Source: Tetmemena sp. SeJ-2015
Lineage: Eukaryota; Ciliophora; Spirotrichea; Sporadotrichida; Oxytrichidae
Assembly (NCBI GenBank): GCA_027382625.1
Contig: JAJKFJ010022889.1
Coordinates: forward strand, 154,033-218,032
Reading direction: 5' to 3'
Length of the DNA: 64,000 nt
This document shows positions 1 to 64,000 of this stretch, piece after piece. Positions within the stretch are counted from its first letter, which is position 1. Each line of letters begins with the position of its first letter. The notes under the pieces are model-generated. The model was not told the DNA's origin and searched no databases. It saw only the letters and a program-made list of their open reading frames with translations. The translations under genes were made by a program, and so were the position numbers.

Positions 1-800
1 GTCACCATAGAGAAGAGTATGCAGAAGAAGATTCAAATACCGATTAAAGAAGCCTAGAAAAGCTAAGTTTAGCAATGTTAGCCTATAACCTTGAAGATAA
101 TGGCTACATAAGAGCAAATATGTTCACTCAGTATTTAGGCCTGTCAATTCTTCTGATCTAAGGCAGAGCTACATCACTCACTTAGATAAAGTAGATTGCC
201 CCTTTCATATAATTACAAGGAAGATGTATTCATGATTAATTTTTCATAAGTGCATAATTAGTAACATCCACCTTGGTACTCTGAACTACAAAATGCAATT
301 AAAAAGATAGAGTTTGATCCCAAAAAGAAATGGGAGATTGATAGAATTCTTAACCAAACTGAAATTAAGAGAAGCCAGCTGATCTATGTAGACAGATTAC
401 TCGATATATATCTCTCAAATAATACAAATAATTAGCGTTAGCTCATTAGAAATCTCCAATTTACTCTCAAAGATTAAGAAAACTCTCAAGAAATTTGACA
501 AATATTTGTAATTCAAAATAAAATGTTATTTAAATTAGAGATAAGAGGCCCGATTAGAATTAAGAAAATGACCTGAGAGACGATGATAAAGACTTTCTTG
601 ATTTATAACTTCACTATTCGAGAAAAAAGAGGACAAGGATAGGAATAGCTTCAAAGAAATTTTAGATAAGATGAATTAGGCGTATATTAGAAGAGCATTC
701 TATAATTTTACATAATTATTTTAATTCAACAAGGCTGACAAGAAAGTATTTATTCTATAAATACTCAGCTTGTTATTCATATAAAATATACATTTAAATA
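1..800 (+). CDS. Partial hypothetical gene, left end outside window
   Basis: I do not recognise this protein. Three plus-strand stretches read as coding only if TAA/TAG mean Gln. The first (about 3-140) is acidic then helical, including EEYAEEDSNTDQ and LAMLAYNLEDNGYIRANMF. The second (about 270-500) begins HPPWYSELQNAIKKIEFDPK and ends at a TGA near 498. The third (about 620-780) reads EDKDRNSFKEILDKMNQAYI. Frames differ between stretches, as expected if short IESs separate them; a likely one lies at 225-270. The second stretch may be the true C-terminus, with the third belonging to another segment. The next gene converges on it from the minus strand. Confidence 0.45.
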
Positions 801-972
801 TGAAATATGTAAAAAAAATAATTTTTCCTTGTTTCAAAGCTACAATAAACTTTAGGCTAGTTTGTCGAAATGATAGTAGTTTAAGTTTAGAATTTATTTA
901 AGAAATTTACAATAGATACTTAACAAGTTAAAATACTTCATTGTAGAATTTTAAGGATATATTTTTGGTAAA

Positions 973-3900
973 TCAAAGGTTCTTTATTAGAATGTCGTAT
1001 TGATAAAGGTCGTTGATCTTAACTGGAGAAATAAGGACGTTTAATGGAATGGGAGCTTCATCTTCTTCTTCGCTTATTACAATCTTTCGCGTATTCATTC
1101 CTTCTCTTGAATTGTCCCTTCTTAAATATATAAACGCTGATAACTTAAATAATATTTCTATATACTTTTATAGCTAACTGAGAATCGAAACTTTTATGCT
1201 GACTCGTGCTCTCCTCCTCAGATTTTTCTTCTACTCTACTAATTTTTTTCCTCAAAATCCTTTCTCTGCTCCTGGAGTTTCTTTTATTATAAGACTAAGA
1301 AGATATATTTAAATTATCTTTCAAAGCTTCTACTAACTTCTTGATTATTGCTTTGCTTAGTTTCAGCTTCTCTAGATTTTCTGGGTTGATTTTTAATAGG
1401 GGTCTTGGACAGACTTTGCTTTCTCTAATTGACTTGCTACTTGAATTTCTCTCTTCTTTCATCGTAAGTGATATTCAATCAGAAATAAGTAATTTATTAA
1501 TAAAGTGTTATCTCTTTCTAACTTCTCTTGTGTTTGCTATCAAGTAAACTCTAAATTTTTTCTTCTTTAGCTTAAATCCTTTTCTTGAGCTCTCTAGATC
1601 TTTCCTCCTCTTATTGAGTTCTCCTCTTCTGGATCAAGTTTAATTGAATAATTTAGAGGAGATCTTTCAAAAAATAAAATTCATAATTGACTGTTGTTGC
1701 ATGTCGCAATCTATGAATGAACTGATATCCTAACTAGGCATCCCAGATTTATCATGAGAAATTTCTGCTTGGAAAGTAATTAACCTAGCTCCAAGATCTC
1801 TTCCTTAACGAACCTGTCCAATTTAATTATTCAGAGAAGAAATAGTAGAAGGAGTCTGGAACTACTAAGATAGTGGTGATTTTGTAGAGGAGATGATTTC
1901 TTAATCCTGGAGACTCTGCTCTTTCGTAGATTGCTCTTTACATGAGTAAACGGGAATAGAATATGCATTTTTTTCTTAGTCAGTAACGTTCCTATTTAAA
2001 TATAAATTAGTTGTCTTCAAGTCATCCTTCACTCTTTGATCCAAATTTATCATTTTTTTAAACCTCGATATCATATAAATTTGGCCTTGTTTAGCAGTCT
2101 TAAAAAAATTGAATCTTAGGCTTGATGATTACTGTAATCTGCTGATTGATCCTTTGGGCTTTTGAGAATTTCACCACCATTACACTTTTGACTCCCCTCA
2201 TTAGCATCTCTTCTAGAACTATTTAAAAATGAATCAACCATTTAACTTAGAGGGTGCATTTTTTAGGCAGAGCGCTATTATCTGACTGGGGTTAAATTTT
2301 GTTGTATAGTTGATGTAGACAGCCTCTATCTCAAAATGCTACTAGCCTTTTAATAAGTGTTATTATTTGCCTGCTTCTTGGATGGAGTGGTAACTTAATT
2401 GCCGTTTCTCAATTCCTGTTAATTTGAGAAGGTCATTTTTTGAATTTGGACTATAGTTTCTTTGGGAGCTCTAGAGTTAGAATTGAAAGATTTAGCTTAA
2501 TTTTGTAGACCAATCTAGTTCATTTTAAACTTGAGAGAAGAAAGTTTATCTGGCGTCAATGATTTCTTCTTAAAATGGTTGCTTTCCCCTAAACTCGTTC
2601 TCTTTCTCTCTGTGTTGGCAAGGTTCATTGGAGTCTCAATTTTAAAAGGACCCACTTCTTCTTGGATTGAGTAAAAGTTCATGCTACTCTAAGGCAGAGC
2701 ATTAGAAAATTATCGCAATAAATGTTATAAGCAGGGGGTTTTGTAATAAATATGGACAGTGAAGAATTTTGTAAGCTTGCTTTGGGCAATTTACCCGCCT
2801 TGTTCATGTTTTCTTTTTCCCTCTAAGAACCATATTAAACTATTACAGATCAAATATATTTAATGCAGAACCTTCGCTTGTAATTATAACGATAATTTTA
2901 AAGAATTTATATACAACTTGCCTTCTGATTAAAGTTCTATTTGCATTTATTAGATCTCACTTGTACGTTTTCTGTTTGGAAGTATTCTTAACAGCCTGAA
3001 GATTTTTGTAACAGACACTGGCTACTAAATTTGTCTTTCTTTTTGGCACTGGAGTTAAACATGAACTATTTAATTCTAAATTTAAATTAACTATTGCAAA
3101 GCAGATCTAGTGGGGGTGTTCTAGTAGCTCGACTAATTTTTAGGAGATGTGACTCCACTCACAATTGACTTTCTCTCGTCTGTATAATTCAAGGCCTGCT
3201 CTCGAAGAGTGAAGTCCTAAGTTTTCTTGCTTGGCTAATGCTATGAAGAGAAATTCCTAGCTTGACTAATTTTTGCCTGAGGGCTCTTTTCTTTTTACTC
3301 TGGCTCTTTGATTTCTGTAGCATTAACTTCTGCATCCTTACTCTAGATCAATATAAAAGTTTATTCTAAATATAATTATCAGTCCCTCAGTCGAGGTTTA
3401 AAAATTTCTAGTAAGAGGTTTGGCCTTGAGTTTGGCATTCTCTTCTTTCAACATTTCAATTTATTGTTTCAATTATTCCATGGATTTAAGATCAATCTAT
3501 CTTTGATTTTCTAGTCTCTGATTTGATAGAGCTTGTTTATTGTTTGTATTTTCTAATTCTGCTATGAACATGTCCTGCTGTTCAATATGTTGCTGAGCCT
3601 CTATCAGCTGCTAGTCCCTTGTTTCTAATTCCTTTAACACAATTTCATACTATTCTCTGAACTAAATTATCGATTGCTAATTTAAAAAAGAACTAAGTAT
3701 CAAAGAGAATCTTTGATCAATTTTAATCCTTATCAAAGCTGATTGCGTCAAAGTACTGAGTAGTAATTTACGGCTCAAACAAAGGCGGCGACTTTAAAAC
3801 TTCATTGTTGACTTGTATTTCCTGAGCTCTTGGAATATATTAATCTTGAATATCATATCTCATATTGCTCTAGTCTTCAATTTATCCTTGATAGGTATTT

Positions 3901-4470
3901 TTGCTTTCGAATTCATCCATTTAGTTAATCATCGAATCTTCTTTCTAGCCAAGGTCCTTCAATATTTCTTTCAGCTAGTTTAGTTCTTCTAAATACCTTT
4001 AATTACTAAACTATTAATCATTCGAGCTTTGCCTTTTCTAAATTTAGATAAATAAGTTAATTCATACTTAGTTTAAATGATATGACTGTTTTGTATGAAT
4101 TACGAATTTTGCTAGGATGATATTTACTGTGATTCAAGAGGAGAAATTAAAGTCCTAGAATTTTGATTAGTTTATTCTTGTAGCATTTGCACTTATTAAC
4201 TCTGGTTGCTGAAATTTGTAAGAGCTTGCCTGCTGCTGTAGTTGTTTTCCTATAATTTTAATGATCAAATAAATAACAGTAAAATTCCTATGAACTCTTT
4301 CCTACTATTGTTTATCATATTTTCCATTTCTCACAAACCTTGATTCTAAAGAGGGAGTTCTTAGTTGACTTTAACTTGACTTAGTATGGTTTAAACTCTC
4401 TGCCTAATGTATTCTCTATTTCTCTATTGGAGGATCTAATTTTCATTATTTTCCCTTGAGGATTTACCAT
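973..4470 (-). CDS. Long coiled-coil protein, unnamed
   Basis: Reads on the minus strand from ATG at 4470 (MVNPQGKIMKIRSSNREIE) to TGA at 973-975 (C-terminus LISPVKINDLYQYDILIKNL). The middle part, about 3420-3660, is a clear heptad-rich coiled coil (QQLIEAQQHIEQQD, SMEQLKQQIEMLKEENAKLK). About 3730-4050 encodes a Gln/Asp/Asn-rich stretch including INQMDEFESKNTYQGQIEDQ, and 1030-1130 an acidic patch ISEEEDEAPI. The reading frame changes several times, so a number of IESs or introns must be removed. It is probably a structural or scaffold protein (inference from coiled coil only). TAA/TAG serve as Gln throughout. Confidence 0.6.
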
Positions 4471-4499
4471 CGTCAGAATTTGGAAATATTGTACTATTA

Positions 4500-5640
4500 A
4501 AGATAATTAGTCAGGTTATCTAATAGATAAATGAATTATTTAAATTTATTAAATAAATGACTGTTGAAGAATTCAACAAACTCTCTATGAATGATTTTTA
4601 TGACCTTTCCTAATGGGATCGCTCTCAGAATAAGCCATAAATTTTATAGTTCTTTGGAAGATTTGAAGCTTGTACTCTTTTAATATCGGTACTAAAAAGA
4701 TGTGAGATATTTTAAGAGAAAGAAGGTCTTAGTACTTACTTATTTTTTATTGAACAAGCTATAAAATTGAGAGTGTATTTGCAAATGGAAATAGTTATTT
4801 TGTTAAATTTTCCAATAAATATGCTTATCTATCATTAATTTTTATAATTCTGAACAATATTCATTTGAGATTAAGAGAGTGATTAATTCAATGCTAGCTA
4901 ACTCAGATTTATGTTCACTTATGGAAGCTACTGGTTTACAATGTTTTGCTATTTGCATGTGACGGGTGTGCTATTTAGATTTCCACAGAACGAACCTTCA
5001 TTTGCCTTAGCTTAAATTATCAACTCAATTTAATTCAAGAAAGAAAAATGATTTAAAACTCTTGGTAGATTTTTTAGTGATCTGTGAACAAACTATCCTA
5101 TGAAAAGGTTTTAGTGTTGAATCTGCTATCTTAAAATTAAACAGAGGCATAAATAATGTATATCTATCAGTGTCAAATTAAGAGTCCAAAATATTATTGG
5201 TTGCATTTTGGTGATGAGTGTTATACCCTATGCTTGAGCAATTATGTTGAGCTTGTATTATGGCTTCATTATAGCCAGAAACATTAAGTCCCTTTTCTGT
5301 TACAAAAGAGTTGTAGTTTTATCTTTCTTGACTATACATATCAAAGAAACTATGCATTTATGTGTATAGGAATGACTCTTCTCTCTTTCATTTTATCTGA
5401 CATTGGAGTTTTGCTTGATCAAAACTATATTCGGATCGATGACTCTGGAAGATTAAAAGGACTGATCTCTTTGCTTCCTATTGGGATCATTAAGACTTAG
5501 ATTGACAGGCTTTTTGGAGAATCTGAATCTCACTCTGCAATTTGTTGTTTTACTCTCTTAGAACGGCTCTATTGGATGGCTTTTTTGAGTGTTTCACCTT
5601 TCTGGCTAGTGAGTTTTCCTAGGAGGCAGTACACCTGAGT
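4500..5640. other. Ambiguous region with a 160-codon open frame
   Basis: On the plus strand a frame is open from ATG 5156 to TGA 5636-5638 under the UAR=Gln code, giving a hydrophobic 160-residue product. On the minus strand the same DNA (5370-5590) reads as a polar N/Q/S/K-rich segment (e.g. KPVNLSLNDPNRKQRDQSF), which looks more like ordinary ciliate protein. I cannot decide the strand. 4500-5060 shows no convincing coding. Confidence 0.3.
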
Positions 5641-5746
5641 GGTTTGCCATGGACAACTAGAGAACTATTAAAACTAGGTGACATCTTTCTGGAGTGATGG
5701 AGGGATGAGTAGGTCGTTGCTGTTTAGTTGGGTTGGTGCTTCATTT

Positions 5747-6660
5747 TCAAAATTTATTTCTCAAATAAACTTTAACTGACACTATTTAATCAACCATAGG
5801 AAACATAAATATGAAATAGATCTTGCATCTCTAAATGATCATCATTTCATTCTCAAGGTCTTTTGCTCTTCTCATCAGTTCTTCCTCCGCTGAACTGATC
5901 TTCTAAACTTCTCTGTCTATTCCCCCAGTGCTCTCAAACCTGTTCCCAAATTTCTAATTATAATCAGGATCCTCATCGTCTTCAAAAGCAAAGTCCTTAA
6001 ATTTCTAGTTTATTAGCTCTTCAATAAATTCAGAATTAAGAAATAAATGCTGAGTAAATAACTCAAATAATTTTATTTAAAACTCTAGAGTTGTACTTTT
6101 ATTGACTTCTAATTTGTTTTAATTTAACTTTTTATGCTATTATAAGTTCATTTATCTCTCATTTTGTTGATTTAAATGAATTTGATAGGGTGATTGGTTT
6201 TCTGATACTTAGCTATTTTCTTTATTTACAATTTCCATTAGGGTTTTTAAATCGTACCTTTGTTATAGTAAAAGCAAAATTATATATGTTGTTCGCTTGC
6301 TTAAATCTGATTGCTAGAATTGTGCGCATTCTTTCTATCTTGCATTTCATCACTTTGTGGTTGAAACTTCTAGTTGTTATTGATATGCATGATGTCCTAG
6401 TTCAATGTAGAGATAAATAAGAATAAGAGGAGTCTGATGTTGATTTAGTACCCTAAGATTATTATTTTTGTGGGAGAGCCTATTGTTTTAGCTTGGTGTT
6501 TTAGATGGTGGTCTATGATTTTATGTGGGAGTTCATTTTGAATTTAAATTTGCTTTATTATTTCTAACTAATTTGTGTATTAAGTGTGGTTGTATAAGTT
6601 AATAAGTGATAGTTACAGGAGTTCTGTTTGAGTAAATTAGAGATAGACTCGTGTAGTCAT
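5747..6660 (-). CDS. Gln/Asn-rich hypothetical protein
   Basis: Minus-strand reading from a possible ATG at 6660 is open under UAR=Gln for 170 codons to TGA near 6148, and includes a typical ciliate low-complexity stretch (MHINNNQKFQPQSDEMQDRK). After an interruption near 6115-6150, without GT-AG ends, coding resumes as LEVNKSTTLEFQIKLFELF, then an acidic segment (FAFEDDEDPDY) and a helical one (SSAEEELMRRAKDLENEMM), ending at TGA 5747-5749. The interruption is probably an IES. No family recognised. It lies between two other minus-strand genes. Confidence 0.45.
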
Positions 6661-6754
6661 CCTCCAAATCAGCCACTGTTTAAATCAGCTGGAAAAACAA
6701 TATATAAGAAGAACATTCATATAATAACTAATGCATGTTAATAATGAATTAATT

Positions 6755-7576
6755 ATTCAACATTTTCAATTGGGGTGATACCACTGCCTCCTGCAATCAT
6801 CCCCACTCTCTTAAACTTTCTCTTCTCAAGCTGCTGAGTCTCTTTGTTTCTAAGAAATCATTATAACAATCAAATAAGGATAGGGTAGGTTGTAGTAAAT
6901 ACCTGATTTAGAAATTAGAGTAACCATCATACTGAATATCTCCTCCGATTCCAGTGATCTTCAAGACTCCCCCTTCCTGCATCTAGTCTATATACTGAGT
7001 AAATAGCCCCCCAGTCGGATGCTTGAAGTTCCTCAAGTACACCTTTATCAACAAATCCACATATCCGTTATCTATCACCTTAGACATTTAATTATCAACA
7101 TTTTAGTGCTTAGTTTATAAATAATATTGAGAATTATGATTGGATGGTAGTATCGCTAGTACTTCTCAACTTATCATCCATCACAAAACATTGCAATTTA
7201 AGACATATCTAGTTTCTCTATTCAGGATATCTGCTTCGAATTCCAAATACTGGCAAGTATCATGTCCAAGAATCATGCTTTGATCTGGTAGTGCAAATCT
7301 GTACACAAATGTGTCAGTCGCCAATTCTTCTTTCCCCATCAACTGAATCTTTAAAGGCTCTTTCAACTTCTTCACTATTAGAATATATCTATATTTCATT
7401 TATAATGACTATCCAAATTTAATAATGAACTAGTCTTCCATCAGGATTAACTTTCATGAATGTGTTGTTCTCATTGATTACCTTATGCTATTAGTGCACT
7501 AAACTAAAATAAAATACTTTGAAAATTGAATACCTCTTCTAGAACCTCCTCCCAAAATTTTCTTTAGAGCTTTCAT
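6755..7576 (-). CDS. NADH-cytochrome b5 reductase-like, C-terminus missing
   Basis: FAD-dependent electron transfer from NADH to cytochrome b5 is the known role of the family. The ATG at 7576 gives MKALKKILGGGS; a 30-bp GT..AG intron follows. The FAD domain shows RFALPDQSMILGHDTCQYLE, a YYHP flavin-binding stretch like the family's RxY(T/S)xP motif, and GYVDLLIKVYLRNFKHPTGG. The NADH domain begins with GMIAGGSGITPI near 6770-6800, and recognisable homology stops there; the remaining ~90 residues of the NADH domain are absent before the next gene. Two IESs (7382-7433, 7089-7141) and one intron (6851-6902) must be removed. The missing part may sit elsewhere as in a scrambled locus, or the copy may be truncated. 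Confidence 0.75.
6851..6902 (-). other. Intron in b5 reductase gene
   Basis: 52-bp minus-strand GTATTT..TTCTTAG insert; splicing joins GYSNFQI to NKETQQLEKRKFKRVG in frame. Typical size for a hypotrich intron. Confidence 0.6.
7089..7141 (-). other. IES in b5 reductase gene, pointer AAT
   Basis: A 53-bp AT-rich insert between RYYHP and SKVIDNGYVDLL, flanked by AAT on the minus strand. Its removal gives a continuous FAD-domain reading. No GT..AG ends fit. Confidence 0.6.
7382..7433 (-). other. IES in b5 reductase gene, pointer CTA
   Basis: Between NPDGRL and IVKKLKEPLK the frame is broken by 52 bp flanked by CTA (minus strand). Removing insert plus one repeat restores the frame. A GT..AG intron can also be drawn nearby, but splicing it leaves the wrong frame. 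Confidence 0.6.
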
Positions 7577-7718
7577 TATGGATTAATATTGCCAAAATAA
7601 TTCTTATAAAAATGTGTAAAGTATATATAAATGGTTTAAAGAATAAATTAATGGCTTTAAGTTTATTATTACAGAAATTTATAAAGTATACTCTTACAAT
7701 TATCAGTATAAGTACACA

Positions 7719-8623
7719 TCACAATATAACTAAGAAACATTCATGCATGGTTATTGCTGAGGACATAGTTTTTGAATATCTCTCTTTTCTCTGATTAAAT
7801 GATAAAATATAGTCTGCAACATGTTTGAGCAGTTTATCTTTATGAGCTTAGGATGCTGAATTCATCTCTCTTCTCAGGTATTGCACACTAGCTGAATGAG
7901 TACTGCTGAGTTCACTTTCATATATTGCAAGCCAATTTTTCAATAAACTATAATTTACTTTTCTTAGCATCTAACTCATTATAAACCACCTTGAAGAACT
8001 CAATCTGATCTTAAAGTTGCTTTTACATCTTTTAAATGTCCTCCAGCGCCATCTGCTTCTCTAAATCTATTTTCTTGACTTGATCCTCATACTTATCCCG
8101 CAAAACTTCTAGATGTCTGCGTTCCTCCTCTTCTGCCTCTTTTTACAGCTGCACTTCAAACTATTTCACTACAACATCGAGCTTTGCTTGTCTTATCTTC
8201 ATCATTTCATTCTCTTAAACTTAGATCAAGATTATTATGGCAATTGCGATGGGAATAAATAGTCAAGAAATAAACTTAGCACTTCTAAATGATAATTTTG
8301 TCACTGAAAAATGTAGTAGTTCTTGAAATTCATTTGCTTAAAGAGGGACTCTACCTCGCTCTTTAGGCTTTAATTACCGCACACTAGTACTATTGATTCC
8401 TCTAAATCTAAAGGCAAAACTTAGAGCTTTATTTCTACTTACTATCAGGAGGCATGAATGACTATATCATCTAGGGGGTGATTCTTCCTGAGCCTTAGTT
8501 CCAATTTTCATCTGGGGATTGCACTATTGGGAAGTAGTAAAGCTTCCCCTACTTCTCATACTCTGTTAAATCCTCATCCAAGATTATGTCATACTAACAA
8601 CCATAAGTTAATAAGTTTACCAT
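7719..8623 (-). CDS. Coiled-coil protein, unnamed
   Basis: ATG at 8623 gives MVNLLTYGCQYDIILDEDLT followed by a short ordered N-terminus (GKLYYFPIVQSPDENW). The centre (about 7980-8215) is a charged coiled coil (VVKQFEVQLQKEAEEEERRH and EKQMALEDIQKMQKQLQDQI). The C-terminus (…HVADYILSFNQRKERYSK…) ends at TGA 7719-7721. A frame break near 8230-8330 indicates an IES or intron. UAR=Gln is used several times. No enzyme signature; inferred structural role. It sits just downstream of GSK3 in the same orientation. Confidence 0.6.
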
Positions 8624-8856
8624 TTTTATTTTGATTGCAAATTTATTTGATGGAAGGGAATTAGAATAGGAAATGAACACATTGTACAACCATAGCAGAC
8701 ACAACTAACCGCATTCACTCAAATATGATAAACTAAGTCACTATTAAATGTCAATAAACATAAAAGTTAAACTATAAATAATAGTATTTTGTGTAGATTG
8801 CTTTGAATTTATAATTATAGAGAAATCAGATGGATATTGTTGTTGTTCCTATTCGC

Positions 8857-10389
8857 TCATTTATTGAACTTGACAGCATACCAGGAAGGAACAAGTTGCT
8901 CTACGATGCCTGGGTTGTCCCTCATCTCGTCTATAACAAAATTATTAATGCCTGAATTTTTTCTTACCGGTAGTGAAGTTGAACATGTCGGGCAGAGGCA
9001 TTCCATTTGGAAGTCTAGTGTTAGGGTCTCTCAATTCATCGAAGTAGCTGTCGAGCAAAGCCTCTAGTGGCCTGGGTCTCTTTGCGGGGTCATAAACCAA
9101 CAAGCTAGCAACAAATCCTATTGCCTCCTTAGGAGTCTTAGAACGGAAAACCTTCTCCCAAGCCATGGGCTTGATCTGAGGGAATTTGTACTCCTTGTAA
9201 TCGGGATTCATTACAATCATTTTTAACCACTTCTTCATATTACTTTTTCATGGCGAGTATTTATTCTTTGGAGGGAGTTCCCAAAACCTTGATAATTTCG
9301 ACTAGCTAGTCAACTCCGCTTTCTCCTGGGAAAATGGGTCTGCCAAGCATGATCTCAGCAATAACGCAACCCACTGACCACACATCAATTGCAGTGTTGT
9401 AGTTAGTGTTTCTAAAAATACACTAACACAGATAATAGATATAAATAGAGATTTCCGAAGATTAGCTCAGGAGCTCTATAATATCTAGAGCAGATGTAGG
9501 CAATATTAGGCTCTCCGGGCACAAGTTGTTTTGCGCTACCGAAATCGCAGAGCTTAAGAATGTGAGAAGTAGTGTCGACCAATACATTATGAGGCTTGAT
9601 ATCTCTGTGGCAAATACCCAAGGCGTGGATGTAAGCTAGGGAGCGCATCAACTGATAAGAGTAGAGCTTAACGAGGAGGGGCGGCACCATTTATTTCATC
9701 TTAAGGTAGGTTTTCATTACCTTGTTCAAGGTCTCTGGAATGTAATCCATCACCACGTTGAGGTACACCTCATCAGGCTTCTCTCCATTGGTGTAGAAGG
9801 ACTGGCGCATTTCGATGCAGTTGGGATGCTTGAGGACTTTGAGGATCTGTAGTTCTCGGTTCTTGTATCTCTTGTCTGATTCATAGGTTACATTCAGTGA
9901 AATTAATAATACCTTAAAACACTTTCTTAATGGCTACGATTTCGCCAGTCTCTGCCACTTGAGCCTTGTAAACCACTCCGAACGTTCCGTTTCCAATAAT
10001 TCTCTCCACATTGTAGGTCAGCGTTTTCTAAAACAAGGTCAGATTCTCAAAATTAGAGTTAACAGCCCAATGGGCTGAAAGTTGGTCGTTGCCAAATTTA
10101 GAGTTAAAAAATAAGTAAGGGGAGGATGGACATACCGGTTAAGCTCTGGGCTAGCTTTGAGATGACTGAGACTGTGACAGTGAACCCTAGGCCTGGAGCT
10201 GCTGCTGTCTACTCTTGTCCTGCAGATTCATGCTGTTCATTGAGTCTCCAATAGTTTTAGCTCCAGTCTGCTTGGGCTGATCCTTATTGTAAGGGTCCTA
10301 CACAAATCATAATTCAATATAGCATTTTATATATATATGTGTGTATATGGATGATTCAGAGGGAGGGATGGCGAGGGGGGACCTACCAT
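8857..10389 (-). CDS. Glycogen synthase kinase 3 (shaggy-type) Ser/Thr kinase
   Basis: CMGC-family protein kinase. Visible motifs in order: Gly-loop [14 protein letters not shown] lysine, catalytic loop [18 protein letters not shown], activation loop with the GSK3 tyrosine ([15 protein letters not shown]), [29 protein letters not shown] and [13 protein letters not shown] [15 protein letters not shown], then FNFTT. The N-terminal extension is Q/S-rich ([16 protein letters not shown]). The start is an exon consisting only of ATG (10387-10389), joined over an 89-bp intron to GACCCTTAC (DPYNKDQ). Four GT..AG introns and two IESs are listed separately. The last intron joins FNFTT to [14 protein letters not shown] and the gene stops at TGA 8857-8859. 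TAA at 9261-9263 encodes the conserved Gln of KEQI. Near-complete and probably functional after processing. Confidence 0.93.
8931..8967 (-). other. GSK3 intron (last)
   Basis: 37-bp GTAAG..TATAG insert directly after FNFTT; splicing gives the continuation [20 protein letters not shown] and a TGA stop. Confidence 0.75.
9207..9246 (-). other. IES in GSK3, pointer ATGAA
   Basis: 40 bp separate SKEQILA-M from NPDYKEYKF. Both junctions carry ATGAA (minus strand; TTCAT at 9207-9211 and 9247-9251). Deleting one copy plus insert restores the family sequence exactly. No GT..AG pair fits, so this is a germline IES and not an intron. Confidence 0.88.
9413..9455 (-). other. IES in GSK3, pointer GAAA
   Basis: 43-bp AT-rich insert between APELIFG-N and [18 protein letters not shown] flanks both sides on the minus strand (TTTC at 9409-9412 and 9452-9455). 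The insert has TC..AG ends, so it is not a canonical intron; removal restores the conserved kinase sequence. Confidence 0.88.
9876..9912 (-). other. GSK3 intron
   Basis: 37-bp GTATT..ATCAG insert; splicing joins IVAIKKVFQ to [13 protein letters not shown], matching the family. Confidence 0.85.
10028..10135 (-). other. GSK3 intron
   Basis: 108-bp GTATGT..TTTTAG insert between the Q/S-rich N-terminal extension and the start of the kinase domain ([16 protein letters not shown]). It is GC-richer than the IESs here. Confidence 0.7.
10298..10386 (-). other. GSK3 first intron, immediately after ATG
   Basis: 89-bp GTAGGT..TGTGTAG insert. The first exon contains only the initiation codon in its coding part. 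Confidence 0.6.
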
Positions 10390-10633
10390 TATATTATTAG
10401 AATTAAAAATTTATTACAACGAGTGCGAGGTTAGGCCTCTTACATTTAAATAAGATTCAAATAATTTAACCAGCTCACTCATTAACTCACTCCCTCTTAA
10501 TCTCACAATCTAAATTATCGACTTTAATAAAGTATAAATTCACCTATTCTTCATCGAAGAGGACCTTTGGATGATAAATTTAACTTTTATAATACTAAAT
10601 CAATAAATACATCTATAATATATTATTTTAGTA
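10390..10633. promoter_or_regulatory. Divergent intergenic region, GSK3 / CXC gene
   Basis: 244 bp of AT-rich DNA between two divergent start codons. In the macronucleus the two genes could share one bidirectional promoter or be on separate chromosomes. I see no specific motif. Confidence 0.4.
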
Positions 10634-12146
10634 ATGGATAACTCTTAAACTCCTTAGAAACAGGAAGCTACTGATACTCAATAGAATAATTAGGGGCCTT
10701 CACAAATGACATACTTAAAATATGCAAAAATATAGATTAAAATTCTTAAATTTATTGAAACATACTCACAAGCAGCTCAAATGCATTCATTAGCAAATAT
10801 GGGTTAAGTATAACAAAGTTTCTCAGCTTCTCATGGTCCATTCCAGCCGCAGAACCATCTCATGCCAGAACTAAATCTAAATACAATTATCTGCATTTAT
10901 TTCAAAATCCATTGCCTTATCAAGCCAATCAGAGTGGCATATAAGGTATTTATAACAAATAAAGCATGAATGCAGCGCAATAGTAATACTCTTATCAGTA
11001 GCAGGGCATCCCACTTAACTAGGTAAGAATCAACTTCTTCACCACATTTTATAATTTGGCTATGTGTAGGTAGATGCCTAAATTAATAAGCAGACTACTA
11101 AAAATGCAGAGGAGCATTTGAGTGACTTCTCTGACTCGTCGGATGATTCTCAAGTGCCTCCTGATCAATAAGTTTTGGGCAAAAGAAAGCGCAAAGAGAG
11201 TCTTATTCTCATATTTTTACAAGAATAATCTCAGATCTTATATTATGATTTTGAGCCTGGACAATCAACGATCCTAACGCCAAAACGTTGGAGTCTACGA
11301 TGCAGAAACCGGGAATCAAAGAAGAAAAGTGAGCAATCAGAGTGACGAGAAGCAACTATTCCACGGCAATTAGGTCGCTCCAAACAATGGCAACTTCTTG
11401 CTACCTAATCAGCATGAACATTAAGAGCATATGGGACATGGATAAGATCTAAATGAAGTACCTCATCATTTGATAGCAGCTAGTCAATAGGTAGATGATG
11501 GAGGCATCGATCTGGACTTAAGTGAGCAGGTGAAATTCATCATGAAGAATGGTTGCTGCAGGGAGTGCATGAAGGCATTCTCAAAAACCGGCAAGGTAAT
11601 TTGTGCCTAAGATTTATTCCTTTCATAAAGCTATCATCTCATATTCTTAAAATTGTTATATAGTCATGTCTTTGTCAAGTGCCACGGTTGTAACGAAGGG
11701 CTACTCTCCCCTCAAACGGATGCAAATACTGCAGTTGCAAGGGATGTAATCCAATTGACATTAGAAGGGACAAAAGATAGGAAATCAAAAACAAGCTCAA
11801 GAAAGATATCGTTCATCATATCTAATTTCTTAATAAAGTGAAAGAGGGGAAATTCTCCTCAAAGAGACAAAGATTATTAGATTCAGATGATGAGGAACTT
11901 TAGCTCGGCAACGAATATGATGAGTGGAATAAATCTAAGTTAGAGGTGCATCAGATATTTCAGACTCTCACTCAAATAAACACATTTGTCCTGGGTCTTG
12001 GAGTCCCAGCAAGAATTCCAAGCTACATTTTAGGCAGACAAATGGACTCCTCTATTCCCAAAATGTAACAGGCTCCTCATTCCTAAGGCTAGTCAACCTT
12101 AATTAATAATATTCAAGAGTAACCTCCATATCAACCTCAACATTGA
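10634..12146 (+). CDS. CXC-type (tesmin/TSO1/MSL2-like) Cys-rich DNA-binding protein
   Basis: ATG at 10634-10636 gives MDNSQTPQKQEATDTQQNNQ, a Q/N-rich N-terminus with many TAA/TAG Gln codons. A Ser/Asp patch (LSDFSDSSDDSQVPPDQ) precedes a basic nuclear-localisation-like GKRKRKE. The Cys domain is split by an intron near 11596-11660: GCCRECMKAFSKTGKSCLCQ, then about 14 residues later NGCKYCSCKGCNP. This C-rich pattern ending in C-x-C-x2-C-N-P resembles CXC/CRC domains, which bind zinc and DNA in LIN54/tesmin or MSL2 proteins. A basic, acidic and Q-rich tail ends at TGA 12144-12146. Introns: about 11022-11068 and probably others. It is likely a chromatin or transcription factor; the subfamily is uncertain. 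Confidence 0.7.
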
Positions 12147-13443
12147 AAGGTAATCATAAGTTATTATGACCACAATCTCTTTTCATTTATTTTGAAGGTA
12201 CTCGATTTCTGAAGTTTAGAGAATCAAATTTGCTGAAATTTAATTCTATTTTAATTCCATCTCAATATATTTACAAGAATTTCAAATTAAAGATAATTAT
12301 ATATTCTTTATTAGTTATGAATCATAAATTTCTTACACTAAAATTCAAGCCGGATCCAAGTTTCAGATCCCTATCGTTTGACATTTTTAATTGAATAAAA
12401 CAAAAAGACTTATCGACACATGTATGACTCTTTATAAAATTTTATTATTTCTCACAATATTAACTTACTTCTTCTGCACTAATGCCATTTAAATTATTAA
12501 CTTGAACTTCCATTAATTTTATTTAAAAATGCGATTAAAAATTTTAAATTTAGTTTTCTATTTTTTCTATAGGAGGAATGTAACGTTTATTTGTAAATTA
12601 GAGACTAAATCAGGATTAATAGAGGATATTAGATAGTAGATGAGTTAGTCAGATAGTGACTTTTAATAGAAAGTCCTCTACCAAATAGGCCTAATTGAAG
12701 GCGCGAAGATAATCAAGATATATGGCGTCATCGATTTCTTTTTTTAGGGAACAAATATATGACTTAACTTATTTTTAGAATTAACTCTTACTAGGCAAAC
12801 CAGCTAACATATTTTTATTTCTTAAGCTCGAGCTCGCACTCTAAACAAACAGCTAAATAAAATATTTATTTAAAATGCCAATTTACTATCATTTAAATCA
12901 ATTTTATAAAAGAAAAGATATATATTTTGTAAAAATAATTAAATTTCACTTTCATAATGTTACTTTGTTTTAAATTTGGATGATTCAATTATTTTAGATC
13001 TAAGATATTTTTTTAGATTTCTAACTACAATAAAATTTTGATTGTCATTGTTTAACATGAAATTCAGAGAGATTTAATATGATTTAAAGCTACTCGAGGT
13101 TGCTGAAGATAAAGAATGAGCTCTATTGCAGTAGCCCTTAGATATATTAACTGTTTTATTATTCCTAAAATAAATTCAAATCTACATAGTAAAATATATC
13201 TCTTATAATGAAAATGTTTAAAATAACAAAATCTTCTCTTGAATTATATATTTTAAATAGTATTTTTAAAATCATGTGAATGATATTTATTTTGAGAATG
13301 TCAAGAGAGGGGGTTTGTCAAATAAACATCCATCTCAAATGGTGGCTCTGTTTAATAATGCAAATAATATATCATTCAAGTAATTTACTGTATAGGAGAA
13401 CTACCAACTATAAATCAATATACACTTATAAATGATTGGGTCT
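12147..13443. other. AT-rich intergenic DNA
   Basis: About 1.3 kb of AT-rich sequence without a convincing reading frame, repeat or RNA. It is a candidate for germline-limited spacer between somatic chromosomes. Confidence 0.4.
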
Positions 13444-14735
13444 TCAGACGCGAGGAAGAGCCTTGAGTTGAGCGAAGGTCTTCTTGGTGAAGATGGACTG
13501 AGCCAACATTCCTGAAGGGAATTCAAATATAATTTTAAGGAATGGATGGATGTCGCAGTCAGTTATCTTACACCAGATCTCCTCTCTATTGGAGCTGCTT
13601 CTAAGATAGCTCTCAGCAGCAAAGAGATCATTCACGTCGCAAAATCATCTGCTTAATCTTTTAAGAACTATTTGATATTTAAATAAGCAAGTGTTAAGGT
13701 TGAGCATGTCAAAAAGATTCAAGACTGCTTCGAAGATCCAAACTTAAAATTTGTAAATTTAAAAATGTAATGAAATTATAAAACCTCATCAGCGTACATC
13801 TCTTTAGGAAGGCAGTTAGCAGCATTAGCGATGTACTGGAGTGAGAACATGTATTGCTCTGGATTAAAAAATATTCACTATACTGTTTTTGTAGCAATTA
13901 TTTGGGATAAACTTTCTCTTCACAGCCTGGGAAGTATGTTTGGTTTTGTTGGGTGTCATTGGTATAGTTGGAGGAAAGTCCAGTGCACATATCAATGTTG
14001 TATTAGTCAATCTACTGCTCGTAGCTTTCGTAAACTTCGTAGGCCTCATAAATGGCTTCGTAATTTTCGTACCTGTCTTCGTTGTTATCGAACCTGCTTT
14101 CATAGTTGTCATACATATCCTCGTAGCTGTCATACAAGCCTTCGTAATCATCGTAGTAATAATGCGCAATGCATCATTATTCAATGAGAGAATCATCTTC
14201 GGATTAATTTGAGTAATACATGCTAGAGTTGAAGTCGTCGGAATCATTGTAGTAGCTAGGGTAAGATCCATTACCTGAGTCATAATATGGGTAATAGCTG
14301 TAGTTTGTCTACGAGGGGTAGTAATAGTTTGTGGGATCGTATGAGTTCATGTAGTTGTTGGTGGGATATGAGTTCATGTAGTTGTTGGTGGGCTGGTATG
14401 AGTTCATGTAGTTGTTTGTGGGGTCGTATGAGTTCATGTAATTGTTGGTGGGCTAGTATGAGTTCATGTAGTTGTTGGTGGGGTCGTACGATGTCATGTA
14501 GCTGTATGAGTTCATAGAGTTGCCAGTGCTCATGGGGTTGCCAGTGTTCATTGAACTGTAGGTGTTCATGGATGAGTAGCTGTTTCCCATTGAGTTGCCC
14601 ATTGAGTTTCCCATAGGAGGATAGCTATTTCCCATGCCACTTGAAGGCATTCCGTTCATGTCATTTCCATAGCTGTAAAGATTAAGATATTGATCTAAAC
14701 TTACTAGGAAGAGTAATTTTAACTATTTAAACTCC
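13444..14735 (-). CDS. Asn/Tyr/Met repeat protein with acidic-Tyr tract
   Basis: No family recognised. The N-terminal part (before an intron at about 14658-14693) reads NYSSYYGNDMNGMPSSGMGN, then short GNSM/SSMNT repeats, then about five copies of the decapeptide PTNNYMNSYD (see repeat). Next comes a strongly acidic Tyr-rich region (DSYEDMYDNYESRFDNNEDR). After a frame change near 13870, an ordered part follows (NPEQYMFSLQYIANAANCLP and KEMYADE), an intron at about 13742-13785, and the tail MLAQSIFTKKTFAQLKALPR ending at TGA 13444-13446. An interruption near 13640-13690 is unresolved. The composition (prion-like N/Y, then D/E/Y) suggests a condensate- or RNA-associated protein, which is inference. 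No start codon is visible upstream of 14735; another segment may carry it. Confidence 0.55.
14330..14517 (-). repeat. In-frame 30-bp minisatellite (PTNNYMNSY units)
   Basis: Six or so tandem units of about 30 bp, one of 27 bp, all preserving frame. The plus-strand core is atgagttcatgtagttgttg. Small unit differences (D, Q or no residue at the tenth position) show it is not a recent amplification. Confidence 0.85.
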
Positions 14736-15218
14736 CCTTAAAAAGTAAATTAAATCAATCATCTCAGAAGTAGTTACAATTAAATAAGGATACCCAATTT
14801 CAAATTTAGTTAGAAGTACGAGTGAGTTACAAATAACTTTTAAAATGTAATGATTTTCTATGAAGATTATAAGATTTCAAATCAATTTTATTCCACAAGA
14901 GACAATATGGTTATAATTACCATGCTAAGGAACTTTTTATTGACGAGGAAAAGTATTTGTATTCTACAAATTTCTTGAACTTGAGACTTTTTAACTCATT
15001 TTTTATTTTGTTTTAGAATTAAGTTTTCCTACTTTCTTTATAGTTTTTAGCAATTTATGCAATTTTATACCTACGAGATTTAGACACTAAAATGGGAAAG
15101 AAATAAGACTTAGAAATTGGCTATTTAAGTTAACTTAATGATAAAGGCAGTTTTATTCTTTATTTAAATTTTTGGTAACGCCATTATAATTGATTTATAA
15201 AAAAAATTAATTATAAAA

Positions 15219-15567
15219 ATGAGAGCGACCTTTGATTTGAGCTCTGTTGACTTGTCCGAAGATTTGGTTGGGCTCATTAAATTATTTATACTATATAATT
15301 AACTCACTTTGTCCGGTGACTGGGGGAAGGTGAACTATAAAAATATATATGATTTGTTTAGTTACAAATTAATTTAATATAAGTAGATTTTTATAGGATT
15401 AGTGAATTATAAGAAAAAATACGTTTTGATGATCGTCATATTAAATAAAATACAAAATGCACAGTGCCAACTATTTAAAGCATATATCAATTTCTATGTA
15501 ATTAAACTAGGCCTGCGCTTTCATTTTAATAAGACAAAGAGAGAAATTTTATTAATTATTATATGAA
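15219..15567 (+). other. Possible coding segment in AT-rich DNA
   Basis: Open under UAR=Gln from ATG 15219 to TGA 15565-15567. Only the first 40 codons (MRATFDLSSVDLSEDLVGLI…) look protein-like; the rest is AT-driven. It could be a single MDS of a gene assembled from elsewhere. The rest of 14.74-16.99 kb shows nothing clear beyond small higher-complexity islands (16450-16510, 16740-16830). Confidence 0.25.
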
Positions 15568-16994
15568 ATAATTGTGTAGAATTTTAACTTAATTAAAGTC
15601 TTTTGTAATTCACAAATAACTTCAGTCTTTCAAAGTCTAATCCATTTTACTTTTAAATATTACTCCTTGTTCTCTTTGAATAGATGTTAAATAATCCATT
15701 TTGAATTGAGTAATTCACAAATAGCATTTAAGTTTCCATCTAGTATAAGACAATCATATTTTTAATATTTTTCGAGAATTATGAATAACACTTTATCATT
15801 AATTAGAAGTAAGATAAATAGCAAAAAGGTTTTTTTCCTCTTTTTCATAAAGATTCATGAATCATTATAGTGATGAGAGAGATTTTAAAATTATCATTCT
15901 GCTATTATGTAATTTAACTATAATAAAACTAATTTTCATTTATTAAATCACTGTTTCTGATCACTTAAAATAGTTAAAAACGCTCTGGAATTAATTAATT
16001 GACCTTCAAATTTTATCTAATATATATATAATTTGAATATATAAGTTAGATTTTTTTAAATTATTTTCCACTTATTTTTATGGATTCTTAAATTTAGTAT
16101 AAATAATTTGAGAATGAAACAATATTATTCCAATATTTGAAATTAGAGAATATTTATTAGATTAGATGATTTATTCTTGATAAGACTTTGTAAAATTGTA
16201 TTTAAATGCAAAAATATAGTCTCCTAAGATCATTAATTGAACTATTAAATATTACTGTAACTTTAAAGTATAAATGTGAGCTATGCTTCTTAATTGGAAT
16301 TTATATTTTTGAATTTAATTACAACAAATTTAAGTATAAATGCACCTGATAATCTTTGTTGGATTATATATAAGAAAAAAACTTATTACTAATTTTCTCC
16401 TAATGATTTAATTATAATTTATAACTTATTAAGTCCACAAATTCTTTTATTTTTATTAGAACTACGTTGTTGAGTAGTTCAGTGAGGCCCTGAGAGTTGT
16501 CTGAGGAGCCACTATTAAAAAAAAGATTTTAACTTAATTAAAAAGATAAAAACTATTGCCAAAGAATCAAAATAATTTACATAAGTGAAATTTGAATTAA
16601 GAATCCGCCTTGCTATTTGAAAAGTTAATAAAAGATTCTCCATATTAAATATGTGACTTATTTACTTTTCATTTTGAAATTCTACTAAATTTATAAGTAA
16701 ATTACGAATTTATAGAGAACCTTAGAATGAGGAAGATTAATATACTTTAAAGACTCGAAGTGAACTGAATCTTAATAGAACGGTATCTTGACTGCTATTG
16801 TGTGGCATTCCAATATCAGCAGGCTTTACTAACTTTTTTTTTAAAAAATTTAATCATCGAAGATAAAAGTTTTAATATTTGATTTTTAAGCTTTAATTTA
16901 AATTAAAAAAATTTTATAATATTGCTTATTGAAAATAAAATTTTAAAATTGTAATAGGAAAAACTAACTTTAAGCTAGAATTATATTAAAACTA

Positions 16995-17820
16995 GGGGGG
17001 GGGCCTTTCCTCGTCATCCACTTTTTTTCATGAAAATATGAATAATCACTATCTAGCCTAAAATTAGCCAAAAACACCAATTTTTTAGTCTTAATTCAAT
17101 TTCAAAAGACTTATCATGATCATATTCTTTAATTTAGAAAATTGATCTTGTTATTTTAGAATCAGTCAGACAAAAAATTTTATTTTTAAAGCTACTTTAT
17201 AGCATAAAGATTTTATTTTCTTAAATAAAAGCATATGTTTTCAATATATAAGATAATTGTTAATTTCGAAAAATATCAATCCATTAAAGACATGTATCAT
17301 GTATATATAAGATGAAATTCCGTTAAACATGCTTAAAGCTATTTAAAAGCTAAGGCTTCGATATTTAATTCTAGAATATTTTAAAAGAAATCTAGAAAAC
17401 ATTAAATTACATATTTAATCATGGAATCAAAGAACAATATCTATTTAATAAAATAAAATGACTTTCATATATTTTTTAGATAAGATTATGTTATTAGGGG
17501 ATGTAAAAAAATGAAAAGGACACGAAAGCTGTGATAAGATGGCTTAGAATACTTTTAATTATTTTACTTTAGATATCTTTAAACTTTATAATGAATTAAT
17601 ATTCTCTAGTCTTATTTCCATTCCTTTAAAATTTAATTTTTTATATATGAATATTTCTTGAAGGTTCTAAATATTTTCCCAAATTAAAGCATATGATCAT
17701 AATAAGACTTCTGAAATTGAATTAAGACTAAAAAATTGGTGTTTTTGGCTAATTTTAGGCTAGAGAGTGATTTTTCATATTTTCATGAAAAAAAGTGGAT
17801 GACGAGGAAAGGCCCCCCCC
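16995..17820. mobile_element. Inverted-repeat element with G9/C8 termini
   Basis: Terminal inverted repeats of roughly 150 bp (16995-17143 and about 17672-17820) with only a few mismatches. Each starts with a run of 8-9 G followed by CCTTTCCTCGTCATCCAC. The interior (~530 bp) is AT-rich with no usable frame. This is the structure of a non-autonomous DNA element. The target-site duplication is unclear (TA-rich flanks). Confidence 0.8.
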
Positions 17821-18029
17821 TAAAATAATTTTATTTTCAAATATTTAATGTGCAATCGGAAATTAAAGTCGACTCTTTCTCCGCAATAGCAAAGCTTCTA
17901 TCGATCAAATGCATTCAATCATAAAATATCTAATTAGATAAAATGATAAACTAAGATTATCTTGCAAATTATCTTATAGTGTCAAAATTTTAAATTAAAC
18001 TTGCTCATCATAAATAATTAGAGCTCAAT

Positions 18030-18680
18030 TATTTAATTATAGTTGGAATTTAAATTAAATTGGTGATAAGTTAAAATAATAAATGAAAAGTTGCAACTTG
18101 GTGGCAGTTTGAATCGCAGATTCACCCCTGATATGCAGCTTGTTTGATAGCTTATCAAAAATTAACATGGGTTTTTATGAGTTTCTTCTTTAATCAAATT
18201 CATAGTACTGCTCATTATCGAGATATGTCATGCGCACTCATCATCTTTTTCATTATCATTTTCTTATTAATTTTTTATGTCGCTTATAACTCTTTACTGT
18301 GTGCTCTCAGACAAAAGTTGCAAGGGTAAAAAGAGAATTTTATGCTGAATCGAATTGTGTAATTATTCTTCGAATTGGACAAACCTGAACTGCAACTGAT
18401 TTATTCCATTTCAATTTGATATAGTAGTCACAGAATTGCTAAAGAAAACTGCCACTATTTTCACCAGTGGAGACTTTGCAGTCAAGCTTAAAATTATTCA
18501 ATTCCAATTTCTCAAAGCTAGGAGCTTTAGAGATTGATGAGACGGTTATATTTATTTAATAGGAAAGGCATTTCTAATATGAATTAATTAAAAGACGTTT
18601 AATATTGGAATTCTATATTGACGATATCTAATTTAATTCTCTTTTTTATTAAATTCTCTGCTATAGTTGTATGAATCAGT
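18030..18680. repeat. Dispersed repeat, right-half copy
   Basis: Shares long stretches with 57715-58085 (for example aaaataataaatg, cagattcacccctgat, ttctcttttttattaaattc). This copy carries about 215 bp extra (18415-18628) relative to the other. There is no coding potential. Confidence 0.7.
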
Positions 18681-18975
18681 ATGATGCTAATTAATTTAAT
18701 TATAATAAGCAAATTAAAGAATAGCTAAGTAGCTAAAGCCAATAAGAGAGAAGATGTAAATTAAAGTTCATTGGCTTACCCTGGATTGGATGTTAGAGTT
18801 GAGCTTTGCCTTGATCTATGACATCTTCTTCATGTTTATATTTTACATCCTCAATACATATTTATAGTTTTTCATTAAAGATATAATTAAGATTAAAAAA
18901 ACCTTTCAAAATCAATTACAAAAGGAATATTTCGCTTTTAAATATTTGGAAAATTTATGACAATTTTTGAAAGAG

Positions 18976-19366
18976 TAAAATGAAATAAGTGAAGTGGATC
19001 GTGGGTTGTAGAAATAAGATTAAGCTTAAATATATGTGAAAAACTATCTACAAGAAGAACATTGACAAGCTTGAAAAGAAAAGTAGGGTGTGATATATTT
19101 TAACTATTAAATGGGAAAAAGATTATGTTTTGTTTAAAATTTTAGACACCCCATTGGTTAATCATGATCTTACAAAAAAATCCAATTAAACATTAGGTTT
19201 TAATTATATCTCTAATTAATATATTAACCCCAATCAACTTTTGTTTTAATCAGAATCCTCCAATCATTAATCTCTATTAGATATAGTTCAAATCACTTCT
19301 CTAATTAAGAAATGGGTTTTCATCTTATTTCTACAACCCACGATCCACTTCACTTATTTCATTTTA
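18976..19366. mobile_element. MITE-like element, 391 bp
   Basis: 45-bp terminal inverted repeats: 18976-19020 begins TAAAATGAAATAAGTGAAGT and 19322-19366 is its near-perfect reverse complement. The interior is AT-rich and non-coding. TA dinucleotides at the ends are compatible with TA insertion. Confidence 0.8.
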
Positions 19367-19369
19367 TTA

Positions 19370-20690
19370 TAATTTTTTAAAAATAAATAGAAACTGGTAT
19401 AATTGAAAATAGATCTCTATAACTATGGACTAATTATTATATGTTGTTTTTTATCATCATAATTTTCCAATAAATTATAACTTAAAAGTATTACGTCAAC
19501 ATTTAATGAGAAAATATTTAATTTGGATATTTGAATATAATGTTAGTGAGAGATTTAGATGAGGCAAATCCGAGGAAAACGAAACCGATGGCGATAGTTG
19601 AGAGCACCTTCATTTGAGAAAGATATTTATTTGAAATAAACTTATATTATAAACTCATGGTATTACTCATCTATTTATACTAAACCGCTTCTTAAAAATA
19701 GATTTACTTCTCCTTTTCAGTCCCATTCCCAAAATAAGCCATCTAGTTCAAATCATTTCAGTTAAAAAAAAATAAAGATGATTTAATTCAATTTTTAACT
19801 TGTTCAATAAAATATAAATATATAGTTTTAATTTATTCAGTTTCATTTAATAAAAATAAATCATTTTAAAATATATATATTAACTAAGTAGATACAATTT
19901 TTAAGATTAGCATTTTTAATGATTTGAAATAATTTAACTTTTACAGCAAAATAACTCGTCTTATGTGTGGTTCTTTAAAAATTGTATCAAGCCTATCGTA
20001 ATCATATAGGCAGATATTCCTTATTGTAAATTTAAATTCATCTGATTTTAAAATGCCAAAAAAATTTCGAAATAACAAATTACAGTAATTAAATGGAGTT
20101 TTAGAGGGTTAATATATTTTGGCCTTTCTAAAAGGGATAATTATTATTGATTATAGATGAATAGTATAGCCGCGGCCACTTTGGCAATAAATAGTTTGAA
20201 AGCATTTATATTATATCTCTAAAAAATTTAAATCTTTTAAGAAAAAATTTTTATATTTTTTTCTCGACGTAGTGACTATGTTTTTAGACGATAGGTTGAT
20301 GAGGCACTAATTCTAATAAACTTAAAATAAAGGCAGTATGTAGAATAAAACTCTTTATATTAAACTCTGCAATTGTTGATCTATATTTATTCACTTCTCT
20401 CCTCTGTTGAGGGAAGCTGGCAATCGCTGTCTTCTTATTGTACTTTTTTCCTATTCATTAGCTATTACAAAAATAATAAACTATCTAAATGAGAGAAGGA
20501 GAAATCAAATCAATTATATTAAGCATCTATATTTTTGCTGTTTGAGAACACTGATGCTCGATTTATTCACACATTAATTTAAAATATAATAAGAATTTTA
20601 AATGTTAGTCGATGTTTAGTATAATTACTAATCAGCGGAGTCTAGTAAATGAATATAACAGAAAATATGATGATAATTATTCAAAATTAA
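19370..20690. other. AT-rich spacer
   Basis: No gene supported. A few short islands of higher complexity (20160-20190, 20390-20440) could be small MDSs. Confidence 0.3.
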
Positions 20691-20699
20691 AGTCTAAAA

Positions 20700-21000
20700 G
20701 AGAATTTAATCAAGTCCATTTTCTTTGATTTCCTCTATCCTGAACTTTTCGAAAAAAACTAATTTCACACAATGAATTAAATTATCGATAAGAGTGTCTC
20801 TTTCAGGATGATTTGCTTCCAGATTAGAAGGATCTTAAATTGACATAATATTTCCAGGGAACTCATTCTGGATGAAGTTAAAGTGAGATTGCGACCTTTT
20901 TAAATGAACGTTCCTTCTCAAAATAAATTAAAAGATGATGAAAATATTTCTCCTGCCAAAGTTTTACAAATCAGGAGGAGTGGCACTAGGTAGGAACTAT
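20700..21000 (-). CDS. Coding fragment (MDS), unnamed
   Basis: Minus-strand reading includes SHFNFIQNEFPGNIMSIQDP and RDTLIDNLIHCVKLVFFEKF, open for about 95 codons under UAR=Gln. It has good sequence complexity in contrast to its AT-rich flanks. No family is recognised. It could be the C-terminal part of an unassembled gene; it is not in frame continuity with the kinase at 21.7-25.4 kb. Confidence 0.45.
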
Positions 21001-21672
21001 GGATACTTGTTAATTATTTAAGGAGAATAGTGAGGTGACTCGCACATCCTTTGCTCATTTAGGCACTTTTTATTTCAAATATAATTAATTCAATAAAGTG
21101 ACATAATCTAAAATAGGATAGAATTTATAAATATTAATTTTATAAATTCAAGAATTTTTATCTCGCTTTAAAAAATAATTGAGAGCAAAAGTATTAGTAG
21201 CAAACAATAAATTTATTTATTGAACAAATTAAAGGTTTAATATGCATTATTTTAATTCTTTTTATTATAAATGGTTCCTTTTAATCCTGGGCTATAGACG
21301 GAGACAATGCGAAATGTAAGATAATATATTAGTATAAATTTATTTATTTATGCTTTGTTTATGGTCAACCTAATCCTGAGTTTATTTCTTGAAATAAAAT
21401 GTTCCTCTCAGAGCTCTGCTTTGAAGTAAATTTTTGTGTAACTGTGCATACTCACCTAAAATAATGCAAAAATGAAGATAAGGTTATGTACTACTCACCA
21501 AGAGTTTTTCTGGCATTCTACTATGGTGGTGTGACTGTGATATTATCTTCTTCTTTTTTATCGTTATTAGTGGTCTTAATGACTCTATTTTATATCAAAT
21601 TTTTTATTTTATTTTCCTACTTTGCAGTCAAAATTTTATAGAAGTCTATCTTTTTAACCTTCTAAAGAAAAA

Positions 21673-24600
21673 TCACTATAAGAATTATTTTAGAATCTCC
21701 TCCTTATCTTGAGTTAAAAATTAAATGTAGAGTGTTCTCAGCTAGTCTTAAGGCAGCTTGAAATTTATCACTTTGGAGGGTTCTGAAATTTGCGCTAAAT
21801 ATGCTATGAGCACCCTCTCCTTAATCAAGTTTTATAGCCTCGCTCTCTCTTACTCAAGTGAGTGCATATTTACTTTAAAATTTTAAAAATTGGAAATATT
21901 CAGTTTATAAAATTAATAAACTTAACTCTAATGTTGTCTAGTTAGTTTAAGCCCAATTGAAATTTCCCTTCTAATTTCATTTTAATCATATATTATTGAG
22001 TAATTATAATGCGTAATTGGATTAAAGAATTGAAATCCGAGGGCTTCCTCAGCTGAGGGTCTCCCATTAGGGTGCTTCCCCACCAATGCGAATATCAGAT
22101 CTTATAAATTCTAAGAGTAGGCAGAGAGGTCTTTAAGAATGGTTTTGACATATAGACACCTCTTATTATTATTTAAGATTGTTTTTCTATCCTCACCACC
22201 AAAAATACAAAACAAGTTATGAAATGTTTTGAATAGGATTAAAAAATAGATTTGCCAGTTATGAGCTTGAAAATTACGGAACCCAGACTAAACAAGTCGG
22301 CCTTTAAAAAATCTAAGAATTAATAAGAATGATTAGATATACTTGCTAGTGAGATCCTTCCCTGCTAATAATTCTGGAGCGAAATAGCCTGGTGTGCCGC
22401 AGACGAGGTCATCCTCCTAATCACATTCTTTGGATTTACGATCATTTAAAATATTTAAACACTTATTAATCGGTATCCACCGCGAATCCAAAGTCAGCAA
22501 AAGTAGTAATTAATTTTCCATTTAGCATTTATAGGATGAATATGAATAGATTAGAGGTGGTAGCAGAAGGTGAAATAAACTGTCAGGGAATTGATTTGGT
22601 CCTTCTCCTATTAATTTTTAAACTTAATTTAAATAAAAATGCACTAAGAAGATGAATCAGGCATGCAGGAGTACTCTATCTTTAGCTCCTTCCTTTCACG
22701 ATCTGAATTTGGAGGTCACTACAAGCACCCGGGGGACTTCTTCAAGAAAAGAGGATACTCTATTTGAGGAAGGACGCTATTCTAATCGCTCGCAGACGAT
22801 CATGAGTTCTTTACAGACTAGGGGGGGTTTGAGAATGTAAGCGAGGAAGCTCTATCAAACTGGTACGTTGCTTTCAAAATGGTTAAGGTCAAACCTCTTA
22901 TCTACAGGGCGTTTGCTGCAGCTTTCTACATTGAGGAACTAGCCTATGACCTCAATTTCTATATCTTGCACATGGCGACAGCTGAATGCTAAAGAAGGAA
23001 GGGATACGCAAAGGCATTCTTGGCTGATGTGTAAGACTATCTGAAGTAGCAAGAGGTGGCGAACCACAGGAGTGTTGCCATAGTGTGTGGAGGAAGCGAA
23101 GATTCTTCCAGCTCACAGTTTTTTAAGTCTATGGGATTTGGCTCCAAGCTCCTCCCAAGATACCGCTGTCTTGAATAGAACAGGAGGAGAGTACTTTGTA
23201 AATACATTGGTGGATATTGTATAGACGAATTACGTTTTTGTCCCACCCCAAATCGCACCAAATTAAATGCAAACTGTGATACGATAAAAGTCTATCAAGA
23301 GTCATCCTAAGACAAGCTATGACATTGTGACCCTCATTAGAAAAGGCAAAGCACCATAAAAGGAAGTTCAGTCTCGTGTAGGTGAGGAGATTGATGGGAG
23401 TTCTATCAATTCAGAGTCTGGCGATTTGGAAGAGAAGGAGGGTGATTTGAGTAGAGGAGAGAATATGTCAAGAAGGACAAGTAGCCTCAAGAATATACGG
23501 AGACCTAGATCTAGCCCCAAGAATTTAGTTAGAGCGAAAGGAAAGGCATTGAGAAAAAGAGGAGAGCGAAATCAAGATGACCAATACAATGGGAACCAGG
23601 AGAAGTCAAGTGAGCCAGAGGGAGGCCCTGTGAGCAAATGTGGTACATTCCATAAGCATTGTCGCTACGAAGGCTGCAGCACGCTGAAGGTGATCACTGG
23701 AAACCATTGGTACAGGCATGTCAAAGAGCACTTAGAGACTGGGGTTTCTAGAGAAGAGATATCTTATGAGAGATGCAGTGGAGTTCATTGTGCTCTCTGT
23801 TCAGAGTGTGAGTGGAATTCTCTCAATGATGAACTGGGTCTAGCATGAATATGAAAGAGAACACTTTTGACATAAGTTGGTGCGATTTGGGGTGGTCATT
23901 CTATCAAAGCCACTTCATTCCAGCATGTATCAATCATTCGAGAGCATGAATCTCTGCATTCTCTTTCAAAAATTGATCTGATATATTATTTAGGGAGGGA
24001 GCAGAAGGTGAGCAGGCACGGGAAGCATAAAAAGATCAGGTTCGAGGTCTGCCACAAGGTCAAAACATCTGAGAGCTTCAGTACATAGCACACTCCATCA
24101 GTCTGCAAAGCATGCTAAAGGATAGATGATGAAAAAGGAAAGCAGAAGGCAAAGAGACCCAGACTTACAAAGTGAGGACTGAAGAGAGGAGCTGGTCGTG
24201 TGAAGAGAAATAGAATAAATAGTTGGAGACCTGTATTGAATTGTATCGCGAGGAAGGCACTAAACCAATAAATATGCAGAGTAATTGCAGATAATCATAA
24301 GTAATTAATAATTAGGGGATGCTGTCTCCACTGAATAAATCTCTTTCTAATGCTATTATAATCAATTCCCTGACAGTTTATTTCACCTTCTGCTACCACC
24401 TCTAATCTATTCATATTCATCCTATAATAGAAAAGTGAGTGAATACTAGGGCTAGAGTTGATTTATTTGGATTTTATTAGCCTACGAAACGTTCAATTCA
24501 TTTTACACATCTAGATCTTATTTTTTAGTAATGAGTATGTTATCGGGCTTAAAAAAATAAGCTTCCTCGTAATTGTACTTATATTTTTGGAAAAATATAA

Positions 24601-25375
24601 AAGATTCTAATTCATTTTCTACTAAATTAAGATATAAGTTTAATAAGTTTAAATTAAAGCTTAATATCCCTGTGGATTATATTTAAAGAGTGAATGAAAT
24701 CCAGAGTTAACAGCATTTGCGCGAACTATTCATTTTTAAAACAATAAAAATATATTAACATAATCCTGATCTCTGGCTCTATCATAATAAATATTTAATT
24801 ACTCAAACATTTATTTAAAAGCTTTATAATTATAAAAGTAATGAAGAATAAATGAGAAATAGTAAAGATCAAAATTAAGTAAATAAAAAAGTTACCTTAA
24901 ACAATTTTATTTGAGAATATTAACTTCATTATCATTCACTGTATTCAAATTTTCTAATTATTTGATTAAATTCAAAAAAAAATTCTATTTTGATAATATA
25001 AACTTATATTGCTAATTTAAATGCTCGGTGAGTTTGGGGATTTCCTATTTATTAATTTTTGAAATGAGTTGTTTTAAATCGCCATTAGGAACGAATTTCT
25101 ATAGAATGTAGATAATAATAAAATGGGTAATTTATTGAGTTGAATAGATGTTAGGCCTATTTTCGAACACAGTCACGATTTACGCTACATTCTCGCATCG
25201 TCTTAACTTCCTGAGAATTTTAATCTCATCCGCTATTTAGCTCAGGATATTGGCATCTAGCTAGGACTTTTTTATTATTTTTAGAGCATAATTATTAAAC
25301 ATATTCTACTTCTTATTGACCAGGTACACTTCGGCAGTAAGACCATCTCCAATCTTTATTTACAAAGACAGTAAA
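21673..25375 (-). CDS. Ser/Thr protein kinase K1, interrupted by a 2-kb IES
   Basis: Motifs in order on the minus strand: Gly-loop KIGDGLTAEVYLVN, lysine YALKIIKKSQ, αC helix IADEIKILRKLRRCENV, hinge region FVPNGDLKQLISKI, KPDNI, then after the large IES MLNGKLITTFADFGFAVD, activation segment LVCGTPGYFAPELLAGKD, DLFSLGSVIFKLITGKSIF, RPSAEEALGF. The frame then continues through a helical tail (HSLEQERARLQNLIKERVLI) to TGA 21673-21675. The HRD triad is not adjacent to KPDNI in this copy (AYFFKPDN), so either a further insert splits it or the loop is altered. The subfamily is probably CAMK/ULK-like, low certainty. It is a paralogue of K2 at 31.8-33.7 kb, which it resembles in motif spacing and in one IES position. 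Confidence 0.8.
22305..22344 (-). other. IES in kinase K1, pointer AAG
   Basis: 40-bp insert between LLAGKDLTSK and ADLFSLGSV with AAG at both junctions on the minus strand. A GT..AG splice leaves the wrong frame. Removal restores subdomains VIII-IX. Confidence 0.8.
22530..24426 (+). mobile_element. Inverted-repeat element encoding a GNAT/zinc-cluster protein
   Basis: 66-bp terminal inverted repeats, almost perfect: 22530-22595 starts TATAGGATGAATATGAATAG, and 24361-24426 is its complement. The interior is markedly GC-richer than surrounding DNA and encodes one plus-strand protein with no recognisable transposase. The repeats lack the C4A4-type telomeric termini described for TBE elements, so this seems a different family. 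It is nested inside an IES, consistent with germline restriction. Confidence 0.85.
22639..24175 (+). CDS. GNAT acetyltransferase with C-terminal Cys/His clusters, inside the element
   Basis: ATG 22639 gives MHQEDESGMQEYSIFSSFLS. An in-frame TGA occurs at 22765, then 184 open codons carry the GNAT core: ATAECQRRKGYAKAF matches motif A (Q/RxxGxG/A, acetyl-CoA pyrophosphate binding) and SSSQFFKSMGFGSK matches motif B. Near 23300 the frame shifts by one; the continuation has a basic Ser/Arg region (SRRTSSLKNIRRPRSSPKN) and a Cys/His cluster (CGTFHKHCRYEGC, HWYRHVKEH, CSGVHCALCSEC). After an apparent intron to about 23988, a second cluster (FEVCHKV, SVCKACQRID) ends in a basic KRPRLTK at TGA 24173-24175. 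The product probably acetylates a protein such as a histone and binds nucleic acid or protein through zinc (inference). The TGA and frameshift could mark decay, small IESs, or introns. Confidence 0.65.
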
Positions 25376-26560
25376 TGAAGGATAGATAAATGAAACAGAT
25401 TTTTTCCTTCATCCGTAAAAACAAAAACTTTATAAAAATTGTAGGTAATTATAAAGAATATTATATGGTAATCACTTAAAAGTTATTTTTCCTAATAAAA
25501 TTGCATTTTTCTATTTTTATTTAGGATAATTTTTAATTCTATTCACTTGTATATTTAATTTTAATTTTGTTGCAAATCTTTCTCTAATAAAAAGAAAGTT
25601 TCTCTAAAAGCTGAGAGCTTGTGGACTATAATTGTGGATAGCGTATTTCTTGAAGCATTTTTATTTATTAAATAATTTGCTCTTTTTTAAATATAATTTT
25701 TAGATCTTCTTCAATGCCTTGGAGGACTAACAAATAATTTAAACTAGAGTAGTTCTTAAAAAGGAGCATCCTTTCCAAGCTCCAAAGGTCTTCATATTAA
25801 ATTTAGGCTATTTATTCACGACGAAATTATAATCACAAAAAATTATAATATGATACAATTCTTGATTAATTCTAAAGAAGTAGTAATATGAAATATAAAT
25901 TAAATAAAGAAGCCTCATTTAATTGAATAAATGTCTTATAGTCACTTCATAGATATGACGGGACACTGTAAATTCTATAATTGCTTCACCATTATTATCC
26001 CAGCTTCCTTGAAAAGTTTTATTTATTTGAAGACTCCACAAATTTTTATACTTACGAATAAATTAAAATTAACCAATAATTTTCGCAGTATAATTGCAAA
26101 TAGTGCTGATAAAGATTAAGTTTAATAATTAATTTTCAAACTCTTTGTTTTAGATTAAATAGCCTATAAAATTCTTGGCAGATTTTTTGTGAAACTTAAT
26201 ATTTAAGTTGTGTTTTAAATATTCAGATAAAATATCGGAACTGATTTTGAGCTTTGATGTAGCAAATGTTTTTTGCTCGTAATATTGATTGTTATTAATT
26301 TAAATTTCCATAAATTAATTTGATAAAAGCGGCAGTTAGTTCTTAAATATGATATATTATATTTTTGATTTACTTTAATTCCAAAAATGAATTACTATCC
26401 ATAATACCTATAGTTATAACAAATGTTTTCAACTTTTAACAACATTAAGAGCAAATTGAGTTTTAAATAATATTTTGTGTTTCCTTATTAGAAATTAAAA
26501 GTAATAGTTGAATACTAGATGGTTCTTAAAGTACTGAAGAATGAAAGTATATAGCCTTAT
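25376..26560. other. AT-rich spacer upstream of K1
   Basis: Very AT-rich; no convincing gene. An apparent plus-strand frame at 25931-26117 is not protein-like. Confidence 0.35.
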
Positions 26561-26569
26561 TGTCAGTAT

Positions 26570-26720
26570 GGGTGGGCGATTTGGCTTAATTTTAAATCCC
26601 TGTTGTTAAATGAGAATTTTATTCCTTCTCATCGCAAAACAGAATAAGGTATTTCTCCAACACTCCACAACTGAATACCTGACTAGGAAAGCTTTCCAAC
26701 AATACATCCCCAACTTTAAT
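26570..26720 (-). CDS. Isolated coding island (MDS), unnamed
   Basis: Minus-strand reading LIKVGDVLLESFPSQVFSCG continues to CDEKEQNSHLTTGIQNQAKS, under UAR=Gln. Its complexity and composition contrast with AT-rich flanks. Too short to classify. Confidence 0.35.
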
Positions 26721-28100
26721 CAATTATTAAATATTACAGTTTAAACTTAATTCAAATTTATAAGGCCAAAATATTTAGGAAAGCGTTTTATCTTTCAACT
26801 ATTTTCCATCCGATAGCATTATAAAATTAATAAAGAACAATTTATCAATTAATTATATAAATTCTAAAGACAAATTATAATTAAAATAATTTCCCAAATG
26901 TTTTTTTTTTAAATTACTCTATGGAAAAGATAAGCAGATGTATTAATTATAAAATTCTGAAAAACGTAAAACAACAAAAATTATAGAATATTAGCACTCA
27001 CATAAATAAAACGAAAGGTTTTTATTTCTTTGTTATTAATTATTTAGTACTTTTAAGCTTATAAAACTTATATTATTTAACTTGAACTTGGACTTTGCTA
27101 ATTTTATGGAATCTGTGGGCGAGCTTGAGTAAAATATGCTAAAACAAAGTTTATTAGAATATAATGTTGCTATTTAAGAGGCTTGAATCCAAAATGCTTA
27201 TCCTCGTGATCAAATAGTCTAGACTTTCTCATTTAAAGTGAAGGGTAATATAAATTTATGCCGATTGAAAAGTTAAGATTGTATTTTAATAATTTAGAAA
27301 CGCAATTCAATTTATTACTCTCCAATCATTTAAGATAAGTTAATAAATTAATATTACTTATTTTAAACCTTTTTTATGAGGAAAATATATTTAAATACAA
27401 AGATTCGAAATAGTGAGTAAGCTTAATGATTAATGATTAATCTAAAGTAATTTTTCCTTTAGTAAGTAAATAGCTTAGAATTAATTAGATATAAATCAAA
27501 AAAATTAATGAGAGGCAATTGAATTTACAATTTTAAAAGATTTATATCGATAGAATATTTTTAAGGTGTATCACTTCTAGAGTAATAAACTTATTACATT
27601 TAAAGTAAGAAAATATTTGAACTCTATATTTTTCATGCCTAATTCTATGGAGATAACTCCTCATATTATTATAATTTGATCCATACTTTATAATAATTAA
27701 GTCATTTAAAATACTCTAAAATATATATATAAATATCAAGTGCAAAACATTTTTATGTAAAGCATTTTAAAAAGATAATTTAAAATCCTTTAAATATTCT
27801 CTAATATTCTCTAAGGCATTAAGTTTATTTGTCTTTTTTATATAGAAATAAATTTTTACCATATCAGTAATTATAAAAGTGGAAAGTGAAAATGATATTT
27901 GAATATTCAGTGTAATTAATTATTTATTTATTATTGAAGAGTTAATTTTCAAATTTAAATTTATTAAATTAAAGATCTCCTCATTTTTTTAACTAACATT
28001 ATAGTCAAGAAATCTATTATAAGATTGATTGTTTAATTATTAAATGCATTAGGCTGCTTCAAAAAATAAATAATTCATTCTCTAAAGTAAAAATCTTTCT
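26721..28100. other. AT-rich spacer
   Basis: Nothing recognisable except a short higher-complexity patch at 27110-27240. Confidence 0.35.
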
Positions 28101-28108
28101 AATACTTA

Positions 28109-28419
28109 TTACTAAAGGTGGCGGAAGGAAACAAACATGGTTAGATGATTCCAATAGAACAAGAGCGGGCAAAGACTTCAAGACCTCAGCAAAACTTGGT
28201 AGCTCAAAAGGCAGAGACCATATTCCTCCAAAGTTGCTTCTTTCAGCTGGTCGCTCACCAGCACTCTGGGAGAGAGCCAGTGAGGGCATTTTAAGCCATC
28301 GGGTTTGAGCAGAGGTGGAGACCTGCTCCCTGCCTCAGAGCTGCTATGCCACGACCTAGCATTGGCAAGGACAGTTGGCGTGAACCGTACACAGCGCAAG
28401 TTGCTTCAGAGGAGCAAAA
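28109..28419 (+). other. Isolated GC-rich island, possible exon/MDS or RNA
   Basis: About 310 bp with roughly half G+C amid DNA that is mostly A+T. A plus-strand frame (UAR=Gln) is open throughout to TGA 28417-28419 and reads polar, e.g. MIPIEQERAKTSRPQQNLVA and PRPSIGKDSWREPYTAQVAS. However, the other plus frame and part of the minus strand are also open, so coding is unproven. A strong hairpin (28307-28328, GAGCAG-A-GGT/ACCTGCTC with loop GGAG) could point to a structured RNA instead. No known RNA family matches by eye. Confidence 0.4.
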
Positions 28420-28439
28420 ATGAAGGGTTAGTCGGTCAG

Positions 28440-29570
28440 TGAGTCTACATCGCTAGATATTATGATTATGATAAATAAACGAAATTGAAAGATTGCCCTA
28501 AATATATATAATAGTAAGTATTAGAAAAAATTTATAATTCGAGATTGCATTCTCCCTACAATCTTTAAATTCTTTCATTCTCTAAAGTTAAATTAATATA
28601 TAGCTTAAGCAAAAAAATTAATACCAGTCTCAGTTTTAAAAATGGTAAAAAATTTTTCCTCTCATATTCTTTATTAAATAAAAATATTAAAAGGATACTA
28701 TGTAAACAATATGATCGCCTATTTATAATAAAACCTTTACTTTAATCCATTAAATTTAATTTATTTGCTCTTTATTTTATCCTCTATACTCTCATCAATA
28801 ATAATATGCATTCATAAAAATTATAAAACATCAAATTTTTAAATTATAGTTTTTTGTTTAATTAATTGTAATTTGAATTTATTTCATGGAATATTGATGA
28901 ACATGAATAGTATGTTTTTCTTCAAATAAATTAGGTTTCTAAGTATAAAGCTAAATGCTCTCAGACTTTATTTAATCTAGAAATCTGGAGATAGCTTGTT
29001 AGTACCACACAATTACAAACAAAACATGAAATTTATAATAATAAGTTAAATCGAGTTATTTTTGAAAATAAATATATCTAATTTTTGACTTAAATACATA
29101 CTTATGTATTATGTGTAAATATATAGTGAGCAAAATATTGCGAGAAAACAGTTTAAGAATCACAACTACAGCAACAATATTAGAATCAGATTAAAGATAA
29201 ATAAATAGTAAAGATTTTTTCATACGAGTTATTTAGAATGTATGTTATTGCCTCTATTAAGGAAGGCATTTAAAATTAAGTTAATATAATCTCTTATTTA
29301 GAGTTATGAACTGTAAAAATAAATTAATAATAAATAAAATAGATGACTTCAATAGATTAAAATTGCAAACATAACTATAATTGGCTAATTCATTAAATTT
29401 AAAATGTTTTTATTTTACTTATAATTTTTGCATTTAACTATTTCATTGAAGTACTCTCTTTTCTCTTAAACAGCATTTTATTTTTGAATAACTAAATTAT
29501 AGTTATTGCTATTGTTTACGAGGTTGAAGTCGAATTTTTGAAATTGTGAGGAACAGATAAGGTTATCTTA
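28440..29570. other. AT-rich spacer
   Basis: No supported gene or repeat. Confidence 0.35.
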
Positions 29571-29579
29571 TTTTAAATG

Positions 29580-30300
29580 CTATAAATTCTGATTGGACTG
29601 ATGAGTGGTGGATTACTTATCGCCATCGCAACCAAACTCATCTATATCCCTCAGCTCGAATAAGTCTGAGTCATCACATAACTCATCACTTTTCAAGTTA
29701 CCTTAAACAACAACAAAGCAATAATTCTAAATTATTTATTTGATACCTGACTTTATGCACTAATCAATTAAAATATTAAAGTTAATAAATTTCATTTCAT
29801 CATGAATAAAAATAGAATTTAAATTAAAAACAAAAACTCCCTTTTAAAAAAATGTAATTGATGCAGTGATTAATTTTGTTCTGATGCTTGCCAGAGACGA
29901 TTTTGAAAATAGAGATATCGGCAGCGTCACCCTATTTTTGCTTGTGAAGTTTCGAAGGAGACTTTCTATTTAATTTATTCCCCTTAATTTACTAATTTCT
30001 TAATATAATAAATACATAAATGATTACGATAATTTTGAACCTCTTTATTTTTATAAGTAGTCATTATATTTAATTTTTCCTTTTCAAATTTAATTTTAAA
30101 TATCTCTATCTTAAATTATAGTTTTACCTAGAGGAATAAAAAAGGAAATTAGCTGTTTTAAACTATTTTAATGGGTATAAATCTACTGATATAATTGAGG
30201 ATTGGGGATCCTGACTTTCCATAAAGCTGCCTATCTATTAATTAGTTTGATTTTGCGAATCTTTTTACTCTTTTTGCTAAGAAGACTGGATTACTCCAAA
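29580..30300 (-). CDS. Fragmented hypothetical gene
   Basis: Three minus-strand coding islands: 30170-30300 (GVIQSSQQKEQKDSQNQTNQ then GSFMESQDPQSS), 29870-29960 (SLLRNFTSKNRVTLPISLFS) and 29580-29700 (SDELCDDSDLFELRDIDEFG). They share strand and order and may be N-terminal, middle and acidic C-terminal parts of one protein separated by AT-rich IESs. No family recognised. Confidence 0.4.
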
Positions 30301-30309
30301 GTTATCAGA

Positions 30310-31780
30310 TATTTCTATAAACTTTAAATGAAACTTAATTTAATAGGTTTAATATTCCCATTGAGTTTTTTGTTCTTGTGTGAAGGCTAACTCGATGATT
30401 CTTTAGTTTTAGAGTTTTTCGCTTTTCACAACCCTTAAATTATATTTATCCTATATAACAAAGCGATTGTGAATTGAAGGTTAAATAATAATTTTAACCC
30501 TTTTCTGGAATGGGAGAGAATTAAACTTTCAATCTAATAAGAGGTAAATAAATGATAAGTTATAATGTCAGTTGGGGTTTTGAGGATACCTATGCTTTTA
30601 GAGTCTCTGTCGAATAACTAAGAGGGTTAACTCTAAATAATACAATACTCTCAAAACTGGATGGTTCTCCAGATTAGTGAAGAATTTTAGTATTTATGAG
30701 CAAATTTTGCCTCTTTCTGTATTTAAGCGTCTCCTAGATATTGCAAAAGTTATCTTCAAAATAACACAATTCATTTATAAAGTGACTATTAAGGAGTTGT
30801 AATTATACATTTAAAAAATTAAATACAGGGCTAAATATTAAAAATTATAAATCATATTATCCGCTTAATGATGAACCGAATTAAAGATGATAAAAAAAGA
30901 CTGAAGAAGATACTTATTATTTGGCCACGATTTAAACATGCAATAATGATGTCTCTGTAAGACATCTTCTTTTAGACTAATGACTGAATTTTAGAGATGC
31001 TGCCAGCTTAACTGTTCTGAAGAGCGAGGCATTAGGAGTTAGCCAAGCTTAATAAAAAATATAGTTAAGCTTTTGTCAGCAGATTGAACAAACTTGAATG
31101 AAGACGCTGAGTTTTTGAACGGGAATCTTCAAATCAAAATAAACAATTCAAATTTTTATCTGGATTTAGGAGTAACAGTATTCATCAAATATATATTGTT
31201 GAGAAATAGTAACATTTTATAAAGTTCTTCGTTAAAAACTTAATTAAAGGTATAAAAGATGTCTGTTTTAGACCATTATAAAAATTGATTATGAGATCAA
31301 TAAATAACTTATTAATTCAGAAGAGAAAATAAATAGTGCAATAAAAAGAGAGCTGTCATTGTTGTTAACGGCTTCCAAATTCATTAGGTCGGTATCAACC
31401 TCCTTAATTTAAATTACAATAAGCATCCTTGCTCGTCATTTTGTAAGGAGTAGTATTTTGGTCTTGCCTGTTTCTTATTGACAAATATAGCTATAATTTA
31501 ATACAAAATTAAATGTAGATTCCTTTAATGCGTGATTGCTTAATGGAAATTTTTATTTTGTAAATTAAGAGTGGAACAGAGCATCTTGAGAAACAGTTAT
31601 TTCCATAATAGCATATAAAATAACTATTTAATGACACTTTTGATATATCAGGTTGAAAGATAGGAGCAAGTTACCATTAAAAAAATCACGAAGTGCTCAC
31701 AACATTTTTTTGTTATCCCCTGAATGCTGAATAAGGTTAATTTTAAAGTAGCCATTCCAGATAGTAAAGGCAAAATAAAT
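30310..31780. other. AT-rich region with ambiguous open frames
   Basis: Long TGA-free frames exist on both strands (e.g. plus 31110-31660) but composition does not settle which, if any, is coded. At 31730-31830 the plus strand reads VNFKVAIPDSKGKINLVQLL, which is protein-like and could be a small MDS overlapping the end of K2. Confidence 0.25.
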
Positions 31781-31785
31781 CTTGT

Positions 31786-33749
31786 TCAGCTTCTAAATCC
31801 AATAGATCTTCTATTCGATTCTCTAACAAAGGGGTAAAAAAATGTGAAAAATTTAATAAAGATTAATAATAAAGTATATTAAAGATTTGAATCCGATTTA
31901 ATTTTTACAAAACTTTATTTTACAACATATGGATCCTTATAAGCTAATATACTAAGTTAGATTAACTTATCATTGATTTTAAAATAAATTTTCAAGCATA
32001 ATAAGATAATTAAAGCCTTAACATTTGCTTAAAAGTAGTTTCTTTAGAGTGCTATCTAGACTCCTTGTTAAATATTAGTGAAAAATACGTGCGATAGTGC
32101 TTCAGCGGCTGAGGGGCGAGTCTGAGGCTCAGGACTGAGAAGTGTGAGTAGCAAATGCTTTAACTCTTTGGAGCATTATTTTATGTCTTCCTAAAAACTG
32201 GAGGGGAATTCGCATTTTTTATTTGCAATTAGCACCATTTTCTTCTCAGAACCTTCGAATTCTCATATTAATCATGCATATATACGTAATTGTATATAAA
32301 TTTGGATTATCGAATAGGCTTTTACCAACTATGAGTTTATATAATAAGCAGCCCAAACTAAATATGTCCGACTTAAATCATAGAAGGATGATTAAAATTG
32401 TAAAGTAAAATGTGAACTTAGTAGAGATTTCACAGCCATTTAACAATTCGGGAGCGAAGTAACCAGGAGTCCCACACACGATGCCATTTTTCTCTCGTTA
32501 AAATAAAAGCCTTTCATTTTATAATCGTTGTTACTTTTCTAAATTTAATGAAAATCCGAGGTCTGCTAGCTTTAAAATGAGTGACTTATTTTAATGGGTG
32601 ATTAATTATATTAAGCACGAAATCCATGTCTATGGTCTTGCAGTTAAAGAGTTGCCTCTACTTTTGCTAGATAAAAGCCTCCAAATTTTGGGGTGTTAAT
32701 CTCTCCTTTCCCGAACGCTTAAGCAGAATATTATCTGGCTTAATGTCTCTGTGAACTATTCCTCGAATGTGCAGAAAATCTATACTTAGCAGTATCTAAA
32801 AATATTTAAGGACTTGATGTATTTCATAAGTTTAATTTTAGATTAATCTGTGCAACGAGGAAAAATAATATCAAAGGAGTCTCAATTAAGGTTCAGAATA
32901 CATATTTTAAAAGAAAATATTTTTTATGAGAAAACTTGATTCCTGTTTAGATTAATTCTTTCAAATCCCCCATTTCACAGTATTTCATTAGCAGATAGTA
33001 GTTTTTTTCTTAAACTAAACATATCTATTTTAATCGATTTCTCCTTCGTATACTTTTTGAAGTGTGTTGATATTTTTGCATGGATTGCAACTCTAAAGAT
33101 TGCTTATTTCACTCATGAGCTGTACTTATGTGCTCTCGTCTAGATTATAAAAAAATAAATGAACTCATTTAAATTAGCATTCAAATATGTGAATAAATAA
33201 AACAATAATTAAGCTCCACCTCTTACTATCTCGATATAACTTTTTTATTGCATATAATAAAAAAAATTAGAACTAAAATGAATTCTTCGGTTTTCAATAT
33301 GGATTAAATTGAAGTTAAAAATTGTTTTGGGATTTAGTTTATTTGTGAATTTAATAGAGTGGGCAGGATTTCATTTTATGAAAGTGTCATCTAAAATAAT
33401 CTTAGTATCATACCACATTCAAACAAAAAATGTAATTTTTACTTTTTTAAAACACTAGTTCTTAGAATTGTGTAAAAAACACTTTCCTTATAAGGCTAAA
33501 TAAAAACATAATTTTTAAAAAAGCAAGTATTTATGATAAAATAAGTGTTTATAAGTTAATTAATCTTATAAAATATTAGTAGAGAGGCCTTGTCGATAAC
33601 TTTGATTGCATGGATCTTTGCTTTACCTGCTTTGTTTGATTTAGAAACCAGGTAGACTTTAGATTGGAATCCTTAACCGATTATATAAATGTTTAATGGA
33701 TTAGCGAGTAGACCTGGAACTTGTCTTTCTTAAATTTGGAGAATTGCAT
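31786..33749 (-). CDS. Ser/Thr protein kinase K2, paralogue of K1
   Basis: ATG at 33749: MQFSKFKKDKFQVYSL joined across a 20-bp IES to IGQGFQSKVYLVSKSNK. Further motifs: IHAIKVIDKAS (lysine), MSEISNLQSCNPCKNINTLQ (αC), YYLLMKYCEMGDLKELI (hinge), RGIVHRDIKPDNILLK (complete catalytic loop), LILKLADLGFSLN, where the usual DFG is DLG, NGIVCGTPGYFAPELLNG, SDIFSLGCLLYKLIVGKS, and LLSPEPQTRPSAAEALSHVF. The frame stays open beyond the domain to TGA 31786-31788, but that tail overlaps a plus-strand reading and is uncertain. At least three IESs are needed. DLG for DFG occurs in some active kinases. Likely CAMK/ULK-like; substrate unknown. Confidence 0.82.
32375..32419 (-). other. IES in K2, pointer AAG
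   Basis: 45-bp insert between CEISTK and SDIFSLGCLL with AAG at both junctions. It falls at the same codon, with the same pointer, as the 22305-22344 IES of K1; internal sequences are not similar by eye. Confidence 0.78.
33001..33032 (-). other. 32-bp IES in K2, pointer TA
   Basis: Separates KVYEGEID from YYLLMKYCEMGD, with TA at both junctions. No GT..AG intron fits. Removal restores subdomains IV-V. Confidence 0.65.
33684..33703 (-). other. 20-bp IES in K2, pointer TAATC
   Basis: Pointer GATTA (plus strand) at 33679-33683 and 33699-33703. Removing 20 bp joins FQVYSL to IGQGFQSKVYLV, a proper kinase Gly-loop. This is among the smallest IESs in the window. Confidence 0.75.
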
Positions 33750-34079
33750 TGAAGTTGTCATTTCCTTTGTCTTTCAAATGTCTTGTTTGAGTGATATTAT
33801 TTATAAATAGACATTTATAATAAGTGATGAATCTAAGTTGAATTATTTTAATAATATAGTAAAAAATATTTGTCAGCTAATTTATTAACTTTTTGAGATA
33901 TTTATTATTGCTACTTTAAATCGACAAAAGTTATAATAAATGAAATTATTACATTGAAAAGTCAATACATTAAAGTAAAAATCTATAATAAAAATATAAA
34001 ATTGGCAATAAAAAACAGAAATAGAAATTTAGCATTATTAATAAAAATTGAGTGATTCCATTTTTAAAGCTGCAATAAC

Positions 34080-35480
34080 TTTATACTCAGACCTATCTTA
34101 ATATAATAACCTCACTCTTGTAGCTCTTTGTAGGGCCTTATCTAGTATGGCTAGTCCTTTTTAGTGCAATTAAAATAAAATTATATTTTTATTTAAAGCA
34201 GAGTTGAAATTATGTGAAATTTGAAGAAGCCTAGTAGGAGCAAAAGATTAACATTAAGTTATCAACATTAATTATAGAAATAAATTTAATTTAAGTTACT
34301 TGACATCGTTTAAAAGTGATCAAGGTAATTTTCGCATTGCTGCTTCATCGATTAAGCTAATCAAGCTTTGCTAAATTAATAGACTATTTAAGGTATGCTC
34401 TAAAATTAATATGAAAGATTCTTTTAAAATTATTTTATTATCCAAAACATACAATTTAGAAATTATACTAACAAAAATGTTTCTTATAAATTCGTATAAA
34501 ACCTTATTTTAATTAAGATTTTCAAGCTGTACAAAAATCATTTATACTTCATGAATTATAGTCATTAATTAATCAATGTATTTGTTAATAAATCTTACAA
34601 TAATCCTCTTTATTTTCCACTTATTGAATAAGTGCTATAAGTTTGATTTAACTTCTCATATTTAAGGGCCCTGAGTGGGAGTTACTAACTCTAGCTCCTC
34701 ACCCCAGCTATTTTATTTGCTTGAGAAATCAAGGATGAGATTAAAGTTTAGATTTTTAAAATTGCCAACTTCTTAACTCCAAAAATCAGCATTATATTAG
34801 AATAGCAGTTAGGAATGTTCCCTAAAAAGCAGACTTAAAAAGAAAGATTATTTTTAGAAAATCTGAAACTTATTTGGAATGCTTAAAACTTTATTTAATC
34901 ATTCTGAAGAGCCATTTAATCTTCTTAATCAATACTAATTAATCAGACAAGACGGCAGCGATTCATTATAACACATAATTCGATTAATATAATACTAAAA
35001 ATTGAATTTATTTTTTATTTACTTTATATTAAATGCAAAATTCTGCAATAAAAGTTAATTTATACATTTTATTCTACTGAAAAGTTAAAGTTAATTTTCT
35101 CAAAGTTTTCTTCGCTTTTAGCTTAAAAATAACGATAGTTTTCAAGATAAAAATAGAAGTAATAGAATTCGATTCTTAAAAAGTGAGAATAAAAATTTCA
35201 AGATATAATCATAACCTAAACGATGCTGTAAAAGTTTATTATAATTTTATGTTCAATATATAATTTTATTGAATTTCAATGAAATATAATTGTTGTAATT
35301 TCTGCCACCTTAGAAATTTCTTTTTATAATCAGAGGCAAGCAAGCTTACTTTTATTCCAAGTCAGCCTAGAAATTAAATCTATATAGTTAGTTCTCTTTA
35401 TTTTAAAATTAAGTATCGAGTGAGTAACTCTTAGCCCATCAATTGCGATTATGATGCTGAGAGCTTCTTGAAACACTCCA
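34080..35480 (-). CDS. Fragmented coding islands, unnamed
   Basis: Minus-strand islands: 35400-35480 (KSLGVFQEALSIIIAIDGLR), 34660-34780 (alternative readings, one ISQANKIAGVRSQSQ), 34310-34380 (SLISLIDEAAMRKLP) and 34085-34150 (LHQKGLAILDKALQRATRVR). They are helical and of normal complexity, and separated by AT-rich DNA. They may be MDSs of one protein. No family identified. Confidence 0.35.
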
Positions 35481-36274
35481 AGTGATTTAGGAATTTTTTA
35501 TATAATGTCGGGCTCCTAAAATTTTTTTAAAATCCTTTTTCCTGAATTGGTATAATGTTCTCATTTTTGCTCTATTGGAGTGCGTAAAAACCAAATTTAA
35601 TTAGCTTTCTTAGAATTATTCACGCCAAAATTTTCCTTAGAGAAATATAATCGGTGTTGTATTTTCTCTAAGCCGATAATGAATCCTATCTCATATATAA
35701 ATAATTGTCTTTACTTGTTTTATTTTTTTTACCTTTAAAATGTTGTGAAATTTTATTTTATGTATTTTGGATTTTATTTTGTAAACGCTTTATGTCTTCT
35801 CATCTCGTTTATACGGATTTATTATACTTTTAGAGTAATTTTCTTTATCATTTCTTAATAACAATTGAATTTATTTACATTTTTTAAGTTTAAGATATCC
35901 CTAGCAATATTTTCTTGCTCTCAAAAATATTTTTATTATCTTGAACATATTTTTTATATTTTAAATATTTATCTAGCACTGCAATAGGTAAAGTTTATCA
36001 TAGCTATTTTCTAGGCTGTAGTATCGCTTTTCAGTCAGACTTCATTTTAAAAATTAATTTATCAATTAGCTAAAAAATTAAAAATTAGAGGGACATAAAC
36101 TAATAAACATCTTCTTAATAGTTAAGTAAATTTATTTACCATTTAATCATAAATAATATTAAATTTAAACCCACAAATTAAGGGTGTGCTTTATTATACT
36201 CACAACTATTGATAAAAAAATTCTTGAAAATATGTAAATAAGTGTTATTTTTATTACTATATTTTACTTGTAAT

Positions 36275-36388
36275 TTATTAGGAATTAAGCATCCCTAACG
36301 AGCATATAATACTTAATCGATTTAAATAATTCACAGGCGTAACTCCTTAATCAGTTGTGCCACGTCACCGTGAAAGCCCATCGTTTTT
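36275..36388. repeat. Dispersed repeat, left-half copy
   Basis: About 110 bp matching 57565-57680, e.g. ttcacaggcgtaactcctt and tcagttgtgccacgtca. The right half of the family is absent here. The AT-rich DNA around it (35480-37370) shows no supported gene, apart from a small island at 36770-36880. Confidence 0.75.
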
Positions 36389-37379
36389 TACTTGTAAATT
36401 ATTGTCCAAGCTTGATGGAAAAAAAATTAAAATTTTGATTGAAATTAATGCTTTTAACATCTAATAATTTATTTTCTATTTCATTCATAATAATATTAAA
36501 TGATCTTACTTTGTTCTAAAAATTGAATTCTGCTTAAAATTTAGATTAAATATTTTTGCTACCTCCTTAGTAAATTTTTGTAGAGAATGGCTAAAGCCGA
36601 TAATCTAAAGAAGAGGCTATATTGTAATCTATGACTTAAGATTTATAACGAACTCTCTAATTTATTGCTAAACTTCAGTCGGTTATTTTAATTCAAAGAA
36701 TAAAATATTTCAATTTAAATTTTATAGAAATGTCATTTAAATAAAACATTAAATAGCAATATTTTGCAAAGCCTTCACACATGGGAAGCATAAATAAGAG
36801 AGGGTTTATTACAGCTATCTATTTTTGCAGATGATTCTTATTTAATTTAGTCAAAAAATTTTGGCAAACTCACACTCGTTTACTATTTTTAACGCATACT
36901 TGTCTCATTTTATTAACTAAGTTCTCAATATTAACACTCAGTCTGATGGCTAGTCAAATTCACATTAAAGAATCTCTTTTAACAAAAATTTATTTTTGGA
37001 GTTATCAAGTATTTGCAAGTAACTCAGAATTTTAAAACAAATTTATAACTTATTTAATTTTAACTTTAAAATAATATAAAAAAAGATATTTTCAATTATT
37101 GTATTAAATATAATTTAAAAGTGAAGTTTAAATACCCTGAAAAATTAGATAAATTAACAGACTCAAAAAATAGTAGAATCATCTAAATCAATTAAAACAT
37201 ATTTAAATTATATTAAATTTATATTTTATTGTAATCTAAATCATTTTATATCAATTATGCTATCTTATTTGTATTTGTCTAGAATTTATATAATAAAATT
37301 TGACTTATACATTTTCTCCAATAATTTTATTAAAAGACCATTTTAATTTAATTAAAGAATGCTATTACTAAGGGCACTA

Positions 37380-37560
37380 AAACCTTTCCTTTCCAGAGAC
37401 TAAATTTAATAACTTGAAATCCTTAGGAAAATTAATGGGAGCTAAGTTTTGGGAATTTTGGATTAATATAGATAAATTATAATAGTCCAGGTCGTCTGAG
37501 ATGAACTGTAATTTCCCAAAACTACTTAAAATTACTGGTATAGGCCTCTTTTAATTTTTA
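37380..37560 (-). CDS. Coding island (MDS), unnamed
   Basis: Minus-strand reading of about 58 residues including RPIPVILSSFGKLQFISDDL and NSQNLAPINFPKDFKLLNLV. It is clearly more complex than its flanks. It stops near the island edges, suggesting a segment of a gene assembled from several pieces. Confidence 0.45.
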
Positions 37561-37949
37561 AAATAATTTTGTAATCTCTTTTTCCTAAATTACTCAATGC
37601 GTTAGAAGTCGGTGAATCAAAATAAACAAACACAGATAAAATAAAAATATATAAATAATTTTGTTATTATATTTACACATTTAAATATAAATTTCATTAA
37701 AAACAATTACTTTGAAAGTGCTAAATAATTAATCTTAAATGGATTCGTATTTATTTAATTTATTTCGGAATATAATATGATTTTATTATTTTAAAAATCA
37801 ATATTTATTCTCACACTCTTAAACTTATTTAACCAGTCCTTTTACATCTACAAATTTTTAGAATTGAATCATAACTATGTATATTTAAATAATAAATAAC
37901 TAATTTTATAAGTTAGTTAATAAATTAAATGCTTTTTAAGATAAATACT

Positions 37950-38297
37950 TCGCCTCTAAGATTATCAAGAATTATGAGAAAACATTCTTTAAAACCAAAC
38001 TTTTCAACCAGCCCAATAATCAAAGCCATATTTTATTATAGCAATAATCAAGATAATATGACCTTCACAAGCTTAGAATAATAATAAAAATTCGAATTGA
38101 CTTCTTGGAGACTTTAGACTATTAACAGACCCACTCCATCATCTTTTGATATTAAAAGATAAAACATTTAAAAACAAATTTAAATGGTTATTATTCTCGA
38201 ATTTTAATTTGTTCCAAAAGAGAATGTGGGCTTTATAAAAATTCATGATCATAAAATAAAACCAAATATTTTCCTATAATTTAAATTCCAACCATGA
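37950..38297 (+). CDS. C-terminal coding segment, unnamed
   Basis: Plus-strand frame open under UAR=Gln for about 115 codons to TGA 38295-38297. It includes SPLRLSRIMRKHSLKPNFST, NNQDNMTFTSLEQQQKFELT and QTINRPTPSSFDIKRQN. It is polar and ciliate-like. No start or upstream segment is located in the preceding AT-rich DNA. Confidence 0.45.
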
Positions 38298-38801
38298 ATA
38301 GTTTTAAGAATAGTAAGTGCTTAGTTAATGACTAATTTAGATTATTGGCTAGTAAGCTAAATTCTAAAAATTATATAACACTCTAATTTAGTGAGGAAGA
38401 GTAATTTCATTCAGTCTTAGCTTACGTTATAAGAGCATATGCTTACTCAAATTATAATCACTCAATATTAGGAAATGCAATTAAATATATTCTTAAAATA
38501 TTTATAAATTTTTGGATCAATTTTAAGCCTATAAATTATAAATAAATTAATATATTTATCAAACACCATTAGAACTATTCTTTCTCTAATATAAAAGTTA
38601 ATTTAAAATAATCAGTATACTATCTATTCATTTTAATCTTAAAAAATATTTAAAGCATTTTTTTACATTAGATAGTGATATTTTTAGGATGAAGCTCAAT
38701 AATGGACAAAACTTAAAATAAAATTGTAAAATAGAGTGATGGTTTTTCACTTCTAAATAATTTATTTTTTCTTATTTACAGGATAAAGATTTTAGAACAT
38801 T

Positions 38802-41337
38802 TCAAATTAAAACTAGAGGCTCTTCTTGAATTTCAGTATTACAATATCTTCCTGAGTCATCTATCTCTTCAATTGGCTCTAGGAGATGGGTCCTTTCCTT
38901 ATTTATATATACGATAAAGATAAAGATGAATTATATTTTTGATAAATCTAGAATCTTTAGCCTTTGTTATTTGATTAACATTGTATTTTATGATATTTGA
39001 ATCTTGTTTTATTTCTTTGCTGTCATCATTATTTTTAGAATCATGATTTAGCTATTAAATAGCATCTTCATTTCTTTGGGGTATTTACTATTTGAGCTAG
39101 GAAAGTTCAATTTCTAGTGTCTTTTGTTTCTCCTTTAATTTTTTCATTTCAATAGTCAATTTGTAGAAATTTTCGTAGCTAAATATATCTTCTATTCTCT
39201 CTTATGATAATTCATTTTCATTCGATTTAATACTCTCCTATATTGGCAATTTCAATTATTCAGAGGAGTAAGGTTAAAGTCAAAATGAAAATTAGAATTT
39301 AATTAAAATATAGCAAATAAAATCAAGAATTGAAGATCTCAGTGTATAAAATTAAGAGTTTCTTTAACTTCTGCAGCTTGGTTAATTTCTGATAGTTTTA
39401 ATATTATGTAGATCATAATAATGTTTGCGAAGAATAATACTGTAATGTCAGGAACTAAAAGCTACTATTTATTCCTTATTTATACAACTATAAACTTCTC
39501 TAGCTTATTAATTTGTCTAAACTACTTAATAAATCTATTATATAGGAAAAAAAATTCATAAGTTTTTCTATCGAGCTAAGTTAAATTGATAATTAAATTA
39601 TCTTAAATTAGAACTATAATCCCTTGAGGAAGATGTTTTAAGACAGAATATACATGATAGTATTCTACAAAAGCAACTGCATTTGCTCTTTTTCGATATT
39701 TTCCTAGGCCTTAAAGTTGCTTATTCTTCTTCTTTGCCTTATTTATTTTATTGATCTTAAACCAAATACCTCAAATCGCGTTTAAGTAGCCACACATGAA
39801 GCATTCTCACAAGAACTAGAGCTACACTAAATAGAGAGAAGTAGCCTCCTATCTGAGCTAAGCCCTCACCCATCGATCTAGGAACTATTGTTATTATCTC
39901 AAAAGGATCTTGAGAAGGCTAATAATTTTTAATAAATGCTTAGTGATTTAAATGATTTAGAAAGGCTTGATATAGATCACTATTTGATACTAATATAATA
40001 AATTATAAACTCCTTTTTGATAATAGTCCTGCTGCTGGTCCTTTTCACTTAGAAATTTTTCTTAACTATCTCGATCAATTTTAAAGAAGCGATCTTGATA
40101 GTACTGCTCTTTTATTTGCCAAATAGAATCAGTTTTGTTCAAGTAGAAAGGAGAATATAAAAGCTCGGTCCTCTCATTTTAATCACTTAAAATACATAAT
40201 TTACTTATAAACAACATTTTATTACATAAATAATCTAAGCTAAGATTTCTCACGAGAGGAATTGCATTTCCCGCTTTGTGGTCATCGTAGTAATAGTTAA
40301 AGTAGTTAATCGTCGAATCATAAAATAAATAACTTTAAAATATAATTATAATTTACAATTATGGAGTTTCGGCTTTCGATTTAATTCTGCATTTTAGAGA
40401 TTGTTAAATTAACTTTTGTTTATAAAATAAGCGATTTAATAATGCATGAAAATATTAACAACACTTTTTGCCTTATTATTTTGATTTAAATAAATTATGA
40501 CTTAGAGACAAAATCGAAGTTTAAAATTTTATCTTGTAAATTGAGCTTGATTATTTTAAAATGAATTATATAAAAATAAACTATCATGACTAAGACTCAA
40601 GCATTTAGTATTGGTATTATTTTGATAGCACTCTATGTATGGCACTCCTTAGCAGAATATCATTATCGAATTTATATTACTGTCGGGATAATCTTCCAAA
40701 TTTGGAAACTCCAAGACTGAGTTGACTACTAAAAAATACCTAACTACTCCTGAAGTTGTCATCTGCACTCCCCATACTCTTTAAATAAATTAATCTTCTC
40801 GATGTCAGATTCAGCTTGTAAAATAAACCAGTAGAAGTTTGCCAGTCGCACGAGTCCCTATCATGGTTTACTGCCTTAATCATGTCAATCTTGTTTAGAT
40901 CTTCAAGCGACATTTCCATCTTTTAAGTGAAATTAAATAAATCTTAATAGGATATAATTCATGACAGGCCTGAGTTTTCTTACAAATTCCCTTTCTCTTA
41001 AATTCATTCTAGGGTCAGAATAGTCATTATAGCAATTAAAAACATGAAAAATAAGTTTAAACATAAATTAAATTTCTCTTGACTGTAAAATCTTCCTTGA
41101 TAGTAATACTAACTAGCACACTTGTAGTAAGATAGATAAGGAGAGATATCATCAAGAAGGTTACCAGTCCTGCGAAAGACGTGACGTATTCGGAGTTGCC
41201 TCAATAGAATAAACTGGATTAATGCTTTCCTAAAGTCATAAAACGAGCGCATTTTCCTAATCATGCGCAAAAACTTCCTTCTTGTTTCTCATGTCTTTTC
41301 TCTCTTATCTAATTTTGCTATTCGCTGTTTTCTTCAT
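38802..41337 (-). CDS. Membrane protein with C-terminal coiled coil
   Basis: Possible start at 41337 (MKKTANSKIRQERKDMRNKK). A first transmembrane segment reads EYVTSFAGLVTFLMISLLIY then LTTSVLVSITI (about 41080-41180). A conserved extracellular-like part includes MSLEDLNKIDMIKAVNHDRD and CDWQTSTGLFYKLNLTSRRL (40690-40920). A second hydrophobic helix is GGYFSLFSVALVLVRMLHVW (39790-39870), followed by a basic, Cys-containing cytosolic stretch and a coiled coil (FYKLTIEMKKLKEKQKTLEI), ending EIQEEPLVLI at TGA 38802-38804. Frame changes imply several IESs, one close to 41190. The layout (two TM helices around an extracellular domain) is common in a large unnamed ciliate family; function unknown. 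Confidence 0.65.
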
Positions 41338-41769
41338 CTTAAATTTATGCTTTATTGTAAAATCTTTTGATGGAATATAAGAATATAGAGAAGATGCTTG
41401 AGCTTCATGATTTGGAGATTTAGACAAAGTTAAATTATGTGATTCATCCTCAACTTTGTACGAATTTATTGAGTATTAAGTTGCGGAACGCACTTGCATT
41501 TATTGAAAATGGGAAGTGTTATAGAATTAATCTCTATTTATACCTTGGTTTTTATAATTTTCTTCCATTGAGATTTTAAATATATTTAAATCTTTCCCTT
41601 TTTTAAGTGAAATATTATTATTAAGCCATAAGAAAGATTTGAATACAATTAGAGTAGTGAAATAATGACTGAATACACCTCCCTCTTGTTGAGAAAATCA
41701 AAACTTTTTTTATTATCGTATATTTATATTGATTATCTTCTTATTAAACTTAGAATCCCAAAAATATTA

Positions 41770-44700
41770 ATGAGAAAACCTGAAAGTATAACTATTTCCT
41801 TTGCTTGTCAACCCTTAAAATTCTATCTCCTCTTTTTCATCACTGCTTTCTGGTCGGCAGAATGCTGCGTGACTTGAGGTTCGACAGCCGTAGTGGCGCC
41901 CACAGCTTGTGATCTGGAAACAAACGTTCTGAAAGCAGGGTTTACTCACACTTTTGACTACGGCTAGGATGGTATAGTAAACCCTCTTTATTATTCAAGC
42001 GACGACTGTGCTAACGCCTACCTAGTTTTTATAATTAATCTCTATTTAAAAGTAAAATAGAGATTAATTATAACTGGTACATACCCTCTCTATACTCTGA
42101 CGTGGATGACTACAAATCTATCTACTACTGTATCATGGGGTATGATGGAAATTTCTATTCTGCTATGACCACTTCAGTTAACCCCTATGTCACCCTCAAC
42201 TTATAATGAAGAACTAAGAGTAAATATATTTTTGAAAGTATTATAATTGGACTTCCTTTGACTACTGATAATTTATTTCAAGTGACAATCTTAGCAGTGA
42301 TTTAAACCTATAAGGGCTACACTGGAATACTCTAGGAAAAAATTATTAATCTGCCTAGATCATTTTGTAAGTATGCTTTAAACTAAATAATTTTACAATC
42401 CGAAGGCATTTGGGTTACAGCTAAGGTCAAAATGCGATTTCTTTCAGATTAGAAAGATTAAGCACTGCTGTGCATTGATATTAAAGGTTAAAACGTCTTT
42501 CCTGGATTTATGTATATTTATCTCTCGCTTTAAATATTTTATCCACTACTATAAAGCCTGAATAAATAAAATAATATTCTTTTATTTTTTGGGAATAAAA
42601 ATATCCTCTTATATTCCTCAGAAGATAGTCCTGTAATTGATCTAATCATGGATAAAAAAAGTTTACTGACTCAAATAAAATTAGATAGTAATTTATAAAT
42701 CTCTCTGAGCATTTTCCCTTGTATTTATTAGCTATTTTAAGATTAAAAGAAGTGAAAAATTAGCATTTTTATTTCTTTATTTTTATTTGTAAAGTAAGAT
42801 TTTCTACTCTGTTAAAATTTGCATTATCTTTATTTTTTCTTTATTTAAAGTATATCAAATCATTGATAATTTTTTTAGATAGAAATTTTGTATGCACTTA
42901 AATATTTTGCACCTCCTTCTCTCATAAGAAATGACTCATTATATTTTATTGAATATAATTTAGAATTAAATTAAAATGGGAGTTTGATTATCCCTCCTCC
43001 TTTAAAATAATAAATTTTGATTAGAACTTATATTTTCAAAACTAAATTATTATTCTACAGAACAATCTTTATAATGTACTTTAACAAATAAATTTCTGTT
43101 AATTTAATTTTACAATTTAATTTTCAGCAATAATAAATATTAAAATATAGAGGGATCTTTTGACACTTTACTTACTATAATTCTATTTTATATAAAACTT
43201 CTTTAAATTCTAAAATTTTATTTACTCTATAAACCTTCAAATTTAAATACTAAGTTTAAAATGTTAAATTTTACCCTCATTTGAATAATTATCAGAGATA
43301 GTATTTGCTTCTATTTATATCAAAGGAAAATCATTTAACACAATATCTTTGTCTTAAAAAAACTAAATCAACTTGAAATTTAATTTTAGAATTAAAATTA
43401 AGATAACTAAAAATTTATTAATTTCGAAATAATTTTGATTTACTTGCTGAATCAGTATTAAATTAGTAATATCAAATGGACTAACCCAGATATCGCTCTC
43501 TAAACTGGTAACAATTTCAATCTACATAAAGATGAGAATATGTACCATCAAATTAATCACTAGATCATACCTTAAGTATCTGCAAAAGAGCGGCTACCAC
43601 CATTACTTAGCTTCATAGCTCTTACTGGGCAATGTGCAAAAGGTTCTTGGTTTCAATGCGAGGTCAAAAACTCAGGAGTCACTTCCTTGTCAAGTAATTT
43701 TCAGACGGTCCCTGTAACCACAGCAGAAGCAGGGACCTACTTTACTTTTGTTAAAGCTCCTAATTTTGCTCCAATACCTTGCACAGTAGACTATAGCCTC
43801 TATCAAAGTAAGTTTTAGCCATTTTTCTAAACACTCTTCCGCTTTATTGACATCATTTCTAGTTGGAGGAGCCCGAGTTGAATTTTTAAAATCTGACAGC
43901 ACGGTTTTTAGTTTTATCTCACCTACTTTGGATTTTTTCAACTTAGGATCTACAGCATCCTCAACTTGTGCAAATTCTCTAACTTTTGCAGCTATGGGAG
44001 GCTCTTTCTCATATTCCTAAATAAAGGTTTACTTAAAGTACCTCTATCCGCTTGCTCAAAACACGATAAAGATATCCTGCACCTTCTACTAGGGATAGTT
44101 TCAGGTCAAGATTAATGATCAGAGCTTCTATTCTTTTTACTCAGGCCAAAACTTTATATTTGATATTCTAGAACCAGGCTTTCACGATAAACTTGTCTAC
44201 TAAACCCAATATATAGATTGTATCAGTTATGAGTTTATCTTCATTCAAGGATATGCCATGAGCGGGTAAACTAATCCGAACTTTTAGTGCCAGATTGGAG
44301 GGGCTTGCTTTACTAGTGACACTATCTTTTTCCCTTAGAGAACTAGTCAGGCGAGTTTCCCGAAGAACTGCTAAGTGAAGGCTCACGAGACACTTTTCAA
44401 CTTAACATAGGTTTATTATAATGCTGAGACTTAAGAAGACTGTATTCCGGCTCTTAAAGTTTCGACCGATATTTCAACTCCTTGCATCATATAGTGCTCA
44501 TATTTTTGCATTTAAAATCACTCTTGGTGGAAAAAATAATGTAATCAAACCACTTATCAGTCTCTATGGTATTGAATTCAATGGTACTAAATAAGCTATT
44601 CTCACATCAGCTCACAAACTATTCCAAACAGATAGACTTTGGTGCTACGTTTTCGAAATATACTTCTTTGATACCTAATATAGGCAGACTATAATGGCGA

Positions 44701-47700
44701 GATACACAAATGTAAGTATTAAAGTTTTTGAGACGTCATTAAATTAATTTACTCACAATCAATATATAATCCATAATATAGGCTGATGTTCTATGGCAGA
44801 GTATATACATAGAGAAAGGGAACCTTTATTTTCTATAAAACTTTAATGAGATATATTTGCTGGTTTCAGGCCTTCTACCTGGTTGGAATTGGATAATGGT
44901 GCTATCTGATATTGGAGGTCCTTAATAAATGTGGGCCTACTCATTAGATGAGCGAGGTACCTACAAGCAACTCAAAGCATTGGGCATCAACAGGCGACTT
45001 GATGATTCACCGCTATTTTACAATTTCTATGGAAATAGACTTGACTATTCAGCACCTCTGGCAGGCATCTTTAGATTTATTCAACTTGAAAACGACTTCA
45101 TTTTAAACTATGACGAGTTTCAAACATATTTCACTACTAATTGCATAGGCTCTTGCACTTGGTGTCGAGTGGATAATAAAAATGTTTCTCCTACCTAATA
45201 TCCAAGCAATCTACCAGGTACCTGCTTTGACGAATACGGGGGCTAAGATTATATGAGCTTTAATTTTACAGAGACTCATGATATTGGTATTTCGGGAGAG
45301 CTTAGCTTTTAACCTAGTTACCATAAAATTTAACTTTAAATAGTGTTAAGTAAACAGGTAGTCGAAGAAGAGTTCTATATAATAAATATGATTTGGTTAT
45401 GGGGTCTGATGGGAGGAATCAAACTCAATATCCCAAAAAGATAGGATTCTAAGGATACTATTGCTTTAAACTATTATTTGCAATTTATAATCTTGATATG
45501 ATAAAATGAAATACTTCAACGGGTCAAGTATGTTATCCTCAAAAGAATATATCTAGCTGCCCTAGTCATTTACATTCGAAATCTGGTTTAAATTTACAGA
45601 ACAGCTCTCTTACGATATCAGAGATGGATATTTTTCTCTGTTTCAGTTGAGAACACCCGACTAGCCATCAAATACCAAGGCTCCATATTTAGAATTCTCG
45701 ATTATAGACAAGTAAAACACCTTCATGATTATAATGCAAGGAAAAAGAATGACTTTTGATAATTTTCTCACTACGAAGAATTAATACATCGACAGGTGGA
45801 GCTTCTTAGGGCTATCAGTAATGATAAAAAATATAAGAATTGTTATTTTTGAAAATGAATCTGCGAGATAATACCGTAAAAATGTGTCTTTTCTTTCCTC
45901 CAGGAATATCAAATTGCGACATCAGATTTTCTGGCTTTTACTTTGATGCTTCAAAATAATTCAAAGTAACTATAGGAAATAGGTTTATTATATCTTTATT
46001 TCAATTTTTAATGAAATTATAGTTTAGAGGAATAATAAGATAAATGAGAATAAAGAACTGGCCTAAACTTGACATCCATTTCAAGTCTCAATACAAAGAA
46101 GGGAATGACTGTCTTTAATACGCTTCCGATAATATTTGCGATCTTTGCTCCACAGAATTTAATGAAGGATAGTGCTTTCCAAACTGTAAGCTAATATAGT
46201 TTTAAACAGTTTAAAATATGAATGAAGCTGAATTATGCACCTTCTAGTTAATATTTGGAGTGTGCCTAATGTCTTCCAAAGGGTCAGTGTAATTTTTGCG
46301 ACGATTCAAATGATGCTTAATACTGTTCAAGTTGTGTTGACTCTTCATTTAAAAATTCCGAATTCGGTTGCACTTCATGCGATCCTTCATGCAAAACTTG
46401 TAGACGTGAGAGGTACTTTGATTGCCTCTCTTGTTTCCCTGACTTTAAAGTGATTGAAGGAGTTTGTGTCGAAGTATGCGGAGATGGGAAAAACTATGGC
46501 CACTTTTAGTGTGATGACAACAACACAATATCCGGAGATGGGTAAGTTTAAATAGTTTCATTACTCTTATAACTCCCAATTCGAAACATTACATTAATCG
46601 TTATCTTTCTTTTAGTTGTTCTGCTGACTGCAAAGTAGAAGATACATACTATCTTTATTTTTAAATAGAATCATTTGATAATTTAGACTATTGCTTTGGA
46701 GGCTCTAACACAACAAAAGATACTTGTGGCTAAAGACCATTCGCAGTCACAGCCACAATCAGCGACGATCTAAATACTATAACGGTAGATTTTAACAAAC
46801 AAATTACTATCAAAAGTATATATTCCTTATATTAAAAAATATTTGAAAGTTTTACCTCTGCTTTAAATGAGATGAGGCTTACTATGACACTCAATGATAA
46901 AGCTTTTGATGATTTTGATTGGAAACTTGTGTCAGATGTTTAGAGTCTGTACTTTTCTCGAATGCAATTCTCAATAGACTATTCAGACTAAAGCTAATTT
47001 CAAACCAATAAAAATCTATAGCTCAAGTATAACGTTACTTTCATCAATTTAGACAAATTTAAAGATATAAATAATGTTACACTCTATAACAAAACAGTGG
47101 TGGCTATTGGAAATATTGATTCGATGACATTCTTCCTTGATTTAATAAATGAAGTTTTAATATAAAAGAACTCTTTTGTCAATATAACATCGTTGTTTAT
47201 ATAATTTGAAATTTAGCCCTATTTTACAACTTTATATCATATTAACTTTATTAGATTTAGACTTTGAGATTTTATCTACTGTAGTAATTTGCGGATTTTC
47301 TCTAACTGCTTTGACAACTTTATTCGCTTAGAAAGGTCTAGATATGATTATGGGACTCGTAGATTTTATGCAACTGATAAATTTGATACCTCTGATGCCT
47401 CTAAACTTGCCCTCTCACACTAGAATGCTCTTTAAAATTCTGGCTTTCTCTAATATGGAACTTGGAATATTCTAAAAGATTTATACTGCTCTCTATGGAG
47501 AAGGAGATTATAACGAAGCTGATAATCCTTTTAATGCTAATTATGATCAATATGATATCTTTTAATAACTATCTATACTTCCACTTTCATTTTCTTAACT
47601 TTGTCACGATACTCTAGTAGGAATATTTTAGCCAATGCTGGTGATTTTATTAATCTATTATTTTTATAAATACTTGTGATGTGTTTGTAGTGTTTTGTTT

Positions 47701-50230
47701 CCAAGTATTCCTCCTTATTGTTACAGTAATAATCTACAAAATCTATGATAAAAAACGCAATAACAAAAATGTAATGAAAAAAGACTGCACAGGATGCCTT
47801 GCTCGATTCCTCATCAGAAGCAAGAATGGGTGGCTGTAAGATATTTAAATGCTTACAATTTAGGATGAATAATTTCATCGAATTCTATAATGAGAGTTAT
47901 TTAGAGATCACTCTGTGTACCTTCCTTAATATGACATCGGTAAATTTACTTAGCATTTTTAACTTTTACTTTAGAGAACAAATTCAACTCGCTTTGAAGC
48001 TGCCTCTCTCTCCCTATCTTTTCTTTGCATTAAATTAATCTCATCAAAATATAATGATGAAAATTGATGCCTAGTTTTAGTGATAACGCTCCCTCTTATG
48101 ATTATGATATTCTATATTACCAGAACTAACAAAATCTACGAATAATAAATTCTTCCTATGTATTTTATTTTTGTAGAATTCTCATTATAAAAGAAATAGA
48201 TGAAGCACGCTCACACTTACAAGCAAATTTACTACACAGAGCCATTCTCAAGTAGAAAGCTGTAGAGAATCCAAGCTCTATTCAGCAAATATAAAGTCTT
48301 GGATACTCAAAAACTCACAGAAAATGTTATGGTTCAATTCTTCTACTACTTTAGAAGAATGGTAATTGTAGCTGGTCTGATTCTTTTGGAAGATAAATTT
48401 GCCTAGTGGTCTGTATTTTACCTTACCTGCTTGTATTTACTCATTCGAAATTACGAGTTGAGACCTTACAAAAAGTGGAAATTAAACTTCGCTCACCACT
48501 TCCACGAGGCAATCTTGATTATTATTCTATCCTTTTTGCCTTCTTTTGAATACGTAGAGGATCCCTATCAGCGTTTTATACTTGGATGGGTAGTGAATGC
48601 ACTTGTGCTTTTGGACATATTTTTCATGCTTGGTTTTGTTCTCGTTCAAAACATTCCAAAAATGATTAGATCTTGCAAGAGACGTTGCGGCAACCACTAA
48701 GGTAAGAATTCAATTGTGAAAAAGGGAGCGAAAAACACCATGGATGAGATTAATGGAGAAGTCAACAGTGTCTCGACTTTAAATGGTTTATTATATCATT
48801 AGTTTTAAATGGATTTGTTTCTAGCAACAAAAAGTAGGAAGATAAGTAAAATATTATACCTATAAAATTTGCATATATTAATTAATTTGAGATGAGTTAA
48901 TGACATTTGGTGCATCATTGACAAATAAAAAGAAGAAAGATTTGAAAAAGGCAGTTGGGCAGCAAGTGCTGGTAGATATTTCAGAGGAGAATTACAGCTT
49001 CGAGGGACTATAAACAAAGAGAAATTAGTAAAAGAAGAAATAGAATAAGCACAGCAGAGATAAGAGCTCTGACTTTAATTCTAAAAGAAGCAAGCTGAAG
49101 AATTCTAATAGGAACGCATCAGGATCATATGTCGATGGACCTCAGTCGCCTATAGAACCCGCCAGTCACTCTTTTGACACACCCAGAGAAAAGAAAAGTT
49201 AAAATGATGAAGCAGGATTGACTGATGATGATGATAGTCACAATTACATCACCAAAAGTGCAACTGCGGAGGATATTTTCAACGTAGCTACAGGAGCCAG
49301 AAATTCCATGATTTTTTAGAACTAACTTCATATTTAATCTTATTTTGTATAAATATCATAAAATAAAACTTAATGGTCCTATCTCTGGCAGAGCATAATA
49401 AAAATAATAAATCTTACAAATTCAAATTAATTAGGAAAATTTAATTTGTGAATCGCCCCATAAATAGTTTTTAATTTTAATGAATTAATTTGGAGCATTA
49501 GGTAACAGCAGATAGTTTGAGAATGCAGAAATAAGTGGTAGTAACTTTGAATACACAGGTTATCTCTCTAATCTACCTCGCTAATTACTTATTTCTTATC
49601 TTATTTAATATTTTTGTTGCTACAATAGTCAATTTGAAAATGTGAAGCCAGCAAAGTTTAATTCGTCGATCTACAGTCGATCGTCAAAATACAACAAAGG
49701 TCTCCATAAAAAGCAAAAGAGTCGTTCTAAGAACGATGTACATCCCTATGGCGCAAGCAGTATTAATGCAAGAGATAACAGTCCATTGCAGAACAGCTAA
49801 GTCCTTAAGAAACCGTCTCAAAATTTCCTTTAACTCCCTGCACCTATGACTTATCAAAAAGGATTATCTGGACCCTCAACCTTTGAAAATGACAACAAGA
49901 AGGTTAGTTTCAATGACAGCTAAGGAGAAAGCAATCGTAAAAATAATTCTTAAAATCTTATCTTTGGAGAAGAAATAGTTGGGGGCTCGTATAATTAAGA
50001 CATATCAGACAAATGCATTAAATCAATTTTTTTATTGATAAAGATAGAGTTATATTTTCTTAAAATGGGTTTATTTCTAAACTATAAATATGTTAATATT
50101 TTTTTGATCAGACAATCCTAAAATGATAAATCTTCAACTAACAGATGAAAAGTTGCTAAGTAACAACTACGATGATCTTGGCTAAGATGAATTGCAAGCA
50201 TATGACTTTGATTAACTCTAACAAAATTGA
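41770..50230 (+). CDS. Large Cys-rich surface protein with DUF4215-type repeat and membrane helices
   Basis: The likely N-terminal signal peptide is LKFYLLFFITAFWSAECC (about 41810-41870); an in-frame TGA directly after it suggests a small IES. The extracellular region contains CDLETNVLKAGFTHTFDYGQ, SWFQCEVKNSGVTS, PNFQCQIGGACFTSDTIFFP and similar lectin-like or receptor-like modules (43.4-45.8 kb). A Cys-rich furin-like stretch (CNFCDDSNDAQYCSSC, CTSCDPSCKTC) runs into CDDNNTISGDGCSADC, the signature of the myxococcal Cys-rich/DUF4215 repeat, across a 74-bp intron. Hydrophobic segments at about 47.9-48.7 kb (e.g. EAILIIILSFLPSF, ALVLLDIFFMLGFVLVQ) anchor it. A long polar cytoplasmic tail ends DLGQDELQAYDFDQLQQN at TGA 50228-50230, after an IES with a 9-bp pointer. 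Overall resembles ciliate surface receptors; ligand unknown. The exact exon/MDS structure is only partly resolved. Confidence 0.7.
42019..42077 (+). other. IES with internal perfect inverted repeat, pointer TAC
   Basis: 59-bp insert; TAC at 42019-42021 and 42078-42080. Removal joins DDCANA to YIPSLYSDVDDYKS in frame. Inside, 17-bp arms (42031-42047 and 42055-42071, ATAATTAATCTCTATTT and complement) form a hairpin with a 7-bp loop. Confidence 0.75.
46542..46615 (+). other. Intron in surface protein gene
   Basis: 74-bp GTAAGT..TTTTAG insert inside the DUF4215 motif; splicing yields ISGDG-CSADC in frame. Confidence 0.85.
50013..50115 (+). other. IES near 3' end of surface protein gene, 9-bp pointer
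   Basis: 103 bp flanked by ATCAGACAA (50004-50012 and 50107-50115). Removal joins SYNQDISD to NPKMINLQLTDEKLL, leading to the terminal TGA. The duplicate at 60.9-61.1 kb keeps the IES with a 7-bp pointer, ATCAGAC. Confidence 0.85.
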
Positions 50231-50457
50231 CCTTTTCATATGGCATTATGCTGTTCCAAGATACTTCATGAACTCTAATTAATTAATTTTTAAGAAATTA
50301 AATGATAAATCTTCCTAACGGATAAAAAGTTACTTAAAACTCGATATCTTGAAGTGAATTGCAAGGCGTATACTCTTGATTAGTTTGCAAATTGCCTTCA
50401 TAGGCATTAAGCTGCCATGTCTTCATGAACTCAATATCTTAATTTGGTTCTTTATCA

Positions 50458-51960
50458 TCAAATGATCTAGTTTTTATATAATATTATGTTGAAAAATGTT
50501 TTAATATTTGAAATATATATTGAGACTACTGATTATGAAATGATCTTATAAATCCTATTATTCTTTTAAAATTAATTGGAATATCGCCACCTACTTATTA
50601 TTTAAAATAAAACCTTCTTTTAAGAATCTTTTTCTTCTTGCAATTTATTTCTTATAATATCGTAGTTATATTTGTTTTCCTTTTTATCTCTCTTGAACTC
50701 TTTAAATTTAGAGAATAAATTAGCATCTTGAGTAAGATTTCTATTTACTTAGAAGTTAAAGAAGTGTTTATTGAATATTTTAAAATTTAACTATCAAGAA
50801 AATTCCACATGGAATGAGAACGATAAGAATTATTGGGCCTGCAAATGGTATGAGAATTATTCCTAAAATGGTTGAACCTATTCCTATTAAAATCAGAAAA
50901 GATCGACTTTTATTCTGATTTTAATATTTTTCAACTACTAAATATGTATGAGGTAATGGCAATACAAGAGCTAAAATAATTGGAAGAGCACTATGAATAT
51001 TGTAATAAACCAAATCTTTACTCCTGGATTTTAGTTTCTGGTACATCAAATCGAATTGATTAAAATCTGATGGTGCCATCTGTAAACTCTTTACAATACC
51101 AACAGAATTCAGTTTTGCATTTGTGCAAATAAAGTGATCTTTAGGATATGGATTTGGGACAGTTTTCGTAAATCGTCTCTCAAGCAGTGTTGAAAGCTAA
51201 TTGATTTTCTATAAACCTCGTTCGCAAGCTATTTATCGCAAGGTATTTTACCATGAAAAAAAGAACTACAGTTAAATCATATTTTAGTAGAACTTTTTTT
51301 GCATGAAACGCTTTAAACATTTAAAATTCTCAGTTTATCCAATTTCACCACATCCATTTCGAGGGCACTATCTTATTAGTGGATTTAGCTCTTATTTTTC
51401 TTGTTCAATAGATAGCTTCAATTGTGCCTGTCCCTCATCACTCTTTGGTAAGATATTTGATATGAACCTTTTATCATAAGTTTCTTTGCAAAAGATCTCT
51501 AAACAAGGAATTTTGAGGACATTTCCTTCTTTTATTTTTATTGACAAATTCTATAAATAGCATTTGAGATAAAATTAATGCGAGCATTTCAGCATCAATT
51601 CTGAATGAAATTTAATAAAAAAAAATATATTTGAATATAAGTTGAATTCTTTGCATATTGGACAAATTTACTAGTTCAGATGGCTGATCTCTATGTTTTG
51701 GTTATGTTGTAATTTATATGATCATCCAATATGACTGAAATTTTGGATTAATCTTCCTTAGATCTCCTCTTCTATATTATCATGTCGTTAAAAATTTGAT
51801 TAATTTATTCTCCCTCACTAATTTTATTATTCTTTAGAGAGGAAAAATATGCATTTAAAGCATGTAAAGTTAAATTTAAAGCTGCCATACTCTATTAAAT
51901 TACTCAATATCTAAATCTTAATTTGTCGTAGTTTCTTTCTACTTGTGAAGTCTTTCTAAA
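50458..51960 (-). CDS. RBR E3 ubiquitin ligase copy A'
   Basis: RBR ligases accept ubiquitin on a catalytic Cys of RING2 (Rcat). This copy matches B' (61393-62690) closely. Visible on the minus strand: degraded RING1 remnant with KIPCLEIFCKETYDKRFISN, then ELNPLIRQCPRNGCGEIG (IBR start, 51350-51430), an Rcat-like region near 51100-51160, hydrophobic C-terminal helices (50780-50930) and a basic tail FKRDKKENKYNYDIIRNKLQ. Several Cys seen in B' are altered or out of frame here, including the RING1 C-x2-C and one IBR Trp (WCP to QCP). Possibly a decaying paralogue; it converges with the surface-protein gene ending at 50230. Confidence 0.6.
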
Positions 51961-51999
51961 TAAAGTTAATATTTAACTTGGAGGTTTTGCTAAACAATA

Positions 52000-53919
52000 A
52001 ATCTCTGCATTTTCTTCGAATGAAATAGCTTCAAAAAAATAAATAGCAAGAACATAAACACAGGTATGCACACAAATAGAATTAGAGGGATTGTTATAGG
52101 GCTTATAATGATTAAGTTTTTAAGATATTAATAAAAGCATTTTAATTGATGTAAATATACTTAAATTCATTTAAAATGATGCCAAAGATAACTCCAGCAA
52201 CAACTTTTACAAAATATTCGCATTTATTAATTTCACCTCTTTGGTTTCTACTGATTCGACCTTCTGTAAGCATATAATAAACCATGAATGGAGCTTTTAT
52301 CAAAAGCACTATTGGACCAAGGAAGATTATTAAAAGTATTTTGCAAAAGATTGAATCCCAAAAGGTCGTTTCGGCCATCAAAGTCCCTGGGCACCCGATA
52401 ATAAGATTCATGTGCCCGAATGAGGAGAAGTCTTTTCCCCATCTCTTGAAAATTGCAAATGACAAAACATGCAAGTAATTTAAGCTCCTTCGAAAGGCTC
52501 AGACCTCACTTTACAGATAGGAAAAGGATATCTCCCTCCACTTTAGTAATTAGAGAATCTCCTATCTAAATCCTGTTCACAATTTCTTCCACGATGATCT
52601 TTCTCGCCACATTAAAAGCAGAATTAAGTGCTGAAATCTCAGCATACCCCTTAATAATCTCTTAAATCTAAAGCTCTGGCGAAACCGTTGCACCCTTAAT
52701 TAGGGCATTATTTAATAAAGGGATCGTTTCCAAGAATTTATTGTTGATTCATCTTTAAATAGTACTAGAACTAGGTTTCATCATTACTTTATTCGAGGAT
52801 TTATTTTATAAAGAAGCTTGAATAAGTCTCTTAGCACTTTAAGTTCATGCATTTTATATATCTAAATTTCCCAAGTCAAATTAACTTTTTATCTGATTGT
52901 AGTGGCACCCAGAGCAAAACGTATCCGCACAATTAGGAAGTGAAATCTAATAAAATCCAATAGGATAAAAATTTATCTATTTAGAGGATAATTATAGGCA
53001 TACTTAGCAGATTAAAGTTAATTTTCTTATAAATTGTATGCAACAACAAAAAATGAAACCGCGGAAATAAACTAGGAAAATAAAAACTAATCTTCTTCGA
53101 GCTAATTTTTAAGAATAAAAATCTATAACTCGTTATCTTAGTTTGACCTGTGGTAGTTTACTATATTTACTATTTCTATGTAATTTAAATGGCTTTATAA
53201 TCTCTATTAGATAAGCTTTGAAAGGAGCTATTAGTCTTCTCTCTTAGAGTGGAATATCTCGCTTATATTTTATTATTGTATATTACCGCTATTTTCATTT
53301 TCTCTTTGATCTAAAGTTGATGAGTTTGCATGTTTTTCCATAGCTTCATCGCATAAATAACAGGCTTAAAATCCTCAATCTTTAAAATAATGGTTTATAT
53401 TTCCTTCCTCGTCAGTTATAAATACAAATATATAATAACAAATTAACAACAACTCCTCTTTATTTCAGTTTTTTAAGTCTTTAATTTATAAATTATTTAT
53501 AAATAACCAATAATTGTACTCCACAACATATAAAAACTAAAACTACTATGGAATTAGATAAATTGAAAGTCAGATACTTTAGAAATGAAAACAGTAATTA
53601 TTCATTTTCGACATTTTCTTTAAATTAAAAGTAGATTTACCAATTAGCATGAATTTGAAATGATAAAAGGTATTAGATGATTTCTTGAACTGAAATATTA
53701 GTCTTGGGATGCAGCATACTCCACAATATCTTAATCAAATCCCATCATCACATTCTTTTTAATAGCATTATCATATTAAGGTGGGAATTATGCCTCCAAT
53801 AATTTCCTGATGTTATTATTTTCAATCCCTAATATTTATGGGTTCTCTTCTGCCGAAATAAAATCTCTATTTTGAAATTTTAAAAGCTAATTTTTCCTGA
53901 GAGTATCAAAAAGAAGCAT
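52000..53919 (-). pseudogene. RBR E3 ligase copy A with UBA domain, frameshifted
   Basis: ATG 53919 gives MLLFDTLRKNQLLKFQNRDF, then a UBA-like domain (NVMMGFDQDIVEYAASQD). A Cys/His motif follows (CYLCDEAMEKHAN, 53290-53390), then RING1 (LICQVCLQ … LPNCADTFCSGCHYN, 52870-53010), IBR and RING2 remnants, and a membrane segment (ILLIIFLGPIVLLIKAPF, 52260-52320). Compared with copy B it has a 2-base loss after RING1, an in-frame TGA in IBR where B has Arg (C-TGA-D versus CRD), and a 1-base loss in RING2 that turns FCKRCGKDY into a shifted RWGKDF. These lesions make it a likely pseudogene, unless some are assembly errors. Confidence 0.7.
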
Positions 53920-54795
53920 ATCTTAAAATAAAATTTCATGTTAGGAAAGAACTCGAAATAAAATTCAACTTCAAGCGATTTTATTCAATAAATCATGATT
54001 AATCACTATTGATTTTAAATGACAATTTCATTATACTTTAATTAATTTTCTTATTTGGTCATATAAAGATTTAATGAAGAATTGAAGGAACTTTCCTCAT
54101 CTTAGGAGTTAATTTATCATTTTAAATATATTAGATTATTTGATTTGCAATTTGCAATTTTCAAAATATTGTGAAGCATGCATTTAGTGTCAAACATCTC
54201 TCGAGTTATTCGAGATAAGCGATCATTCATGGAATCGGCGAACAGTTACATTTTTTTAAACAGTAAAAATGAAAGTCAATTTTGAAACACTATCTTTAGA
54301 AACTTTAATATATTTAATTATCAAAATCCTCCTTAGTTTAAAATTTTCCTTATGAGAGAAATATTCCTAAAAGAATAAACCGTGTCTTTTTTTGAAGAAT
54401 TATTATCTAAGCTAGGTATAATTTATACTGCCATTATAAATTAATTTAAAATTAATTTTTTTATAACTATCTTTACTAAATTTTTTATTCTTTTAAATAG
54501 GTGGATTTAATTACATTTAAAATTCAATTATATTTATTCAACAAGTTATAATTATCCTGATTTTAGTTTTGATAAAAAGAGACTTCAAATTTATTAAAAA
54601 TGTTTAATAAATAAATTGCAAGAATTAGATATAGTCAGAAGAGATCATTGCCTCCATACACTTGAGCTAATCTTTCCTAATATCTAGCCTCTGCATTTTA
54701 ATATAGCCTCCTCCTATATTTAAAAGTCGAAAAATGGCTTAATTTGTGGCAGGAGTTTTTCAAGTAAGTATAAATCACAAATTATAATAAATTTA

Positions 54796-55482
54796 GGGAG
54801 GAAGAAATAGTGATCACCAGTTACCAAAATTGGAATTCAAGAGCGTCAGCTCTGTTGTGTCAGGGTGTTCTCCTTTAAAGTGGTTAAGAATAGAGCATTT
54901 TATATTAATGAATTATTCAAATGTAATTGATGGACGAATGATGGTTTACGATTAGATGGCTTCACCTTCTCCCCTGTTCTCACTCCACTTTACTCTACCT
55001 CCCCTCTCACCTTCGCGCCTATTTCCGGCTGTGCCTCTCTCTCCCCAACTCATAACCTCCTACTCTCTCTTCCTCCTCCCTCCACATCCTCCCTCCTCCT
55101 TGCTGCTCGTATCTCTCACTTATCTCAGAGGAGGTCTTCTTTACATTTCCAAGGTGAGAGCAATACAAAGTCGAGAAATTATGAGCCTCTGGCTCTCAGC
55201 TAAGGAAGAGAGGGAGGAGGTTATGAGTTGGGGAGAGAGAGGCACAGCCGGAAATAGGTGCGAAGGTGAGAGGGGAGGTAGAGTAAAGTGGAGTGAGAAC
55301 AGGGGAGAAGGTGAAGCCATCTAATCGTAAACCATCATTCGTCCATCAATTACATTTGAATAATTCATTAATATAAAATGCTCTATTCTTAACCACTTTA
55401 AAGGAGAACACCCTGACACAACAGAGCTGACGCTCTTGAATTCCAATTTTGGTAACTGGTGATCACCTATTTCTATCCTCCC
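54796..55482. mobile_element. 687-bp foldback palindrome, GC-rich arms
   Basis: Two near-perfect inverted arms of about 279 bp (54796-55074 and 55204-55482) around a ~130-bp spacer. Outer ends read GGGAGGAAGAAATAG / CTATTTCTATCCTCCC. The inner half of each arm is a polypyrimidine/polypurine tract (e.g. ccttctcccctgttctcact), unlike the AT-rich surroundings. An apparent frame at 54956-55324 merely reads through the palindrome. Any transcript would fold into a long hairpin. It lies between RBR copies A and C. Confidence 0.9.
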
Positions 55483-55683
55483 TATAAGAAATAAGAAGTC
55501 CTCAATTCATTTTTATAAAAATCTATATTCAAAAAGAAGAATAAACTATTTGAATCCTTAAATCTAGCATATAAATTAGTTATATCTTTGTCTTCAAATT
55601 AAATTTAGTTTCATCAAATTAACCCCAATTTTGCTAAAAAAAATTATTCGGAAAAATTAATTAAAAACTTTGCAATTTTAAAT

Positions 55684-58600
55684 TCATTATTTGTTTTAAT
55701 TGATGCATTTTGGAATGGTAATTACATTTATAGCAAGTCCAAACAAGAATAATGTAATCAAGATTAAAACTTGGCAAAAATTTCTTAAGGCAGTTGGAAA
55801 TCTATTTACTATTCTGCGACCACTAAAATCTCCCCCTATTACAACCATTACAATAGGAGTTGCAAAAAAGAGTACGATAGGAGCCAAAATAATAATAAAA
55901 ATCAGTTTCATCAGCCTAAAAAAGTAAAGCTTTAAGATTGACAGATTTCGCTATTCACCGAATCTAGAGCCGGCGCACCCAAAAAGGTTTTATTGCTAAA
56001 AATGATTTTGCTTTTTAAATTCCAAAAGAAATAAAAATTGGGGGGGGGGGGGGACGGAAGGACCCCCCCCTTTTTTTTTATTAAAAAATTTAAAAAAATT
56101 ATTCCCAAAATACCCAAAAAATGCCAAAAAATTGGGGGGGTTTTTTGGGCCCTTTCGAAATTTTTTTGGGGTAAAATTATGTTTTTCAATTTTTAAAAAA
56201 TGTTTATTTTTTTGTTATTAAGTCTAATTTTTACGAAACTTTCTTTTTTTGGGGCCCCATCCCTTTTTTAAGACTGAACAGATTTTCCCATATATTCTTC
56301 TTAAAAAATAGTAGACTAAAAATATTATCAAAAAGAGGTGGAGTAGTTCAGCAATTATTTCCAAAAAGGGTTAAAAATGCTATTATCAAAATGAAAAATA
56401 AAGATGCTATCTTTTTAAAATAGAATTAGCGGACCTTCCTTGTTAAAGCAAGAAAAAAAACCCAAAATATGCAATAGATGAAAATCTGACTGCGAACTTA
56501 AAATTGCTTTTATTCTACTTTTTTTTAAAAAATTTTTTGGGAAAATTTCTAGTTGAAAGGACGTCAAAAAAACGAAAATTAAAAAAAATATGAGGGCTGA
56601 TTAACTTATAGTTCACTGGGCAAATATTTTAGATCTTCTAGTATGATCAAGTATCAGCCTAAATTTGCCCTATTTTATTTGAAACTATTAAAAATTTCTT
56701 CTTTAAAACATATTTTGAGTTAAATTTTTGAAAAAATTAAATCAAAAATTGACCCTCAAGGAAAAATTTCAAAGGGGCCAAAACCCCTTTTTAATTTTAT
56801 TTTGGCTTTTTTTATTTTCCTTAGGAAGTTTTTTGGGGTTTTTTTACCATAAAAAGGGGGAGGTGCCTTCCGTCCCCCCCCCCAAATTCAAAACCACAGT
56901 AACCTTATTGATTCATCCTTCGTTCTTCTCTACTCTTATTTTGCATTTCGGGCAGTAATGAACATTGTTTTCATTCACCCAAATCTCAAACTATTTGTCT
57001 ATTTATGAATCACAAGAGGATTTTCCATGATATAGGTTGCTGCATTTGTAGCAAATTTGAGTCTGACATTAAGTACAAGCTACTTTGGTGCTTTATTGAT
57101 TCTCAGCTTTTCCGTATCCCTCGCAATCAGGCTTTGGGCACCATCTAATAAGTGGATTTTGCTCTAATGTCTTCTTATCTTGAAACCTCTCCATTTTCTT
57201 GAGGAGATCTGATCTACTCTCAGTCAAGATTGCTTCAATTTCCTTTTGCGCATAATAGGCAATACATGGTGATTGCATGCAAGATATTTTGAAAACTTTG
57301 CCATCTTTAATGTGGGATTCGAGATGCCCAATATGACAATCCTTGCAAAAACCATGATTGCAAGCTTCTAAGGAAAAGGAAAATTTAATTATTAGAAATC
57401 ATATTTGCCTTTTTGCTGAAGCATATCGTACAAGCCTCATCTCCGTTATCTAATATAATATTCATTTCCTTCTGAAGTCTCTCTGCTAATCTTTTACTTT
57501 ACTCTTTTATCAACTCTGGAGCTATGAGATTTCTAATGCTACAAATATAGTAGGAATTTTAATTAGTAATTAATTAGGAATTAAGTGAACCCCTAATAGG
57601 GCATATAATAACTTAATCGATTTAAAGTTAATTCACAGGCGTAACTCCTTGATCAGTTGTGCCACGTCACGTGAAAGCCCAGACGTGGAATTTTAATTAA
57701 AATCGGTTATTGGTTAAAATAATAAATGGAGAGTTGCAACTTCGTGTCAGTTGAAATCGCCAGATTCACCCCCTGATCTGCAGCTTGTTCGATAGAGAAT
57801 CAAAAATAAAAATAAGTTTCATCTTTAATCATCTTCCTAGCACCTCTCAGCAGCGAGATATGACTCATGCATTCTTCTTCATCCTCTTGTGTCGATTATA
57901 ACTCTTTATTAAGCACTCTCACACTAAGTTGCAAGGATGAAATTTTCTTACTCTTTCATGCTTAATCGAATGGTCTAATAATTATTTAAATCTGACACAC
58001 TTCAACATTCATGATTTTATTCCATTTTAATTAAATATCTAATTCTCTTTTTTATTAAATTCTCAGCTATAATTTGAAAAATAAAAATATAAAGCTGCGA
58101 TTACTGTAATTGCTTCCTCTTCTTTTAGCGTTCTATTGGCTTAGTTCCTCTTTAAAAAAATTTTCATAAAAATTTTATAAGATGATAAGATATGATTCCT
58201 CTGAGCCTTCTACATATTTATTCTCCTCTAATAGAAGGTCCTGAAAACTAACAAGGGCTTTCTAATTAGCGTGACTTTTAATGTCTTCTTTACATAAATA
58301 GCATAGCTCTCCATGCATTTCAACAAAATCGTGCTGAAATTCATTATGGATATCTTTGTATTATAAACAAAAGAGTTTAAGGCTAAAAAAGATCTAATTT
58401 CAAAATTTTTGAAATTCAACTTAACCATTTAAATGATTTTATTTTGATTAGTAAATTAAGGATATGGAATATAAATTTGAATCTTTGGATAAGAAATCAA
58501 TAATAGCCTCTACTGATCTGTATTCCACTTTTATTGCAGCATACTGTGCAACATCATATTCAAATCCCATCATAACTACTTGTCTTACCATCTCCTCATT

Positions 58601-58864
58601 TTAATTTTTAGATGAAATTCCCCTTCTCAATTGCAAATTATCATTAGGAGTCTGTCCTAAATTTTCATTTTGAGACTATTTCTGCTAGCTTCTCTCTTTT
58701 TAAAGCTTAAGTTCGTGCTGAATTACTTCTTGAAGAATTACGGATTTTGCATGAGCGAGTTTATCATCACTCGCCAAAAGATCTTGCATTTAGTTTTCTT
58801 AATTGCTTCCCCTTGCTCCTTCTTATAAATCTCCTTCCTCTTAAAATGGATGAAAGAAATTCAT
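55684..58864 (-). CDS. RBR E3 ubiquitin ligase copy C, UBA + RING1-IBR-RING2 + TM, with inserts
   Basis: ATG 58864: MNFFHPFQEEGDLQEGARGS; UBA-like domain (VVMMGFEYDVAQYAAIKVEY) at 58510-58610; Cys/His motif CYLCKEDIKSHANQ (58260-58320). After the dispersed repeat (57563-58085), RING1: ACTICFSKK … CNHGFCKDCHIGHLE (57310-57440). IBR: NPLIRWCPKPDCEGYGKAEN and CTQCQTQICYKCSNLYHGKS (57000-57160). RING2 starts HYCPKCKIRVEKNEG (56930-56970) and is cut by the 56041-56883 element, so the catalytic-Cys part is not seen. A hydrophobic C-terminus follows (LIFIIILAPIVLFFATPIVM, 55840-55910), ending KCINQNKQ at TGA 55684-55686. It would be functional only if both inserts are removed as IESs and the missing Rcat residues lie within unresolved sequence. 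Confidence 0.72.
56041..56883. mobile_element. Inverted-repeat insert with G13/C10 termini in RBR copy C
   Basis: Left end: G13 then ACGGAAGG and a C-run; right end is the imperfect complement (CCTTCCGT then C10). Similarity of the two ends extends roughly 60-80 bp. The interior is full of stretched homopolymers (runs of A, T, G, C of 5-9). It resembles the 16995-17820 element in having G-tract termini, though the sequence after the tract differs. The homopolymer pattern also looks like low-quality base calling, so an assembly artefact is possible. Confidence 0.5.
57563..58085. repeat. Dispersed repeat, full-length copy inside RBR copy C
   Basis: Combines the unit seen alone at 36275-36388 (left) with that seen alone at 18030-18680 (right), giving a ~520-bp element. 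It lies between the CYLC motif and RING1 of RBR copy C, so it must be removed for a continuous protein. The left unit, read on the minus strand, has a weak A-box-like TGGCACAACTGA; derivation from a tRNA (SINE) is speculative. Confidence 0.65.
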
Positions 58865-58869
58865 TTTTT

Positions 58870-59335
58870 GATTTCACTATTTTTCAAAATTAAAATTTAC
58901 TCACAAAGAAAAAGAATTTTCTGACTATTGATTATATGATTGTCATATGGTTACCTAATATCTGAATTAAGAAATGTTTCTTGCAAAGAATTGATTCTCT
59001 ATTTCAAAGCATGTAGTTAAAGAATTTTAAGATAGGAAGAATATTAAGTTCTCTAACTTCTTCTTTATTCTCGATTTTGTGAAGATTTAAAAAATAGAGA
59101 ATAATAATTCATACTGATTCATTTACTGAGGAAAGATTACATAAAAGTTTTTTTCTTTTTAAATTTTTATTTTGGGACGAAAATAAGCTTTTTAAAAAAG
59201 GGAAAAAAAAAAAAGGGTATAAAAACCCAAAAATTGATAAGAAAGTGAAAATAAGTTTTTATAATTAATTTTTTTTAAAATTACTTATAAATGGGAAAAA
59301 AAAATTTTTCAAAAAATTAATTCCAATATTTTTAT
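58870..59335. other. AT-rich spacer with homopolymer tracts
   Basis: No gene. 59140-59330 carries stretched A and T runs similar to those in 56041-56883, raising the same quality concern. Confidence 0.35.
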
Positions 59336-59339
59336 TTAC

Positions 59340-60244
59340 TTTAAAGTAGGGATGTGTCACCCTTTATCAGTAGTATAGCCATTCTCAACATAACTCCATC
59401 GCAAAAAGTTGAGATGCCAGCGCGCACTATACTCTCGCATTTAAAGTTGTTTTGCAGATGAGAAAGTTAGGTTTTCAGCTTTTCCCTCATCGCACTTCTA
59501 ATTTTCGCACACAATTATTTGATTGATCCTCAAACTCTTCCCACTAACCACTTTATTTTTGGAGTGCGCGGAAGATCTTCCATAATAGTTTTCCTTGTCT
59601 CAAGATCTCTCCGTAACGTAGCAAATTATCTTTTTAAAGGGCATAAACGTACAAAACGTGAATCGAGGAACGCGTTATAGACTTCACAAAGGGCCATTTT
59701 AAAATACCTTTAAAATATTTACGACTAGCTGCTCAGGGGTGTGAGAGGGATAGCGTGAAGTTTGTATGTGCTGACGAACTGTGTTCACACACAACCCCTT
59801 TATGAAGAAGAATTGTACAAGAAGCACGAAACATAGAAGTTTACGATAGAAAATAAATATAACTACAAGTGCTTACTTGCAGAATCAGCGAAGCTCGGGC
59901 TTAGAAGCTTATGTCCTTCATCCTGCTCTATCAAGCGAGAGAGTATGTTGCGTTCCTTAAAAAGCTCGGGGAAAATCACAGACGGGGAGACGTTCTACTC
60001 GTTGACAACCTCACGTACAAAACAAAAGGAACGAAAAAGGCTACCTGAGTTTTAAAACATCCTGTTTTTAAGTTCCATATCGCCAGAGTTCAACGGGGGA
60101 ATTTTACGGCTTAGTTAAGGGACATTATAAAAAGCTGCTGCTCTATCACTTAGCATGATTAACTATCATACAGAGGATTTTAAAAGTGAGTGTTTTAAGA
60201 AGTGGAAGAAGAGAAAACAAAGTTTTGTGCAATAAGGGAGATGA
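59340..60244 (+). pseudogene. Degenerate ORF, possible transposon gene
   Basis: One plus-strand frame runs from about 59343 to TGA 60242-60244, interrupted by only two in-frame TGAs (near 59461 and 59751). Segments include SSIAILNITPSQKVEMPART, FGVRGRSSIIVFLVSRSLRN and TIENKYNYKCLLAESAKLGL, with a basic C-terminus SECFKKWKKRKQSFVQQGR. It is GC-richer than its surroundings. The final 160 codons are intact. I do not recognise the family. Its convergent partner at 60285-60835 and location at a duplication boundary suggest a mobile-element remnant (inference). Confidence 0.5.
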
Positions 60245-60284
60245 AAATTAAAGGAAAATATTTAAGCTTAACTTAATGACTTAA

Positions 60285-60835
60285 TCACTTTTGCTTTTTT
60301 GGAAGAGGATTCTTAAGAGGTTCCTTTTTCTCTTCTGTGTGGCCTGATGGGCCCAGCTTCCTCTCTTCAACCGCTCCCGCATCTATGAGCATCTCGTCGT
60401 CCCTAAGTTTGAAAAGTGATAAACCCTTTCTCACCTCGATGCTTGTATTTTGTTTCCCGTGCTCTGAATACCTTTGCTCTCTCCTTCATTAAGTAGATGC
60501 CAGTGCCAGGTTTCTCTACACAGTTAAACTCTAAACTTACTAGAGAAGAGGGATACTTCTGAAGCTGCTCAAACCATTCGTCGCTGATAACTATTCCTTG
60601 CTTCTTTGGGTCGCTCTCCTCTACTTAGAATCTTTCCTGTGTGCATCTTCAATGATCTCTTGAGGTACTCTGCACGTACAGTAGCAAGACGCCAAAGAAA
60701 ACCTTCTTTTCTGGAAACTTGTTTGAGTTGTTCCTTTTTAGGAGGAAATAGAGCAACCTCCGGATTTCCCATCGCATCGTCATACATATTAGTGACTGAG
60801 ATCTCAGGATAGTTTGGGATCTCCATCATGTTCAC
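60285..60835 (-). CDS. About 20-22 kDa basic ORF, possible transposon gene
   Basis: Starts MNMMEIPNYPEISVTNMYDD at 60835, continues through LKQVSRKEGFLWRLATVRAE, then shifts frame near 60610 into GIVISDEWFEQLQKYPSSLV and YLMKERAKVFRARETKYKHR. After a second junction near 60390-60430 it ends HTEEKKEPLKNPLPKKQK at TGA 60285-60287. Total about 185 residues, basic. TBE transposons of Oxytricha encode a 22-kDa protein of unknown function, and size and context are suggestive, but I cannot confirm homology. It begins exactly where the segmental duplication begins. Confidence 0.45.
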
Positions 60836-60844
60836 ATCGATTAT

Positions 60845-61173
60845 TTTGATTCAATGACACCTAAGAATAACCCAATCATTAAAATAATTCTTAAAATCTT
60901 ATCTTGGAGAAGAAATAGTTTGAGGCTGGTATAATTAAGACATATCAGACGAAATACATTAAATCAATTTTTTTATTGATAAATTCTGAGTTATCTTTTC
61001 TTTAAAAATGGGATTATTTCTAAACTATAAATATTTTATTATTTTTTTAATCAGACAATCCCAACATGATAAATCTTCAACGAACAGATAAAAAGCAGCT
61101 AAGTGACAACTACGATGACCTTGGCTAAGATGAATTGTAAGCATATGACTACGATTAGGTGTAACAAAGTTGA
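60845..61173 (+). pseudogene. Duplicated 3' end of the surface-protein gene
   Basis: Matches 49905-50230, including the last IES (pointer ATCAGAC, 60953-60959 and about 61052-61058) and the terminal exon (DLGQDELQAYDYDQVQQS, TGA 61171-61173). One T is missing in the run before GGAGAAG, which shifts the frame relative to the parent. Only the 3' end is present, so this is a non-functional fragment carried by the duplication. Confidence 0.75.
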
Positions 61174-61392
61174 CCTTTCGAGTGCTGTTCCAAGATACAT
61201 CATGAACTCAATATCTTAACTTTGATTCTTTATCATCAAATAATCTAATTTATATAATATCATGTTGAAAAAATCTTTTAATATTTGAAATATATATTGA
61301 GCTAATTTTAGAAACCTTAGATTACAAAATGATCTTATAAATCCTTTTCTTCATTTAATTTCAATGGGATATCACCATCTACTTCTTAGTCA

Positions 61393-62690
61393 TCATAAAA
61401 CCTTCTTTTGATCATCTTTTTCTTCTTGCAATTTATTTCTTATAATTTCTAGCTATATTTATCTTCCTTTTTATCTCTCTTGAATTATTAAATTTAGAGA
61501 ATAGCATTATATCTTGAATAAGATTAATAATTACTAAGATTTAAATGAAATTTTGATTTTTTAAGGTAAAATTTAACTATCAAGATAATTCCAAGCGGAA
61601 TGAGAACTATTAGAATTATTTGAGCTGCAAATGGTATGAGAATTATTCCTAAAATGACTGAAGCTATCCCTAATAAATTCAGAAATGCTCTACTTTTAAT
61701 CTGATTTTAATATTTTCCAACTACTAAATAAGTCTGGGCCACTGGCAAACCAAGAGCTAAAATAATTGGAATAGTTAGAACGAATAGAATGACTATAATT
61801 ATTTTAATGAACAAAATCTTCACTCCTGGGTTATAGTTTATGGTGCATCCAGTCTAATTGATTAAAATCTGATGGTCCCATCAGTAAAATTATTTACAAT
61901 ACCAACAGAATTAAGTTTTGCATTAAGTGCATATAGCGTGAACTTTGTGATTTGGATTTGGGACACTATTTGTGCAATCATCTCTCTTGCAATTTTGAGA
62001 GCTCATTTATTTAATTTTTCTCTAATACTCTTTCGCAGGTTATTCTCGCATGTTATTTTATCATGAAAGAAAGTACTACTATTGAAGCATATTTAGTAGA
62101 GCATTTTTACATGAAACGCATTAAACACTAAAGCTTTCAGCTTATCCATATTCACCACAATCATCTTTAGGGCACCATCTAATTAGTGGATTAAGTTCTT
62201 TCTCTTATTTTTCAATAAAGAACTTCAATAGCGCCTGTCCCTTATCACTCTTTGGTAGGATATTTTATATGATTTGCCTTTCATAAATTTCTTTGCAATA
62301 GGGCTCTAAACATGAAATATTTAGGACTTTACCTTCATTGATCTTTATTAACAAATTCTATTAATGGCAGTTAAGACAAAAATTAGTGCGAGCAATACGG
62401 CATCAATACTGAATAAATTTATTACACAATATATTAAAATCTAAGGTGAATTCTTTGCATATTGTTCAAATTTACTAGTTCAGATGGCTCATCTCTGTGT
62501 TTTGCTGTAATTTATCTGATCTTCTAATATAACTCAAATTCTGGGCTAGTCTTCCTGAGATCTCTACTTTTGACTCTTCTATATTTATAATGTAGCTACA
62601 AATTTGACTGATATAATTCTCCCTCACTAATTTTATTATTTATCCAGAATTAAAATATGCAATTAGGGCTCGTTGAATTAAATTAATTTA
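61393..62690 (-). CDS. RBR E3 ubiquitin ligase copy B'
   Basis: Minus strand: N-terminal helical part (SRDLRKTSPEFELYQKIRQI, 62500-62590), RING1 remnant TICKEF and CRIARTNFCLNCHQQNLLIK (62360-62470), LNISCLEPYCKEIYERQII, IBR ELNPLIRWCPKDDCGEYGQA and CVSCK (62100-62210), RING2 with NHKVHAICTQCKTQFCWYC (61890-61950), where the second ICTQC Cys is the likely ubiquitin acceptor. Membrane helices follow (NLLGIASVILGIILIPFAAQ, ILIVLIPLGIILIV), then a basic tail ending EEKDDQKKVL at TGA 61393-61395. More intact than A'. Frame breaks between modules imply small IESs or introns. Confidence 0.72.
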
Positions 62691-62714
62691 AAGCTTTCAT
62701 ATCTGCTACGTTAC

Positions 62715-63912
62715 TCAATAACTTAATCTTAATTCATAGTTATTTCTTTCTTCTTGTGGAGTCTTTCTATATAAAGTTAATATTGAGCTTGGAGGTTTTG
62801 CTAAACAACAAGCTGCTGCCTTTTCTTCGTTTGAAATAGCTTAAAAAAAATAAATAGCAAGCACAAAAGACCAGGTATACACACAAATAGAATTAGAGGG
62901 ATTGTTATAGGGCTTATAATGATTTAGTTTTTTAATATTAATAAATATACTCAAATTCATTTAAATGATGCCTAAGATCACTCCAGCAACAACTTTTACA
63001 AAATATTCGCATTTATTAATCTCACCTCTTTGGTTTCTACTGATTCGACCTTCTGTAAGCATATACTAAACCAAGAATGGAGTTATTAGCAAAAGCACTA
63101 TTGGACCAAGGAAGATTATTAAAAGTATTTTGCAAAAGATTGAATCCCAAAAAGTCCTTTCCGCCATCATATTCCCTGGGCACCCGATAATTATATTCAT
63201 GTGCCCAAATGAGGAATAGTCTTTTCCGCATCTCTTGCAAAACTACAACCGACAAAACATGCAAGTAATTTAAGCTCCTTCGAAAGGCTCAGATCTCATT
63301 TTACAGATAGGACAGGTATATCTCCCTCCACTTTTGTAATTAGAAAATCTCCTATCTAAATCCTGTTCACAACTTCTTCCACGATGATCTCTCTCGCCAC
63401 ATTTAAAGCAGAATTAAGTTCTACAGTCTCTGCATACCCCTTAGTTATCTCTTTAATCTAAAGCTCTGGCGAAACCGTTGCAGCCTAGGTTAGGGCAATA
63501 TTTAATAAAGGGATCATTTTCAAGAATTTATTGTTGATTCATCTTCAAATAGTACTAGAACTAGGTTTCATCATTACTTTATTCGAGGATTTATTTTATA
63601 AAGGAGCTTGAATAAGTCTCTTAGCAATTTAAGTTCATGCATTTTATATCTCTGAAATTCCCCAAGTCAAATTAACTTTTTAGATTATTGTAGTGGCAAC
63701 GAGAGCAAAACTTATGCGCACAATTAGGAAGTGGAATCTAATAAAATTCAATAGGATATATAATTATCGAGTTAGAGGATACTTCTAGGCATATTTAGCA
63801 CATTAAAGTTTTTTTCTTATAAATTATATTTGCCACAACATTAAATGAAATCACTGAAATGAACTAGTAAATTAAAAACTAATCTTCTTCATATCAAATT
63901 TTTAAGAATAAT
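62715..63912 (-). CDS. RBR E3 ubiquitin ligase copy B, most intact
   Basis: One UAR-Gln frame spans RING1 through the C-terminus. RING1: LMCQICLE … LPNCAHKFCSRCHYNNLK. IBR: FIKYCPNLGCNGFARALD, VCRDCRTQFCFKCGERDH, RGRSC. RING2: YTCPICKMRSEPFEGAQITC, MFCRLQFCKRCGKDYSSFGH, with ITCMFC holding the candidate catalytic Cys. Membrane helices: ILLIIFLGPIVLLLITPFLV, YFVKVVAGVILGII, ICVYTWSFVLAIYFF. Ends ERNNYELRLSY at TGA 62715-62717. The N-terminal UBA/CYLC part seen in copies A and C is beyond the duplication breakpoint and absent here, so this copy is 5'-truncated in the window. Predicted role: membrane-anchored ubiquitin transfer. Confidence 0.8.
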
Positions 63913-64000
63913 ATTGTAAGAATCAAGGGATAAAAAGTTTAAAATTTAATTTCCTTTAAACAAGGGGTTTTAAAATTTTCCCCGGAAACGTCGCAGTTTA

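Follow-up and report, generated by a model that had tools for sequence, protein, structure and literature searches.

What kind of element carries an acetyltransferase gene, with no recognisable transposase, inside an interrupted kinase gene, and what the acetyltransferase does for that element, are the questions raised by a 1.9-kb stretch of DNA from the ciliate Tetmemena sp. SeJ-2015. All positions given here refer to the window, the whole 64,000-nt stretch of contig JAJKFJ010022889.1 that was analysed, and the genome-wide searches covered 146 Mb in 5213 contigs. Judged from its sequence features, the element can with moderate confidence be regarded as one decayed copy of a dispersed family of DNA transposons with terminal inverted repeats (TIRs), apparently in a germline assembly.

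The element, its gene and the interrupted kinase

The element lies between two segments of a kinase gene on the opposite strand, as follows:

22530..24426, plus strand: whole element, TATAG...CTATA, counted with the TA that flanks it at either end (ends common to other copies)
22529..22596, plus strand: left TIR, 68 nt, 100% complementary to the right arm
24360..24427, minus strand: right TIR, 68 nt, 100% complementary to the left arm
24536..24550, minus strand: segment KPDNI of the kinase, on the upstream side of the interruption (read from sequence)
22460..22528, minus strand: segment MLNGKLITTFADFGFAVDTD of the kinase, on the downstream side of the interruption (read from sequence; kinase confirmed on the neighbouring frames)

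An earlier sequence-only reading had described 66-bp inverted repeats around 1.9 kb of GC-richer DNA without a transposase. The composition was borne out, with a GC content of 0.416 in the element vs 0.273 and 0.247 in the adjoining 5 kb on each side, and the inverted repeats are present, although they are 68 nt long rather than 66. Neither a DDE transposase nor a tyrosine recombinase was matched in the main frames of the element that were scanned, in agreement with that reading.

The kinase on the minus strand is real and is encoded in pieces, with Pkinase matches (E up to 0.019) in four of four minus-strand frames, one of them above the cut-off. HRDIK and PDNI are separated by approximately 130 bp with no GT-AG borders, and the interruption from KPDNI to MLNGKL, in which the element had correctly been placed, spans approximately 2.0 kb (22529–24535) and consists of the element and 109 bp more. 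The two interruptions would fit IESs of a micronuclear gene; none of the pointer choices tried gave an unambiguous in-frame join of the kinase pieces. The flanks of the element occur once genome-wide, and no empty allele of the site was found in the assembly.

The gene of the element was translated under ciliate code 6, with TAA and TAG read as Q, and consists of the following parts:

22639..22767, plus strand: N-terminal piece of exon 1 (MHQEDESGMQEYS...), closed by a TGA in frame (ORF list; resembles the uninterrupted N-terminus of subfamily 2)
22768..23319, plus strand: exon 1, GNAT domain piece, a 184-aa frame with QRRKGYA and FFKSMGF (ORF, translations, Pfam)
23288..23818, plus strand: exon 1, second frame, with the linker and the first Cys/His cluster (KCGTFHKHCRYEGC...NHWYRHVKEH...CSGVHCALC) (tblastn with the protein of copy L015)
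23808..23993, plus strand: predicted intron, GTGAGT...TTTAG (donor and acceptor pattern across copies)
23994..24175, plus strand: exon 2, with the zinc ribbon (C..C...C..C), the basic tail KAKRPRLTK, and a closing TGA (ORF, translations, intron pattern)

The encoded protein begins with an N-terminal region and a GNAT domain, followed by a linker that evolves fast, then a Cys/His cluster, and finally a zinc ribbon, to which a lysine-rich basic tail is attached. The GNAT core and the two Cys/His clusters with their basic tail were thus read correctly from the start, and the predicted intron separates the first cluster from the zinc ribbon. Its donor and acceptor were recovered by pattern in 13 of the 15 copies tried (L006 has the donor only and L004 neither), and a GTAAGT donor stands at the corresponding place in the divergent copies L083, L085, and L086; in L083, the open frame also continues through the predicted intron. 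The window gene is broken by one in-frame TGA, which the window-like copies L001–L003 also carry, and by one frameshift, after which the second-frame piece (23288..23818) begins; exon 1 is taken to end at 23807. A reading of TGA as a sense codon was rejected, because nine of the ten best rows of the protein search have no TGA in frame; TGA therefore counts as a stop, and the window copy is regarded as broken.

Motif A of GNAT acetyltransferases has the form R/Q-x-x-G-x-G/A. The GNAT motif residues, including R134 and G137, are invariant in an alignment of ten family members, and three GNAT models of Pfam (Acetyltransf_1, Acetyltransf_7, and Acetyltransf_10) match all ten of them at E up to 0.1, with 2.1e-5 as the best value. 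By motif A and the Pfam match, the protein belongs to the GNAT superfamily, with scores near the cut-offs: for Acetyltransf_1 (20.7 bits), L086 lies above (23.1), L002 at the cut-off (20.7), and L015 and L083 below it. NCBIfam gave weak matches only, and a PDB profile search returned nothing at E up to 0.1. An AlphaFold2 model of the GNAT piece alone, built from the single sequence without an alignment, shows a GNAT-like order of strands and helices and is too weak to use (pLDDT 39.5). The protein is like the Gcn5-related acetyltransferases in motif A, the segment ending in MGF, and its matches to the three Pfam models, and unlike them in its fusion to Cys/His modules, its encoding within a TIR element, and its weak scores.

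Searches for homologues beyond the Tetmemena genome found none at E of 0.01 or less, whether with one family protein (5398 candidates) or with the ten-member alignment (best 8000 candidates), and viral contigs held no relatives of the GNAT protein or of the SF3 protein introduced below. This lack of outside homologues is weak evidence, because the collections may hold few ciliate proteins in the right code.

Several further repeats were noted in the window: tandem repeats of 30 bp (14297–14508), two more TIR-like pairs (16996–17820 and 18976–19366; 146 bp at 95% and 48 bp at 98%), a perfect 252-bp inverted repeat with a 153-bp spacer (54810–55466), and an approximately 3-kb direct repeat (49904–53098 and 60845–63890) whose copies lie 10.8–10.9 kb apart, with pieces at 73%–93% identity. 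There is also a partial TBE (59222–60849), 80% identical over 1.8 kb to a TBE in locus L070. At 1987–6218 of that locus, a copy of the GNAT element has been split by a TBE-like insert of 4.2 kb, which has a CAAAACCCCAAAACCCC end and an ACT target duplication.

Copies, selection, and ends of the family

A search with the element DNA, which scored the best 40 of 99 candidates, returned 89 matches genome-wide. Many are second repeat arms or fragments, and together they amount to about 39 places (38 loci and one short); several are full length at 72%–95% identity, and others go down to approximately 66%. Two family-protein queries returned 112 and 102 matches (best 97 of 391 and best 84 of 446 candidates), at identities to the L015 query from 97% down to 30%. 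With second and further fragments of one place dropped or merged, the protein matches give 113 places in the assembly, a figure that is neither a strict lower nor a strict upper count of true loci, because some contigs look duplicated and only part of the candidates was scored. Uninterrupted frames of 429–443 amino acids were found in seven of the 37 translated copies (L011, L012, L015, L016, L018, L020, and L052), among which L052 has a short in-frame deletion and an aligned part 14 amino acids shorter than that of L015; the other 30 have no full-length open frame and are broken, partial, or too diverged. The expectation that the gene would recur at scattered places, with the GNAT frame intact in several copies and with ends in common, has therefore held. 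C4A4 repeats occur at 67 sites in the assembly and, like the TBEs, are in keeping with a spirotrich genome; none of the 113 places lies on the 11 contigs that start with such a repeat, which is a weak hint that the elements would be removed from the macronucleus.

Between subfamilies (L002 vs L012, 346 codons after the TGA), dN/dS is 0.27 (dN 0.194, dS 0.724), and by part it is 0.13 in the GNAT domain, 0.79 in the linker, and 0.14 in the zinc cluster; the N-terminal part gives 0.07 over 47 codons, an imprecise value given a dS of 1.6. Closer pairs within subfamilies range from 0.19 to 0.42. Third codon positions hold 40 of the 62 differences in the GNAT part (p = 5e-7) and 36 of the 115 in the linker, and exon 2 shows a weak third-position excess (9, 15, and 21 differences by codon position). 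The coding region is under purifying selection, and its GNAT and zinc parts did something that selection keeps.

Two inverted minisatellite arrays lie on either side of the linker and zinc segment:

23243..23277, plus strand: internal minisatellite unit (CCACCCCAAATCGCACC), within exon 1 (inverted-repeat search)
23861..23895, minus strand: internal minisatellite unit, inverted, within the intron (inverted-repeat search)

The unit is also written CCCCAAATCGCACC. Both orientations are present in 34 of 41 copies, with the forward one first in all 34, and across these copies the number of units in one arm rises and falls with that in the other (rho 0.86; the copies are related and so not independent). 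Between clades, including L083, L084, L085, and L086, the minisatellite sequence differs while the arms stay complementary and the layout is kept. A nested element as the source of the internal repeats was rejected, since the units stand at matching places in divergent copies. Nor is there any sign of an invertible middle segment among 23 of 38 copies, those whose alignment runs unbroken across almost the full element. One RNA fold of the region was unremarkable (z -0.86); the minisatellites may work by pairing in RNA or may serve as sites for binding.

The ends of the element read TATAGGATG.../TATAGATAGG..., and their outermost 20 bp come in two sub-types, type 1 and type 2, found at 275 and 128 sites with at most one mismatch, vs 1 and 0 sites for a reversed control pattern. 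Among the 200 ends listed of these 403, a GNAT match lies inward of 42 and outward of one, and an SF3 match inward of 13 and outward of none. The same 200 listed ends give 38 inward-facing pairs, 17 with a GNAT match, four with an SF3-type match (one of them, the L082 pair, added by hand), and 17 with neither, and 110 of the 124 unpaired ends among them have neither gene inward. GNAT elements occur with both sub-types: the window copy has type-1 ends, its relatives L003 and L005, 92%–95% identical to it, bear type-2 ends, and L085, whose GNAT gene is approximately 43%–45% identical to that of L015, has a 65-bp TIR of type 2. One further GNAT element, L020 on contig C1016, combines one end of type 1 with one of type 2, which suggests an exchange between end sub-types.

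The more divergent GNAT genes L083, L084, and L086 are bounded by a second end class, TATTGAGAAAATCAGTGA, found at 229 sites vs three for the control. Among the 100 ends listed of these 229, a GNAT match lies inward of 27 and outward of none, and 14 of the 24 pairs that they form hold a GNAT gene when both queries are used (10 with the first query alone); set against 135 SF3 places, the same 100 ends have no SF3 match inward and two outward. The GNAT gene is thus associated with both end classes, and SF3 with the first only among the ends listed. No DDE_3 match (best 150 of 921 candidates) was found up to 2.8 kb inward of the 200 type-1 and type-2 ends and the 100 second-class ends listed.

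An empty site could be compared for the second class: L086 lies within a TBE end, L070 has that TBE in uninterrupted form, and the comparison reveals a 2-bp TA duplication. No empty site was found for the end class of the window, the TBE around L020 matching on its left side only; the ends of that class read TATAG in most copies compared, consistent with TA, the TA duplication itself being seen in the second class only. These sites also bear on the notion that an ordinary host gene family was amplified by segmental duplication, its inverted repeats being chance or secondary. Some copies do share flanks (L014 with L017), and some contigs look duplicated (e.g., C2694 and C3794), so that duplication or double assembly occurs. 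Yet among 25 elements whose flanks were compared, two share a whole flank with another copy (L014/L017 and L072/L076) while the ends coincide, an empty site carries a TA duplication, and the flanks of the window copy are found once. This explanation is largely refuted by the dispersed ends and is very improbable.

SF3-ATPase elements and possible routes of mobilisation

The candidate partner of the GNAT elements is a group of elements that encode an SF3-type ATPase. In two of them, L081 and L082, the TIRs measure 420 and 247 bp and have 27–29 identical outer bases in common, including the type-2 20-mer; against the type-1 end of the window, L082 matches 41 bp at 83% and L081 nothing. Their proteins are homologous (22% identity over 213 positions, E 4e-10). 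For PF19263 (DUF5906), with a cut-off of 27.6 bits, L082 passes (35.1) and the L081 frame falls below (22.6); the likeness of L082 to SF3-helicase-like proteins is a feature of the partner element only and not of the GNAT element. L082 also contains GQPNRGKSTL, which we take to be a Walker A motif. The L081 protein has at least 129 matches genome-wide (best 127 of 295 candidates), and homologues of the SF3 protein beyond the Tetmemena genome were not found at E of 0.01 or less (692 candidates, among which ciliates are possibly under-represented).

Two side observations concern other elements of this end class. L080 is a diverged relative of L082, and elements of approximately 1.13 kb among L072–L079 have 33–40 bp at 90%–97% in common with the window end; the L081 protein has no match to these 1.13-kb elements at E up to 1.

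The SF3 matches that were found lie behind ends of type 2, and the ends of the window copy are of type 1; the SF3 elements are nevertheless linked to the window class, because GNAT copies 92%–95% identical to the window bear type-2 ends. They cannot be the partner everywhere, since no SF3 match lies inward of the 100 ends listed in the second class. It has been considered that the family is a multipartite transposon, in which separate elements with common ends, one kind encoding the SF3-type ATPase and the other the acetyltransferase-zinc-finger protein, would each supply part of the mobilisation machinery, acetylation being required for movement or for escape from silencing in the germline. 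The confinement of SF3 matches to one end sub-type slightly weakens this arrangement, which is unlikely.

The GNAT gene could also be a passenger mobilised in trans, as the sequence-only reading had offered beside the idea that the enzyme might modify germline chromatin around the elimination of its own element. A gene captured by a non-autonomous element would be moved by the SF3 machinery without itself taking part in the movement, and selection would act through a benefit to the host during conjugation. The part about movement in trans gains a candidate partner, since the type-2 20-mer end is common to the SF3 elements and no transposase was matched in the frames scanned or inward of the ends listed. 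In Oxytricha, some genes confined to the germline are known to be transcribed during development, according to the available text of PMC8495736. The purifying selection on the coding region makes a pure passenger without a role less likely. The GNAT gene is, moreover, the cargo of 14 of the 24 pairs listed in the second end class, which has no SF3 inward, and its retention with the element across such divergence would be less expected of a captured gene. The passenger explanation as a whole is doubtful, if somewhat less so than the multipartite one.

A third possibility makes the GNAT-zinc-finger protein the sole mobilisation protein encoded by the element, with the chemistry performed by host or domesticated transposases (e.g., of TBE type) or by an unrecognised N-terminal nuclease. 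Its gene is found with both end classes, and selection constrains its N-terminal stretch no less than the GNAT part (dN/dS 0.07 over the 47 codons compared). However, the domain-model searches matched no nuclease family in the family proteins, and the ends and target of TBEs (CA4C4A4C4 and ANT in the available text of PMC4724952) differ from the ends of the element and its probable TA target. This route also seems improbable, about as much so as the multipartite transposon.

The explanation preferred here, at a confidence that is moderate at best, is that of a real transposon family whose GNAT-zinc-finger protein would serve as a mobilisation or chromatin factor. The elements would express this protein, which would enter the nucleus by means of its basic tail; the zinc modules would bind element DNA or chromatin, and the GNAT part would acetylate histones or a mobilisation protein. 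Acetylation may then open germline chromatin or license transposition, with the strands cut in trans by another protein, for which the product of the SF3-ATPase elements is the best candidate in the end class of the window. The window copy would have landed at a TA on the edge of the kinase interruption and would presumably be removed with it during macronuclear development.

Relation to known ciliate elements and significance

TAYAG is the consensus of ciliate IES and Tc1/mariner ends. The element resembles these in its probable TA target and its TATAG-like ends and differs from Tc1/mariner elements in that no DDE transposase or tyrosine recombinase was matched in the element frames scanned, nor a DDE transposase inward of the ends listed. 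The resemblance of ciliate IES ends to Tc1/mariner ends is itself described in PMC4724952. With MITEs and other non-autonomous elements of ciliate germlines (e.g., Blepharisma), the family has in common the lack of a transposase and ends common to other elements; unlike MITEs, which have no conserved coding capacity, the GNAT element carries a conserved protein gene under purifying selection (dN/dS 0.27 overall and 0.13 in the GNAT part).

TBEs offer a close comparison, and the statements on them made here follow the available text of PMC4724952. They carry CA4C4A4C4 in their TIRs and an ANT target duplication, and, besides the transposase, they have accessory genes under purifying selection, with dN/dS of 0.1–0.3, among them a 57-kD ORF that combines zinc fingers with a second domain, a kinase. 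Both TBEs and the present family are germline TIR elements of hypotrich or spirotrich ciliates with a selected non-transposase gene that includes zinc fingers. TBEs have C4A4 ends, ANT, a DDE transposase, and three ORFs, whereas the element has TATAG ends, a probable TA target, and one GNAT gene; its ends (TATAGGATG.../TATAGATAGG...) thus separate it from TBEs. Because TBEs carry a zinc-finger/kinase protein, there is a precedent in kind for ciliate transposons that join an enzyme to zinc fingers. A ciliate transposon that encodes a GNAT protein was not found described in the literature searched, which covers the field incompletely.

It is normally the nuclease that defines a eukaryotic DNA transposon, and here selection keeps a GNAT-zinc-finger gene, in two end classes, in a family that points to SF3-ATPase elements as a possible partner. 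In the host cell, chromatin marks and small RNAs help to decide what is deleted, and if the protein acts on chromatin, it would be a transposon-encoded tool against silencing.
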